A stretch of DNA of 53,374 nt, taken from assembly GCF_014174215.1 (NCBI RefSeq), contig NZ_JABEQL010000028.1:1-53374 (forward strand). Reading direction: 5' to 3'. The position numbers and the translations under genes were made by a program. The stretch comes from Gluconacetobacter tumulicola (GTDB lineage: Bacteria > Pseudomonadota > Alphaproteobacteria > Acetobacterales > Acetobacteraceae). Of this stretch, positions 1 through 53,374 are shown piece by piece (position 1 is the stretch's first letter; every line of letters starts with the position of its first letter). The notes below the pieces were generated by a model. It ran no database searches, was not told where the DNA came from, and was given only the letters and a program-made list of their open reading frames with translations.

Positions 1-290
1 CGACAGAGCTTTCGACATGACCGCCGGCCTCCCATCCGGCCATCATGTTGAATCACAAATACGCCCGCTTGGGTACCCCAAAAAATTCACTCAGGTCGAA
101 TTCCGCTCTAAATCGACCTTTGGAACCCGTCACGAATCGGGGCATTTTTGCGACGATTGTCAAACCTTTTGGGCGAGAGAAACGGGCGAAAAAGGGCCTA
201 AGCCGGATTCAGCAGATCTGGCCCATTGTTCGCCGGCCGGTTGACCTCCCGCCCGATAGGCCAGCAGCGCAAGACGCCCTCCGGTGTCGG
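1..290. other. No gene recognised (left edge, island-side DNA)
   Basis: No convincing protein is seen on either strand. The stretch has short A and T runs and a small palindrome around GGGTACCCC (near 70-83). It is poorer in G+C, by eye, than the DNA right of 20.8 kb. It sits beside a broken IS110 transposase and is probably debris of mobile DNA. A 16-base stretch near 158-173 (tgtcaaacctt, one differing base, then ggg) resembles one near 20649 in the integrase remnant. I cannot say whether that is meaningful. Confidence 0.4.
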
Positions 291-503
291 CTAGAGCCGG
301 GCGTCCAGGCCGGAAAGCGCGTCCTGCCCAGCAATGATCGCGGCTTGCTCGAACGGGTCGCCGCGCTCGGCCGCGTCCATCAGCGGTATGATCTGGTCGC
401 GGGCGTGCTGGAACGCTGTCTTGAGATCGGCCACCACTTTGGGGTGGGCTTCCTGGCTGTGCTTGTCAGCTGCGTATTGCGCGTCGTCGGTGCTCAAAAA
501 CAC
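291..503 (-). CDS. Hypothetical protein fragment (70 codons)
   Basis: An open frame of 70 codons, charged and largely alpha-helical in character. It reads out of the neighbouring IS110 transposase remnant in a different frame. No family is recognised and there is no clear ribosome binding site, since its first codon lies inside the transposase remnant. It may be the 3' end of an older gene truncated when the IS110 copy decayed. It could also be a chance frame, but its low-complexity-free composition makes a truncated real gene slightly more likely. Confidence 0.3.
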   Translation of the reverse strand: MFLSTDDAQYAADKHSQEAHPKVVADLKTAFQHARDQIIPLMDAAERGDPFEQAAIIAGQDALSGLDARL

Positions 504-504
504 G

Positions 505-702
505 CGCCAGACGTTCCTCCAGCAGCCGGTGATACGGGCCAGTCGGCTCGAACACCAACCGCGCGACGACCTTCATGTCGCCGATTCAGCGCAGGAGCGC
601 GGTCTGGCCTTTGCGGGTGTTGGCCACGCGCACGGTCTCTCCACCGGGGTAACGGGCCGCGTCGAGATGATCCTTGGAGACGTCGATCCCGTTCGTGATC
701 GA
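505..702 (-). pseudogene. IS110-family transposase, N-terminal remnant
   Basis: The minus strand reads the typical start of an IS110 (DEDD) transposase. It has GIDVSKDHLDAARYPGGET, then ANTRKGQTALLR, then IGDMKVVARLVFEPTGPYHRLLEERLAR. The first catalytic Asp is the D of GIDVSK, and the EPTGPYH block matches the family. The frame has an in-frame TGA between ALLR and IGD, where Trp is usual (LLRWIGD). It stops matching after about 65 residues, so at least 80% of the transposase is missing. There is no intact start codon. It is a decayed insertion sequence marking the left part of the window as a landing zone for mobile DNA. Confidence 0.75.
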
Positions 703-862
703 CGCGGGCTATGGTTCGGGCTTGGAAGCCGTGGCCGGATGCGTCATCTTTTCCATGCCGCAGCGTATCCGCCTCTTCCTCGATTTTATGGTGTCACGGT
801 TGCAGGCCTTTCTGCAGGACGCGACAGAAGGGTGCCAGACTGCTTCCGGCCTGGCTTCGTAG

Positions 863-1804
863 TCACGGTTCCACCCTGTCTCCCGCAGGCGACACGCCGA
901 AAACCTCGCGATAGGCACGGGAAAAGCTCGACCGGCTTTCGAAGCCGGTCGCGGCGGCGATTTCGGTCACCATCAGATCGGTCTCGCGTAGCATGGTGCG
1001 TGCCTTGGCCAGGCGGAGCGTACGGTGATGCGCTGCTATGCCCCAGCCGAAAGCATGGTGGAACATCCGCTCCAGATGCCGTTCGGAACAGCAGGCGATC
1101 GCGGCCAGTTCTCCGGCGCCCAGACGGCGATCGGTGGTCCGTTCCATCAATGCCACCACACGCGCCAGTCGCCGATGATGCGCCACCGAGCGTGCGGGAA
1201 GCGGGACTTTCTGCGCTGCACCGGGGCTGCGGATCGTCGTATGGATGAATTGTTCCGATACCCGTCGCGCGAAGCCGGCGCCACGCAGGCCGGCAATGCG
1301 CGCCAGCATCAGGTCGATCGAGGCCGTGCCGCCCGCGCCGGTGAAAATGGCGCCGTGATCCTCGAACAATTCCTCCGATGCGGTCCAGTCGGGAAAGGCC
1401 TCGACAAAGGCGGGGCGGGCTTCCCAATGCATCGTCATCGGCACATCGCGGCCCAGTCCCGCCCGTGCCAGCAGAAAAGCCCCCGTATCAATTCCCCCCA
1501 TCTGCGCGCCGCGCCGCGCCAGGGCGCGCAGCGTCCGGTCGTGCGTGCACGCCAGTCCCGCCAGCGGGGAGAAACCGGCGCAGATCACAAGCCAGTCCAG
1601 CGGCGGCGCGTCGGCCAGCCTTCCGGCCGTTTCCAACCGCATCGCATTGGACGCCTCGACCGGTCCGCCATCCAGCGAGAACACGTCCCAGCGATACAAC
1701 GCCTGCCCTGCAAGACGGTTGGCCACACGCAGCGGCTCCGCCGCGCAGAGGAAACCTAGGGCTGAAAAGCGGGGTACGAGCAGGAAGCCGATGCGGCATG
1801 TCAT
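863..1804 (-). CDS. GlxA/CdhR-type AraC-family transcriptional regulator
   Basis: A 313-residue protein. The N-terminal half (about 1-190) is a DJ-1/PfpI glutamine-amidotransferase-like domain starting [18 protein letters not shown]. The C-terminal 100 residues are an AraC helix-turn-helix pair ending [19 protein letters not shown]. This is the architecture of CdhR and GbdR, which sense carnitine or betaine in Pseudomonas. It is transcribed away from the carnitine dehydrogenase operon starting at 1936, with 131 bp between, so it very likely activates that operon in response to carnitine. The start at 1804 is chosen because the amidotransferase-like fold begins there; upstream codons in the frame do not look like protein. 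The regulatory role is inference from position and family. Confidence 0.85.
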
Positions 1805-1935
1805 GGGGCCGACGATATCGTGGCGGAAAATGCAACGCAAAGGGCAGAAATGGTCACGCACGCTCCCTGCGCCCCGCGCGACACTCGGTGCGAGGCAGTA
1901 ACGAGACCTGTCGGCCGACACGAGGGCGAATCCGC

Positions 1936-2826
1936 ATGAAAACCAGTCTGTTCATTACCTGCGCGGTCACGGGAGCCGGCGATACGGCGGCCAACCATCC
2001 CGATCTTCCCATCACGCCCCGGCAGATCGCCGAGGCGGCGATCGACGCGGCCAAGGCCGGCGCTGCTGTGGCGCATATTCATGTGCGCGATCCCGAAACG
2101 GGCAAGGCGGCACGCGACGTCGCGCTTTATCGCGAGGTCGTGGAGCGCATCCGCGATGCGGATACCGACGTGATCATCAACCTGACGGCCGGAATGGGCG
2201 GGGATCTGGTGCTGGGCAGTGGCGAAACCCCGTTGCCGCCCAACGCCGCGCAGACGGACATGATCGGCCCGACCGAACGCCTGGCCCATGTGGCAGAATT
2301 GCTGCCCGAGATCTGCACGCTGGATTGCGGGACGATGAATTTCTCGCTGGGCGACTATATCATGGTCAACACGCCGTCGATCCTGCGTGAGATGGCGCGG
2401 CAGGTGCAGGCGCTGGGCGTGCGGCCGGAACTGGAAGTGTTCGATACCGGCCATCTGGTATTCGCGAAACAGATGCTCAAGGAAGGGCTGCTGGACGCGC
2501 CGCTGATGATCCAGCTTTGCATGGGCGTGCCCTATGGGGCGCCCAATGATGTCCTGACACTGCAGGCGATGATCAATGCGTTGCCGGATTGCATCTACAG
2601 CATGTTCTCGCTCGGCCGCTTCCAGTTGCCCTATGTCGGGCTGGCGCCGATGGTCGGCGCGAACATCCGGGTGGGCCTGGAGGACAATCTCTATCTCTCG
2701 CGTGGCAAGCTGGCCAGCAATGCCCAACTGGTCGAACGGGCGGCGACAATCCTGACTGCGATGAATGTCGAAATCATGGGACCGCAGGCGGTGCGTGACA
2801 TGCTGAAACTGACGAAGCGGGGCTGA
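1936..2826 (+). CDS. Beta-keto acid cleavage enzyme (BKACE, DUF849), probable 3-dehydrocarnitine:acetyl-CoA trimethylamine transferase
   Basis: A 296-residue TIM-barrel protein of the BKACE (DUF849/Kce) family. The zinc-binding [11 protein letters not shown] motif (His47, His49) is visible, as is the family's [12 protein letters not shown] block. The immediate 3' neighbour is an L-carnitine dehydrogenase (4-bp gap), so the likely reaction is 3-dehydrocarnitine plus acetyl-CoA to betainyl-CoA plus acetoacetate, in the cytoplasm. The family covers many beta-keto acids, and the substrate here rests on the neighbour. The start at 1936 gives the canonical N-terminus ([17 protein letters not shown]) and follows a weak GAGGG site. 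It heads a three-gene operon divergent from the CdhR-like regulator. Confidence 0.88.
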
Positions 2827-2830
2827 GACG

Positions 2831-4330
2831 ATGACCGGAGAGGCTTTTACCCCGAAACGCTGCGGGCTGGTCGGCGGCGGCGTGATCGGTGCCGGCTGGG
2901 CCGCGCGCTTCGTGCTGAACGGTCATGACGCCGTGCTGTACGATCCCAGCTCGGATTCCCGCGCCCGTGCCGAGGCCATCCTGACCATGGCGCGCGCGGC
3001 CTGGGCCCGGCTGATGCCCGGTGCCCTGCCGCCGGAAGGGCGGCTGCTGATCGCCGCGACGCTGGATGAGGCGTTGGACGACGCAGCATTCGTGCAGGAA
3101 AGCCTGCCGGAAATCGAGACGCTGAAATGCGATGTGCTGGGCCGTATCGACGCGCTGCTCCCGGCCTCCGTGCCGATCGCGTCCTCGACCTCTGGCCTGC
3201 TGCCCACGCGGCTTCAGGCCGGGCTGCGCCATCCCGAACGCTTCGTGGTGGGCCATCCGTTCAATCCCGTCTATCTATTGCCGCTGGTGGAAATCTGCGG
3301 CGGCGCGCAGACATCGGATGAAACGAAGGAAACGGTCGCGGCATTCTATCGTGCTATCGGCATGCAGGTTCTGCATGTGCGCAAGGAAGTGGACGGCTTC
3401 ATCGCCGACCGCCTGCTGGAGGCCCTGTGGCGCGAAGGATTGTGGCTGATCGAGGAAGGCGTCGCGACGACGGCGGAACTGGACGACGCGATCCGCTACG
3501 GTGCCGGTCTGCGCTGGTCCTTCATGGGCACGTTCCTGACCTATCGCTTGGCCGGCGGCGATGCGGGGATGCGGCATTTCCTGGCCCAGTTCGGCCCGGC
3601 GCTGAAACTGCCCTGGACCAAGCTGGTCGCCCCGGAACTGACCGACGCGCTGATCGACCGCGTCGCCAGCCAGTCGGACGAACAGGCCGGCGGCGTAACG
3701 GTGCGTGCGCTGGAGGGGCTGCGCGATGAGGCGCTGGTCAAGATCATCCGCGCGCTGGCCACGGTCGGCCCAGAGGGCTACGCGGCCGGCGCGACGCTGA
3801 ACGCCTTCATCGCCCGCAACGCCGGCAAGGCGACGGACGAAGGGACGGTGGCGGCGGACGGTACCCTAACAAGCTGGCATGGCACGGTATCGCCGGACTG
3901 GATCGATTATAACGGCCATATGACCGAGCATCGCTATCTTCAGGTTTTCGGCGAGGCGACGGATAATGTCCTGGCGGTCATCGGTGCCGGGCGGGATTAT
4001 GTGGCGGCCGGGCATAGTTTCTACACGGTCGAAACCCATCTGCGGCATCTGGGCCAGGCGCATGACGGCATGGCGATCACGGTCCGGACGCACATTCTGG
4101 ATGCCGATGCCAAGCGCCTGCATCTGTTCCATACGCTGACGAAGGCCGGCGACGACGCGCCACTGGCCACGGCGGAACATATGCTGGTCCATGTCGATGC
4201 GGTGCAGGGACGCAGCGCGCTGATCCCCGAAAGCGTCGCCACGGCCATCGCCGCGCTGCGCGCGGCGCAAAGCGCGCTGCCGATCCCCGAGGCGGCGGGG
4301 CGCGCCGTTGTCATGCCGCGCCGGCCATGA
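2831..4330 (+). CDS. lcdH: L-carnitine dehydrogenase fused to a hot-dog thioesterase
   Basis: A 499-residue bifunctional enzyme. Residues about 8-185 are a 3-hydroxyacyl-CoA-dehydrogenase-type NAD domain with GGGVIGAGWA, and the catalytic GHPFNPVYLLPLVE motif follows. Residues about 190-290 form the helical C-domain. After a linker, residues about 348-480 are a hot-dog thioesterase beginning WHGTVSPDWIDYNGHMTEH. The fusion matches known L-carnitine dehydrogenase/betainyl-CoA thioesterase proteins. The first half oxidises L-carnitine to 3-dehydrocarnitine. The second would hydrolyse the betainyl-CoA made by the upstream BKACE to glycine betaine, so three steps sit in two adjacent genes. It starts 4 bp after BKACE and its stop overlaps the next gene. 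The usual stand-alone dehydrogenase is about 320 residues. Confidence 0.9.
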   Translation: MTGEAFTPKRCGLVGGGVIGAGWAARFVLNGHDAVLYDPSSDSRARAEAILTMARAAWARLMPGALPPEGRLLIAATLDEALDDAAFVQESLPEIETLKCDVLGRIDALLPASVPIASSTSGLLPTRLQAGLRHPERFVVGHPFNPVYLLPLVEICGGAQTSDETKETVAAFYRAIGMQVLHVRKEVDGFIADRLLEALWREGLWLIEEGVATTAELDDAIRYGAGLRWSFMGTFLTYRLAGGDAGMRHFLAQFGPALKLPWTKLVAPELTDALIDRVASQSDEQAGGVTVRALEGLRDEALVKIIRALATVGPEGYAAGATLNAFIARNAGKATDEGTVAADGTLTSWHGTVSPDWIDYNGHMTEHRYLQVFGEATDNVLAVIGAGRDYVAAGHSFYTVETHLRHLGQAHDGMAITVRTHILDADAKRLHLFHTLTKAGDDAPLATAEHMLVHVDAVQGRSALIPESVATAIAALRAAQSALPIPEAAGRAVVMPRRP

Positions 4331-5271
4331 TGCCGGTGCGGCTGCTCCGCATCCTGCGTCTGGCGCTCGTCTGGCTGGCCGCCCCCATGGTGGCCGGCGC
4401 GACGGTCGCCACGGGGGCCGGTGCCGAAACGCTGGCCCAGTTCGACAATGCCCGGCGGATCGTCTCCCTGCCGGATGGGATCGATCTGGCCGTGATCGAG
4501 ATGGGGCCACGCACGGGGCGTCCGGTGATCCTGGTGCATGGTTATACCGACAGCGCGCGGGACTGGTTCCCGGCGCTCGGCGCCTTCTCGCCGCGTGACC
4601 GGCTGATCCTCGTGGATCTGCGGGGACATGGGCATTCATCCAAACCGGCCTGTTGTTACGCGCTGGTCGATTTCGCCTGGGATCTCCGCCTGCTGATGGA
4701 TCGCCTGGGCCTGCAGAACGCCGATCTGGTGGGCCATTCGCTGGGCAGCATGATCGTGCAGGTCTTTGCCGAGAACTGGCCCGAACGCGCGAAACATGTC
4801 GTGCTGATTTCCTCCACCGGCGGCCCGTCCCCCACGCCGACCTCGCAGGACCTGGCCGACCGCAAGGACGGTTTTGATTTCCGTACCCCAATCAGCCGGC
4901 TACACGATCCGATCGATCCGGATTCCGCCTTCATGCGTGCCTGGTGGTCGTCTCCGACACCGGTCGATCCCGCATTCCTGGAGCGTCAGCGCGTGGATTC
5001 CGCGTATATTCCCGCCGCCGTCTGGCTGGCCGTGCTCGACCAGGGGCTGACCGGTTTCGATCCACATCCCGGCCTCGCACGACTCAAGGCGCCCTGTCTG
5101 CTGATCTGGGGCGAAAAGGACCCGATCATGCTGCCCGAAGTCCGCCGCACCCTGATCGCTGCCCTGCCCGGCGCCCAGGTCACGGTCTATCCTGGCCTGG
5201 GCCATAACCCGTTCTGGGAACAGCCGCGCGCCGTGATCGACCGGATCGATCGCTTTCTGGATACGCCCTGA
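4327..5271 (+). CDS. Secreted or periplasmic alpha/beta hydrolase
   Basis: 314 residues. The N-terminus (about 1-33) has an Arg-flanked hydrophobic stretch ending ATGAGAE, consistent with a signal peptide. The mature part is an alpha/beta hydrolase fold with LVHGYTDSARDW (oxyanion region), DLRGHGHS, the nucleophile elbow VGHSLGS, and GLGHNPFWEQP for the catalytic His. It overlaps the carnitine dehydrogenase stop by 4 bp (ATGA), so it is translated with the carnitine operon. Given its company, a plausible job is releasing carnitine or choline from an ester such as an acylcarnitine outside the cytoplasm. That substrate is inference, and the fold alone does not show it. Confidence 0.8.
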   Translation: MMPVRLLRILRLALVWLAAPMVAGATVATGAGAETLAQFDNARRIVSLPDGIDLAVIEMGPRTGRPVILVHGYTDSARDWFPALGAFSPRDRLILVDLRGHGHSSKPACCYALVDFAWDLRLLMDRLGLQNADLVGHSLGSMIVQVFAENWPERAKHVVLISSTGGPSPTPTSQDLADRKDGFDFRTPISRLHDPIDPDSAFMRAWWSSPTPVDPAFLERQRVDSAYIPAAVWLAVLDQGLTGFDPHPGLARLKAPCLLIWGEKDPIMLPEVRRTLIAALPGAQVTVYPGLGHNPFWEQPRAVIDRIDRFLDTP

Positions 5272-5286
5272 AGACGAAGGGGGTGA

Positions 5287-5306
5287 AAAGGGGCGATCGC
5301 CCCTTT
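5287..5306. terminator. Bidirectional terminator between convergent genes
   Basis: A perfect 20-bp palindrome (aaaggggcgatcgccccttt) lies 16 bp after the hydrolase stop and 22 bp before the stop of the convergent choX-like gene. The GC stem flanked by A and T tracts suits a bidirectional rho-independent terminator. Confidence 0.7.
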
Positions 5307-5327
5307 CCCAGCGGTGGGAGACCGGCC

Positions 5328-6293
5328 TCATGCGCCCCGTTGCAACATTGCCTCCACCGCCGCCCGACCGGATCGCCCGTCGATCGTCACGACATCATCC
5401 AGCCATCCCGCCCATGCAGCGGGATGATCGTGCAGCCACTGCCAGGCAACGGTGGACGGCTTGATCCGATCCCGCTGGATCGCCTGCATCATCGTGTTTT
5501 CGTCCTGGACGGTGAAGTGAATGCGCGCCAGCAGGCGGGTGGCATTCGGGCAGGTAGCATCGTAGCCAGCCCGGATCACGGTATGGACTGACGCCCCGCC
5601 ATCCGGCCCGAATACGGCTTCGCCCCCGGTCAGATAGCGGATCGGGAAACGCATGTTCATTGGATGCGGCTCCCATCCCAGGAACACGATCGGCCGATGG
5701 CTCTGCACGTCGCGGTCCAGTTGCGACAGCATGCCCTGTTCGCTGCTTTCCACCAGACGGAAACGCCCCAGGTCGAACTGGTTGTCGCGGATCATGGCGA
5801 GGACCAGCGCATTGCCGTCATTGCCGGCTTCCAGCCCGAAGATCATGTAGCCCAGCCACCGGCCCCAGGAGGCGATATCCTTGTAATCGTGCAAGCCGGC
5901 ATTCCAGACGTAATCAGGTACCGCCAGCGTGTAATGCGCGCCGGACAGATTGGTCGCGATGCGCTGGACACTGCCGTCGGCCAGGAAGGGCGCGATCGCC
6001 AGATGACCGGACGGCTCCCAATTGCTGAGGAATGCATCGACCCGATGGTCGCGCATGGCGACATAGGTCATCGTCAGCGTCAGCATCGGCTCCTGCGGCC
6101 TGTATCCCAGCGCGTCGAACAGTCGCACGGCAACGGCGGTGACGGCCTCGGCATCCGTCCAGCCGACATCGGAAAAGCGGATCGGCGCGCAGGACGGCGC
6201 GTCCATGGCCGGCGGCGCGGCGGCGCGGGCGCCTGCCCCCGGCGCTGCGCAGAGGAGCGCCAGACCGGCGAAGAGCGCGCGCACCGGCCGCAT
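5328..6293 (-). CDS. ChoX-like choline/betaine ABC transporter substrate-binding protein
   Basis: A 321-residue periplasmic protein of the OpuAC/ProX type, close in pattern to ChoX. A signal peptide (about 1-25, ending AGARAAA) is followed by FSDVGWTDAEAVTAVA, then WEPSGHLAI, TNLSGAHYTLAVPDY, GLEAGNDGNALVL, VESSEQGML and FLGWEPHPMN. The aromatic residues in DVGW, in the WEP stretch and in FLGWEPHPM correspond to the Trp/Tyr box that cages a quaternary ammonium head group. No permease or ATPase partner is in the window, so it must use a transporter encoded elsewhere or act as a scavenging protein. Its ATG overlaps the stop of the choline sulfatase (TGATG), so the two are translationally coupled. 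Confidence 0.85.
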   Translation of the reverse strand: MRPVRALFAGLALLCAAPGAGARAAAPPAMDAPSCAPIRFSDVGWTDAEAVTAVAVRLFDALGYRPQEPMLTLTMTYVAMRDHRVDAFLSNWEPSGHLAIAPFLADGSVQRIATNLSGAHYTLAVPDYVWNAGLHDYKDIASWGRWLGYMIFGLEAGNDGNALVLAMIRDNQFDLGRFRLVESSEQGMLSQLDRDVQSHRPIVFLGWEPHPMNMRFPIRYLTGGEAVFGPDGGASVHTVIRAGYDATCPNATRLLARIHFTVQDENTMMQAIQRDRIKPSTVAWQWLHDHPAAWAGWLDDVVTIDGRSGRAAVEAMLQRGA

Positions 6294-7798
6294 CAGATCT
6301 GCCCCGGTGCCGGAAACCGCGCGCGGCGTTCGAGAATTTCCAGATCGATGTGACTGCGGATATAGAGCGTGCGCGCATCGCGCGTCGGCTGATGATCCCA
6401 GGCGGACGGTGCGCCCTGGCGCATGGCCGCGGCAACCAGCAGGCGACGCTGTTGCGAGGCCAGCACCTCGCGATGCAGTTCCGCCAGATCCCATCGGGTA
6501 TCGATTTCGGCCAGGAAGGCACGGCACGTCGCATGACAGGCCGGTTCCGTCGCCAGATTGCGGAGTTCCTGCGGATCGGCCCGCAGATCGTACAACTGGT
6601 CCGGATCGGCCGCACTGTGCACGAATTTCCAGCGTCCGCGCCGGATCATCACCATCGGTGCGATCGCGCCTTCGGCGGTATATTCTCCCAGTGCCAGCCC
6701 GTCATCGTCGTCGCCCAGGCAGTAGGGTAGCAGCGAGCGCCCGTCGCCGGGCAGGAGATCGTCCTGACCGGCCAGATCGCACAATGTGGGCAGCAGGTCG
6801 AGCAGCGATACGCATGCGCCTACCCGATGGGGCGCGAAACGGCCCGGCGCACTGATGATCATCGGGATACGGCTGGCATCGTCGAAGAAGTTCATCTTGT
6901 ACCACTGCCCGCGCTCGCCCAGCATCTCGCCGTGATCGGCGATCACGATCACGATCGTGTCGCGATCCAGCCCCGTTTCGTGCAACGTGCCCAGAATCTG
7001 GCCGAACGCATCGTCGACGAACGAGCAGGCCCCGTAATAGGCATGGCGGGCGGCGCGGACCTGCGCTTCGGTCACCGGCTGCAGGTCCATGCCGTTCACG
7101 TGGCGCAGACGGGCGGTATGCGGATCGTCCGCCTGCGCCGGAATCGCCGGCATGTCGATCTCTTCATCCGTATAGCGGCTCCACCATGGATCGGAGATGG
7201 TGAACGGATCGTGCGGGTGGGTCAGTGAAACCACCATCGCGAAGGGGCGGCGATCCGGATCGCGGGCCAGATCATAGAGTTTCTGCCGCGCGCTGAACGT
7301 CACTTCCTCATCGAAGTCGATCTGGTTGGTCCGCACGCAACGCCCGGCCTCGGTCACCGAATTCATGGTGTGGTACCATTCCTGCCGCTCGTCGAACCGC
7401 GTCCAGTCGGGGGTCCAGTTGAAATCGGCGGGGTAGATGTCGGTCGTCAGCCGTGTTTCGAACCCGTGCAACTGGTCCGGGCCGCAGAAATGCATCTTGC
7501 CGGTCAGGATCGTCTCATAACCGGCCAGACGCAGATGGTGGGCGAAAGTCGGTGTCTGGGAAGGGAATTCGGCGGCGTTGTCATAGGCCCCGATATGCGA
7601 GGCCAGCCGGCCGCTCATGAACACCGCGCGAGACGGCGCGCAGATCGGCACGTTGCAATAGGCATTCTCGAACACCACGCCGCGCTCGGCCAATGCGTCC
7701 AGATGCGGCGTCTTCGCCACCCGGCCGCCATAGGTGGGCAGGGCGGATGCCTTCAACTGGTCGGCCATCAGGATCAGGATATCGGGACGATCGCGCAT
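6293..7798 (-). CDS. betC: Choline sulfatase
   Basis: A 501-residue type I sulfatase. The formylglycine signature CAPSR lies at residues 53-57 (Cys53 would be the modified catalytic residue). The N-terminal metal site lies in ILILMADQLKASALPTYGG, and GKMHFCGPDQLHGF and HGEMLGERGQWYKM match BetC. The C-terminal tail (DLEILERRARFPAPG) is typical of choline sulfatases. It converts choline-O-sulfate to choline and sulfate. No signal peptide is visible, so it is cytoplasmic, as in Sinorhizobium. The start at 7798 gives the usual BetC N-terminus (MRDRPDILIL). The downstream ChoX-like gene is coupled by a one-base overlap. No betA or betB is in the window. Confidence 0.92.
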   Translation of the reverse strand: MRDRPDILILMADQLKASALPTYGGRVAKTPHLDALAERGVVFENAYCNVPICAPSRAVFMSGRLASHIGAYDNAAEFPSQTPTFAHHLRLAGYETILTGKMHFCGPDQLHGFETRLTTDIYPADFNWTPDWTRFDERQEWYHTMNSVTEAGRCVRTNQIDFDEEVTFSARQKLYDLARDPDRRPFAMVVSLTHPHDPFTISDPWWSRYTDEEIDMPAIPAQADDPHTARLRHVNGMDLQPVTEAQVRAARHAYYGACSFVDDAFGQILGTLHETGLDRDTIVIVIADHGEMLGERGQWYKMNFFDDASRIPMIISAPGRFAPHRVGACVSLLDLLPTLCDLAGQDDLLPGDGRSLLPYCLGDDDDGLALGEYTAEGAIAPMVMIRRGRWKFVHSAADPDQLYDLRADPQELRNLATEPACHATCRAFLAEIDTRWDLAELHREVLASQQRRLLVAAAMRQGAPSAWDHQPTRDARTLYIRSHIDLEILERRARFPAPGQI

Positions 7799-7901
7799 GT
7801 TCTGACGGGTCCATGAGGTTGGAAATTGCCGCAAGGGTTTCGCCCTGTCCGTCGCCAAAGGACGGTCGCCCTCTGGACATCGTGAACAACGCGAAAGGGG
7901 A

Positions 7902-7925
7902 GGAAAGGGGCTGTTGCCTCTTTCC
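7902..7925. terminator. Hairpin between CocE-type hydrolase and betC
   Basis: An imperfect hairpin (ggaaagg, loop, cctctttcc) sits in the 183-bp gap between the CocE-type gene (ends 7982) and betC (starts 7798). It could end transcripts of the upstream hydrolase so that betC uses its own promoter. It lacks a long T-run, so the call is tentative. Confidence 0.35.
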
Positions 7926-7981
7926 GGAGCGCGAGGGAGAAACCCGCCACTGCCCATGCAGTGTTCGAAGGTGCATGCGCA

Positions 7982-10132
7982 TCAGACGAAATCGCGTGCC
8001 GCGCGTCGTGTCCAGTGGCGGTCGCACACGATTGCGCCATCGTGCGTCGCCAGGAAACGTTCGTCATAGAGAAAATGGCTGGCCGTCGAACGCAGGCGCA
8101 CTTCGGCGGCGAGCGTCATCTTTTGACCGGCGATGAGGTAGGAGTTGGTATAGCGGGTGCGCATCTCGGCGCTGTTCGGATCGTCCTCGCGCACGGTACG
8201 CCGGATCCAGAACGAACTGCCCAGGACCTCACCCGTGGCGGGCACGTCGGTCACATCTTCCTGGCGCGACCCGGCTTCCAGCACAAACAGGCGCTGGCCG
8301 GCTGGGCCGCTGACCGTCACGCCATGCAGACGATCGCGGAACGGTGCGGGGGACGCGAAACCCGCATAACGTCCGACCAGCGTCTCGAATGGCGGCGATG
8401 TCGTGACCCCGGCCGGGGCAGCGGGCAATTCCACCGAGGAGGCGCCGGTGACCAGGGTCAATGTCACCCGCTCCGGCGACGGCCATGTGACCGGCCACCA
8501 GGCCTCGCTGATCGCGATGCGTATCCGGCTGCCGGCAGCGAACCGATGGCAGGCGAACAGACCACGCAGCACCACGTCATAGGCTCGGCCGGGCTCCAGC
8601 GGCGTGGGCGCGGCATCGTCCGCGCGATGGGTCAGGTTCAGAACGGCGTTGCTGACCGGGTCGGATGTACCGTCCGGATGCACCATGTTGAGTCGGACGA
8701 AGAGTTTTGTCACCGGCCTGTCGCTGCGCACGCGCAGGCGAAAGACGGGCTGGCCGAGCAGATCGAAATCGGCTCCAAGCGGCGCGCTGTCGAAGGTCAG
8801 CGACAGCGCGTCGTCTCCCGATTGTTCGCGCCAGCAGGTCGCGGGATCGCCGCTGCTGTAGGTCGCGGGCGTCGCGAAGCCGATCGCCTGGTTGGCGACA
8901 TGACGTCGTTCGGTCGGCGGGGCGGCGGATGCATCCAGCGTGCCGTCATTCAGCACCAGACGCCGCCATGCCTGATCCGGCGGCGGCCAGGACGGGCTGG
9001 CGATCCATGCCCCTGGCGTATCCTGGGGAAATGTCGCGGCCGGTGGGGCATCCTCGCGGAATGCCCATAATACCGGGCCGTCCATTACGCCATTCTGCTC
9101 GCCCAACAGCCAGCGACGCCAGAAACGTGCCTCCAGCGGCAGCCAGTCCACCCCCGGTCCCGGCACCCCGTTCGCCACGAAGGCAGGTGTGCCGTGATGA
9201 CCGGGCGGATCGGGATAGCCCGGCCATTTATGGGTCCAGGGACCGATCAAGGCCTTTTGTGGACAGTGCGGTGCACGCTCCATCATCCGCGAGGCGGCGT
9301 TCACGTAACTGTCCAATTGCCCGGCGACGTGAAACATCGCGCAGTTGAGGCGGCTGTAATCGGTGATCGAGCCATAGCGCCATGTCGCGTCGAGGCGCTG
9401 ATGCGCGCCCCAGACGATGGCGATCGGCATCACGGCCGCCAGACGCTGCCCCCACAGTGCTCGCCAGCGCGGCCCGACCACGCGCGGATCGGGTGGACCG
9501 CGCAGGATAACCTGCCACTCCATCCCCCAATCGAGTTGGGCCGCCAGCAGGCATCCGCCGCGATAATGGATATCGTCCAGATAGCGCTGTTCGGTGCCGC
9601 AGGCCGAAACGATGGCGCGCAGCGCGGGCGGCGCCTTGGCGGCGGCCTGTAGACCCGAAAACGAGCCATAGGAAATGCCACGCATGCCGACGTGGCCGTT
9701 GCACCAGGCCTGCCGCGCCGTCCAGGCGATCACTTCCAGCGCATCGTCCTGTTCCGGCGGCAGATATTCATCAAGGATCACCCCTTCAGAATCGCCGGAG
9801 CCCCGGATATCGACGCGCAGCAACCCGATCCCGCTCGCGGCCAGCGCCGGACCGGCTATATCGTCGCGATACCGGTAACCGTCCCGTTTCCGATAGGGAA
9901 GATATTCGATCACGACCCCCGTCGGCCGGCTGTCGGCATCGGCGGGCAGGAACAGGCGCGCGGCCAGCCGGACGCCATCCGGCATCGGGATCCAGAGATT
10001 TTCCACCACTCTGACCCGAGGGTCGTCCAGGGCGACGGCAGGTTGTCCGGCGGCCATTACCCGGCTGCCGTCGAGCATGGAAGAACCAGTTGCCAGAGCG
10101 CCCAGAAATGCACGACGTCGCAGAAAGACCAT
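7982..10132 (-). CDS. CocE/NonD-family (S15) hydrolase, exported
   Basis: 716 residues. The N-terminus MVFLRRRAFLGALATGSSML looks like a Tat-type or Sec signal peptide. The S15 catalytic domain contains LPYRKRDGYRYRD, VDIRGSGDSEG and the nucleophile elbow GMRGISYGSFSG (Ser154). The C-terminal half is the jelly-roll domain of X-Pro dipeptidyl-peptidases and cocaine esterase, with an extra tail of about 60 residues. The family cleaves esters or N-terminal dipeptides. In this cluster, hydrolysis of a choline or carnitine ester in the periplasm is a reasonable guess, but no residue fixes the substrate. It starts 6 bp after the damaged TonB-dependent receptor ends, so the two were once one transcript. 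Confidence 0.82.
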   Translation of the reverse strand: MVFLRRRAFLGALATGSSMLDGSRVMAAGQPAVALDDPRVRVVENLWIPMPDGVRLAARLFLPADADSRPTGVVIEYLPYRKRDGYRYRDDIAGPALAASGIGLLRVDIRGSGDSEGVILDEYLPPEQDDALEVIAWTARQAWCNGHVGMRGISYGSFSGLQAAAKAPPALRAIVSACGTEQRYLDDIHYRGGCLLAAQLDWGMEWQVILRGPPDPRVVGPRWRALWGQRLAAVMPIAIVWGAHQRLDATWRYGSITDYSRLNCAMFHVAGQLDSYVNAASRMMERAPHCPQKALIGPWTHKWPGYPDPPGHHGTPAFVANGVPGPGVDWLPLEARFWRRWLLGEQNGVMDGPVLWAFREDAPPAATFPQDTPGAWIASPSWPPPDQAWRRLVLNDGTLDASAAPPTERRHVANQAIGFATPATYSSGDPATCWREQSGDDALSLTFDSAPLGADFDLLGQPVFRLRVRSDRPVTKLFVRLNMVHPDGTSDPVSNAVLNLTHRADDAAPTPLEPGRAYDVVLRGLFACHRFAAGSRIRIAISEAWWPVTWPSPERVTLTLVTGASSVELPAAPAGVTTSPPFETLVGRYAGFASPAPFRDRLHGVTVSGPAGQRLFVLEAGSRQEDVTDVPATGEVLGSSFWIRRTVREDDPNSAEMRTRYTNSYLIAGQKMTLAAEVRLRSTASHFLYDERFLATHDGAIVCDRHWTRRAARDFV

Positions 10133-10138
10133 GCCGGT

Positions 10139-12540
10139 TCAGAACCCCGCGCGGATCGTGCCGAAATACTGACGTGGTGCGCCGACCAAGAAGGATTGGT
10201 AATCACCGGTCATCGGCAATCCGTTCTCGCCCATTGTCGCGATGTATTTCGTATTGGTCAGGTTATAGATATTGAATTCGAACGTCAGATCCTTCACGAA
10301 CCCGAATCCCCTGCCCAGGCTGCCGAAATGATAGCGCGCACCGAGGGATTCCAGCCAGTAATGGGGAACCTTCATGTCCCCGGTATAGCTGAAATTCCGC
10401 GTCCCCATGTAAGTGGTGTCGAAATGCGTGTCGAAATTCTTCCAAGTGTATGACAGGCTGTTCTTGTACATGAACCGGGGATAGGCGACGACCTGCTGCC
10501 CCCGGAGGTGATAGGTAACACCCGGTTCGACCAGATTGTCGTCGAAGGTGGCGTGGTTGTAGCTGATGCTGTTATAGATCGACAGGCTGCGGATCGGCGT
10601 CAGGGTCAGCCCCGCATCGACGCCGTTCATCGTCACGCCACCGACATTCGCTACGGTGGAAATCGGATTGACGATCGAACCGGACGTGATCTGTTGCAGA
10701 CGATTCTTGAAATTGGTGTGATAGGCATAGAGCGATGCCTGCACCAGAGAATCCGTGAAGCGGTAGCCCACGGCATAATTCCAGTCGGTTTCAGGTTTCA
10801 GGCCGCCCTGTTTCTGCAGCAGATCATATGTGCTCTGGCTGAGCGCAAAGGGCGAGGCACCCTGTTTGTAGGCGGCGATCGGATAGGATTTCACGTTTTC
10901 CGTGATATCGAAGAACAGTTCATGATGTTTGATGAAATACCAGTCGGCGCTGATATGCGGCAGGAATGCCTTGGCGATGGTGATTGACCCGGCGGCGATC
11001 GCACTGGTGCCGGTATAGGATTCGAGACTCTGCGTGTCTCAGGCCCGTGCCGTCTGCAAGAGCGAGCGGAAAAAAAAATTCAGCGCCAGATTCGGAAGGG
11101 GACTGTAGGTATCCTCGGCGAAACCGGTGAAGCTGTTGGAATTGATCTGCTCGCGCCAGAGCTGTGCGAAAGGCGCCGGCAACGACCCCAGGGAGTTGAC
11201 GGGCGATCCCTCGCCCAACAGCGGCTGCTGGAATGCCCAGCGGCCGATGTCGGTATGGAAGCCTTCGTACCAGATACCGGTGCTGATATGATTATGCGCG
11301 ATATCGTAATGCAGAGCGGAGGTGATGCCGCCGCGCTGACTATGCTGGAGGGTCATCTGATCGATCAGCGGCGCGCCGTTGGGCGAGGATACGTACGGGC
11401 TGGCCCACGTGCCGCGCGAATATAGCCCGTGCCCGTAGGCGACGCTATCCCAGCTGAGCCGATCGGTCAGCATGAAATGGAAATTCATGCCACCGAGATA
11501 ATCACGTTCGACAGTGCCGCCATCGTAATAGGAGGCATCCCATGGATCGGACATCTTGCTGTAACCGGCTGGCAGTGCGCCGCCCGGCAGGCCGTTCAGC
11601 GACAGAGCCGAACGATAGGCTTTTTCATAGGCATTGGGTGTGCCGATGAAATTGTCTATATTGTATCCGCCATTCTTCAGCATGTCGAATGACATATCCT
11701 GGTAATTGTACAGATCGAAATCCGACCAGTCAAAATAGGCAGAGATCGAACTGGATTCACGAATCGGCTGAACGAACTTGGCATTGACCTGCTGCGAAAA
11801 CTGGTTGCCGCCGCCTTTCCATTTGTCGGTATTGTTGCGCATGTAGGAAATATAGAAACGCGAGCCCTGGGCATTCAGATCGCCGGAATCGCCCCGGAGA
11901 TAAGTATGGAACATATCGTTGCTGCCGAACGTCTGTACGATCTTCGCACCCATCTTGTGACTGGGATCGGACGAGTGGAATGCCACCGCACCGCCCAGAT
12001 TGCTGGTCGAGGCGGTATCTTCCGCGCCGGCGCTCATCGTTGCATCCATACGCGAAACATTTTCGGAACTGATGGCGGCCACCGAATTCAGGCCGTTCAT
12101 GCTGTGGAATTCCTGGTCGCCCAATGGAATGCCATCCAGCGTCATGCCGATCTGGTTCTGGGAAAACCCATGCATGTAAAACTGGTTCGACCAGGTATCC
12201 GATCCCTGGGGATCGTCGGACTGGAACATCACGCCGGGCATCTGGGCCAGGACCTTCAGCGGATTGGTGCCCGGCACGGATTTCGCGATCAGATCCTGCC
12301 CCACCACGACGGATGTGGCACGTGCTTTGCGCAGACCGACCACGCTAAATGTTTCGGCTTTCGGTGCGGCATGCGCTGCGTGCGACCGGCTGGCGGGCGG
12401 TCCTGCTGCCGGCAGGACGGGGTTTGCCTTTGGTGCCGGACCGGCCGGCGATTTCTTCGCCGCCATGGCGCCATGGCGCCATGCGACGAAGTGGCAAGGA
12501 GAAAACCGTAGAACGCGGGCACAAGGCGGAGTTTCTTCAT
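10139..12540 (-). pseudogene. TonB-dependent outer-membrane receptor, broken twice
   Basis: The intact ancestor would be about 798 residues. The signal peptide begins at 12540 (MKKLRLVPAFYGFLLATSSHGAMA). The mature receptor continues in another frame from AAKKSPAGP. Then come the plug (SVPGTNPLKVLAQMPGVMF, LDGIPLGDQEFHSMNG) and the barrel, ending at a terminal Phe (FGTIRAGF). Two lesions are visible. An 8-bp tandem duplication at 12462-12483 throws the signal peptide out of frame, and an in-frame TGA at 11039-11041 splits the barrel (both halves keep one frame). A run of nine A bases lies at 11069-11077. Ancestrally it probably imported a trimethylammonium compound or its conjugate for the CocE-type hydrolase just downstream. 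Sequencing error is possible for either lesion. Confidence 0.85.
12462..12483. repeat. 8-bp tandem duplication in the signal-peptide region
   Basis: The unit gccatggc occurs 2.75 times in a row. Deleting one unit joins the signal peptide (ending SSHGAMA) to the mature receptor (AAKKSPAGP) in one frame. The repeat is therefore either the inactivating mutation or a slip site able to switch the receptor on and off. Inside the repeat, an ATG still allows a receptor without a signal peptide to be translated. Confidence 0.85.
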
Positions 12541-12673
12541 TTCGGTGGTCTCTCCTGGCATGAGCCGCACCTGATTGATGCCCATGCGAAATCGGATCGA
12601 ACTGGTCCTCATTATTGGAGGAATATGTCAGGGATTGTAGAAGGTTTCAGACAGCCGCTTGCATAGTTATGAC

Positions 12674-12710
12674 ATCGAATCAATAAGTTTGGAAAACGTA
12701 TTGATTCGAT
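12674..12710. promoter_or_regulatory. 12-bp perfect inverted repeat upstream of the TonB receptor
   Basis: Arms atcgaatcaata (12674-12685) and tattgattcgat (12699-12710) are exact inverted repeats 13 bp apart. They lie in the 382-bp non-coding gap between the receptor (start 12540) and the end of the MFS gene (12923). The arms are AT-rich and the spacing gives about 2.4 helical turns between their outer halves. That suits a dimeric regulator site for the receptor promoter better than a terminator. Nothing else is recognised in the gap. Confidence 0.5.
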
Positions 12711-12922
12711 TCAGGATGATCATGAGGTGTTCGAATCGGAGCAGTCCATTGAAGATGGATGGAATTCACTGCTGAAAAGGCGACAGAAAATGTCGGGAAA
12801 CCGCGCATCCGAAATGTGCGATGCCTGCATCGCTCTCCGGTCCTCGCAGCCAGAGAAAAATCGTTCGGAAAACTCTGATCAAAAACGATCCGGTTTTCCG
12901 GAAACAGGTCAGAGAGGATATC

Positions 12923-14353
12923 CTACGCTCCTGACGCAACCGTGACTCCTTCAACACCCCCCCCCTTCTGGCGAAAACGCCAGATCCGGGCGGAAAACAG
13001 AAGCAGCAGCAGCATGTAGGCGGCGGAGCCCAGCCCGACATTGAGCGAGACGGCCTGTGCCAATGCATCGTCCGGGGCGACAAAGCGGGCGGTTTCGGCG
13101 ATCAGGGTCGGTGCGAACGCACCCGGCAGCGCCAGGCAGAGGAATTGCAGGGCGAAGACACGTCCCATGAAGCGGGCTGGCGTGATGGCGGCGACCGCGA
13201 CGTAATAGGAGGCGTTGATCGTGCCCTGAAGTGTGTATATCGCGCCGATCAGGGTAAAGACCATCTGATGGCTGGACACGTGCAGGATCAGCGTCTGGAT
13301 CAGGGCCATGAGTGCGCTGGCAACGATGGTGACGTGCAGGGCCGCGTCCGGCCCGGTGCGGCGGGTGACGACGTCTACCAGCAGGCCGCCGCCCAGTGTC
13401 CCCGCCAGACTGAGCGACATGCCCAGCAGCCCGATCATGCGGCCAATCTCGGCCTCGCTGATGCCCCAGCTTTCATGCAGTACGGCGGGCGTCCACAGAA
13501 AGCCGGCATTGGGGATGGACCAGACGATGCTGTAGGCGAGGGAAGGCCAGTAGAGCCACCAGGTGCGGCGCAGGAAGGCCACGGTCTCGCGCAGGCTGGC
13601 GGTGGCGGTAGGGTCGGCGGTCGACCGGTCGCGCTTCGGTTCGGCGATCAGCAGCACCAGTGCGGTCAGCGGCAATGTGCTCAGGCCAGGCAAGGCCAGC
13701 ACGATCTGCCAGGGGCGGAAGGTGCCGATAATCGGCCAATGGGCGAACACGCCCGCATCGGCGGCGCGGATCAGGCGACCGCTGACATAGAAGCTGACGC
13801 CGCTTCCCAGGGAATAGAAGCCCCAATAAAGGCTGAAGGGCAGGCCCCGGCGTTCCGGCGGGAACAGGTCACGCAGGATCGATTGCGAGGCGGGTTTCAG
13901 CACGCCGTCCGCCACCGCACCGCCCGCGCGTGCGCCGAACAGCGGCCAGAACCCGCGCGCCAGACCGGTCAGCATCGACATCGTGGCCCAGATGCAGCCG
14001 GTGCCGAACAGCAGGCGTTTGCGGCTGAAGCGATCGACGAGAATGCCGGCGGGAATCAGGATGCAACTCGACACCGCCATGTTGGCGAAGCCGAGCAGGA
14101 AACTGACTTCCACCCGCGTCAGCGCCAGATCGCGTCGGATGCGTTCGATGACCAGACTCAATCCGCCCTGATCGACGGAATCCAGCGCCGCGAACAGGCA
14201 TAATACCGCCAGGGTGGTGGCCGGACGATCCGCGATGCGGCGCCAGAGCGGGGGCGCGCGGGTCGCGGAGGACGGCGCGGTGTCCGTCAGGATCTTGAGC
14301 CCGACGTCAAGGCGTGCCTGCCTGCGCGACCAGGATCGGGGCGTGTCGTGCAC
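12923..14353 (-). CDS. MFS transporter
   Basis: 476 residues with about 12 hydrophobic segments. The loop 2-3 motif of the major facilitator superfamily reads ILVDRFSRKRLL. The first helix (TTLAVLCLFAALDSVDQGGLS) and the central loop (about 225-255, charged) are typical. It is probably a proton symporter in the inner membrane. Its place next to carnitine, choline-sulfate and betaine genes suggests uptake of one of these or of gamma-butyrobetaine, but the family does not prove it. The first 30 residues before the first helix are long, and the real start may lie 10-20 codons inside. It is on the same strand as the dioxygenase operon upstream (gap 119 bp). Confidence 0.82.
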   Translation of the reverse strand: MHDTPRSWSRRQARLDVGLKILTDTAPSSATRAPPLWRRIADRPATTLAVLCLFAALDSVDQGGLSLVIERIRRDLALTRVEVSFLLGFANMAVSSCILIPAGILVDRFSRKRLLFGTGCIWATMSMLTGLARGFWPLFGARAGGAVADGVLKPASQSILRDLFPPERRGLPFSLYWGFYSLGSGVSFYVSGRLIRAADAGVFAHWPIIGTFRPWQIVLALPGLSTLPLTALVLLIAEPKRDRSTADPTATASLRETVAFLRRTWWLYWPSLAYSIVWSIPNAGFLWTPAVLHESWGISEAEIGRMIGLLGMSLSLAGTLGGGLLVDVVTRRTGPDAALHVTIVASALMALIQTLILHVSSHQMVFTLIGAIYTLQGTINASYYVAVAAITPARFMGRVFALQFLCLALPGAFAPTLIAETARFVAPDDALAQAVSLNVGLGSAAYMLLLLLFSARIWRFRQKGGGVEGVTVASGA

Positions 14354-14447
14354 CCAGGGGCAGGCAGGTCGCCACGCAGATCCCGCTGATCATCAGCAGC
14401 ACGGCGGCCAGTTCCCACGGACGTAGCGCCGTGCGTGACAGGAGGGC
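14307..14447 (-). pseudogene. Possible C-terminal remnant of an EamA/DMT transporter
   Basis: About 46 codons read ALRPWELAAVLLMISGICVATCLPLG, which looks like the last helix and tail of a drug/metabolite (EamA) exporter. The rest of such a gene is absent: upstream the frame enters the 3' end of the dioxygenase, and downstream it overlaps the MFS start in another frame. I take it as a leftover from a deletion between the dioxygenase and MFS genes. A chance hydrophobic frame is the alternative. Confidence 0.3.
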
Positions 14448-14472
14448 ACGGTGGGGGCGATCCGTGATGGTG

Positions 14473-15720
14473 CTATCCTGTCTGGCGTGAGAGGATGCGG
14501 ATGCGCGAGCGGACCTCGTCGCGATCGACATACACGCCCTGCAGATGGCGTGCGCCGCTGCGCGGATCGAAGGCACGTCGTGCATGCATCATCCGGCGAT
14601 TGTCGAACACCCACATGTCGCCCGGTGTCAGCCGTCGTTCGATACGGAAGCGTGCATCGCGCGTCATGGCCTGGAATTGGCGCAGGGCGGCATAGAGGGC
14701 GGGCATCTGCTCGGTGGGTGCGTCGATCGGTCCGCGCAGGAAATTGGCGAAGCGAATCTCGCTCACCGCGCCTTCGGTATCCAGCGCGATCAGTGGCGCG
14801 GACCAGCGGTAATCGGTGCGGTCGTCGCGGTTCCAACTGGGCAGCGGCATCGTGGTGAGCATCGCGAAATGTGCCGGATAATCCGCACGCATCGCCTGGG
14901 CGATGGCGAAGCCATCGACGAAGATGCTCTCGCCGCCGGTGGCGTCGTTCACCAGGCAATGCAGGAATTGATAGCCCGGCTGCAATTCGCGGGTCGGCAG
15001 GTCGGTATGCGGCGGCAGGTTGACGGCGGTATAGGCCGCACTGTCAGGCGTGGGTTTCGAGCGGACATCGAAGACACGGCCGAAATTGGTCTCCCGTACA
15101 TGGGAAATGCGCTCGGCGGGACCGAGCAGAGCGTTCGGTTCGGTTGGAACATCGCGGACCAGCGTCAGCCCGGAATCGCGCAACGCGACGAGCCAGTCCA
15201 GCAGCCCGGCCGGATCGGTCATGATCTGGTCATGGGTGAAAACTCCCAGCCCATCGGCATGCTCCGCGCCCCAGATGAAGAGCTTGGGTGTCTGCGCCCG
15301 ACGCTCGGCGCGGGAGGCGGGGTCCGTGGCGTGGGCGCGCAGCCAGCCGGCGGGATAGGCGCTCGCATGGCCGTCCGACCACTCGACCTGCAGGGTCTGG
15401 CCTTCCGCCGGATCGCTGACGACGCTGTGGGCCGGCATGTCGGAGATGCGTACGGCGGCGGCGGCCAGCGTGTCAGGCGCATCAACGATCTCGAAAACCT
15501 GTTCTCGGGTCAGGGGAAGAACGCATTCGTTGCATGGACAATTGTCACGCAGGAAAAACGGGTTGAACTGCGTCCGGCGGCGGTCATCCCAGACCAGCGT
15601 GACCGCCCCATCCGTCGTTTCAGCGTCGGTCAGGGTGCGTTCGGTGCGGAATGGACGCCAATCGACGACGATGGGAACAGAATCCGTCATGGTGGGGGAC
15701 AATGTGAGGGTGATCGTCAT
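14473..15720 (-). CDS. Gamma-butyrobetaine-hydroxylase-like Fe(II)/2-oxoglutarate dioxygenase
   Basis: 415 residues. The N-terminal domain (about 30-135) has the zinc-site cysteines CPCNEC (Cys61, Cys63, Cys66) and His118, as in BBOX. The C-terminal double-stranded beta-helix carries His238 and Asp240 (HTDLPTRELQPG), the distal His379 (FDNRRMMHARRAF), and Arg391 (GARHLQGVYVD) for 2-oxoglutarate. All catalytic residues of gamma-butyrobetaine dioxygenase are present, so the likely reaction is gamma-butyrobetaine plus O2 and 2-oxoglutarate to L-carnitine. Its product would feed the carnitine dehydrogenase 10 kb away. The start at 15720 overlaps the HD gene stop (ATGA), which indicates coupling; Met11 is an alternative. 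Trimethyllysine hydroxylase is a less likely reading. Confidence 0.85.
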   Translation of the reverse strand: MTITLTLSPTMTDSVPIVVDWRPFRTERTLTDAETTDGAVTLVWDDRRRTQFNPFFLRDNCPCNECVLPLTREQVFEIVDAPDTLAAAAVRISDMPAHSVVSDPAEGQTLQVEWSDGHASAYPAGWLRAHATDPASRAERRAQTPKLFIWGAEHADGLGVFTHDQIMTDPAGLLDWLVALRDSGLTLVRDVPTEPNALLGPAERISHVRETNFGRVFDVRSKPTPDSAAYTAVNLPPHTDLPTRELQPGYQFLHCLVNDATGGESIFVDGFAIAQAMRADYPAHFAMLTTMPLPSWNRDDRTDYRWSAPLIALDTEGAVSEIRFANFLRGPIDAPTEQMPALYAALRQFQAMTRDARFRIERRLTPGDMWVFDNRRMMHARRAFDPRSGARHLQGVYVDRDEVRSRIRILSRQTG

Positions 15721-16283
15721 GGGCGGAGTCTCGTCTTGGTCTGTGGCCCCCAGGCGGGACGGGTGAAGATGGCGTCAAGGGCGGGCATGAAGGCGTCGAT
15801 CGGCATCGTGTCGTAATCGGGATCGAACGCTTTCTGATCCCAGTGATCGGTGAACAGCGCGGTACGCGCGAAGGCCGGATGCCCGCGATAGGCGTCGCGG
15901 GCATGGCGGTCGCCCCCGAAATATTGTGCGTAGAAATAGCCCTGGAATTCTTCGTGATGATGCACCAACCACGCGTTTTCGGGCGAGACATAAGGCGCGA
16001 TCATGGTGGCGGCGAATGGGCCGTGATTGGTTGGTGCCAGCACGTCGCCGATATCGTGGATCAGCGCGCAGACCACGGTTTCCTCGTCGGCCTGGGCACG
16101 AAAGGCGCGGGTTGCGGTTTGCAGGCTATGTTCATATCGATCGACTGGATAGCCCAGGTCCAGATGCTTCAGGGCCTGTAGCGCGGCGACGATTTCGCCG
16201 ACCAGTCCTTGCTGGAAACGTTCAAATTTTTCGCCGATCGGTTTCCAGTCCTCGGCGGTGGCCTCGTCGAAACTGCGGAACAT
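15717..16283 (-). CDS. HD-domain protein, putative mixed-valent di-iron oxygenase (TmpB/PhnZ-like)
   Basis: 188 residues, one HD domain. Candidate metal ligands in order are His52 (YEHSLQTA), His76-Asp77 (ALIHDIGD), His87 (TNHGPFA), one of His108-110 (LVHHHEEF) and Asp149 (DHWDQKAF). This spacing agrees with HD-type di-iron oxygenases such as PhnZ and TmpB, and Asp149 matches the conserved C-terminal Asp of PhnZ. The Tyr/Glu pair that PhnZ uses seven to ten residues before the first His is not conserved in the same way. Its neighbours are two BBOX-like dioxygenases, the same company TmpB keeps. A C-P or C-C bond-cleaving oxygenase acting on a hydroxylated trimethylammonium compound is my inference. 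A phosphohydrolase is the conservative alternative. Confidence 0.75.
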   Translation of the reverse strand: MFRSFDEATAEDWKPIGEKFERFQQGLVGEIVAALQALKHLDLGYPVDRYEHSLQTATRAFRAQADEETVVCALIHDIGDVLAPTNHGPFAATMIAPYVSPENAWLVHHHEEFQGYFYAQYFGGDRHARDAYRGHPAFARTALFTDHWDQKAFDPDYDTMPIDAFMPALDAIFTRPAWGPQTKTRLRP

Positions 16284-16351
16284 CCTTGTCTCCTGGCTTG
16301 GAGTTTTCTCTTCTTTTTCTGAAGAAAAGGCAGAGAAACGATTTTCGTTTG

Positions 16352-16378
16352 TTTATATATCGGAATGATATGGTGCAA
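16352..16378 (-). promoter_or_regulatory. Possible promoter for the HD/BBOX pair
   Basis: The 146-bp gap between the second dioxygenase (ends 16430) and the HD gene (starts 16283) is unusually AT-rich for this locus. On the minus strand TTGCAC (16378-16373) is followed after 15 bp by TATAAA (16357-16352). An imperfect hairpin (ggcactctttttaaaaagcacc) lies just after the dioxygenase stop and may partly end that transcript. Short spacing makes the promoter call weak. Confidence 0.3.
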
Positions 16379-16429
16379 AGGCTCCTGAACGGATAAAAGT
16401 TTCCTGGTGCTTTTTAAAAAGAGTGCCGT

Positions 16430-17572
16430 CTATTCATTCAATCCGGCCCGCCGGCTGAACACGATGTCACGATCCATGTAGCATTGCCGCATATGCCGGC
16501 TGCCGGTTTCCAGGCGATATCCGGCCCGACCGTGCAGCAGGCGGTAATTGTCCATCATCAGCAATTCGCCGGGTGCCAGCTTGAAGCGCAGGGTCAGCGG
16601 CGATTCCGGACGGATCAGCGTCCAGAGAGCGCGGCGTGCCCGGTAGTACCGGTCCAGCCGGACGGCGGGCAGGGCGTAGATCATTTCCGTGCGGTTCGAA
16701 TAACGCACTTGGCGGACCCGGCCCGACCGGTCGCAGGCGATCAGCGGCGCGTGATGCTCCAATAGCGTGTTGTCGTCTCGGTAGCGGAACAGGATGTCCG
16801 TTGTCGCCAGCGTTTCGAAGGCGTCGGGATCGGTGACCCGCAGATGTTCGGCAGCCTGGAACCCGTCGACCAGCGTCGATTCCCCGCCAGTCGCATCGTT
16901 CGTCAGACAATGCAGGAGGATATAGCCGGGCGTCGGATTGCGATAGGGATTGTCGCTATGGGGCTCCAGATGCCGGGGGGTCATCGTCAGATCGTAGGCA
17001 TTGGCGATGGCGCGCACATCGGCCAGGCCGCCCCAATTGGTGGTGCGGATTGGACCGATCAGGCGAGCGAAGTCCAGCGCCCCGTCCATGGTTGCCGGCA
17101 CGTTGCGCACGATGGCGAAACCGTGACGTGCCAGATGCGTCAGGAACAGGGCCAGAGGTGGATTGGCCCGCATTCCTGTGACGTTGCAGGCCTGCATGGC
17201 TTGGAAGTCGACCGGTTCCGGCGGGACGAAACCGCCGTCCCACAAGACGGGTGTAATGTCCGGACTGGGCGGGAAGAGCGCATCTTGGCAGCGATCCGGC
17301 AGACGGGTTTCGAACCCGTCGGAAAAGCGCAATATGCCATCCGGCGTGGCCGACAACAGGGCAAGGTCTGTGGGCAGATCGGCGGCCTCGATCAGGCGCT
17401 GTCCGGTCACGGGATCGAGGACGCGCGGATCGGGCAGCCGCTCGCGCAGCCAGAGCGGATGGAGCAGCCGCGATCGACCGTCGGACAGCGTAACCCGCAG
17501 CCCGCCGGCATCGGCGCGGAAGCACGTACCAGCATCGGAGACGGGAAAAGCGATGGCGCTGTCGGCGGACAT
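16430..17572 (-). CDS. TmpA-like Fe(II)/2-oxoglutarate dioxygenase of the BBOX family
   Basis: 380 residues. It shares the BBOX layout: an N-terminal domain (1-115), then the oxygenase fold with His205 and Asp207 (HSDNPYRNPTPG), distal His347 (DNYRLLHGRAGY) and Arg359 (GSRHMRQCYMDRD). Unlike its neighbour at 14473, it lacks the N-terminal zinc cysteines and has HSDNPY in place of HTDLPT. It is therefore a distinct subfamily, closer in pattern to TmpA, which hydroxylates 2-trimethylaminoethylphosphonate. It is the first gene of the run dioxygenase, HD protein, dioxygenase. The trimethylammonium substrate is suggested by family and context. The exact substrate is unknown. It is divergent from a GlxA-type regulator (115-bp gap). 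Confidence 0.8.
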   Translation of the reverse strand: MSADSAIAFPVSDAGTCFRADAGGLRVTLSDGRSRLLHPLWLRERLPDPRVLDPVTGQRLIEAADLPTDLALLSATPDGILRFSDGFETRLPDRCQDALFPPSPDITPVLWDGGFVPPEPVDFQAMQACNVTGMRANPPLALFLTHLARHGFAIVRNVPATMDGALDFARLIGPIRTTNWGGLADVRAIANAYDLTMTPRHLEPHSDNPYRNPTPGYILLHCLTNDATGGESTLVDGFQAAEHLRVTDPDAFETLATTDILFRYRDDNTLLEHHAPLIACDRSGRVRQVRYSNRTEMIYALPAVRLDRYYRARRALWTLIRPESPLTLRFKLAPGELLMMDNYRLLHGRAGYRLETGSRHMRQCYMDRDIVFSRRAGLNE

Positions 17573-17687
17573 GGCGTTGAGCCCCAGATCATTATGGAAT
17601 CAGACTATATTGACGCACACCGAGTATGGTGCCTGAATTCGACATTCTGATGATCATTTTCGCCATGTTCGGGGTGAAGGAGGGGCG
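17573..17687. promoter_or_regulatory. Divergent control region between dioxygenase and GlxA-type regulator
   Basis: This 115-bp gap must hold promoters for both directions. It contains an imperfect palindrome near 17612-17629 (gcacaccgagtatggtgc). The repeated words gatcatta...gaatcag and ctgatgatcatt face each other as partial inverted repeats. Either could be the binding site of the adjacent regulator. A strong ribosome binding site (gaaggagg) precedes the rightward gene. Confidence 0.4.
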
Positions 17688-18692
17688 ATGCGGGCCGAGG
17701 AAGATGCCTTCTGGCGGCAGCGCTGGAAACATGCCGGCGCACATGTGGGGTTTTTGCTGCTGCCGCATTTTTCGATGCTGGAACTGTCCTGCGCGATCGA
17801 TCTGTTGCGTATTGCCCGGCGTCTGGGCAGCCGGGATTATCGCTGGACGCTGCTGTCGGCCGATGGCGCGCGGGTGACGGCATCGAATGGAATCGCACTC
17901 GATGTCGCGGCTGGACTGCGCGACGGGGTGGTGCCGGATATCCTGTTCGCCATGGCGAGCTACGAACCGCTCCAGGCCGTGACGCCGGCGATTGAACACG
18001 GGCTGCGGCGCATGGCGCGACATGGCGTGCTGCTGGGGGCGGTGGATACCGGGGTGTTCGTGCTTGCCCGTGCAGGCCTGCTGGCCGGACGCAGCGTGAC
18101 GCTGCATTGGGAATCCCAGGCGGCCTTCATCGAGTCTTTCCCCGATATTTCCGTCACCTCGGGATTATATGTCTTCGATCGCGACCGGCTGACTGGGGCG
18201 GGAGGGGCTGCGGTGATCGACATGATGCTGTTCTTCATCGCGTTGCAGCATGACGACGATCTGGCCCGGGCAGTGGCCGAGCAGATCGTGCATCCGCCGA
18301 TGCGTGCTGGCGAGGCGGCGCAGCGCCTTTCGGTTGCCGGCCGCTATGCCCTGCGCGACCAGCGGATCGCACGGGCGGTGACGCTGATGGAGGTGCATGT
18401 CGAGCATCCGCTGACGATGGAGGGACTCGCCAGGGCGGTCGGCCTCTCGCAACGGCAGTTCGAACGTCTATGTCACATGCATCTTGGCCGTTCGGGCAAG
18501 AGCTTCTATCTGACGTTACGCTTGGAACGCGCGCGCCAGATGCTGACGGATAGCGGGCTGGACGTGGCTGGCGCCGCGCTGGCCACGGGCTTTGAAAATG
18601 CCGCACATTTCTCGCGCCTGTTTCGACGGGTGTTCGGTGTTACGCCCACACAGCTTCGCGCCACGGGGATGCGAATCGACCCAAAATGGTAA
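17688..18692 (+). CDS. Second GlxA/CdhR-type AraC-family regulator
   Basis: 334 residues. A DJ-1/PfpI-like sensor domain (about 18-205, GFLLLPHFSMLELSCAIDLLR, then LGAVDTGVFVLARAG) is followed by an AraC DNA-binding domain (about 230-325, AALATGFENAAHFSRLFRRVFG). It is a paralogue of the regulator at 863-1804, and the two bracket the whole trimethylammonium gene set. It diverges from the TmpA-like dioxygenase, so it likely controls the dioxygenase/HD operon. GbdR and SouR in Pseudomonas are family members that sense betaine and sarcosine. The start at 17688 is backed by gaaggagg nine bases upstream. Confidence 0.85.
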   Translation: MRAEEDAFWRQRWKHAGAHVGFLLLPHFSMLELSCAIDLLRIARRLGSRDYRWTLLSADGARVTASNGIALDVAAGLRDGVVPDILFAMASYEPLQAVTPAIEHGLRRMARHGVLLGAVDTGVFVLARAGLLAGRSVTLHWESQAAFIESFPDISVTSGLYVFDRDRLTGAGGAAVIDMMLFFIALQHDDDLARAVAEQIVHPPMRAGEAAQRLSVAGRYALRDQRIARAVTLMEVHVEHPLTMEGLARAVGLSQRQFERLCHMHLGRSGKSFYLTLRLERARQMLTDSGLDVAGAALATGFENAAHFSRLFRRVFGVTPTQLRATGMRIDPKW

Positions 18693-19183
18693 CGCTAAAG
18701 CACGTTTTGGATCGTGGTTGATGACATCAGGACAATGTAGCGGGACAGGGCCCGGCGGGCCGGCCCGGTCGTTCACGCGGCATCCGGTAAGGCATTGCCG
18801 CGTGCGGCGGACTGGGCGGTGAACCAAGCGGGCGGAGGGGATCTGGCGGTGCAAAGGACTCAAGGTTCGTCAGGGATAGCGTAGACACGGTCGGATCTGG
18901 CTTATCTATGAAAATTTGGTCGCTTCGTGCGACGAAGGAGCGTTGAGCCGGGGTAGCCACCTCGGATCAACGAGAAGGGGACGGGTCGGGATATGACAGG
19001 CCATGATGGGCCGTGTCATACCAACTTGGGAAGAGATTGACTCTGTTTTGGATTCCATTGGGAACCGAACTCTGATTCGATAGAGGTGGTTTTGGCTCGG
19101 ATTGGAGCGATGGGATAGGTAGGGCGGTCAGGATCACGCGAGTGGATCATACGGCGTCGGACCTCAGGGCGTCGTCGTCGAGA
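18693..19183. other. Non-coding stretch left of the IS3 element
   Basis: About 490 bp without a believable gene. It holds hairpin-prone sequence, for example cgttga...tcaacg around 18941-18973 and gcggcat...gccgc near 18778-18803. A lower-GC part (19020-19130) looks like worn mobile-element DNA. The N-terminal part of the integrase whose end lies at 20425 is not visible here. The sequence left of the IS therefore does not restore the integrase, and a deletion accompanied or followed the insertion. Confidence 0.4.
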
Positions 19184-19246
19184 TGGCCTGCTGCTGGTTT
19201 CGTGGACACGAAGATAAGATCGTGACGAAGGAACTGGAGAGTGGGT

Positions 19247-19537
19247 ATGACGAGACGGAAGTTCAGCCGTGAGTTCAAGATCGAGGCTGTAAGACTGGTG
19301 ACGGATCGGGGTGTAGCGGTGGCGCAGGCTGGGCGGGACCTCGACGTTGCGGAGAGCGTGTTGCGGCGGTGGATACGGGAACTGACCGCCACCCCAACTG
19401 CAGCGTTTCCCGGGAATGGGCAGATGCGGGCCGATCTGGCCGAGATTGCAGCCCTGAAGAAAGAGGTCGCCCGGCTCCGGGCGGAGCGTGACATCCTGAA
19501 GAAAGCGGCAGCTTTTTTCGCGCGCGAGGCAATGTGA
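19247..19537 (+). CDS. IS3-family transposase OrfA
   Basis: 96 residues. The helix-turn-helix part (MTRRKFSREFKIEAVRLV, then AQAGRDLDVAESVLRRWIREL) is followed by a leucine-zipper-like helix (EIAALKKEVARLRAERDILKKAAAFFA). It binds the element ends and, by frameshifting with orfB, should give the OrfAB transposase. A run of six T bases at about 19514 (gcttttttcg), close to the frame overlap, is a candidate slip site. The ATG at 19247 follows a ggaga site; GTG at 19241 is an alternative start. Confidence 0.9.
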   Translation: MTRRKFSREFKIEAVRLVTDRGVAVAQAGRDLDVAESVLRRWIRELTATPTAAFPGNGQMRADLAEIAALKKEVARLRAERDILKKAAAFFAREAM

Positions 19538-20394
19538 AGTTCGCTTTCATTGCCAGACACCGCCACATCTGGCCAGTCAGTTGGCTTTGCGAGGTGCTGG
19601 AGGTCTCGCGTTCTGGCTTCCACGCCTGGCTCAACCGCCCGATCAGTATCCCCGCGATCCACGACGCCAAGCTTGTTACGGCGATCGAGACGAGTTTCAG
19701 GACCAGCGACCGAACCTATGGCGCGCGCCGCGTCTGGCGCGATGTTCTTGAGGAAGGACTTGCCTGCGGGCTTCACCGGATCGAACGGCTGATGCGGCTC
19801 AATGCCTTGAGGGCGCGGCCCAGACGCCGTGGAAAACCCAAGGACGATGGTGAACGATCGATCATTGCTGACAATATCCTGGATCGGGATTTTCAGGCCG
19901 ATCGGCCAAATCAGAAATGGCTGGCCGACTTCACCTACATCTGGACTGCCGAAGGATGGCTCTACGTTGCCGTCGTGCTGGACTTGTTTTCACGGTGTGC
20001 GGTCGGTTGGTCCATGAAGGCCGACCGCGATGCATCATTGGTGATGGATGCGCTGATGATGGCGATCTGGCGAAGGGGAAAGACCGACGCGTTGCTCCAC
20101 CATTCGGACCAGGGATCGCAATATACGAGTGAACAGTTCCAGCAGCTCCTGGCTGACAACGGGATCACCTGCTCGATGAGCCGGGCGGGGAATGTCTGGG
20201 ACAATTCGGCGATGGAGAGCTTCTTCTCATCGCTGAAAACCGAACGGACCGCCCGTAAAGTCTATCGCACCCGAGATGAAGCACGGGCCGACGTCTTCGA
20301 CTACATCGAACGCTTCTACAACCCGCGCAGACGGCATTCAAAATTGGGATACATGAGCCCCATGGAGTTCGAAGCCCGCGCTATGCTAGCTTAA
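19534..20394 (+). CDS. IS3-family transposase OrfB (DDE catalytic part)
   Basis: 286 residues with the rve integrase core. DDE residues are recognisable in WLADFTYIWT (first Asp), LLHHSDQGSQYTS (second Asp) and DNSAMESFFSSLKTE (Glu). The HTH-21 region (FRTSDRTYGARRVW) lies in the N-terminal third. It overlaps orfA by 4 bp in another frame, as usual for IS3. It starts with GTG if translated alone, but frameshifted OrfAB is the likely active product. The frame is full length, so the element may still move. Confidence 0.92.
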   Translation: MKFAFIARHRHIWPVSWLCEVLEVSRSGFHAWLNRPISIPAIHDAKLVTAIETSFRTSDRTYGARRVWRDVLEEGLACGLHRIERLMRLNALRARPRRRGKPKDDGERSIIADNILDRDFQADRPNQKWLADFTYIWTAEGWLYVAVVLDLFSRCAVGWSMKADRDASLVMDALMMAIWRRGKTDALLHHSDQGSQYTSEQFQQLLADNGITCSMSRAGNVWDNSAMESFFSSLKTERTARKVYRTRDEARADVFDYIERFYNPRRRHSKLGYMSPMEFEARAMLA

Positions 20395-20424
20395 CCTGCT
20401 GTCCACGAAACCAGCAGCAGGCCA

Positions 20425-20785
20425 TTGTAATGTTTTCGTTGCTTGGTGCGCTCAGGCGGGACTGCCGAAAGCGTGCAGCCCCCACGGACTGCGCAAAGCG
20501 GCAGCGCGCCGCTTGGCCGAAGCCGGATGCACTACCCATCAGATCGCCGCCATCACAGGGCATCGGACACTGGCTGAAATCGACCGCTACACGCGGGCCG
20601 TCGAGCAGGTGCGCCTGGCAAAAACTGCAATGTCAATGCTGGGCGAAAGTGTCAAACCTTCTGGGAAAAGTGTCAAACCTGATAATACAGGATTGAAAGA
20701 CAACGATTTTCCCAAGGAATGGCGGACTCGAAAGGATTCGAACCTTCGACCTTCGCCTTCGGAGGGCGACGCTCTATCCAGCTGA
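20425..20785 (+). pseudogene. Tyrosine recombinase (phage-type integrase), C-terminal remnant
   Basis: The frame carries the C-terminal catalytic half-motif of tyrosine integrases. HGLRKAAARRLAEAGCTTH supplies the H-x-x-R pair, GHRTLAEIDRYTRA the second His and the catalytic Tyr. The IS3 element truncates it at 20425, so about two thirds are missing. Reading continues through the 3' part of the tRNA-Arg gene on the opposite strand (RTRKDSNLRPSPS) before stopping. This is the normal layout of an island integrase whose attachment site is the tRNA 3' end. The element once lay to the left of the tRNA, that is, on the side of the trimethylammonium genes. Confidence 0.85.
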
Positions 20786-20796
20786 GCTACGAGTCC
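20720..20796 (-). tRNA. tRNA-Arg (anticodon CCG)
   Basis: The minus strand folds as a 77-nt cloverleaf. The acceptor stem ggactcg pairs with cgagtcc, followed by G and an encoded CCA. The D arm is gctcagctggatagagc. The anticodon stem tcgcc/ggcga has loop ctccgaa (anticodon CCG). The T arm contains ggttcgaatcc. Its 3' end faces the integrase remnant, so it is the likely attachment site of the island. Confidence 0.95.
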
Positions 20797-20848
20797 AGTG
20801 ACGCCTCCATACCTCGAACCGTTTCGGGGCGCCAGCCCTGTCGGGCAA

Positions 20849-21931
20849 TTATTTGCCGGGCAGGTTGTCCAATGGGGCCAGGATGGGGGGTGGGGTGTCG
20901 CTGCCATCCGGGGAGAGGGCTTGCCACACGGCGGCGGTGACATCGCCGCCCGAGGGCAGGGGGCGGTTGGGGTCGGTGATCCATTGCGCGATGTCGGCGA
21001 TCGTGGCCTGCCGGCTGCGGCCGCGCAGCAGCAGGTGATAGCCCGGCGGGATGTAGTCGCGCCGCACGTCGGCGGGCAGGTGGCGCCACAGGGTGGCCAT
21101 GGCGGACGGGGGGACGAGCTGGTCGTGGCCGCCATAGATCACCAGGGCGGGGCCCCGCAGATGGGGGGCGGCGTCGGCGGCCTGGCGCATCAGGGCGGCC
21201 AGGCCGGCGACGGCTTGCATGCGGGTGGCATGCAGGGTCAGCGGGTCGAAATAGAGGCGGCGCATTGCCGTCATGTCGTCGCCAGCCACGACATGGACTG
21301 GCAGTTCGTGGCCTGTCAGGCGCCAGTCGGGCGCTGTGGCGGCCAGCAGGCGCAGCACGGTTTCGGGGCCGACGCCCAGTTTCCAGACCGCGGGGGCCAG
21401 CAGGATGGTGCCGGCGACCGGCGGCGCGTCGGGGCGGGCCATCAGGCAGGTGACGACCGCGCCGCCCATGCTCTCGCCCAGCAGATAGAGCGGCACGCCG
21501 GGGTGGCGGCGGGCGATCAGCAGCGCTTCATCGCGCGCATCGGTGACCATGCGGTCCGTGCCGGCCCACAAGCCGCGATCTTTCATGCCGCCGAAGCCGC
21601 GCAGGTCGGGGGCGTAGAGGGTGATGCCCTGGGCGGCGAGCGTGGGGGCGGCGAATTCCCACGCGTCGCGGCTGTCGTCGAATCCATGCAGTGCCAGCAT
21701 GACGGCCCGGACCTGCCCGCGTGCGGGCCAGATTCGGGTGGGGACCCCGGTGCCGTCGGGCAGGCGCAGGATCGTGTCGGGTGGCACCAGACGGCCATCC
21801 GCCGCCCAGGCGGCGGGCGGATGGGGTGGTGGCGGGTCCTGCATCGTGCATCCGGCCAGCAGCAGGAGCGGGGCCAGATAGCGCAGGCGTGACAGGCGGA
21901 GGTTTGAAAGCACGGTGATCCTGCGTATCAT
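20849..21931 (-). CDS. Alpha/beta hydrolase lipoprotein (monoacylglycerol lipase type)
   Basis: 360 residues. A lipoprotein signal (LAPLLLLAGC, Cys28 as the lipidated residue) is followed by a Pro-rich linker. The Hydrolase_4 (lysophospholipase) fold then shows ALHGFDDSRDAW, APDLRGFGG, the nucleophile elbow LLGESMGGAV, YGGHDQLVPP (Asp) and PGYHLLLRG (His). It is probably anchored in the outer or inner membrane facing the periplasm and hydrolyses an acylglycerol or similar ester. The start at 21931 is the Met just before the lipobox helix. This is the first gene on the core-like side of the tRNA. Confidence 0.85.
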   Translation of the reverse strand: MIRRITVLSNLRLSRLRYLAPLLLLAGCTMQDPPPPHPPAAWAADGRLVPPDTILRLPDGTGVPTRIWPARGQVRAVMLALHGFDDSRDAWEFAAPTLAAQGITLYAPDLRGFGGMKDRGLWAGTDRMVTDARDEALLIARRHPGVPLYLLGESMGGAVVTCLMARPDAPPVAGTILLAPAVWKLGVGPETVLRLLAATAPDWRLTGHELPVHVVAGDDMTAMRRLYFDPLTLHATRMQAVAGLAALMRQAADAAPHLRGPALVIYGGHDQLVPPSAMATLWRHLPADVRRDYIPPGYHLLLRGRSRQATIADIAQWITDPNRPLPSGGDVTAAVWQALSPDGSDTPPPILAPLDNLPGK

Positions 21932-21989
21932 CCCCCATCCATCCTGACCACCGGCCGACAGGGCCATCATCACGAGGCGGAGCGAACAT

Positions 21990-22220
21990 ATGCAGGTCCA
22001 GACCCTTCCGGCCCAATCCGGCGATCCGGTCCCCCATCCGCGCCTCGGCCATGTCGAGACGGTGATCGTGCAGTCGCGGGTCCTGTCCTGCGATGGCGGG
22101 CTGGGGGCGCTGGGCCATCCGCGCGTATGGCTGCGCATCGCAGGCCACCAGACCTTCTGCCCCTATTGCTCGCGCCTGTTCGTGCTGAGCCCCGATGCCG
22201 GGGAAGACACCGCGCACTGA
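21990..22220 (+). CDS. CHCC-type zinc-finger domain protein
   Basis: 76 residues. The C-terminal half reads SCDGGLGALGHPRVWLRI, then FCPYCSRLFVL, giving the Cys-His-Cys-Cys set of the zf-CHCC family. The family includes the mitochondrial complex I accessory subunit NDUFS6 and small bacterial proteins of the same fold. The bacterial role is probably in respiratory chain assembly, but that is family knowledge only. The gene lies 11 bp before polA on the same strand and may be cotranscribed with it. Confidence 0.85.
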   Translation: MQVQTLPAQSGDPVPHPRLGHVETVIVQSRVLSCDGGLGALGHPRVWLRIAGHQTFCPYCSRLFVLSPDAGEDTAH

Positions 22221-22231
22221 TCAGACCTCCC

Positions 22232-25054
22232 ATGTCCAGCGACGCCCCGATTCACCTGATCCTCGTTGACGGATCGGGGTTCATCTTCCGTGCCTTCCAT
22301 GCCCTGCCGCCGATGACTGCGCCCGACGGGACGCCGGTCAACGCCGTCTTCGGCTTTACCAACATGCTGGCGCGCCTGTTGCGCGACCATGTGGGCACGC
22401 ATCTGGCGGTCATTTTCGATGCGGGGCGGCTGACCTTCCGCAACGAACTCTATGACCAGTACAAGGCCCACCGGCCCGAGCCGCCCGAGGATCTGCGCCC
22501 GCAATTCGCCCTGGTGCGCGACGCCACCTCGGCCTTCGGGGTGCCGGGGATCGAGGAAGCGGGATGGGAGGCCGACGATCTGATTGCGGCCTATGCCCGC
22601 CGCGTGACCGATGCGGGTGGGCGCTGCACCATCGTCTCGTCCGACAAGGACCTGATGCAGCTGATCCGCCCGGGCGTGGAGATGCAGGACCCGATCCGCC
22701 AGAAGCCCATCGGGCCGGCCGAGGTCGAGGCGAAATTCGGCGTCACGCCCGACAAGGTGATCGACGTGCAGGCGCTGATCGGCGATTCGGTGGACAATGT
22801 GCCGGGCGTGCCGGGGATCGGGCCCAAGACGGCATCGGCGCTGATCGCGGAATACGGGTCGCTGGATGCGATCCTGGAGGCCGCCCCGGCGATGAAGGCG
22901 TCGAAGCGGCGCGACAATCTGATCGAGCATGCGGAACGCGCGCGGCTGTCGCGCGAACTGGTGACGCTGCGCGAGGACGCGCCGTGCCCCCTGCCGCTGG
23001 AGGAGCTGGTCTGCCGCGCGCCGGATGAGGCGCAGTTGGGCGCCTGGCTGACGCGGATGGGCTTCCGCTCGCTGGTGCATCGGATGGGGCTGAAGGAAAC
23101 GGCGGCGGCGGTCGGTGTGGCCAGCCATGCCCCGTCTCCGGCCGTTGCCCGTGCGGACGCGGCGCCGGCCGAGGCGCCGGTGGCGCCTGATCGCGCGGCT
23201 TTCGGCCCCTATGAGACCGTGCGCACCGCCGAGGCGCTGGAGGCATGGGTTGCGGAGGCGCGGCGTGTCGGATTCTGCGCCGTCGATACCGAGACTGACG
23301 GGCTGGACCCGCTGCATGCCGGGCTGGTCGGGATTTCGCTGGCGGTGGCGCCGGGGCGGTCCTGCTATATTCCGCTGGCCCATGAGGGCGCGCCGGCACA
23401 GGCGCAGCTTCTGCCCGAGGAGGGGGTGGAAGAGGACCCCGTTGGCCTCCAGATGCCGGTGGCCGCCGTGCTGGAGATCCTGGGGCCGCTGTTTATCGAC
23501 CCGTCGGTGCTGAAGATTTTCCAGAACGCCAAATTCGACCTGCTGGTACTGACCCGTGCCGGGGCGCCGCAGCCGACGCCGATCGACGACACCATGTTGA
23601 TTTCCTATGCCCAGTATGCCGGGCGGCATGGGCAGGGCATGGACGAATTGTCGCGGCTGTATCTGGGCCATACGCCGATTTCCTATGACGAGGTGACGGG
23701 CACCGGGCGCAACCGCATTCCGTTCGCGCGGGTCGATGTGGCGCGGGCCACGGCCTATGCGGCCGAGGATACGGACGTGACGCTGCGGCTGTGGCTGGTG
23801 CTGCATCCGACCCTGCGGTCCAACCGGGCGCTGGCGCTGTATGAGGAGCTGGAGCGGCCGCTGGTGGCCGTGCTGGCCGACATGGAGCGGGCCGGAATCG
23901 CGGTCGATGTCACCGAATTGCGGCGCCTGTCGGCCGATTTCGCGGCGCGCATGGGCGAGATGGAGGTGGAGATCCACCGTCTGGCCGGGCGGTCGTTCAA
24001 TGTCGGCTCGCCCAAGCAATTGGGCGAGATCCTGTTCGACGAAATGGGGCTGGCCGGCGGCAAGCGGATGAAATCGGGCGCCTGGGGCACTGATTCCTCC
24101 GTATTGCAGGATCTGGCGGACCAGGGGCATGAGCTGCCGGGGCGCATTCTCGCCTGGCGGCAGCTGGCCAAGCTGAAATCGACCTATGCCGACGCGCTGG
24201 TGGGCCAGGCCGATCCGGGGACGGAACGGGTGCATACCTCGTTCCAGATGGCCATCACCTCGACCGGCCGCCTGTCGTCCAACGAGCCGAATCTGCAGAA
24301 TATCCCCATCCGTACCGAGGAAGGGGGGCGCATCCGCCGCGCCTTTGTCGCGGCGCCGGGCTATGTGCTGCTGTCGGCGGATTATTCGCAGATCGAATTG
24401 CGGCTGCTGGCCCATGTGGCGAACATTCCCGCCCTGCGCGAGGCCTTTGCGCTGGGGCAGGATATTCATGCCCGCACGGCGTCCGAAGTGTTCGGCCTGC
24501 CGATCGAGGGCATGGACCCGCTGACGCGCCGGCGGGCCAAGGCGATCAATTTCGGCATCATCTACGGTATCAGCGCCTTCGGGCTGGGGCGGCAGCTTGG
24601 CATCCCGCCGGGCGAGGCGCGGTCGTATATCGATGCCTATTTCGCCCGCTATCCGGAAATCCGCGACTATATGGACCGGATGAAGGAAGAGGCGAAGGCG
24701 AACGGTTACGTCACCACCCCGTTCGGCCGGCGCTGCTGGGTGCCGGGCATCGGCGACCGCAATGCGGCCCGGCGGTCCTATGCCGAGCGGCAGGCGATCA
24801 ACGCGCCGTTGCAGGGCGGGGCGGCCGACATCATCAAGCGCGCGATGGTACGCCTGCCGCATGCGCTGGCCGATGCCGGGCTTGACGGACGGCTGCTGCT
24901 TCAGGTCCATGACGAACTTGTGTTCGAGGTACGGCAGGGCCAGGAGGGCGACCTGTCGGCACTCGTGAAACAGGTGATGGAATCCGCCGCCGATCTGTCG
25001 GTGAAGCTGGTGGTGGAGACCGGGACCGGAACGAACTGGGCGGACGCACATTGA
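22232..25054 (+). CDS. polA: DNA polymerase I
   Basis: A 940-residue three-domain enzyme. The 5'-3' exonuclease covers about 1-290 (LILVDGSGFIFRAFHALP, then VSSDKDLMQL, then GIGPKTA). The 3'-5' exonuclease starts near 345 with DTETDG, so the proofreading Asp and Glu are retained. The family A polymerase covers about 560-940, with motif A DYSQIELRLLAH near 716, the O-helix RRRAKAINFGIIYG, and motif C VHDELVFEV near 892. It fills gaps during repair and removes Okazaki primers. The start at 22232 gives MSSDAPIHLILVDGSG, the usual N-terminus. Its stop overlaps the SCO-like gene by one base. Confidence 0.97.
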   Translation: MSSDAPIHLILVDGSGFIFRAFHALPPMTAPDGTPVNAVFGFTNMLARLLRDHVGTHLAVIFDAGRLTFRNELYDQYKAHRPEPPEDLRPQFALVRDATSAFGVPGIEEAGWEADDLIAAYARRVTDAGGRCTIVSSDKDLMQLIRPGVEMQDPIRQKPIGPAEVEAKFGVTPDKVIDVQALIGDSVDNVPGVPGIGPKTASALIAEYGSLDAILEAAPAMKASKRRDNLIEHAERARLSRELVTLREDAPCPLPLEELVCRAPDEAQLGAWLTRMGFRSLVHRMGLKETAAAVGVASHAPSPAVARADAAPAEAPVAPDRAAFGPYETVRTAEALEAWVAEARRVGFCAVDTETDGLDPLHAGLVGISLAVAPGRSCYIPLAHEGAPAQAQLLPEEGVEEDPVGLQMPVAAVLEILGPLFIDPSVLKIFQNAKFDLLVLTRAGAPQPTPIDDTMLISYAQYAGRHGQGMDELSRLYLGHTPISYDEVTGTGRNRIPFARVDVARATAYAAEDTDVTLRLWLVLHPTLRSNRALALYEELERPLVAVLADMERAGIAVDVTELRRLSADFAARMGEMEVEIHRLAGRSFNVGSPKQLGEILFDEMGLAGGKRMKSGAWGTDSSVLQDLADQGHELPGRILAWRQLAKLKSTYADALVGQADPGTERVHTSFQMAITSTGRLSSNEPNLQNIPIRTEEGGRIRRAFVAAPGYVLLSADYSQIELRLLAHVANIPALREAFALGQDIHARTASEVFGLPIEGMDPLTRRRAKAINFGIIYGISAFGLGRQLGIPPGEARSYIDAYFARYPEIRDYMDRMKEEAKANGYVTTPFGRRCWVPGIGDRNAARRSYAERQAINAPLQGGAADIIKRAMVRLPHALADAGLDGRLLLQVHDELVFEVRQGQEGDLSALVKQVMESAADLSVKLVVETGTGTNWADAH

Positions 25055-25665
25055 TGCAGGAACGGGACAAGCGCCGGTTGGCGATCGGGGCGGTCATCGC
25101 CGTGCTTTCGGCCGCGGGGGGCTATGCGGGCTATTGGGCGATGGATCGCGCGGGGCCGCTGCTGTCTACCCACGGCAACGAGATCGGCGGGTCGTTCCGG
25201 CTGGTCAGCGCGGCCGAGGGCGAGGTGTCGGACAGTAATTTCCGGGGCCGCTGGATGCTGGTCTATTTCGGCTACACGCACTGCCCCGATGAGCAATGCG
25301 GCGCGACGCTGCGGGCGATGGCGGGCGCGATGGACCTGCTGGGGCCGCGCCACCGGTTTGTGGCGCCGCTGTTCATCTCGCTGGACCCGATGCGTGACAC
25401 CGCCGAGGCGATGCGGGCCTATACGCTGCGGTTCGGGCCGCGCATCTTCGCCATGACCGGTGCGCCGACCATGCTCAAGGCCGTCACGGCCGAATATCAT
25501 ACGCCCTATGTGCGCCATGAGGGCAAGGATGGCGATTACAGCATGGAGCCGTCGCCGCGCATCGTCATCATGTCGCCCGAAGGGCGTTATGCCGGGACGA
25601 TCCAGTCCGATGCTTCGGCCCAGGAGATGGCCGATCGTCTGAACGGTCTCATGGCGGCGCAATAG
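25054..25665 (+). CDS. SCO1/SenC-family protein with altered copper site
   Basis: 203 residues. One N-terminal membrane anchor (about 9-29) precedes a thioredoxin-like SCO domain (GYTHCPDEQCGATL, PLFISLDPMRDT). Classic SCO proteins bind Cu through CxxxC plus a later His (in a DHS block) and deliver it to cytochrome oxidase. Here the cysteines are CxxxxC (Cys77, Cys82), and the His position reads SMEPSPRIV, with Pro in place of His. Copper delivery is therefore doubtful, and a thiol-disulfide role is more likely. The anchor and fold are intact, so it is probably a working protein. It is coupled to polA by a one-base overlap. Confidence 0.85.
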   Translation: MQERDKRRLAIGAVIAVLSAAGGYAGYWAMDRAGPLLSTHGNEIGGSFRLVSAAEGEVSDSNFRGRWMLVYFGYTHCPDEQCGATLRAMAGAMDLLGPRHRFVAPLFISLDPMRDTAEAMRAYTLRFGPRIFAMTGAPTMLKAVTAEYHTPYVRHEGKDGDYSMEPSPRIVIMSPEGRYAGTIQSDASAQEMADRLNGLMAAQ

Positions 25666-27564
25666 GTGGGGGGGCGCCGGCTCAGAGCCTGTCTGGAAAG
25701 CCGCGCTGGCGGCGATCCGACGCGCGTTTCCTGTGCTTCGGTGCTCACGGCCCACAAGGCCGCTCCGCTCCGATGCTCGGAAACACACGCCGGGCGCGCC
25801 CCTGCGGGCCGCTCTCGCTCCCCAGCGCGGCTTTCCAGACAGGCTCTGAGCCGGCCTCTTCTGCTTGCCGGAGTATTGGCGGCGCTGGCGGCTGTGCCCG
25901 GCTACGCTGCCCGCGCGCAGGATTCCGCGCCGCCGGGGAGTGCCCGGCCGGTGGGGGACGGGCAGACGCTGGGCAGCCCGCATCGCGGGGGCACGCTGCG
26001 GCTGACGGCATCGTCCTCGGGCGGGACGCTGGACCCGCAGATCAATTATACTTCGGAATATGCCCAGCTTTTCACGGTCCTGTATGACGGGCTGCTGAAT
26101 TTCCGCAAGGCGGACGACCGCACCAGCGACGAGGTGGTGCCCGACCTGGCCGAAACCGTGCCGCAGCCCGAGGATGGCGGGCGGACCTGGCGCTTCACCC
26201 TGCGGCAGGGGGTGCGGTTCTCGACCGGGCAGGAGGTCACGGTGGCGGATGTCGCGGCCTCGATCCGGCGGCTGTTCCGGGTCGGCAGCCCCACGGCGGG
26301 GTCGTTCTACGGTGCCATTGTCGGCGCGGATATCTGCCTGCGCGATCCGGCGCACTGCACGCTGGCGGGCGGGCTGAAGGTCGATCCGGCGACGCGGGAA
26401 GTGGTCTTCCATCTGAGCCAGCCGGATGCCGAATTCCCGCAGAAACTGGCCTTTCCGCATGCCTCGATCCTGCCGGCGAACATGCCGGATCATGATCTGG
26501 GCAATGTGCCGGCGCCGACCACGGGGCCGTACCGGTTCATCAGCTACGATCCGGACCGGGGGGCGGTGCTGGAGCGCAATCCGTTCTTCCATGTCTGGAG
26601 CGCCGATGCGCAGCCCGACGGCTATGCCGATCATATCCGCTACGATTTCGGCCTGCCGGACGAGGCGGCGGTGACGGCGGTGGAAAACGGGCAGTATGAC
26701 TGGATGTTCGACATGAAGCCGCTGGACCGGCTGGGCGAACTGGGCGCGCGCCATACCAGACAGGTCCATCTCCGGTCGCTCTACGGCTTCTATTACGTGC
26801 CGATGAACGTGAATATTCCGCCTTTCAACAACCGCATGGCGCGGCAGGCGGTGAACCGGGCGCTGGATCGGCGCGCGATGACCATTCTGTATGGCGGGGC
26901 CGCCGTGGCGGGGCCGCTCTGCACCATGGTGCCGCCGGGCATTTCCGGCGCGCTGGACGAATGTGCCCATACGGTCGGGGCGGACCCGGACCACCCGGCG
27001 CCGTCATGGCGAGAGGCGGATCTGGAGGGCGCGCGCCGGCTGGTGACCGCCAGTGGTACCGCCGGGCAGAAGGTGACGGTGGTGGTGCAGAACACCGCCG
27101 TCGAGATGAGCATGGGGGTATGGCTGCGCAACATGCTGCAGGCCATCGGTTATGACGCCAGCGTCAAGCCATTGGCCCATTCGGTGCAGCTTGGATACAT
27201 CCAGAACACGTCGAACCATGTGCAGATCAGCCTGAGTGACTGGTTTGCGGATTACCCGTCGGCCTCCAACTTTCTGGACGATCTGTTCGGGTGCGAGAAT
27301 TTTCATCCCGGTACCGACAATTCGATCAACATCGCCGGCTATTGCAACAAGGAAGCCCAGGCGGCGATGGATGCGGCCAAGCAGGAGACCGATCCGGCGC
27401 GGGCGGCGGAACTCTGGGCGCAGGCGGGGCGGATCATCACCCGCGACTCTCCGGCGGCGCCGGCCATTCGCATCAATTATATCGATCTGGTATCGTCACG
27501 GCTGGGGAATTATTTCTATACGGACCTGTATCACATGATCTTCTCGCAGGTTTGGATTCAGTGA
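25666..27564 (+). CDS. ABC transporter substrate-binding protein, family 5 (peptide type), first copy
   Basis: Up to 632 codons. The recognisable protein starts with the signal peptide RPLLLAGVLAALAAVPGYAARAQ near 25852, then RGGTLRLTASSSGGTLDPQ and a full SBP_bac_5 domain ending HMIFSQVWIQ. It captures oligopeptides or another family 5 ligand in the periplasm. No ATG lies between 25666 and the signal peptide. Candidate starts are GTG 25666, GTG 25741 and TTG 25876, and none has a good ribosome binding site. The open frame upstream of 25856 is made of the palindromic repeat, so the repeat probably replaced the native start region. It overlaps the second binding-protein gene by 4 bp. Confidence 0.8.
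   Translation: MGGRRLRACLESRAGGDPTRVSCASVLTAHKAAPLRCSETHAGRAPAGRSRSPARLSRQALSRPLLLAGVLAALAAVPGYAARAQDSAPPGSARPVGDGQTLGSPHRGGTLRLTASSSGGTLDPQINYTSEYAQLFTVLYDGLLNFRKADDRTSDEVVPDLAETVPQPEDGGRTWRFTLRQGVRFSTGQEVTVADVAASIRRLFRVGSPTAGSFYGAIVGADICLRDPAHCTLAGGLKVDPATREVVFHLSQPDAEFPQKLAFPHASILPANMPDHDLGNVPAPTTGPYRFISYDPDRGAVLERNPFFHVWSADAQPDGYADHIRYDFGLPDEAAVTAVENGQYDWMFDMKPLDRLGELGARHTRQVHLRSLYGFYYVPMNVNIPPFNNRMARQAVNRALDRRAMTILYGGAAVAGPLCTMVPPGISGALDECAHTVGADPDHPAPSWREADLEGARRLVTASGTAGQKVTVVVQNTAVEMSMGVWLRNMLQAIGYDASVKPLAHSVQLGYIQNTSNHVQISLSDWFADYPSASNFLDDLFGCENFHPGTDNSINIAGYCNKEAQAAMDAAKQETDPARAAELWAQAGRIITRDSPAAPAIRINYIDLVSSRLGNYFYTDLYHMIFSQVWIQ
25676..25855. repeat. Palindromic dispersed repeat, copy A (full length)
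   Basis: A 180-bp element with perfect 34-bp terminal inverted repeats (left arm starts gccggctcagagcctgtctg, right arm is its exact complement). Its core shares gatccgacgcgcgtttcctg and the ccgctccg...tgctcg block with copies at 29258, 29427, 45290, 47228 and 53248. It can form a very long hairpin. It lies between the SCO gene and the first binding-protein gene and reaches into the latter's 5' end. Confidence 0.9.
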
Positions 27565-29255
27565 GGGGAGTTGCGGCGCGCCTGCTGGGTGTTCTGCCTG
27601 TTCTCTTGCTGGGCATGGCCGGTGGCGCGGCGCATGGCATGGATGACGGAGCGCTGATGGCGGCGCATCGCGGTGGCACGCTGCGGCTGACGGCGGCGTC
27701 CTCCGGCGGGTCGGTCGATCCGCAGATTGCGTATGAGCAGCAGAATCTGCAGATCGGGGCCCCGGTCTATGACGGGCTGATGGCGTTTCCCAAGAGCGGG
27801 CGCGGCGATGCGGTGCGGCCGGTGCCCGACCTGGCCGACGGCATGCCCGAGATCCGCGATGGCGGCCGTACCTATGTCTTTCGCCTGCGGCAGGGCATCC
27901 GCTTTTCCGACGGGCACGTACTGGGTGTCGAGGATGTCGTGGCGACCATGCGCCGGATCTTTCGCGTCAACAGTCCCGCGGCGGGGCCGTATTTCAGCAA
28001 TCTGGTCGGGGCGGCTCCGTGTCTTGCCGGGCAGGGGCGGTGCGACCTGTCGAATGGCGTGGTGACCGATGCGGCCGCGGGGACGGTGACCTTTCACCTG
28101 GCGCGGCCGGATACGGATTTCCTGTACAAGCTCGCCTTTCCGCAGGCCGCGATCGTGCCGGCGGGGACGCCCGACCATGACACGGGCAATGTCGCCCCGC
28201 CGGGGACCGGTCCCTATCGCATCACCTTCTACGATCCGGACCGGGTGATGCGGTTGGAACGTAATCCGTATTTCCGGGTGTGGGATGGGCTGGCGCAGCC
28301 CGATGGCTTCCCCGACCGGATCGTCTACAGTTTCGGCCTGGACGAGGAAGCCGAAGTGACGGCGGTGGAAAACGGCCAGTATGACTGGATGCTCGACATG
28401 CCGCCGCGCGACCGGCTGGGCGAGTTGGGCGACCGGTATGTGCCGCGCGTCCATCTGTCGGACATGCTCGTGGTCTGGTACATGGAGATGAATGTGCGCC
28501 TGGCGCCGTTCGATGTGCCCGAGGTGCGGCGGGCACTGAATGATGCGGTGGATCGTCATGCCATGGTCCTGCATGAAGGCGGTCCGGCGCTGGCCTATCC
28601 GGCGTGCGACATGATTCCGCGCGGCATCCCGAGCCATGATCCGGAATGTGCCTATGGGCGTGGGGCGTCGGTGGCGCATCCGGCGCCGTCCTGGCAGGGG
28701 GTGGACATGGCGCGGGCCCGCGCGCTGGTGGCCGCCAGCGGAACGGCGGGGCAGGATGTGACGATCGTGACCATGAACACGTCCATGGGGCGAGTACTGG
28801 GCCAGGCGGTGCGCGAGACGCTGGCGGAACTGGGCTACCACGCCATCGTGCGGCCGATCACGCCGGTGGTCGAGTTTTCCTATTTGCAGAATACGTCGAA
28901 CGCGGTGCAGATCGGCTTTACCGGGTGGCAGGCCGATTACCCGGCGCCGGGGGCGTTTCTGCACACGTTGTTCGCCTGCGACAGTTTTCATCCTTCGTCC
29001 GATAATTCGCTGAACATGTCGGGCTTCTGCGATCCGGCGATCGACCGGCTGATGGACGATGCCGCGGCGGCGCAGCAGGGCGACCCGGTGCGGGCCGATG
29101 CCATGTGGCAGCAGGCCGATGCCGCCATCATGGCGCAGGCGCCGGTGGTGCCGCTGGTGCAGACCCGCCGGCTGGATCTGGTCTCGGCGCGGGTGGGGCA
29201 TGTGCTGTCCAGCGCCTATTACATGGTGCTGCTCGCGCAGCTCTGGGTCCATTGA
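27561..29255 (+). CDS. ABC transporter substrate-binding protein, family 5 (peptide type), second copy
   Basis: 564 residues, a paralogue of the preceding gene over its whole length (shared RGGTLRLTA, VTAVENGQYDWM, LGELG, SNA/SNHVQI blocks). The GTG start at 27561 overlaps the previous stop (GTGA) and leads directly into a signal peptide, VRGVAARLLGVLPVLLLGMAGGAAHG. Two binding proteins for one permease suggest two related ligands. The SBP_bac_5 domain fills the rest. The ligand is unknown: the family covers peptides, glutathione, nickel chelates and sugars. Two palindromic repeats separate it from the permease genes. Confidence 0.88.
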   Translation: MRGVAARLLGVLPVLLLGMAGGAAHGMDDGALMAAHRGGTLRLTAASSGGSVDPQIAYEQQNLQIGAPVYDGLMAFPKSGRGDAVRPVPDLADGMPEIRDGGRTYVFRLRQGIRFSDGHVLGVEDVVATMRRIFRVNSPAAGPYFSNLVGAAPCLAGQGRCDLSNGVVTDAAAGTVTFHLARPDTDFLYKLAFPQAAIVPAGTPDHDTGNVAPPGTGPYRITFYDPDRVMRLERNPYFRVWDGLAQPDGFPDRIVYSFGLDEEAEVTAVENGQYDWMLDMPPRDRLGELGDRYVPRVHLSDMLVVWYMEMNVRLAPFDVPEVRRALNDAVDRHAMVLHEGGPALAYPACDMIPRGIPSHDPECAYGRGASVAHPAPSWQGVDMARARALVAASGTAGQDVTIVTMNTSMGRVLGQAVRETLAELGYHAIVRPITPVVEFSYLQNTSNAVQIGFTGWQADYPAPGAFLHTLFACDSFHPSSDNSLNMSGFCDPAIDRLMDDAAAAQQGDPVRADAMWQQADAAIMAQAPVVPLVQTRRLDLVSARVGHVLSSAYYMVLLAQLWVH

Positions 29256-29257
29256 GC

Positions 29258-29416
29258 GCCTGTCCGGGAATGTGCGCTGGTGGCGGTCCGACGGGCGTTC
29301 CCTGTGCTCCGGTGCTCACGGCCATCAAGGCCGCTCCGCTCCGGTGCTCGAAAACACACGCCGGGCGTAGCCCTGTCGGGCTACTCCCGCTCACCAGCCC
29401 CCATTCCCGGACAGGC
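29258..29416. repeat. Palindromic dispersed repeat, copy B
   Basis: About 160 bp starting gcctgtccgggaatgtgcgc and ending with a matching complement (attcccggacaggc). The core contains tccgacgggcgttccctgtg and acacacgccgggcg, shared with copy A. It begins three bases after the second binding-protein stop, and the long hairpin it forms could limit readthrough into the permeases. Confidence 0.85.
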
Positions 29417-29426
29417 TTTCAGAGTT

Positions 29427-29532
29427 TTTCGGGAATGGGCGCTGGTGGCGGTCCGACGGGCGTTTTCTGTGCTCCGGTGCTCGCGGCCATCCGCTCTCGC
29501 TCACCAGCGCGCATTTCCAAACAGGCTGTGAG
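29427..29532. repeat. Palindromic dispersed repeat, copy C (shorter)
   Basis: About 106 bp, the same ends (gggaatgggcgctggtggcg / ctcaccagcgcgcatttcc) and core as copy B, with an internal deletion of the acacacgccgggcg block. It follows copy B after ten bases, giving two consecutive hairpins before the permease start at 29545. Confidence 0.85.
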
Positions 29533-29544
29533 AAGGCTTTCCCC

Positions 29545-30570
29545 ATGACAGCGCCGACCGCATCGTCGTCCCTCTCCGCGCCCCGGCCTGCCGGGCCGTG
29601 GCGCCGCGCCGGGCGGCGGCTGGCGCGCGACCGTGCGGCGATGGTGGCGCTGGCGGTGCTGCTGGCGGTGACGGCGGCATGTCTGCTGGCGCCGGTCTAT
29701 GCGCGCGATGTGGCGCATACCGATCCGTTCACTTCCAACGTCGCGGGGTCGGTGACGATCGACGGGCGCAGTGTCGACATCATGCAGCCCAATGACAATC
29801 CGCTGCATCTGGGCCTGTCGCCCATCGGCCCGACCTGGCATGCCTCGGCCGACCTGCTGGGAGCGGACAGCCAGGGGCGCGACCTGGCGGCGCGGCTGCT
29901 ATATGGCGGGCGGACGTCGCTGTTGATTTCCTTCTGTGCCGCCGCGCTGTGCATCGTGCTTGCGGCCATCGTGGGCATCGTCGCGGGTTATGCCGGGGGG
30001 ATCGTCGATGCGGTGCTGTCGCGCATCATGGACATCATGTGGGCGGTGCCGGTCTATCTGTTCGCGATCTCGCTTTCCATCGTCACCGTCAGCCAGGGAT
30101 TGAAGCTGGGGCCGGTTGCCATCGCCAGCGACAATCTGCTGATCCCCATCTGCATCATCGCGCTGGTCTATGTGCCCTATGCGGCGCGGCCGGTGCGCGG
30201 GCGGGTGATGTCGCTGCGGCGGGCGGAATTTGTCACCGCCGCGCGGGCGCTGGGGGTGCCGGGCTATCGCATCGTGCTGCGCGATATCCTGCCCAATGTC
30301 ACCGGGACGCTGGTGGTGCTGGCGCCGCTGATGATGGCGCTGGCGATGATGGCGGAATCCGCCCTGTCGTTCCTCTCGATCGGCGTGCAGGCGCCGGGGG
30401 CGTCGTGGGGCACGATCATCGAGGATGGCGAGGGGCTGATCTATACGCGCCCGATGGTGGCCATCGCGCCGGGGCTTGCGATCGTCATCGTGGTGCTGGC
30501 GCTGAATGTGCTGGGGGACGGCATGCGCGACGCGCTGGATGTGCGCGACAGCGGACGGGAGCGCGCGTGA
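29545..30570 (+). CDS. Peptide-type ABC transporter permease, DppC family
   Basis: 341 residues. An N-terminal helix (MVALAVLLAVTAACLLAPV) is followed by a periplasmic loop and five more helices. The conserved cytoplasmic ABC-contact loop reads EFVTAARALGVPGYRIVLRDILPN, and LGADSQGRDLAARLLYGGRTSL is the DppC N-terminal signature. It forms the inner-membrane channel with the next gene product. Gene order is DppC then DppB, the reverse of the common order. Its stop overlaps the next start by one base (TGATG). Confidence 0.9.
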   Translation: MTAPTASSSLSAPRPAGPWRRAGRRLARDRAAMVALAVLLAVTAACLLAPVYARDVAHTDPFTSNVAGSVTIDGRSVDIMQPNDNPLHLGLSPIGPTWHASADLLGADSQGRDLAARLLYGGRTSLLISFCAAALCIVLAAIVGIVAGYAGGIVDAVLSRIMDIMWAVPVYLFAISLSIVTVSQGLKLGPVAIASDNLLIPICIIALVYVPYAARPVRGRVMSLRRAEFVTAARALGVPGYRIVLRDILPNVTGTLVVLAPLMMALAMMAESALSFLSIGVQAPGASWGTIIEDGEGLIYTRPMVAIAPGLAIVIVVLALNVLGDGMRDALDVRDSGRERA

Positions 30571-31544
30571 TGGTGATGGCGGTTCTGCGGCGTCTGGGGC
30601 AGACGCTGTTCGTGCTGGTCGGGATTTCGGTCCTGGTGTTCCTGGTCTTCTTCGCCACGCCGGGCGCAGACCCGACGGCGCGCATCGCCGGGCGCAATGC
30701 CTCGTCTGAGACGATGGCGCGGGTGCGTGTGGAATATGGGTTCGACCGGCCCTTGCCGGTGCAATATGCGCGGATGATGGAAAAGCTGTTCGTCACGCGG
30801 GATCTGACATCCTACGTCAATCGCGGGCAGAAAGTGGTGCCGGAGATCCTGGAGGCTGCGCCGGTCACGGTGTCGCTGGTCTCGGGCGCTGCCGTGATCT
30901 GGGTTGTGCTGTCGGTGGCCATGGGCGTGATCGCGGCGGCGCTGCGCGGCAGTTGGGTGGATCGCGGCCTGATGATGCTGGGGCTGGTGGGGATTTCGAT
31001 CCCGGTCTTCTGGCTGGGGCAGGTGGTGAATCTGGTGACGCAGAGCCGCTATCACGAGAGCTGGCTGTTTTCCTGGGTGCCGGGGCTGGGCTACGTGCCG
31101 CTGACCGAGGACCCGCTGGGCTGGTTCCGCGCGCTCGCGCTGCCGTGGCTGACGCTGGCGGTGCTGTTCGTGGGCATCTACAGCCGCGTATTACGCGCCG
31201 ATCTGGTGGCGGTGCAGAGCGAGGATTTCATGCGCACCGCGCGTGCCAAGGGCCTGTCGCCGGCGCGGGTGCTGCTGGTGCATGGGCTGCGCACGTCGAT
31301 GATCACCTTTGTCTCATTGTTCGGGCTGGATTTTGCGCAACTGGTCGGCGGCGGTGCGCTGCTGACCGAGGTCGTGTTCGGTTTGCAGGGGGTGGGGCGG
31401 TTGACCTATCAGGCGCTGTCGAACCTGGACCTGCCGCTGATCATGGCCACGGTGATGTATTCGGCGGTGTTCGTCGTGATCGCCAATGCCGTGGTCGATA
31501 TGCTGTATCTCCTCTTGGACCCCCGGGTGCGCGATGGACGCTGA
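30570..31544 (+). CDS. Peptide-type ABC transporter permease, DppB family
   Basis: 324 residues with six membrane helices. The N-terminal VLRRLGQTLFVLVGISVLVFLVFF is the DppB signature helix, and DFMRTARAKGLSPARVLLVHGLR is the ATPase-contact loop. The ATG at 30570 overlaps the DppC stop, and the gene runs 11 bases into the ATPase gene, so translation is coupled. It pairs with the DppC-type protein to make the channel. Confidence 0.9.
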   Translation: MVMAVLRRLGQTLFVLVGISVLVFLVFFATPGADPTARIAGRNASSETMARVRVEYGFDRPLPVQYARMMEKLFVTRDLTSYVNRGQKVVPEILEAAPVTVSLVSGAAVIWVVLSVAMGVIAAALRGSWVDRGLMMLGLVGISIPVFWLGQVVNLVTQSRYHESWLFSWVPGLGYVPLTEDPLGWFRALALPWLTLAVLFVGIYSRVLRADLVAVQSEDFMRTARAKGLSPARVLLVHGLRTSMITFVSLFGLDFAQLVGGGALLTEVVFGLQGVGRLTYQALSNLDLPLIMATVMYSAVFVVIANAVVDMLYLLLDPRVRDGR

Positions 31545-32544
31545 CATGCTGCTGGTGGTGCGCGACCTGACGGTGGCGCTGCCGATCGGCGGGCGGCTGG
31601 TGCCGATCGTCGAATCCGTATCCTTTACGCTGGGGGCACGGGAAATCCTGGGCATTGTGGGCGAGTCGGGGTCGGGCAAGAGCATGACCTCGCTGGCGAT
31701 CATGGGGCTGATCGACGTGCCGGGCGCGCGCGTCAGCGGGTCGGTGCGTTTTCGCGGGCGTGAACTGGTGGGGCTGGCGCCACGGGCCTATCGCGCGCTG
31801 CGCGGGCGTGAGATCGCGATGATCTTCCAGGACCCGATGACCGCCTTTACCCCGGTCTATACGGTCGGGCGGCAGATCGACGAGCAGATCCGCGTGCATC
31901 AGAAGATATCGCGGGCCGATGCCCGGTCGCGCACCGTGCGCCTGCTGGGTGACATGGGCGTGCCGGACCCGGAACGGGTGGCGGGGCGCTATCCGCACCA
32001 ACTTTCCGGCGGCCTGCGTCAGCGGGCGATGATCGCGATGGCGCTGTCCTGCAATCCGGCCCTGCTGATCGCCGACGAGCCGACGACTGCGCTGGATGTG
32101 ACGGTGCAGGCGCAGATCCTGGATCTGTTGCGCGGGTTGCGCCGGGAATACGGGTCCTCGGTGCTGCTGATTACCCATGACATGGGCGTGGTAGCCGAGA
32201 CCTGTGACCGGACGCTGGTGCTGTATAGCGGGCTGGTTGCCGAGCGCGGGCCGACCGGGGCGCTGTTCGCGCAGCCGGGACACCCGTACACGGCGGCGCT
32301 GCTGGATTCGATCCCGCCGCTGCATGGCCCGCGCCCGGCGCGTCTGCCGTCCATTCCCGGCAGCCCGCCGGTTCCCGCCGAGCGCCCGGCCGGCTGCCCC
32401 TTCGCGCCACGCTGTGCCTATGCCCATGAGGCCTGCGCCGTGCGGCCGGCGTTGGTCGCCAGTGGGGTGCAGGATATTGCCTGTGTGCTGCCGGCGGAGG
32501 GGCGCCCGCTGCCGCCGCGTTTCGTTGCGGAGATGAGCGCATGA
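31534..32544 (+). CDS. Peptide-type ABC transporter ATPase, DppD family
   Basis: 336 residues. Walker A GESGSGKS, the signature [15 protein letters not shown], Walker B LLIADEPT and the switch His in [10 protein letters not shown] are all present. The C-terminal oligopeptide extension has the cysteine motif [14 protein letters not shown], which binds an iron-sulfur cluster in some family members. The start at 31534 ([12 protein letters not shown]) overlaps the DppB end. It powers transport with the following ATPase. Confidence 0.92.
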
Positions 32545-33536
32545 CCCGTCTGCCGGTCGATTCTCCCGCTCCGCTGATTGCGGCGCAGGATTTACGCATG
32601 ACCTATCGGGTCGGGCGCGGGCAGGTGCTGCGGGCGCTGGACGGCGTGTCGCTTTCCGTACAGCGCGGCGAGGTGCTGGGGCTGGTGGGCGAGTCCGGCT
32701 GCGGCAAATCGACGCTCGGCCGCTGCCTGCTGCGGCTGGTCCAGCCGAGTGGAGGGCGTGTCGTCTTCGACGGTACCGACATCACCACCCTGCCGGAAAG
32801 ACGCCTGCGCCCGCTGCGGCAGGAGATGCAGATGGTGTTTCAGGATTCCTACGCCGCGTTGAACCCGCGCCGGCGGGTCGGCGACCTGGTGGCCGAGCCG
32901 TTGCGCGTGCATCCCGCCCCCGGTGGCGGCTGGCGCAGCCGGGCGGATATCGCGGCCCGGCTGGCGGAACTGATGGATCTGGTGGGCCTGCCGCAGGCGG
33001 CGCTGGCGCGCTATCCGCACGAATTTTCCGGTGGTCAGCGGCAGCGCATCAACATTGCCCGCGCGCTGGCACTGTCACCCCGGCTGGTGGTGGCCGATGA
33101 GCCCGTGGCGGCGCTGGACGTGTCGATCCAGGCGCAGATCGTGAACCTGTTCATGGATCTGCGTGACCGGCTGGGGCTGACCTATGTGTTCGTCGCGCAT
33201 GATCTGGCGGTGGTGCGGCAGATTTCGACCCGGGTTGCGGTGATGTATCTGGGCGCGATCGTCGAACTGGGCGAGGCCGACGCTGTGCTGCATCGCCCGG
33301 CCCACCCCTACACCGCCGCCCTGATCGCCGCCGTGCCGGAGCCGGTGGTGCGTACCGAAGGGCTGCCGCCGCCGTTGCGCGGCGACGTGCCCAGCCCGAT
33401 TGCACCGCCGCCCGGCTGCCGGTTTCATACGAGATGCCCGGTGGCGCGCGACCGTTGCCGGGTCGATCCGCCGACGTTGCGGGGACTGCCGGATGGGCGT
33501 GAGGTGGCGTGTCATTATCCGTTGGTGGAAACGTAG
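32541..33536 (+). CDS. Peptide-type ABC transporter ATPase, DppF family
   Basis: 331 residues. Walker A GESGCGKST, signature FSGGQRQRINIARAL, Walker B LVVADEPVAALD, and FVAHDLAVV for the switch His. The C-terminal extension has GCRFHTRCPVARDRC. It overlaps the DppD-type gene by 4 bp (ATGA) and closes the six-gene operon. With two different ATPases, two permeases and two binding proteins, the transporter is complete. Confidence 0.92.
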   Translation: MTRLPVDSPAPLIAAQDLRMTYRVGRGQVLRALDGVSLSVQRGEVLGLVGESGCGKSTLGRCLLRLVQPSGGRVVFDGTDITTLPERRLRPLRQEMQMVFQDSYAALNPRRRVGDLVAEPLRVHPAPGGGWRSRADIAARLAELMDLVGLPQAALARYPHEFSGGQRQRINIARALALSPRLVVADEPVAALDVSIQAQIVNLFMDLRDRLGLTYVFVAHDLAVVRQISTRVAVMYLGAIVELGEADAVLHRPAHPYTAALIAAVPEPVVRTEGLPPPLRGDVPSPIAPPPGCRFHTRCPVARDRCRVDPPTLRGLPDGREVACHYPLVET

Positions 33537-33553
33537 CCGGGGCGAATGCTGGC

Positions 33554-34339
33554 TCAGTTCGGCTTGTCGGGGGCGGCCAGCCATTCTGCCGCCCGCAGGA
33601 CCGAAACATTGGCCCGCGAGACTGGTGCCGTGACGCCGTTTGCCAATGTCAGCCGCATCGCGCGGGCTGGTCCATCGATCTGCCGGACGGCGTGCCGTGC
33701 CACCCACCAGGAGCGATGCACGCGCAGGCCAGTCAGGGGCGCGATAGCGTCGATCGCGCGGGTCATCGACATGAGATGCAGGGTCGATCCGGCATGCGTA
33801 TGAACGCGCACATAGTGATCTTCCATCTGCAAGGCCAGGATTCCCGTGCCCAGGCTGGTTGTGCTGTCCTTGGAGGCCGGCGGTGGTTCGGTGTCGAGGC
33901 CGACGATCATTGGCCGGCGCAGGCGCGTGAATATGACGGCACCGCCCAGGGTTGATGGCAGACCGATTGCCAGTACCTGCGCGTACCATGCCGTCCAGCC
34001 GGGCAGGACGTGCCCGAGTGCCGGCCACAGCAGCAGCGCGCCGCCGCGGGTCAGAAAAGCCTGCGGCACGCTGGCGATGAGGACGAATCCCGCCAGTACG
34101 CACCAGAAGGCGCGGCCGCCCGGTGGCGCGATCCGGCGGGTGGCGATAATGGCGGCGGCATAGAGCGCGAGGCCCAGCCAGGTTGCCGCGACCCAGTAGA
34201 CGATCCGGGACACGGTTCCATGATTGAGGTAACTGCCGAACGGGCCGAGTAGGCCGAGAAAGCCGCCCAGGGCACAGACCGCACACGCTGCCTGCGCGAG
34301 ATGCGCTTTGGAAAGCGCCTTGGCCGTGATCGCGGTCAT
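33554..34339 (-). CDS. Membrane-bound LytTR-domain transcriptional regulator
   Basis: 261 residues. Four hydrophobic segments fill about 1-140. A LytTR DNA-binding domain follows (about 165-255): ILALQMEDHYVRVHTHAGST, TGLRVHRSWWVARHAV, then ANGVTAPVSRANVSVLR. There is no receiver domain, so it is a one-component membrane sensor. The targets are unknown. It is convergent with the ABC operon (17 bp between stops) and divergent from a secreted hydrolase gene, which may be its target. Confidence 0.85.
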   Translation of the reverse strand: MTAITAKALSKAHLAQAACAVCALGGFLGLLGPFGSYLNHGTVSRIVYWVAATWLGLALYAAAIIATRRIAPPGGRAFWCVLAGFVLIASVPQAFLTRGGALLLWPALGHVLPGWTAWYAQVLAIGLPSTLGGAVIFTRLRRPMIVGLDTEPPPASKDSTTSLGTGILALQMEDHYVRVHTHAGSTLHLMSMTRAIDAIAPLTGLRVHRSWWVARHAVRQIDGPARAMRLTLANGVTAPVSRANVSVLRAAEWLAAPDKPN

Positions 34340-34484
34340 CTATGGATTTTCCTTCCTTTTTAATGGGAGCGAGCCCGTTTGCCCGGTCACGCAGCCCGTT
34401 CGCCCATTGACGAATGTCGGATGGCCCGGACGGCGGCAACCCGCTTTTCTGCCGCTCGTCTCCATTATTTCAATCGGATCGGCT

Positions 34485-35456
34485 ATGATGTTCAACAGGT
34501 TCCTGATCGTTGCTTGTGCTGCCTTGTGCCTCCCGCTTCTGACATCTGCACGTGCCAGTTCACCCTCCGTCGGGTTTCAGTATGCGCGAATGGCGAACGG
34601 TACCGAAATCGGCATCTGGTATCCCGCCGTGGGGAAACCGGAACATCAGATACTTGGATTATATGTCCAGGATTGTGTTGTCGGGGCGCTGCCTGACGGG
34701 TCGGAGTATCCCCTGGTCGTGATGTCGCATGGTCATGGAGGGTCGTTCGCCGGCCATCTCGATACTGCGCAGGCTCTGGCGCGTGCCGGCTTCATCGTCG
34801 CGGCGCTGACGCATCCAGGGGACAATTGGCGGGACCAGGGTGCGGCGACCCGCATCGAGCAGCGTCCGGCGGCGTTGAGTGCGTTGATCACCTACATGCT
34901 GGAGACCTGGCCCTCGCGGCGCCGGATCGATGCGACGCGTATTGGCGCGTTCGGCTTTTCTTCCGGTGGATTCACGGTTCTTGCGGCGGCTGGGGGACGT
35001 CCCGACCTCGGCACGGTCGCGCCGCATTGCCGTGAGCATCCCGATTTCTTCGACTGCGGCCTGCTGCGTGCCCATCCGAGAGAACGGGTTGAGCATGCGT
35101 GGACCGGTCGTCAGGACGATCGGATCAAGGCGATTGTAGTGGCGGCCCCTGCGCTGGGTTTTGCGTTCGATCGGGCAGGGCTGGCACCCGTCACGATACC
35201 GGTGCAGCTTTGGAAGGCTGGCCGGGATGCGATTCTTCCCGCGCCTTATTACGCGGATGTCGTGCGGGACAATCTGCCGCAGGCGCCGGATTTCCATCTC
35301 GTGCCCGATGCCGGGCATTTCGATTTCCTCGCACCCTGCATTGCGGCGGCGATGTCCAACCCGATCTGTGCCAGTCTGGCCGGCTTCGACCGGGGCGCCT
35401 TTCATGCCCGGTTCAATGATGCGGTCGTCCGGTTCTTTCAAACCCGTCTTCGCTGA
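34485..35456 (+). CDS. Secreted alpha/beta hydrolase, dienelactone-hydrolase-like
   Basis: 323 residues. A signal peptide (about 1-26, IVACAALCLPLLTSARAS) precedes a hydrolase fold with VMSHGHGGSFAGHLD, the nucleophile elbow GAFGFSSGGFTVLAAAGG, and PDAGHFDFLAPC for the His. Four Cys residues in the mature part may form disulfides. This resembles periplasmic acetylhydrolase/PAF-type or dienelactone hydrolases. The substrate is not known. ATG at 34485 and at 34488 are both possible. It diverges from the LytTR regulator at 33554-34339. Confidence 0.8.
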   Translation: MMFNRFLIVACAALCLPLLTSARASSPSVGFQYARMANGTEIGIWYPAVGKPEHQILGLYVQDCVVGALPDGSEYPLVVMSHGHGGSFAGHLDTAQALARAGFIVAALTHPGDNWRDQGAATRIEQRPAALSALITYMLETWPSRRRIDATRIGAFGFSSGGFTVLAAAGGRPDLGTVAPHCREHPDFFDCGLLRAHPRERVEHAWTGRQDDRIKAIVVAAPALGFAFDRAGLAPVTIPVQLWKAGRDAILPAPYYADVVRDNLPQAPDFHLVPDAGHFDFLAPCIAAAMSNPICASLAGFDRGAFHARFNDAVVRFFQTRLR

Positions 35457-35484
35457 GAGGCCGGACGCCGCGTCGTGCGACGGG

Positions 35485-35880
35485 TCAGGCGCGCGCAGCG
35501 ACCCGTTCGCGCCACAAGCCCAGCAGCAGGGCGCCCCAGGCGCTGATGCCGTAGCCCCAGAGCAGCCAGGCCGAGGCCAGGCGGCAGGTCTGGTCGTCGG
35601 CCGCGTAAAGCGTGGGGAACCAGCGCAGGGCGATGGCATCGTAGAGCATGGCGTCGGCCATGACGAACAGACAGCCGGAGAGGATCTGGTTGCCTTCCAG
35701 CCGTGCCAGGCGGCAAACAAGCCAGACGCTGAGCAGCGCGACCGGGATGCTGGTCACGAAGCCGATATTGCCGCGCATGCCATACAGGCTGCCGGGCAGG
35801 GTATGGACGAACAGGGTGGCCAGAGCCCAGAAGAGGAACGCCACGACGGAGCAGATGATGATCTGATTCAAGCGGAGCAT
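35485..35880 (-). CDS. Small four-helix membrane protein (DUF5367-like)
   Basis: 131 residues with four predicted helices: IIICSVVAFLFWALATLFVH, IGFVTSIPVALLSVWLVC, ILSGCLFVMADAMLYDAIAL and SAWLLWGYGISAWGALLLGLW. It looks like the DUF5367 group, whose function is unknown. The start at 35880 is chosen because ggaagg lies about ten bases before it; a Met six codons upstream is the alternative. It diverges from a TetR regulator with a palindromic operator between, so it is very likely repressed by that regulator and induced by its ligand. Confidence 0.75.
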   Translation of the reverse strand: MLRLNQIIICSVVAFLFWALATLFVHTLPGSLYGMRGNIGFVTSIPVALLSVWLVCRLARLEGNQILSGCLFVMADAMLYDAIALRWFPTLYAADDQTCRLASAWLLWGYGISAWGALLLGLWRERVAARA

Positions 35881-35907
35881 TGCTATCTCACCTTCCATGA
35901 AGCGAGT

Positions 35908-35928
35908 GCTACACTAGCGCTGTGTAGC
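35908..35928. promoter_or_regulatory. TetR-type operator
   Basis: gctacac, 7-bp spacer, gtgtagc forms an exact inverted repeat. Outside it, gaagcg and cgcttc give a second matching pair (35899-35904 and 35931-35936). It is centred in the 90-bp gap between the divergent DUF5367-like gene and the TetR gene, which is where a TetR dimer that controls both would sit. Confidence 0.75.
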
Positions 35929-35970
35929 GGACGCTTCAATGCGAAATCGTATTCTTTCCGAGAGAATTTC

Positions 35971-36552
35971 ATGAGTGATGATTCCGCGACCCCCGACCGG
36001 GCCGGGCGGCGCGACGTCCTGGCGGAGGCGGCGGCCGAACTGGTGCTGCGCGAGGGGCTGGGCACGATGGGCCTGCGCGGCCTGGCGCGGCGGCTGGGCA
36101 CCAGCGACCGGATGCTGATCTATTATTTCGGCAGCAAGGATACGCTGGTGACTGGCGTGCTGGCGCGCATCGGCGAGAAACTGTCCGTGCTGCTTCAGGC
36201 CTACAGCGTGGGGCCGCCGGTTTCGCCGGGTGCATTCCTGGGCCAGGTGTTAGCGTTGGGGCGGGACCCGGTGGTGATGCCGTTCATGCGGGTGTGGACC
36301 GATGTGATCGCGCGGGCCGCCGCCGGTGAGGCGCCGTACGACATGGTTGCGAAGAAGGTGGTCGCCGACTGGACGGCCTGGATCGGCACCCGGCTGATCC
36401 CCGACCCGGATCGCCCCTGTCCGCCCGCCGCCCTGCTGTCGATCGTCGAAGGGGTGACCCTGCTGGAAATGGCCTGCCCGGGCAGCACAACAGAGGCGGG
36501 GCCTTGGCTGGCGGAGGCCCTGATGCGGGCGGACGGCCGGGCGGCGGGCTGA
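35971..36552 (+). CDS. TetR-family transcriptional regulator
   Basis: 193 residues. The helix-turn-helix region covers about 15-62 (MGLRGLARRLGTSDRMLIYYFGSKDTLVTGV). The C-terminal ligand domain (65-193) has no recognised subfamily signature. It is a cytoplasmic repressor that probably controls itself and the divergent membrane protein through the palindrome at 35908-35928. The inducer is unknown. Confidence 0.85.
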   Translation: MSDDSATPDRAGRRDVLAEAAAELVLREGLGTMGLRGLARRLGTSDRMLIYYFGSKDTLVTGVLARIGEKLSVLLQAYSVGPPVSPGAFLGQVLALGRDPVVMPFMRVWTDVIARAAAGEAPYDMVAKKVVADWTAWIGTRLIPDPDRPCPPAALLSIVEGVTLLEMACPGSTTEAGPWLAEALMRADGRAAG

Positions 36553-36571
36553 AAGACGGCGCGGACGCGCG

Positions 36572-39484
36572 TCAGGGGGCCTGGATCACCCGATTGCGTC
36601 CCTCGGCCTTGGCGCGATAGAGCGCCTTGTCGGCCCGTTCGATCAGGCTCTGCCAGGTCTCGTTCGCGCAGGCCAGGGCGATGCCGGCGCTGACCGTGAC
36701 CACTAGGTCGGGCATGCCGACGGTGGCGGGCATCGCGCCCAGGGTGCGGCAAAGCGCCTGCATGTGCGGCAATGTCGCGCTCTTGCCCGTCAGCACGACC
36801 AGGAACTCCTCGCCGCCATAGCGGCCGGCCGCATCGCCCCCGCTCAGTCCCTGGCGCAGGCGGCTGCCGATTTCGGTCAGGACGTCGTCGCCGGTCAGGT
36901 GTCCCCATCGGTCATTGATCTGCTTGAAATGATCGACGTCGATCAGTCCCGCCATCAGCGGCGTGGTGGCCGGCAGATCGGCGAGGCTGGATTGCAGCAG
37001 GGACTGGATCGCCCCCCGGTTCAGCAATCCCGTCAGGCTGTCGAGGCGCGCCTGTTCGATCAGCGCCTGGTGGGCGGCCCGGATTTCCCGGGTCTGGCGG
37101 TCGACGATCGATTGCAGCTTCCGGCGCTGCTTGATCAGCAGCCCGACGCGGATGCGCCACGCCATGTAGCCGGCCAGCAGCAGGCAAACGGCCGCGAGGC
37201 CGCGGACGGCCCAGCCATCCCACCAGGGATGGGCCATGGTGATGCGGGCGGTCACGATCGCGGATTGCTGATGGCGGTCCGGATCGAAGGCCATCAGCAT
37301 GAAGCGATGGGAGCCGGGCGGCACCGATGGATAGCGTACCGATCCGTCGGCGGTCTCGTTCCAGCTTTCGTCCGCGCCTTCCAGCCGGTAGCGGAACCGC
37401 AGGCGCGGCGCGTCGCGATAGTCCAGCGTGCCGAAGGTCACGCGCAGGGGCGCGCGGCTGAAGGCAGCCCCTTCGCCATAATAGGGATGCTGGCCGAGGG
37501 CCATGGCGGTGATGACCGGTTGCGGGGAGATATCGGTCAGCACCGTCTCCGGCCGGAGGAGATGCGACAGGCCCCGGCTGGTGCCGATCCAGATCGATCC
37601 GTCCGTGTCCTCCAGCAGGCTGTCCTGGTCCAGATCGTTGGAGACCAGTCCATCTGCCTCCGTGATCGTGATCCAGTGCTTTCCGTCGAAGACGTTCACG
37701 CCCCGATCCGAACCGGCCCAGACGCGGCCATGCCGGTCGATCAGGAGACTGTACAGCATGCTGTTGCCGATTGCGGCCGGGTCGTAGAACGTCAGATCCT
37801 CGACCCGGTCGCCATCATGCGTCAGCCGATAGAGGCCGCCCTGGCCGCCGATCCACAGGCGATGGTCGTCCTGCATGGCGATCACGTAGGGGGCGAAAGT
37901 CGCCAGCTTCCATTTGGGCAGCATGATTGTCGTGCTGCCGTCGGGATGCCGGACCACCAGCCGCCCCCTTTCGACCAGCCATGCCGTGCCGGCCGCGTCG
38001 ATCAGCCCCGTGACATAGGAGCCATCCAGGCCGGGAACGGGCAGGGGCTCCTGATCGCGTCGGGCGGCGTCGGCCAGCCATGCCCCGTGATCCGACAGCA
38101 GCCATATGTCGTCGCCATGGCCGATCAGGATCTGGTTGACCCGCTTGATCGCATGGTCGCGCCGCCAGTCCGTCTGCGTGGCGTGGTGGGTCACGCCTTC
38201 CGGCCCGGCCTGCCAGATGCCGCCATGACGGTCGGCGGCAATGTGGAATCCGGCCTGGCTGATGGTGCGGACGACCGTATTGGTGCGGGTATCCAGTGCG
38301 CTGATGCCGGTGTCGGAAGCGATCCAGAGCGGGCCGCCGGGCTGACGGGCCATCTGCCACATGACGTCGCTCGCCAGGCCGTCGCGCCGGCTGAAGGTCT
38401 CGAAGGTCCCAAATCCGCCCGCGCGGGCCAGGCCGTATCCCATCCTGCCCATCCACAGGGCCCCCTGCTGGTCGAACAGCAAGGCTGTCAGCGGCGAATT
38501 GGAGAGTTCGCCATCCAGGGTGACGGTCTTCCAGGTTCCGCCGGTGCGGATAGCCAGTTCGTCGTTGTCGGCCTGTGTGATCAGCGCGCCCTGGGGGGAC
38601 CAGGACATGGTCAGCAGATGCTGGTAGTTTTCGTATTGGCGGCCCGCGTGAGGGATCGTTTCGACATGCGGGGCCGCCGGGCCGTGTGGAACGACGACGA
38701 GTTCATGCAGGGTCCGCGCAAGCAATGTGCCGTCGCGGTCCTGGGTGATTGCTCCCAGCCCGCGAGGCTCCGCCAGGGACGGCAGGGATGGACAGTGCAG
38801 GTCGGGCCCGGATACGGCGCACAGGCGCCCGTCGCTGGTGCCGATCCACAGCGTGTCGCCATCTTCATGCAGGGCTGTCACATCGGTCAGCGGATCGCCC
38901 TGCATGCCCAGCGTGCTGGCCAGCAGGCTGATGCGTTCGTGGGCGCCCTCCTTGTGAATGAACAGCAGGTGGTCACGGTCGGTGACGACCAGGCCGCCAC
39001 GCCACGGCATGATCCGGCGGTGGCTGTCATGCCCCAGCGGGCGCCCGCTGTCGACGGGCTGGAAGCGCAGCCGGTCGGGCGATGCGGCGGCGGCCAGATT
39101 GTGCGCGACATAGATCATGTCGGCATAGGTCAGGATCAGGTCTCCGTCGCCGGTCTGTGCGGCGGCGACCCCGACGCCGGCGGCCGGCAGGCCCTGTTCC
39201 GGGCCGAAGGGAACGAAACGCCTGCCGTCGAAAAAGAAAAATCCATGCTGGGTCGCCGCAACGATCTGGCCCGTCGGCAACTGCATCGCCGACATGACGG
39301 AAATATTCGTCAGGCCGCTTGCGGCATCGTACAGCGTGGTGGGGATCGTCTGACCGTGCGCGGATGGGGGCGCCCCCGCCAGAAATGCTGCGGTACAGGG
39401 CAGGAAGATCAGCCATGCGAGGATTTTTCGGCGGCGAAATAATGAATGGCGCGTCTTTCCCGGAGGCTCATGCGTGGTAAACAA
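36572..39484 (-). CDS. Periplasmic beta-propeller sensor diguanylate cyclase
   Basis: About 970 residues. A signal anchor (LAWLIFLPCTAAFLAG) is followed by about 600 residues of seven-bladed two-component-regulator propeller repeats (blades with GxxWxGT..GL, e.g. LWIGTSDGRL, IWIGTSRGLSHL, VWAGSDRGVNVF). A Y_Y_Y domain, one membrane helix near 765-785 (GLAAVCLLLAGYMAWRI) and a C-terminal GGDEF domain (RYGGEEFLVVL) follow. The GGEEF site is intact, so it should make c-di-GMP. The inhibitory RxxD site is degenerate (SGGD), so product inhibition may be lost. The start is uncertain: TTG 39484 has AGGA nine bases upstream, TTG 39598 is a longer option, and there is no ATG nearby. Confidence 0.85.
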   Translation of the reverse strand: MFTTHEPPGKTRHSLFRRRKILAWLIFLPCTAAFLAGAPPSAHGQTIPTTLYDAASGLTNISVMSAMQLPTGQIVAATQHGFFFFDGRRFVPFGPEQGLPAAGVGVAAAQTGDGDLILTYADMIYVAHNLAAAASPDRLRFQPVDSGRPLGHDSHRRIMPWRGGLVVTDRDHLLFIHKEGAHERISLLASTLGMQGDPLTDVTALHEDGDTLWIGTSDGRLCAVSGPDLHCPSLPSLAEPRGLGAITQDRDGTLLARTLHELVVVPHGPAAPHVETIPHAGRQYENYQHLLTMSWSPQGALITQADNDELAIRTGGTWKTVTLDGELSNSPLTALLFDQQGALWMGRMGYGLARAGGFGTFETFSRRDGLASDVMWQMARQPGGPLWIASDTGISALDTRTNTVVRTISQAGFHIAADRHGGIWQAGPEGVTHHATQTDWRRDHAIKRVNQILIGHGDDIWLLSDHGAWLADAARRDQEPLPVPGLDGSYVTGLIDAAGTAWLVERGRLVVRHPDGSTTIMLPKWKLATFAPYVIAMQDDHRLWIGGQGGLYRLTHDGDRVEDLTFYDPAAIGNSMLYSLLIDRHGRVWAGSDRGVNVFDGKHWITITEADGLVSNDLDQDSLLEDTDGSIWIGTSRGLSHLLRPETVLTDISPQPVITAMALGQHPYYGEGAAFSRAPLRVTFGTLDYRDAPRLRFRYRLEGADESWNETADGSVRYPSVPPGSHRFMLMAFDPDRHQQSAIVTARITMAHPWWDGWAVRGLAAVCLLLAGYMAWRIRVGLLIKQRRKLQSIVDRQTREIRAAHQALIEQARLDSLTGLLNRGAIQSLLQSSLADLPATTPLMAGLIDVDHFKQINDRWGHLTGDDVLTEIGSRLRQGLSGGDAAGRYGGEEFLVVLTGKSATLPHMQALCRTLGAMPATVGMPDLVVTVSAGIALACANETWQSLIERADKALYRAKAEGRNRVIQAP

Positions 39485-39637
39485 ATATTGCGATCCTGGG
39501 GGTAACGGTTCCGTATTGCCGCCGGAGAGTATGCAGGAAAAAAGGAGAGCAGGGCAATATTCGTAATTACAAAAACAACACTCTATTTTATCAGGCAAAT
39601 TTCGGTATAGGGCTCATATGTCGGGATACGGCGCGGG

Positions 39638-40714
39638 ATGCGGGCGATGATGGGGTGGCGGGCCGTTCTGCTGGTGGGGATGCTGGGATTGGCGATCGGG
39701 CTGGGGCCGCGCGTGCGGCCGTGGACCGGTGCGGTCAGTTTGCCGTCAATGCCCTCCGATCCTGCCACGCTCGAGGCTGAGATCGCGGCCGGCGAAGCGG
39801 CGGCCGGCCCGTTGCGACCCGGCACCGGGGCGCGGATCGTATGGGCCGATCCGGCGCACCCCGCGCGCACCGCCTGCGCCATCGTCTATCTGCATGGTTT
39901 CACCGCCAGCCAGGGGGAGGGGGCGCCGGTCCATACGGATCTCGCGCGCCTGTTCGGCTGCAACCTCTATCTGGCGCGGCTGCCGGGCCATGGGTTGCAG
40001 GCGCCGGACGCGATGCGTGGCCTGACGGGGGAGCGTCTGGCGCACGGGGCGGCGCGGGCGCTGGCGATCGGCGGCGCGATCGGCGAGAGGGTGGTGGTGA
40101 TCGGCGCCTCCACCGGTGGCGCCCTGGCGCTGGATCTGGCGGCGCGCTTTCCGCATGCGCTGGCCGGCCTGGTCCTGTGGTCGCCGCTGGTGCGCGAGCG
40201 GGGGAACCAGCTGGACCCGCTGTTCTGGCCGTGGGGATTGCAGCTGATGTGGCTGTTCCACAATCACGGTCATGACGTGACGCATGCCGCCGCGCTGGGG
40301 CCGGTCTGGACGGGGGACGTGCATGTCGACGGTTATGTCGCGCTGGCCCAGCTGACGCGCGGGCGGATGGTCGAGTCGGTGTTTCGCCAGGTCACGGCGC
40401 CGGTCTTTCTGGGTTATTACGACCACGATCCGACGCATACCGACCTGACGGTCGAGGTGCCGGCGATGATGCGGATGTTCGGGCAATTCGGCACGCCGGT
40501 CGCCCTGCGGCGGCAGGTGGATTTTCCGCAGGCCGACAGCCATGTCATCGCCTCGCCGCTGCGCTCGCGCACTCCGGATGCCGTCTGCCGCGCCACGCGC
40601 GATTACCTGCATGATGTGCTGGGCCTGCCCTACGCGCCGGACGGCGATCCGACGGTGTGCGACAGGGTCCATCCGCTTGCGGGCTCATGGTCTGCCTCTG
40701 CATTGCAGGGGTGA
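39638..40714 (+). CDS. Alpha/beta hydrolase, membrane-anchored or secreted
   Basis: 358 residues. An N-terminal hydrophobic stretch (WRAVLLVGMLGLAIGLG) acts as a signal or anchor. The hydrolase fold has YLHGFTASQGEG, ARLPGHGL, nucleophile elbow VIGASTGGALAL and a C-terminal DSHVIAS for the His. It belongs to the carboxylesterase/thermophilic monoacylglycerol-lipase type. The substrate is not known. It is divergent from the diguanylate cyclase gene; no functional link can be read from the sequence. Met4 and Met5 are alternative starts. Confidence 0.8.
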   Translation: MRAMMGWRAVLLVGMLGLAIGLGPRVRPWTGAVSLPSMPSDPATLEAEIAAGEAAAGPLRPGTGARIVWADPAHPARTACAIVYLHGFTASQGEGAPVHTDLARLFGCNLYLARLPGHGLQAPDAMRGLTGERLAHGAARALAIGGAIGERVVVIGASTGGALALDLAARFPHALAGLVLWSPLVRERGNQLDPLFWPWGLQLMWLFHNHGHDVTHAAALGPVWTGDVHVDGYVALAQLTRGRMVESVFRQVTAPVFLGYYDHDPTHTDLTVEVPAMMRMFGQFGTPVALRRQVDFPQADSHVIASPLRSRTPDAVCRATRDYLHDVLGLPYAPDGDPTVCDRVHPLAGSWSASALQG

Positions 40715-40884
40715 ATTCTGGGGCGGGGCAGTTCGCTAAAATATTGATTTGTCTAATGTTAAGAATCTGAAATCTGGAAAATTCCGGATTGTTGGCACTA
40801 GTCAGGAAGAAGACGAGGCGGATAAAATGCGGCAGGCACCGGGGCATGTGCGCCTCGGCTGTCGCATTCAAGGAAGTGAGACCG

Positions 40885-41004
40885 ATGGCTGAATGTCCGA
40901 CGAAATGTAAGATCAAGTCCCCCTGCGTGAAGGGAATCCTGGCCGTGGGTCTGGTTGCGGCGCTGGCCTTCGTGGTCAAGAAAGTGTTTTGCAACAAGAA
41001 CTGA
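40885..41004 (+). CDS. 39-residue Cys-rich membrane miniprotein
   Basis: MAECPTKCKIKSPCVKGIL is followed by one hydrophobic helix and the basic tail VKKVFCNKN. Four Cys residues (three in the N-terminal cap, one at the end) flank the helix. aaggaag, eight bases upstream, supports the ATG at 40885. Codon choice fits neighbours. The protein is too short for family recognition. It could be an unrecognised membrane-associated small protein with a metal or disulfide site. It lies just upstream of dinB on the same strand (86-bp gap). Confidence 0.6.
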   Translation: MAECPTKCKIKSPCVKGILAVGLVAALAFVVKKVFCNKN

Positions 41005-41090
41005 GCCTGACGCTTCCGCTCCGGCCGCGTGCCGGGGCGGCCCCCAGGGCAGCCCCCAGGGTAGCTTCCGGCCCGCACGGCTGAACGGAC

Positions 41091-42197
41091 ATGGTGCGGC
41101 AGGAAGTGGGGGAGGCTGTCATCCGGCGGATCATCCATGTCGACATGGATGCCTTCTATGCGTCGGTCGAGCAGCGGGACGACCCGGCCTTGCGGGGCCG
41201 GCCGGTGGCCGTTGGGGGCAGCCGGCAGCGTGGGGTGGTCGCCGCCGCCAGTTACGAGGCGCGGCAATATGGTGTGCGCTCGGCCATGCCCTCGGTCACC
41301 GCGCGGCGCAAATGCCCCGAACTGCTCTTCGTGCCGCCGCGTTTTGATGTCTATCGGGCGGTTTCGGCCCAGATCCATGCCATTTTCGTCCGCTATACGA
41401 AGCTGATCCAGCCGCTTTCGCTCGACGAAGCCTATCTGGATGTCACCGTGCCGCTGGTCGCGCAGTCCTCCGCCACCGCGATCGCTGAGGAAATCCGGGC
41501 TGCGATCCGGGCGGAGACCGGGCTGACGGCATCGGCCGGCGTGTCCTACAACAAGTTTCTCGCCAAGCTGGCATCGGACCACCGCAAGCCCGACGGGCTG
41601 TATGTCATCACGCCGCGCATGGGGCCGCGCTTTGTCGAGAGCCTGCCGGTCGAACGCTTTCACGGCATCGGCCCGGCCACGGCGGCGCGCATGCATGCGC
41701 TGGGCATTCGCACCGGCCTGGACCTGCGGGAGTGGGACATGGAGCGTCTGGCGCGCCATTTCGGCCGTGCCGCCGCGTTCTACCACGGCATTGCGCGCGG
41801 GCTGGACGAGCGGCCGGTCGAACCCGACCGCAAGCGCAAATCTATCGGCGCCGAACGCACGATGGAGCAGGATATCCATCATTGGGACCAGGCGTTGGCG
41901 GTGTTGGACGCGCTGGTCGACCGGGTGTGGGAAGTCAGCGGCAGGCGCGGGCTGAGCGGGCGCACGGTGACGGTGAAGATCCGCTATGCCGATTTCCGCC
42001 ATACCGGCCGGGCCCGTTCGCTTCCCTCTCCGATATCCTCCCGTGCCGACCTGCGGGAGATTGCGACGGGGCTGATGCGTCCGTTCTTTCCACCTGAAAG
42101 GGGAGTGCGTCTGCTGGGGGTGACGCTGTCCAGCCTCGACAGTCAGGAGGCCGCCGCGTCCGGCACGCAATTCGCCCTGGAACTGGAGACGCCGTGA
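41091..42197 (+). CDS. dinB: DNA polymerase IV (Y family)
   Basis: 368 residues. Catalytic motifs HVDMDAFYASVEQRDDPALRG (first Asp), SLDEAYLDVT (Asp-Glu pair), and SAGVSYNKFLAKLASDHRKPDG are intact, with the little-finger domain after residue 230 (KSIGAERTMEQDI). It copies damaged DNA in translesion synthesis. The C-terminal tail is short and I see no clear beta-clamp motif QxxLF; QFALEL near the end may serve. The start at 41091 gives a 10-residue leader before HVDMD. Confidence 0.93.
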   Translation: MVRQEVGEAVIRRIIHVDMDAFYASVEQRDDPALRGRPVAVGGSRQRGVVAAASYEARQYGVRSAMPSVTARRKCPELLFVPPRFDVYRAVSAQIHAIFVRYTKLIQPLSLDEAYLDVTVPLVAQSSATAIAEEIRAAIRAETGLTASAGVSYNKFLAKLASDHRKPDGLYVITPRMGPRFVESLPVERFHGIGPATAARMHALGIRTGLDLREWDMERLARHFGRAAAFYHGIARGLDERPVEPDRKRKSIGAERTMEQDIHHWDQALAVLDALVDRVWEVSGRRGLSGRTVTVKIRYADFRHTGRARSLPSPISSRADLREIATGLMRPFFPPERGVRLLGVTLSSLDSQEAAASGTQFALELETP

Positions 42198-42231
42198 CCA
42201 TAGCGGAGACGCTTGCCGGGAAAGGGGAAGG

Positions 42232-42254
42232 GAGCCCATAACATCATGGGCTTC
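42232..42254. repeat. Short inverted repeat upstream of the hydroxyacid dehydrogenase
   Basis: agcccat, 6-bp loop (aacatc), atgggct forms a stable hairpin between dinB and the next gene. It has no T-run, so it is not a clear terminator, and it could be a control site for the gene at 42298. Confidence 0.3.
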
Positions 42255-42297
42255 CGGCGCTGATGTCCCGGCCGGGCTCATCGCGGGATGGAATGAA

Positions 42298-43224
42298 ATG
42301 GCGTTGCTTGTCAGAACTTCACCCGACCGGGCGGCGGCCTGGCGTACGGCGCTGCATCAGGCGGCCCCCGATCTGGATGTGCGGCTGTGGCCCGAATGCG
42401 GCGACCCGGCGGAGATCACCGCGCTGCTGACCTGGAAGGCTCCGCCCGATCTGGTACAGCGTTTTCCGAATCTGCGGGTCGTCTTCTCGGAAGGTGCCGG
42501 GGTGGACCAGTTCCTGTCGCTGGATCTGCCGGAGCCTGTCAGTCTGGTGCGGATCGTCGATCCGGCGCTGACCGGGATGATGGTGGAATACGGCACCTGG
42601 GCGACGCTGGCCCTGCATCGGCAGATCCCGGCCTATCGCCGCCAGCAATCTGCGCATGAATGGACGCGCCTGCCGCATACGCTGGCCCGCGACCGGCGGG
42701 TCGGGGTGTTGGGGCTGGGCGTGCTGGGGCGCGCTTTGCTGGAACGCCTGCAACTATTCGCATTCGATTGCGCCGGATGGAGCCGGGGGGCACATGCGCT
42801 CGACGGTGTCACATGCTTTGCCGGCGCCGAGGGGCTTCAGCCCTTCCTGGCGCGGACCGATATCCTGATCTGCCTGCTGCCGTTGACCGAGGAGACCAGG
42901 GATATTCTCTGCTCCGCCCATTTCAACGCCATGCCGCGCGGGGCGGCGCTGGTGAATTGCGGGCGTGGCGGCCATCTGGTGGAGCAGGATCTGCTCGATG
43001 TCCTGGCGAGCGGTCAATTGTCCCACGCGATCCTGGACGTTACGGCGCGGGAGCCGCTGCCCGTGGATCATCCGTTCTGGGACCATCCCGGCGTCACCAT
43101 CACACCGCATGTGGCCAGCGATACGACCCCGGCCAGCGCCGCTGCACAGGTCATCGAGAACCTGCAGCGGCTGCAACGGGGCGAAGTGCCGGTGGGGCTC
43201 GTCGATCGCCGACGCGGCTACTGA
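42298..43224 (+). CDS. D-2-hydroxyacid dehydrogenase, glyoxylate/hydroxypyruvate reductase A type
   Basis: 308 residues. NAD(P) fold motif GLGVLGRALLERL at 139-151. Catalytic residues lie in NCGRGGHLVEQDLL (Arg), TAREPLPVDHPFWDHP (Glu) and ITPHVAS (His). The short length and the N-terminal pattern fit GhrA rather than the longer SerA or LdhA types. It reduces glyoxylate or hydroxypyruvate in the cytoplasm. NADPH preference is likely from SRG (the WSRG after the second beta strand). The start at 42298 follows ggatggaa. Confidence 0.85.
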   Translation: MALLVRTSPDRAAAWRTALHQAAPDLDVRLWPECGDPAEITALLTWKAPPDLVQRFPNLRVVFSEGAGVDQFLSLDLPEPVSLVRIVDPALTGMMVEYGTWATLALHRQIPAYRRQQSAHEWTRLPHTLARDRRVGVLGLGVLGRALLERLQLFAFDCAGWSRGAHALDGVTCFAGAEGLQPFLARTDILICLLPLTEETRDILCSAHFNAMPRGAALVNCGRGGHLVEQDLLDVLASGQLSHAILDVTAREPLPVDHPFWDHPGVTITPHVASDTTPASAAAQVIENLQRLQRGEVPVGLVDRRRGY

Positions 43225-43245
43225 GACCCTGTTTGAAACAGCCTC

Positions 43246-43665
43246 TTATCGGCGCACCGGGTCTTCGCCATGGCAGCCGGTGTGGCCGAAGCGGTTGAAA
43301 CGCTGTCGGGTACTGTGCCGCCGGACCGCGAGGGGCAGTTCGGTGGTCAGGACCGCCAGGGTCTCATCCTCGCTCCAGGCCGTCTCGCGGGTGATGGCGA
43401 CCAGCATCTCCGCAGGGAGCAGGAGGCGGGTCGTCATCTTGTCGATCGGCATCGGGGTGTCGGTCATGCCCCAGGAGCGGACCACGTCGTATAACCCTAT
43501 ATCGGCTGCCCGATGCAGCAGGGCCTCGTAGCCATTGCGCGGTTCGCCGCCGGTCAGGAGGGCCTCAAGATAGGCCGCCCATTCCGGTGGCCCTGCTGGC
43601 GGGGAGGGGGCGGATGCTCGCTCGGAGCCACCGGCCACGCCTGAATATGCTGTCGTCATGGACAA
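43246..43665 (-). CDS. YidB-like (DUF937) protein
   Basis: 139 residues. After a Ser/Pro-rich N-terminus, the region 45-125 (IGLYDVVRSWGMTDTPMPID, then LLLPAEMLVAITRETAWSEDETLAVLTTELPLAV) follows the YidB/DUF937 pattern of a small helical domain whose role is unknown. It is convergent with the dehydrogenase gene upstream (21 bp between stops). Met3 is an alternative start. Confidence 0.6.
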   Translation of the reverse strand: MSMTTAYSGVAGGSERASAPSPPAGPPEWAAYLEALLTGGEPRNGYEALLHRAADIGLYDVVRSWGMTDTPMPIDKMTTRLLLPAEMLVAITRETAWSEDETLAVLTTELPLAVRRHSTRQRFNRFGHTGCHGEDPVRR

Positions 43666-43883
43666 TCTCCCTTCTTCCCATCTTCCTCTCCGGGAGGGGT
43701 CGACCGCCGGCTTCGCGAAATGACGGCAATGCGAGAGGGGGCGGTGACCCAGTCTCTGACATGGGGATCGACGGGAGCCCCGCGCAGGGGGCAGGACATC
43801 ACGAACGTGGGATGTTCGGCATGCGTCGGGCGCAGGGAGCGATATTTCCGCGGGCCCGCTCCCTGGTCCCCAGCCGGTCGCGT

Positions 43884-44036
43884 TCAGTGCGAATTCGTGT
43901 GACCGGAAGATGGCGGGTCACTCGCGGGGAAACTGTCTTTCAGTTCCTCGTCCAGATTGGCTTCCTCCTGCTCGGTGGGGGGATGCGGTTTCTTTTTTTC
44001 CGGGTTGGGCGGCGTCGGTTTCGTGTCGTTCGACAT
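43884..44036 (-). CDS. 50-residue acidic, Pro-rich conserved small protein
   Basis: MSNDTKPTPPNPEKKKPHPP is followed by EEANLDEELKDSFPASDPPS, a signature block seen at the end of many short alphaproteobacterial proteins of unknown role. It is soluble, probably disordered. A strong site (ggaggg) precedes the ATG at 44036. It is a stand-alone gene, and its promoter region would overlap the candidate RNA at 44050. Confidence 0.75.
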   Translation of the reverse strand: MSNDTKPTPPNPEKKKPHPPTEQEEANLDEELKDSFPASDPPSSGHTNSH

Positions 44037-44049
44037 GATGACCCTCCGT

Positions 44050-44219
44050 ATTGCGTGTGCCCCTATTGGCGCGTCCACGTCGTTTCAACGCGGGATCGCC
44101 GGGGTTGTTTGCAGATCTGTCGGCCATGTGATGAAGGGCGGGCTGGCGGCCCTTCATTGACATGGCGGCCGATTGGTGATGCATGACCGCTGTCAGGCGG
44201 CCCCGAGTGGGGCTTTTTT
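44050..44219 (+). ncRNA. Candidate structured small RNA
   Basis: A strong terminator (44199-44219) on the plus strand has no gene in front of it: the nearest plus-strand gene ends at 43224. Upstream of the terminator, 44123-44170 folds into a long stem (ccatgtgatgaaggg pairing with cccttcattgacatgg, outer ggcc/ggcc) with a GC-rich loop. A hairpin, a short linker and a terminator are the layout of a bacterial small RNA. The 5' end is a guess. No known RNA family is recognised. Confidence 0.35.
44199..44219 (+). terminator. Rho-independent terminator
   Basis: ggcccc, loop gagt, ggggc then six T bases. It works only on the plus strand. It is taken here as the end of the candidate small RNA. It may also protect the plsC gene downstream from upstream transcription. 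Confidence 0.75.
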
Positions 44220-44311
44220 GATGCAGGCTCCCAACCCGGTTATGATCGGTTCATGAAGTTCGTTCCTCGCCGTATCCTGTATCACCCTGTTTCCGATCGG
44301 GCCCCCTGTCC

Positions 44312-45286
44312 ATGAGCGCGCGCCGGCCAGCACCGACCCGGGGTCTTGCGAGGCCCGACATGTCCTGCACCGACGTCCAGAGCCCCCCGGTCCCGACGGG
44401 CAGCCGCCTGTCGGCGCGTCTGCGGGCGACCGCACGCCTGCTGGCGATCGCGGTCTGGGTCCCGACATCGGTCTCGTTCGAGGCCCTGCTGCTGCTGGTG
44501 CCCGGCACGGCGAAGATCCGCTGGACGCGCGTGATCTGGGGCGTGCTGTGCCGGCTGCTCTCGATGGATATTCGCGTGATCGGCACCCGGGCCGGCACGG
44601 TAGGCGGCGCGCGCGCGCGCGCGCGCGGCGAACGTCCGGTGATCTATGTGTCAAACCATTGCTCCTGGCTGGACGTGCCGGTTCTGGGCACGGTCCTGCC
44701 ATCGGTGTTCGTGGCCAAGGGCGATATCGGCGCCTGGCCGATCATGGGCACCGTCTCGCGCATTGGACGGACGATCTTTGTCAGCCGGCAGCGCAGCACG
44801 ACCGGCCGCGAGCGTGACGAAATGGTCAGCCGCCTGATCGGGGGCGACAATCTGGTCCTGTTCCCCGAAGGGACGTCGTCGGACGGGATGCGTGTGCTGC
44901 CCTTCATGTCGGCCTTCTTCGCCATCGCCAAGATGCCGCCGCGGCGCAAGGGAGCCGAGACCGACCTGCCGCTGCTGACCTACGCGCCCGGCATGGCGCC
45001 GCTGATCCAGCCCGTATCGCTGGTCTATGACCGGCTGGACGGGCTGAACGTCAATCGTCATCGCCGGCCCGTCTTTTCCTGGTATGGCGACATGGATCTG
45101 GCACCGCATGTCTGGCAGCTGGCGCAGTGGCGCTCGATGCGTGCCAGCGTGATCCTGCACCCGCCGCTCGATCCCGATGCCTTCCCCAGCCGCAAGGCGC
45201 TGGCCCAGGCGGCCTGGAACGCGGTGGCGGAAGGGGCGGCGATGCTGCGCCGCAATGCCGAGGACGCCGGCCCACATACGCCTTAA
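44312..45286 (+). CDS. 1-acyl-sn-glycerol-3-phosphate acyltransferase (PlsC family)
   Basis: 324 residues. The acyltransferase motif NHCSWLDVPVLG supplies the HxxxxD pair, and FPEGTSSDGMRVLPF is the second motif. One membrane helix (about 50-70, AVWVPTSVSFEALLLLV) anchors it at the inner membrane. It makes phosphatidic acid from lysophosphatidic acid, or acylates a related lipid. A (GC)10 run lies within its coding sequence at 44607-44626 and encodes GGARARARGER. The start is uncertain: ATG 44312 gives a long leader, and ATG 44360 (MSCTDVQ) is an alternative. Confidence 0.85.
   Translation: MSARRPAPTRGLARPDMSCTDVQSPPVPTGSRLSARLRATARLLAIAVWVPTSVSFEALLLLVPGTAKIRWTRVIWGVLCRLLSMDIRVIGTRAGTVGGARARARGERPVIYVSNHCSWLDVPVLGTVLPSVFVAKGDIGAWPIMGTVSRIGRTIFVSRQRSTTGRERDEMVSRLIGGDNLVLFPEGTSSDGMRVLPFMSAFFAIAKMPPRRKGAETDLPLLTYAPGMAPLIQPVSLVYDRLDGLNVNRHRRPVFSWYGDMDLAPHVWQLAQWRSMRASVILHPPLDPDAFPSRKALAQAAWNAVAEGAAMLRRNAEDAGPHTP
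44607..44626. repeat. (GC)10 dinucleotide run inside plsC
   Basis: Ten consecutive GC pairs within coding DNA. Loss or gain of one unit would shift the frame and truncate the acyltransferase. Here the frame is open, so this copy is in the 'on' length. Confidence 0.85.
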
Positions 45287-45289
45287 GAG

Positions 45290-45338
45290 GCTGGAAGGCG
45301 CGTTGGCGGCGATCCGACGCGCGTTTCCTGTATCCGGA
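45290..45338. repeat. Palindromic dispersed repeat, copy D (left end only)
   Basis: About 49 bp of the family's left end (aggctggaaggcgcgttggc, then gatccgacgcgcgtttcctg) follow the plsC stop directly and then break off. It is a truncated copy. Confidence 0.7.
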
Positions 45339-45356
45339 CCTTGCGGTCGAACGGCA

Positions 45357-45584
45357 TCAGCGGCGCGCGTGTCGTCTGGCACGGGGATGGTCGGGCCATT
45401 CCATCAGGACATTTTCCACGGCCTGCGGGTCGGTGCGGTCGGCTTCGGCGAACAGATCGTCGGCGCGGGCCTGATCGCCTTCGTCCTCGGCCTTCAGGGC
45501 GGCTTCGGCCAGGCGGCGTGCCTGTTCGTGCTTGCCGGCGTCGGCGTCGGTCGGGCGGTCGTCATAATCGGCAAAGCGGGACAT
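45357..45584 (-). CDS. Small charged helical protein (75 residues)
   Basis: MSRFADYDDRPTDADAGKHE is followed by an Ala/Glu/Asp-rich helical stretch with two similar segments (ARRLAEAALKAEDEGD and ARADDLFAEADRTD) resembling one degenerate helical repeat. It has an Arg-rich tail. It is soluble and unrecognised. aaggaaat upstream of 45584 is a fair ribosome site. It is convergent with plsC. Confidence 0.55.
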   Translation of the reverse strand: MSRFADYDDRPTDADAGKHEQARRLAEAALKAEDEGDQARADDLFAEADRTDPQAVENVLMEWPDHPRARRHARR

Positions 45585-45901
45585 GGCTGGGATTTCCTTG
45601 TGCTGCCACCGCCATGATGTGTGGTGGCGGCAGGAGGCTGTCCAGCCCTTCGGCAAAGGGACAGGAGGCAGCATGGCGGCGCAACCTTATGCCGTTATCG
45701 GACGTTGGGGCGTTGTTACCCGCGCGTCTTATTAAGTTAACGGGAATATCTGTTCGCGCGCGTATAGTAACGCGGATGGACCCGGTTCGCCCCGTGTGGA
45801 CGGCGACCCATGCTGAAAAAAAGCCTGCCTCTTGCCATGATTCGAGCACAGGAGGCGGTCATTGCAGACACGATCGGATTGGTTTTCATCAGGAGGGCAT
45901 A

Positions 45902-46036
45902 ATGGTCTATCTGGGAATGATGAGCCTGGCGTCGGTTCTGCTCGTTGCCTGTGGCATTCAGCTCGCGCGATTTGTCGATACGCGGATTGATCCGGATCTG
46001 TCGGCCCTGAACCGATCGGCTGGTCTGGATATCTGA
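45902..46036 (+). CDS. 44-residue single-pass membrane miniprotein
   Basis: MVYLGMMSLASVLLVACGIQ forms one hydrophobic helix with a Cys at 17, followed by a polar tail. The strong site caggaggg six bases before the ATG argues that it is expressed. It is unrecognised. It lies ahead of the CHRD gene on the same strand. Confidence 0.6.
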   Translation: MVYLGMMSLASVLLVACGIQLARFVDTRIDPDLSALNRSAGLDI

Positions 46037-46129
46037 CTGTCGGCATGATGCCCCGGACCGGACGCGCGGACCAGCGCCGCGTCCGGCGGGTTCGTGTTCA
46101 ACCTGTCTGTTTCAATGGAGATCGGGATC

Positions 46130-46555
46130 ATGCGTTGTTCCCTGCTGTTCGGCGGCCTGCTGTTGGCCGCGCCGATCGCGTCATCCATCGCCGTGGCCGA
46201 GGGGCGAACCCTTCAGGTGACGGGCGCGTTCGTACCGGTGGCCGGCGCGAACGATCACCCGACGGGAATCGTGACGGGCACCTTGAACGAAAAACGGAAT
46301 ATGGTGACCTATCGCATCACATGGCGCGGACTGAGCGGCGCCGTCGTTGCGGCCCATTTCCATGGTCCGGCCGATCCGGGCCAGGATGCCGGCGTGCTGG
46401 CGCCGATTCAGGGACCCTATACCAGCCCGCTCAGTGGCGCGGTGGTCCTGACGCCGGAGCAGGTCAAGGAGCTGCGGGTGGGCCGTGTCTATGTCAACCT
46501 GCATACCGCCGCCCGCCCGGATGGCGAGGCGCGGGCCCAGTTGCAGGTTCATTGA
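46130..46555 (+). CDS. Secreted CHRD-domain protein
   Basis: 141 residues. A signal peptide (about 1-24, LLFGGLLLAAPIASSIAVA) precedes a CHRD domain with GIVTGTLNEKRNMVTYRITW, VAAHFHGPADPGQDAGV and VYVNLHTAARPDGEARAQL. CHRD domains are beta-sandwich modules found in chordin and in many bacterial exported proteins, where their role is unknown. The two His residues in AAHFHG and NLHT may hold a metal. ATG 46130 has ggagatcggg ahead. Confidence 0.85.
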   Translation: MRCSLLFGGLLLAAPIASSIAVAEGRTLQVTGAFVPVAGANDHPTGIVTGTLNEKRNMVTYRITWRGLSGAVVAAHFHGPADPGQDAGVLAPIQGPYTSPLSGAVVLTPEQVKELRVGRVYVNLHTAARPDGEARAQLQVH

Positions 46556-46582
46556 CGGTCACCTGCCGGCCAGCTGGACCGG

Positions 46583-46915
46583 TTAGTGCCCGGTGGTGCG
46601 GGAGAACAGGTTGATGACGGCGACCCCCAGTATGATCAGCGCCATGCCGGCCAATGCCGGGGCGTCGAGGCGCTGTTTCAGCCAGATCCAGTTGATGGTG
46701 GATATCAGCACGATGCCTGCGCCCGACCAGATGGCGTAGGCGACGCCTGTCGGCATCACCCGCAAGGTCAGCGACAGGAAGAAGAACGCCACCCCGTACC
46801 CGCCGAAGGTCAGCAGCGTGGGCAATGGCCGGGTAAACTGGGCCGTATATTTCAGGAACGATGTCGCAAAGACCTCGGCGATGATGGCCGTGGCGAGATA
46901 CAGATAGGCCGTCAC
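46583..46915 (-). CDS. Small multidrug resistance (SMR) transporter, EmrE/SugE type
   Basis: 110 residues with four helices. The essential Glu14 (AIIAEVFATSFLKYTA) is present, as are GVAYAIWSGAGIVLISTINWI (third helix) and the terminal IILGVAVINLFS. It is an inner-membrane drug/proton antiporter for cationic compounds. W63 and the GVAYA-type helix place it with EmrE rather than SugE. It is convergent with the CHRD gene (27 bp between stops). Confidence 0.9.
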   Translation of the reverse strand: MTAYLYLATAIIAEVFATSFLKYTAQFTRPLPTLLTFGGYGVAFFFLSLTLRVMPTGVAYAIWSGAGIVLISTINWIWLKQRLDAPALAGMALIILGVAVINLFSRTTGH

Positions 46916-47025
46916 GTGTCACACGGGTCCTCGGTCGGGTTCCGGCGGGTTCCGGTGTGCGGATCATGCCTGAACCGGAACCCGTTTGGAAAGCTGTGCC
47001 GTCGCCCTGGCCCTTCCCCGTTATT

Positions 47026-47175
47026 TCAGTGGGGAGGGATAATCGTCGGGGAGACCAGGATGCTGACGATGATCGCGGCGACCAGCACGGCCACCACGAT
47101 AACGCCGCCGATGACCTGCCGGGTCTTGCTCGCGGCATCTTCGCCGGGGATTCCGGCCAGGCGTTTATTGTCCAT
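47026..47175 (-). CDS. 49-residue single-pass membrane protein
   Basis: MDNKRLAGIPGEDAASKTRQ then one helix, VIGGVIVVAVLVAAIIVSIL, and a short tail ending IIPPH. The ATG at 47175 follows a ggaagg site. It is unrecognised. A truncated palindromic repeat lies just upstream of it (47228-47288). Confidence 0.55.
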   Translation of the reverse strand: MDNKRLAGIPGEDAASKTRQVIGGVIVVAVLVAAIIVSILVSPTIIPPH

Positions 47176-47227
47176 GACCTGTTTTCCTTCCAACAGAATC
47201 CTGGCGCGCGGATTGCGTGCGCCGTGC

Positions 47228-47288
47228 AGCCTGTCTGGAAATACAAGCCGGATCGTCACCGGCGCGCATCTGGCAATCAGGCTCTGAG
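47228..47288. repeat. Palindromic dispersed repeat, copy E (internal deletion)
   Basis: Left end cagcctgtctggaaat and right end gcgcgcatctggcaatcagg plus ctctgag match the terminal arms of copy A. The middle is reduced to about 20 bp. It lies in the gap between the 49-residue protein and cobS. Confidence 0.65.
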
Positions 47289-47369
47289 AAGGATCTGGTG
47301 CGGCCGGATACCGGCACAAGCAGGGGGAAGGGCGATCATGCGTATGTGATGGGCCCGTCTGGTTGCCGG

Positions 47370-48134
47370 TCAGGCCGGCGCGGCGGCGATGCTCAGCAGG
47401 GTCAGGATGCAGCATTCGACGCCGATGGCGGTGGCACCCAGGACGTCGCCCGTCAGGCCGCCGATCTGCTGTCGCGCCAGGCGCCCGAGCAGGATGGCTG
47501 CCAGCGCCGCGGCGCCGCAGGATTGAAGTGCCCTGCCGACCGGCAGCAGCGCCAGCGTGGCCGCCAGGGGGATCAGCAGGCAGGCTGCCAGTGCCGGGCG
47601 CGGGATGCCGGGCAGCGTGGCGGCCAGCCCGTCCTGCCGGGCCGGCTTCATGGTCGCGGACAGGCCGGCCATCGCGGCCCGCCCCAGCCCGCCGGCGAGG
47701 GCCATCGCGATGGCAGGGTGGGGGGCGGCGGCGGCCGCGGTCACCCGGATCAGCAGGGCCATGCCCAAGGCCAGGGCACCGTAACTGCCGATCCGGCTGT
47801 CGCGCATGATCGCCAGCTTCCGTTCCCGGTCCCGGCCGCCGCCGAAACCGTCGGCCGTGTCTGCCAGTCCGTCCTCATGCAGGCCGCCGGTCAGCAGGAT
47901 CTGCAGTGCCACCGCCCATGCGGCGGCCAGGTGGCGGTCCAGCCCCACCGACGCCAGACCGCCCAGCACCAGGCCGCCCATGGCCCCCAACACCAGGCCC
48001 ACCAGCGGCCATGTCCATACCGAACGGCCCAGATCCATCCCGGCAGCATCCGTGGACAGCCAGCCCACGGGCAGCCGCGTCAGCAGGCCGATACCGGCCG
48101 CCAGATCGGCACGGCACCGAGCCGGCCAGATCAT
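47370..48134 (-). CDS. cobS: Adenosylcobinamide-GDP ribazoletransferase (cobalamin synthase)
   Basis: 254 residues, a polytopic inner-membrane protein. The N-terminus reads AAGIGLLTRLPVGWL, and FWPL-type WTWPLVGLVLGAMGG and LLTGGLHEDGLADTADGFGGGRDRERKLAIMRDSRIGSYG are CobS signatures. It joins adenosylcobinamide-GDP with alpha-ribazole to make adenosylcobalamin. It overlaps cobT by 4 bp, so the two are coupled. Confidence 0.93.
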   Translation of the reverse strand: MIWPARCRADLAAGIGLLTRLPVGWLSTDAAGMDLGRSVWTWPLVGLVLGAMGGLVLGGLASVGLDRHLAAAWAVALQILLTGGLHEDGLADTADGFGGGRDRERKLAIMRDSRIGSYGALALGMALLIRVTAAAAAPHPAIAMALAGGLGRAAMAGLSATMKPARQDGLAATLPGIPRPALAACLLIPLAATLALLPVGRALQSCGAAALAAILLGRLARQQIGGLTGDVLGATAIGVECCILTLLSIAAAPA

Positions 48135-49168
48135 GTCCGCTCGCTGACGCCCGCGTCGGCGAAGCTGGCCATGCCGGTGTGGCAGGCCAGCGCCGCCCGC
48201 AGCAGCGGCACGGCAAGCGCGGCACCCGAGGCTTCGCCCAGCCGCAGGCCGAGATCCAGCAGCGGGTCCAGGCCCATAAAACCTGCCAGCGCGTGATGGG
48301 CGGCCTCGGCCGAGCGGTGCGACAGGCTGGTGTGGGTCAATCCCATCGGGTTCAGCCGCCGGAGCGGTGCCGCGGCGGCGCTGCAGACGAAACCATCGAG
48401 CAGGACCGGAATGCGCCGATGTCGCGCCGCCAGCACCGCGCCCATGATGCCCGCCATCTCATAGCCACCCAGGGTTTGCGCGGCCACCAGCGGGTCGTCG
48501 CAGCATGTGGCGTGACGCGCCAGGGCGATGTCGATGATCGCGGCCTTGTGCGCCACCCCGTCCGCATCCAGTCCGGCGCCACGGCCCGCCCAGTCGCGGC
48601 CAGTGCCGCCGAACAGCGCCGCCGCCAGCGCGGCGGCGGCCGTCGTGTTGCCGATTCCCATTTCGCCCAGGCACAGCAGGTCGGTATTGGCATCGACCGC
48701 CGCGTAACCGGCCGTGACAGCATCCAGAAAGGCCGGAATGGTCATGGCAGGGGCGAGGGTGAAATCCTCGGTCGGTGCCAGATCCGCCATCGGTATGACG
48801 GTCAGGGTGGCGTCCGCGATGCGGGCAAGCTGGTTGATCGCGGCCCCGCCGGCGGAAAAATTGCCGACCATCTGGGCGGTGACGCTGGCGGGCCAGGGGG
48901 AGACACCCTGCCGAACGACCCCGTGATTCCCGGCGAAGATCACGATCCGCACGCGTTCCAGGCTCGGCGTTGCGCGCCCCTGCCACGCTCCCAGCCATGC
49001 AACGAGCTCTTCCAGACGGCCAAGGCTGCCGGCCGGCTTCGTCAATATGGCCTCGCGCGCCGCGATGGCCTGCGAAGCCGCGTGGTCGGGTGGCGGCAGA
49101 TCGACGCATGCGGCGTGCAGGTCGGCCATGCTTGAAAAAATCGTGGTGGCTTGGGGATGGACTTGCAT
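48131..49168 (-). CDS. cobT: Nicotinate-nucleotide:dimethylbenzimidazole phosphoribosyltransferase
   Basis: 345 residues. LTKPAGSLGRLEELVAWLG and FAGNHGVVRQGVSPWP at the N-terminus and LLCLEMGIGNTTAAAAL (as LCLGEMGIGNTTAAAA) are CobT signatures; the catalytic Glu is expected near the C-terminal third. It activates the lower ligand base of B12. It is divergent from cobU with 56 bp between. No cobalamin riboswitch fits in that gap. Confidence 0.93.
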   Translation of the reverse strand: MQVHPQATTIFSSMADLHAACVDLPPPDHAASQAIAAREAILTKPAGSLGRLEELVAWLGAWQGRATPSLERVRIVIFAGNHGVVRQGVSPWPASVTAQMVGNFSAGGAAINQLARIADATLTVIPMADLAPTEDFTLAPAMTIPAFLDAVTAGYAAVDANTDLLCLGEMGIGNTTAAAALAAALFGGTGRDWAGRGAGLDADGVAHKAAIIDIALARHATCCDDPLVAAQTLGGYEMAGIMGAVLAARHRRIPVLLDGFVCSAAAAPLRRLNPMGLTHTSLSHRSAEAAHHALAGFMGLDPLLDLGLRLGEASGAALAVPLLRAALACHTGMASFADAGVSERT

Positions 49169-49224
49169 GGTGGTTCTTGTGTGGCGTTATGCGCCTGGGT
49201 GCAAGACATAAGGAGATGAACAGG

Positions 49225-49758
49225 ATGACATCGGTGGAAACGGAGGCGCGCACGGAGTGTACGCTGGTGCTGGGTGGTGTTCGCTCGGGAAAGAGCCGGC
49301 ATGCCGAGCAACTGGTCATGGCCGCGCCGGCACCCTGGATCTATATCGCCACCGCCCGCGCATGGGACGAGGAAATGCAAGCGCGGATCGAGCGGCATCG
49401 GGAGGAGCGTGCCGTCGGCTGGCAGACGGTCGAAGAGCCTCTGGGCCTCGCGGGCGCGCTCGAGGAAGCCGGACCGGCGCCGGTGCTGGTGGATTGCCTG
49501 ACCCTGTGGTTGACCAATCTGCTGCTGGCGGAACGCGATATCGCGTCCGAGACGGGTGCTGTGTTGCGGGTGTTGGCACGACGGTCGGCTCCGACCGTTC
49601 TGGTAAGCAATGAGGTGGGGCTGGGTATTGTGCCGGAGACGCCGCTGGGCAGGCGCTTTCGGGATGAAGCCGGATGGCTGAACCAGGCCGTGGCGTGCGC
49701 GGCGCGGCGGGTCGTCTTCATGGTGGCCGGACTGCCGATGATCGTGAAAGCCGGGTGA
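49225..49758 (+). CDS. cobU: Adenosylcobinamide kinase / adenosylcobinamide-phosphate guanylyltransferase
   Basis: 177 residues. The P-loop GGVRSGKS is at 17-24, and the catalytic His region is RIERHREERAVGWQTVEEP. VDCLTLWLTNLL and SNEVGLGIVPETPLGRRFRDEAGWLNQ complete the CobU signature. It phosphorylates adenosylcobinamide and then adds GMP, giving the substrate of CobS. ATG 49225 is preferred because aaggag sits eight bases upstream; ATG 49216 overlaps that site. It is divergent from cobT. Confidence 0.93.
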   Translation: MTSVETEARTECTLVLGGVRSGKSRHAEQLVMAAPAPWIYIATARAWDEEMQARIERHREERAVGWQTVEEPLGLAGALEEAGPAPVLVDCLTLWLTNLLLAERDIASETGAVLRVLARRSAPTVLVSNEVGLGIVPETPLGRRFRDEAGWLNQAVACAARRVVFMVAGLPMIVKAG

Positions 49759-50523
49759 ACGGGAAAGATGGAGCACGACATGCCGTCTTCGAACGGGTCA
49801 CGATCGTGCATTCGACAGCCGCATGGCGGGCATGTCCCGATACGTGCCTTCCTGCTGACCGTTTTTTATCTGGCAGCCCATGGTGCGATTCTCCCGGAAT
49901 CAGGGGGGCGATATGATCGCTTTCGCTTCGGGGAAGGGGACATCGCGCGATAGCCGGACCCATGACTCCAGCGATGGTACTCATGCCTGTTCGTTCGACG
50001 AATTTCGAAATCTCGCGGCTTGCGGGTTCTTCGGGGATCGGGCGGTCGGTCGGAGGGCCCGGGAAATCGCCAGACGGCATGGACGATTTCCCGTCTCACC
50101 CATCCCCGGTCGGTGCGACGCGGGAATCCGGTCTCCCTTCGCGGCCTCGGAGGCTGGCATATCGACTGTTGCGACGAACATGACGGAAGAACCGCGAAAT
50201 TTTTCTACTTTTGCAAAATCGTTTAAATAATAAAGAAAAAATTGATTTCAATAGGTTGCATGTTCTGCTTCGGCGTGGCGCGTTTCGGCGTCCCGCAAGA
50301 AAAAACGAGGCTCGGTTAATGCTTTGACTTGACAGAGGCGGCCACAACGCCGAGATGATGCCGAAGAAGAAAGATATTTTTTACCCGACACCCAGGCAGG
50401 CCATCGACGATGGCGGGGAACGAAAACGGTCTTTCAGAATTCCGGTTTCCGATCACGCCGTCATGGCGCATCGGCTCCGGACGGACTGTCGGTCATCAAG
50501 ACAAACGAAAGGTTGCACCCATA
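49759..50523. other. Non-coding stretch between cobU and the H1-like gene
   Basis: About 765 bp without a convincing gene. Short open frames exist, but none has a good ribosome site or protein-like composition. The right part (50190-50330) is markedly AT-rich (runs of aaaaaatt and tttaaataataaag), and probably holds the promoter of the H1-like gene. ttgact near 50328 could be a -35 element, but no matching -10 is seen. Confidence 0.5.
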
Positions 50524-51465
50524 ATGAGTGATGAGACGAAACCCACCCGGCGCCGGACGCCCCGCAAGGATGTCGAGACCGTGGTGACCGCGCCGCCGAC
50601 GCCCGAGGCGACGCCTGCGAAGCGCGGCCGCGGGAAGACCAAGGTCGCCGCACCCAAGATTGAAACGGCCCCTGTCGCGCCGGCCCCCGTCGCGGCCAAG
50701 GCCGAGGAAAAGCCGGCACGTCGCGCGCGCGTTGCCAAGGCGGCCAAGGTGGCGGTCGAGCCCGTTGCTGCGCCGGTTCCGCCCGCGCCCGCGCGGCGTC
50801 GAGGAACGCCGCGCACGGCGCTGAAGGTCGGCCCCGTTTCGGAAGAAGCGGTGACGTCGCCCCGCAAACCCGCCAAGTCGGTTGCCGCGACGGCCAAGAA
50901 GCCGGCTGCCAAGGCCCGCACGACGCGCAAGGCGGCTGTCGTGGTGGCACCGGTGGTGCCTGCCAAGGCTCCGGCCCGTCGGAAGGAAGCGGTTGCCGTT
51001 GCGCCGGTCGAGCCCCCGAAGCGGGGTGCGAAGGCCCGTGCCGCCGTGGTCGTGGAAACGAAGCCGGCTTCGGTAAAAGCGCGCAAGACCACGACGAAGT
51101 CGGTCAAGGAAGCGCCGAAGCCCGAAGTGAAGGCGACCGCCGTGAAGGCCAAGGCGTCCGCTGGCCGGAAGGCCGCGCCGGAGGACGTCGCCAAGCCGGT
51201 GGCCAAGGCCCCCGCGAAGGTCGCCGTGAAGAAGGCCACGCCGAAGCCCGCCGCGAAGACCGTTGCCAAGGCCGGGAAGGTTCCGGCCAAGGCGCCGGCA
51301 CCGGCCAAGAAGGCGGTTGCCGCCAAGGCCGCGCCGACGCCGCAGCGTGGAACCGGCCGCCGCATGGCGAAAGGGGATCGAACGGCGGTCGACGCATGGC
51401 GTGAAGCGCGCGAAGCGCGCAAGCAGGTGCGTCTGGCCCGTCTGGCAGCCGCACGCGGCCAGTAA
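50524..51465 (+). CDS. Histone-H1-like Ala/Lys/Pro-rich nucleoid protein
   Basis: 313 residues composed almost entirely of Ala, Lys, Val, Pro and Arg. Repeated (K/A)-(A/P)-K-A segments occur, such as AKKPAAKARTTRKAAVVV and KPAAKTVAKAGKVPAKAPA. The N-terminus MSDETKPTRRRTPRKD and a helical C-terminus (DAWREAREARKQVRLARLAA) flank this. It resembles AlgP/Hc1-type DNA-binding tails and likely compacts DNA or RNA. Low complexity prevents firm family assignment. The C-terminal helical part may be the functional or dimer region. A strong terminator follows at 51507. Confidence 0.75.
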   Translation: MSDETKPTRRRTPRKDVETVVTAPPTPEATPAKRGRGKTKVAAPKIETAPVAPAPVAAKAEEKPARRARVAKAAKVAVEPVAAPVPPAPARRRGTPRTALKVGPVSEEAVTSPRKPAKSVAATAKKPAAKARTTRKAAVVVAPVVPAKAPARRKEAVAVAPVEPPKRGAKARAAVVVETKPASVKARKTTTKSVKEAPKPEVKATAVKAKASAGRKAAPEDVAKPVAKAPAKVAVKKATPKPAAKTVAKAGKVPAKAPAPAKKAVAAKAAPTPQRGTGRRMAKGDRTAVDAWREAREARKQVRLARLAAARGQ

Positions 51466-51506
51466 CGTCCGGCGCATCGCGCCGCAGGCGAACGAGCGTT
51501 GATTGG

Positions 51507-51545
51507 AAAGGGGGCGGCACGTCATGGACGTGCCGCCCTTTTTCT
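51507..51545 (+). terminator. Rho-independent terminator
   Basis: ggcggcacgtc, loop atg, gacgtgccgcc followed by a T-rich tail (ctttttc). A strong 11-bp stem with A bases on the left and T bases on the right. It ends the H1-like transcript. Confidence 0.9.
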
Positions 51546-51558
51546 TTCTGGTGGTTTC

Positions 51559-51572
51559 GGGGGGGGGGGGGG
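51559..51572. repeat. Run of 14 G bases
   Basis: An uninterrupted homopolymer of 14 G, in non-coding DNA 225 bp before fumC. Such runs vary in length by slippage and can alter promoter spacing. Confidence 0.85.
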
Positions 51573-51796
51573 CGTTCGGAGAGGGCGGGTTGGCGGGCCT
51601 TGCCCAGTGCAAACGACGCGCACTGACCCATGGGTTCCAAGACAGTCTCCGACAGGCGGGATGCTTGCGATTCATGCCGAATTGGTGATGGGGGATTCGG
51701 TGGACGGTGAGTCGGTCGGGGTGGCACCGTGCTGCGGACGGCTGGCCGGATATGCCGGTCGTGGCGACGTGATCTGACGTGACGGAGGATGACGAC

Positions 51797-53245
51797 ATGT
51801 CCGAATACCGACTGCATTCCGATCTGCCGATCGGCCTGAATGCGCAGGGCGAGCGGCAGGAGCATGACGCGCTGGGCGCGCTGCCGGTGCCGGCCGACCG
51901 CTATTGGGGGGCGCAGACGCAGCGCAGCCTGATTCATTTTTCGATCGGCACCGACCGCATGCCGCTGGAACTCTGCCGGGCTTATGGTCTGGTGAAGAAG
52001 GCGGCGGCGCTGGTGAACCAGGAGGCCGGGCGCCTGCCCGACTGGAAGGCTGCTGCCATCATGCAGGCGGCGGACGAGGTCGCGGACGGGCGGCTGGACG
52101 CGCATTTTCCATTGTTCGTCTGGCAGACCGGGTCAGGTACGCAGACCAACATGAACGTCAACGAGGTGATCGCCAATCGTGCGATCCAGTTGCTGGGTGG
52201 CGAGCCGGGAAGCCAGAAGCCGATTCACCCCAATGATGATGTCAATATGGGGCAGTCCAGCAACGACACTTTTCCCACTGCCATGCATGTGGCGACGGTG
52301 CGCGGGATCGATGCGGGCCTGCTGCCGGAACTGGACGCGCTGGCCGGGTTGATCGAGGCCCGGTCGCGCGAATGGCAGGATGTCGTGAAAATCGGCCGCA
52401 CCCATTTGCAGGATGCGGTGCCGCTGACGGTCGGTCAGGAATGGTCGGGCTGGGCGCATCAGATTCGCGATGCCATGCGTGCCGTGCAGGCCGCGCGTGA
52501 AAGCGCGCTGGAGTTGGCGGCCGGCGGTACGGCGGTGGGAACCGGGCTGAACGCGCCGGCGGGTTTCGGGAAGGCGATCGCGGCCCGGCTGGCGGAACTG
52601 ACCGGTGCTACGTTCGTGACCGCGCCCAATAAATTCGCAGCCCTCGCCGGGCTGGATGCGATGGTGCGCGTGTCGTCCGCCATTCGCGGATGCGCCGTGG
52701 TGCTGATGAAGATCGCCAACGACATGCGCTGGCTGGGCTCCGGCCCGCGATGCGGATTGGCGGAACTGTCCCTGCCGGCGAACGAGCCAGGATCGTCGAT
52801 CATGCCGGGCAAGGTCAATCCGACCCAGTGCGAGGCCATGGTCATGATCTGTACCCAGATCCTGGGCAATGATGCCGCTGTTGCCTTTGCGGGCAGCCAG
52901 GGGCAATTCGAACTGAACGTGATGCGTCCGGTCGTGATCGCGAACGTGCTGCACTCCCTGCGTATACTGGCCGATGGCTGCCGGTCGTTCCGGACCTTCT
53001 CGGTGGAGGGGACGCAACTGAATCTCGAGCGGATTCGCCGCTATGTCGAAGGATCGGTGATGCTGGTGACGGCGCTGACGCCCGCCATCGGTTATGACCG
53101 GGCCTCGGCGATCGCGCATGACGCGATGGAGCATGATCTGTCGCTGCGCGAGGCGGCCTTGCGATCGGGGCTGGTGAATGCGGAAACGTTCGACCGCCTG
53201 GTGCGGCCGATCGATATGGTAGGCCACGGAGTAGCCGGCGCCTGA
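51797..53245 (+). CDS. fumC: Class II fumarate hydratase
   Basis: 482 residues. It has the class II fumarase signature GSSIMPGKVNPTQCE, and QTGSGTQTNMNVNEVIANRA and NMGQSSNDTFPTAMH. Catalytic Ser and His are in SSIMPGK and in RTHLQDA. It hydrates fumarate to malate in the TCA cycle, in the cytoplasm. It is about 18 residues longer than the usual 463 because of the N-terminal leader. The start at 51797 (MSEYRLHSDLPI) is chosen because ggagg lies nine bases upstream; GTG 51779 is an earlier alternative. Confidence 0.95.
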   Translation: MSEYRLHSDLPIGLNAQGERQEHDALGALPVPADRYWGAQTQRSLIHFSIGTDRMPLELCRAYGLVKKAAALVNQEAGRLPDWKAAAIMQAADEVADGRLDAHFPLFVWQTGSGTQTNMNVNEVIANRAIQLLGGEPGSQKPIHPNDDVNMGQSSNDTFPTAMHVATVRGIDAGLLPELDALAGLIEARSREWQDVVKIGRTHLQDAVPLTVGQEWSGWAHQIRDAMRAVQAARESALELAAGGTAVGTGLNAPAGFGKAIAARLAELTGATFVTAPNKFAALAGLDAMVRVSSAIRGCAVVLMKIANDMRWLGSGPRCGLAELSLPANEPGSSIMPGKVNPTQCEAMVMICTQILGNDAAVAFAGSQGQFELNVMRPVVIANVLHSLRILADGCRSFRTFSVEGTQLNLERIRRYVEGSVMLVTALTPAIGYDRASAIAHDAMEHDLSLREAALRSGLVNAETFDRLVRPIDMVGHGVAGA

Positions 53246-53247
53246 AA

Positions 53248-53310
53248 GCCTGACTGGAAATGGGCGCTGGTGGCGATCCGACGCGCGTTTCCTGTGCTCC
53301 GATGCTCATG
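53248..53310. repeat. Palindromic dispersed repeat, copy F (left end only)
   Basis: aagcctgactggaaatgggc, then gatccgacgcgcgtttcctg and gctccgatgctc repeat the left half of copies A and B. It directly follows the fumC stop and then turns into unrelated sequence (gtgtggacggcc). The right half may lie outside the match or be deleted. Confidence 0.75.
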
Positions 53311-53374
53311 TGTGGACGGCCCTGGGAAAGCAAGAGGGATCTGACTGATATGTGAGGATCGGAGCGATTGCGGT

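Follow-up and report, generated by a model that had tools for sequence, protein, structure and literature searches.

Three adjacent genes of Gluconacetobacter tumulicola for a probable oxygen-dependent shortening of a trimethylated lysine-type compound to a precursor of carnitine

Three HD oxygenases, MIOX, PhnZ and TmpB, are counted in the available part of a 2020 review, which also describes a YxxE motif as the substrate loop of TmpB and PhnZ (PMC8177086). In the TmpA/TmpB system (PDB 6NPB, 6NPA) a BBOX-family hydroxylase adjoins the HD oxygenase, and the pair acts on 2-trimethylaminoethylphosphonate (TMAEP). PhnY/PhnZ (2-AEP) follows the same logic of 2OG hydroxylase plus HD oxygenase, with PhnZ cleaving a C-P bond. 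MIOX, a di-iron enzyme with the motif HDxGK, cuts a C-C bond of myo-inositol. Canonical carnitine biosynthesis proceeds through TMLH, HTML aldolase, TMABA-DH and BBOX. An Arctic SAR11 betaine/carnitine island was described with two BBOX genes, carnitine dehydrogenase (CDH), BKACE, aldehyde dehydrogenase (ALDH) and a class II aldolase; in contrast to the locus studied here, no HD protein is named among the island genes in the available part of that report (PMC12421898). Among the matches listed for the open-licence PMC literature, no paper on the hydroxylase-HD pair or the HD family described below was found.

The window, that is, the whole stretch of DNA analysed, is the 53,374-nucleotide contig NZ_JABEQL010000028.1 (assembly GCF_014174215.1). 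The following features are relevant:

863..1921, minus strand: second GbdR-type regulator, adjoining the carnitine genes
1942..2826, plus strand: BKACE-type beta-keto acid cleavage enzyme (start assumed; 53% identity to the L036 copy)
2831..4330, plus strand: carnitine 3-dehydrogenase (621.7 bits, cut-off 592)
5328..6527, minus strand: choline-type ABC substrate-binding protein (362.6 bits, cut-off 379; start uncertain)
6293..7957, minus strand: choline sulfatase (751.9 bits, cut-off 433.45)
7982..10132, minus strand: S15/CocE-type hydrolase (homologues in trio loci L064 and L065)
12923..14353, minus strand: MFS transporter, beginning 119 nt past the stop codon of the BBOX gene
14473..15720, minus strand: BBOX-type gamma-butyrobetaine dioxygenase, 415 aa, with zinc-type cysteines
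15717..16283, minus strand: HD-domain protein, 188 aa, probable di-iron oxygenase (H52, H76-D77, H87, H110, D149)
16430..17572, minus strand: type I dioxygenase, BBOX/TmpA-like, 380 aa, without zinc cysteines (W180, A184, D194, M197; Fe ligands H205, D207 and H347 by alignment)
17688..18692, plus strand: GbdR-type AraC regulator, divergent (259.7 bits, cut-off 480)

The original prediction had described the three minus-strand reading frames as a trio, and this was confirmed, as was the ATGA overlap of the HD stop with the BBOX start; 146 nt separate the 380-aa gene from the HD gene. The MFS transporter possibly belongs to the same operon. Carnitine dehydrogenase and BKACE-type genes, which the finding on the trio in the original prediction had left unmentioned, lie in the same window and show that the trio is part of a carnitine island. 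The 415-aa protein had been predicted to contain zinc, and it carries C61/C63/C66, which we take to be the zinc cysteines of BBOX. Its best family was the gamma-butyrobetaine dioxygenase model TIGR02409 (366.5 bits, under the cut-off of 414.75), and by context it is likely to be such an enzyme.

The 380-aa protein is, judged by its sequence, a dioxygenase of the BBOX superfamily. It has the HxD...H facial triad of 2OG Fe oxygenases and, as predicted, an HSDNPY motif and no cysteine cluster. TmpA was its best PDB match (E 3e-56) and its best NCBIfam model (NF049936, 329.1 bits), the latter below the cut-off of 400. At the column of BBOX-N191, where BBOX and TmpA (15/15 TmpA-type rows) carry Asn, the window hydroxylase has Asp194, as trimethyllysine hydroxylase does (TMLH D231). 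This Asp was present in 91 of 178 rows, made up of 84 type I and 6 type II proteins and one protein above the TMLD cut-off. Asp231 of TMLH is thought to bind the alpha-ammonium group, according to the part of the source available (PMC7764450); the matching residue speaks for a substrate related to trimethyllysine (TML). These proteins are candidate TML hydroxylases whose scores with the TMLD model (TIGR02410) are low: 148.4 bits for the window hydroxylase and 148-184 bits for types I and II together, against a cut-off of 268.3, with several BBOX proteins scoring higher. The TMLH aromatic cage Y217/W221/Y234 is replaced by W/A/M in the window protein and by F/F/Y in type II; two cage aromatics are lost in type I (W181 to A, Y194 to M).

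The complete set of di-iron ligands that had been predicted for the HD protein was found in 59/59 rows of its family, the window included, and the same six ligands occur in 14/14 TmpB/PhnZ-type rows. The predicted lack of the PhnZ-type Tyr/Glu was also borne out: D42/Y45 stand where PhnZ has Tyr24/Glu27, and the YxxE loop (Y24/E27; Y30/E33) is absent from the family, with Tyr in 8/59 rows. The columns of Glu 45, Lys 114 and Arg 146, occupied in 14/14 TmpB/PhnZ-type rows, hold these residues in 0/59, 0/59 and 2/59 family rows, respectively. Scores were 25.6 bits with the TmpB model (cut-off 300) and 36.2 with the Phn-HD model (cut-off 214.6), and in a tree of HD-family and TmpB/PhnZ-type proteins the 14 of the latter type split from the family with support of 100/100. 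In a profile search of the PDB, PhnZ (the best match) and TmpB were the only relatives below E 0.4, the first match beyond them lying at E 0.44. The protein has HDIGD and is only weakly similar overall to MIOX, although one family member, the SAR11 HD protein, barely reaches Pfam MIOX (25.1, cut-off 25). No assigned function was found for the family, which is present in 59/398 sampled genomes of the phylum. It is widespread, and probably cuts a C-C bond; the wide HD clade (28 rows) is mostly without carnitine-type context.

Related loci were found with a query alignment consisting of the window hydroxylase and one hydroxylase from L036, itself a locus first found through HD. The pairing of the two genes exceeds chance: among the best 80 of 118 loci, 72 have hydroxylase and HD as immediate neighbours; in the remaining 8 (4 in SAR11, 1 at a contig end) every genome holds an HD gene elsewhere. 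In the same best 80 of 118, all type I loci, GbdR-type regulators were present in 73 loci, a choline-type binding protein in 62, a BBOX, CDH or BKACE gene (gamma-butyrobetaine/carnitine catabolism) within about 10 kb in 51 (none nearby in the other 29), and an ALDH somewhere in 35. Carnitine genes adjoin the pair in unrelated lineages. The trio with BBOX recurs in 3 other genomes; whole trios come from two acetic acid bacteria and one Sphingomonadales MAG. In SAR11 loci L155 and L156, BBOX, CDH and BKACE are divergent from ALDH, the type II hydroxylase and HD, and an acetoacetate-CoA ligase was identified in L155. Aminotransferase, AruI, ALDH and HD genes are consecutive in L159, and in 6 loci HD is paired with a PhyH hydroxylase. 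A class II aldolase (PRK07044 type) adjoins HD genes in L031, L046, L050, L058, L236 and L240, and occurs in 22 of the best 80 of 118 loci, L066 among them.

Co-occurrence was assessed in the phylum sample (n=398 genomes), with hydroxylases having Asp at the BBOX-N191 column classed as D-type. HD was present in 6/6 genomes with a D-type hydroxylase versus 53/392 others; when only genomes with any TmpA/BBOX-like match were compared, the contrast was weak (6/6 versus 16/27, p 0.07). No CDH match was found in 2 of the 6 D-type genomes (G147, G375). In genus g16 the HD gene lies in a carnitine operon in 6/6 HD-bearing genomes, and a D-type hydroxylase was not found there.

We tentatively favour, at somewhat short of an even chance, a route in which the hydroxylase and the HD oxygenase form a two-step module that converts trimethyllysine (the laminine of brown algae) or a valerobetaine-type derivative to gamma-butyrobetaine by oxidative C-C cleavage and supplies BBOX, which would make carnitine. 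The hydroxylase would add OH to the trimethylammonium substrate, and the HD protein, as a di-iron oxygenase of the PhnZ/TmpB/MIOX type, would cut beside the hydroxylated carbon: Me3N+(CH2)3-CH(OH)-X -> Me3N+(CH2)3-COO-. The substrate could be 3-hydroxy-TML, cut directly to gamma-butyrobetaine, glyoxylate and NH3, or 2-hydroxy-valerobetaine, formed from 3-hydroxy-TML via aminotransferase, AruI-like decarboxylase and ALDH and cut to gamma-butyrobetaine, CO2 and H2O. The carnitine dehydrogenase and BKACE of the window could then lead to glycine betaine. In contrast to the canonical pathway, with which it would share the TMLH-type Asp and the final BBOX step, HD would replace the aldolase and aldehyde dehydrogenase wholly or partly. 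Back-to-back pairing, D-type/HD co-occurrence, the trio with BBOX, the carnitine-gene neighbours, the gene orders of L155/L156 and L159, the PDB relatives, the MIOX score and the PhyH-HD pairs argue for this route. Against it count the low TMLD scores and lost cage aromatics, the weak HD contrast, g16, G147/G375, the 29 loci (best 80 of 118) without carnitine genes, the wide HD clade mostly outside such context and the window genome, where no close AruI match was found (best 28%). ALDH near several pairs also counts against it, because an HD enzyme that yields the acid in one step would leave no task for an ALDH.

That ALDH, which is no more than about 4 kb away from the pair in L155, L156, L164, L158 and L032 and occurs somewhere in the 35 type I loci (best 80 of 118), would fit a metal lyase or hydrolase, with HD serving for example as 3-hydroxy-TML aldolase and the neighbouring ALDH making gamma-butyrobetaine, in the canonical hydroxylase-aldolase-dehydrogenase-BBOX order (PMC7764450, available part). 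We regard this as unlikely, since only HD oxygenases were found below E 0.4 among solved structures and the pairing of HD with two families of 2OG hydroxylases mirrors PhnY/PhnZ and TmpA/TmpB. A free betaine as substrate is a more serious contender, if still a rather improbable one: delta-valerobetaine could be alpha-hydroxylated and lose C1 as CO2 to the HD enzyme, giving gamma-butyrobetaine, or beta-alanine betaine could yield glycine betaine. Beta-alanine betaine is the carboxylate isostere of TMAEP, the phosphonate on which the best PDB match of the hydroxylase acts, and the PhyH partners of HD belong to a family of alpha-hydroxylases. The aminotransferase-AruI-ALDH set would deliver valerobetaine ahead of the HD step, and bacterial DavB/DavA make it from TML, as stated in the available part of PMC8976029; the Asp at the N191 position, however, would be expected to disfavour a lone carboxylate.

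Slightly less credible than the lyase is a non-trimethylated substrate such as arginine or another basic amino acid, with incidental carnitine neighbours. The altered cage of type I would suit it, and neighbours in Halomonadaceae also include a basic-amino-acid-type transporter, an aminotransferase and an AruI-type decarboxylase; in the Halomonas operon the AruI-like decarboxylase exceeded its cut-off (766 bits, cut-off 500), and the GntC-like aminotransferase (316.9, cut-off 415) and the Lys/Arg/Orn-type binding protein (219.8, cut-off 256) fell below theirs. The GbdR-type regulators, the choline-type binding proteins, the carnitine-gene neighbours that the pair has across unrelated lineages and the trio with BBOX speak against it. 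The conversion of TMAEP to glycine betaine and phosphate, one of the possibilities raised by the original prediction, is very improbable despite the TmpA matches, and was rejected on residues, model cut-offs and gene context: the TmpB signature is missing, both proteins score below the curated cut-offs, the HD proteins form a separate clade, carnitine genes replace phosphonate neighbours, and in 13 retrieved loci TmpA-type genes form separate pairs, each with a TmpB-type HD of its own. Of the proposed likeness to TmpA/TmpB, the logic of 2OG hydroxylase plus HD oxygenase thus stands and the identity as a TmpA/TmpB pair does not; the trimethylammonium context and a substrate other than that of TmpB were supported.

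To return to the favoured route, it is possible, though we would commit ourselves to this less readily, that the HD family contains C-C cleaving di-iron oxygenases which, with TMLH-like or PhyH hydroxylases, take trimethyllysine through gamma-butyrobetaine to glycine betaine in acetic acid bacteria, Halomonadaceae and SAR11, with no need for HTML aldolase. If true, the HD oxygenase superfamily would gain a new substrate class, the C-C bonds of trimethylammonium acids, and a testable function would be at hand for many genes whose present annotation is HD-domain protein or phosphohydrolase. In marine and plant-associated bacteria, the turnover of carnitine and of glycine betaine would then be connected with trimethyllysine.

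The trio and the related genes in the window are:

14473-15720, minus strand: ORF, 415-aa BBOX-type dioxygenase with C61/C63/C66
15717-16283, minus strand: ORF, 188-aa HD protein
16430-17572, minus strand: ORF, 380-aa BBOX/TmpA-like dioxygenase (hydroxylase)
17688-18692: GbdR-type regulator, divergent from the trio
1942-2826: BKACE-type (beta-keto acid cleavage enzyme) gene
2831-4330: carnitine 3-dehydrogenase (CDH), score above the model cut-off

The HD and 415-aa BBOX-type genes are joined by an ATGA overlap, and an MFS transporter gene lies 119 nt downstream of the trio. Besides another GbdR-type regulator, the window encodes a choline sulfatase (score above cut-off) and a choline-type binding protein. 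Because GbdR-type, BKACE-type, CDH, choline-type binding protein and choline sulfatase genes share the window, the trio is taken to be part of a quaternary-ammonium island. An IS3-type transposase-like ORF was seen by eye near the island (19534-20394, plus strand), and a TonB-dependent receptor gene looks interrupted, since its plug and barrel parts are split over two minus-strand ORFs (10139-10894 and 11039-12466).

The collection was scanned with the 380-aa protein aligned to its homologue from locus L036; this query was not fully blind to HD because L036 was originally found via HD. The best 80 of 118 confirmed hydroxylase relatives were retained, and all counts out of 80 refer to these. 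They do not represent 80 independent events, because most are from Halomonadaceae and some share a contig (at least two pairs, L091/L109 and L095/L116). An HD gene directly followed the hydroxylase in 72/80 loci, with a 4-nt overlap in 63 of the 72 (start codons chosen automatically). Among the eight others L116 is at a contig end and four are from closely related SAR11 genomes; all eight have an HD gene elsewhere in the genome, the search at E 1e-8 being positive in 11/11 genomes (those of these eight loci and of three trios). The full trio was found in Acetobacter conturbans (L064), Ameyamaea chiangmaiensis (L065) and a Sphingomonadales MAG (L066), with identities to the window proteins of 59-64% (hydroxylase), 70-72% (HD) and 64-71% (BBOX). 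Beside the Acetobacter trio (L064, 16110-18703) there are a GbcA-like glycine betaine monooxygenase gene (403 bits, cut-off 670) and, by eye, a peptide-transporter-like gene.

Two types of hydroxylase can be distinguished: type I (the window, Halomonadaceae and L140-type SAR11) and type II (SAR11 loci L155/L156, L158, L164, L032 and L037), and an HD gene adjoins all 6/6 type II genes. In a 178-row BBOX-superfamily alignment, where certain genes are represented by two rows, the residues at BBOX Y177/W181/N191/Y194 were W-A-D-M in type I (84 rows), F-F-D-Y in type II (6 rows), Y-F-N-Y/F in TmpA-type (15 rows) and mostly F-F-S/N-Y/F in BBOX-type rows. Outside the two types Asp occurred at N191 in one protein only, L193 from genome G008, which is also the sole protein above the curated trimethyllysine dioxygenase (TMLD) cut-off in a 398-genome sample (299 bits); G008 carries an HD gene too. 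According to an excerpt of the review PMC7764450, the homologue of Asn191 in trimethyllysine hydroxylase (TMLH), Asp231, is thought to bind the alpha-ammonium group of trimethyllysine (TML). A TMLH-like role of the Asp is weakened by the low TMLD scores of types I and II (148-184 bits, below several BBOX proteins) and, in type I, by the loss of two of the three cage aromatics.

A PDB profile search with the HD protein returned PhnZ (5e-8) and TmpB (2e-7), the next matches being 0.44 or worse. The six metal ligands are invariant in 59/59 HD family rows. In contrast, the Tyr, Glu, Lys and Arg at window columns 42, 45, 114 and 146, all kept in 14/14 TmpB/PhnZ-type proteins, are rare or absent in the family (8, 0, 0 and 2 of 59, respectively); the Lys and Arg are presumably phosphonate contacts in PhnZ. 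The HDxGH motif reads HDIGD in the HD protein, and one SAR11 member barely attains the Pfam MIOX cut-off. In a 73-row tree the type I-linked HDs formed a single clade (99/97), and a branch with support 99/72 had the type II-linked HDs on one of its sides. Another, wide clade comprised 28 rows (96/99), and the TmpB/PhnZ-type HDs were set apart on long branches (100/100).

Carnitine genes were frequent near type I (BBOX 50/80, CDH 32/80, BKACE 31/80, any of the three 51/80), as were genes for a GbdR-type regulator (73/80), choline-type (62/80) and Lys/Arg/Orn-type (56/80) binding proteins, an aminotransferase (63/80), an aldehyde dehydrogenase (ALDH; 35/80) and an AruI-like protein (53/80, immediately after HD in 52). 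All three carnitine genes were absent from the fetched stretch, in a few cases a short one, in 29/80 loci, including all 8 Chromohalobacter loci. L155 and L156 carry BBOX, CDH and BKACE on one strand and ALDH, type II and HD divergently, with an acetoacetate-CoA ligase gene (above cut-off) separating ALDH from type II in L155. In L159, from an Azospirillaceae MAG whose type I gene is at a separate locus (L139), aminotransferase, AruI-like (708 bits, cut-off 500), ALDH and HD genes are consecutive, with short gaps or overlaps. Downstream of type II and HD, L032 (Pseudomonas aeruginosa plasmid pF045_1) encodes a choline-type binding protein, choline dehydrogenase and ALDH.

HD genes also occur in other surroundings. 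All six HD-bearing genomes of genus g16 (L199-L204) have the row BKACE-HD-CDH-acyl-CoA dehydrogenase-acyl-CoA synthetase-like-crotonobetainyl-CoA-hydratase-like (the last 309.8 bits, cut-off 500), which resembles a CoA-type gamma-butyrobetaine/carnitine operon; no D-type hydroxylase (Asp at N191) was found in these 6/6 genomes, HD having no hydroxylase as partner in this row, and one of them carries another HD gene at a separate locus (L238). In six loci (L207, L209, L210, L214, L216, L222) a PhyH-family hydroxylase, assigned by Pfam in two and by similarity in the others, directly precedes an HD gene of the family, repeating the arrangement with a different kind of hydroxylase. In at least two clades, HD genes have a class II aldolase/adducin protein (PRK07044 type) as a recurrent neighbour (L031, L046, L050, L058, L236, L240, L066 and Halomonadaceae loci). 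GbdR-type regulator and, by eye, sarcosine-oxidase-like genes lie a few kb from HD in L040 and L157, whose fetched stretches contain no TmpA-like gene.

Among 398 genomes of the phylum, HD (E <=1e-10) was found in 59 and a CDH-like protein (E <=1e-50) in 65. Ignoring kinship, CDH-like proteins occurred in 28/59 HD genomes versus 37/339 others (Fisher 5e-10), and HD in 6/6 genomes with a D-type hydroxylase, four of which have a CDH-like protein, versus 53/392 others (8e-6). Within the 33 genomes having any TmpA/BBOX-like match at 1e-30 the HD figures were only 6/6 versus 16/27 (p 0.07, kinship ignored).

We propose that the hydroxylase may act on TML or a TML-derived betaine, and that the HD protein would cut a C-C bond and oxidise the carbinol carbon to the carboxylate level, yielding gamma-butyrobetaine for use by BBOX and the carnitine genes. 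Two balanced variants can be written: 3-hydroxy-TML + O2 = gamma-butyrobetaine + glyoxylate + NH3, and 2-hydroxy-valerobetaine + O2 = gamma-butyrobetaine + CO2 + H2O. The former is favoured by the bare trio in the window genome, which has no close homologue of AruI, the latter by the operon order of L159. Bacterial DavB/DavA convert TML to valerobetaine, as stated in an excerpt of PMC8976029. An Arctic SAR11 island with two BBOX genes, CDH, BKACE, ALDH and class II aldolase is described in part of PMC12421898, but section 7 of that paper names no HD protein. The logic of a 2OG hydroxylase combined with an HD oxygenase is already known; if the proposed reading is true, the substrate class and the cleaved bond would be new.
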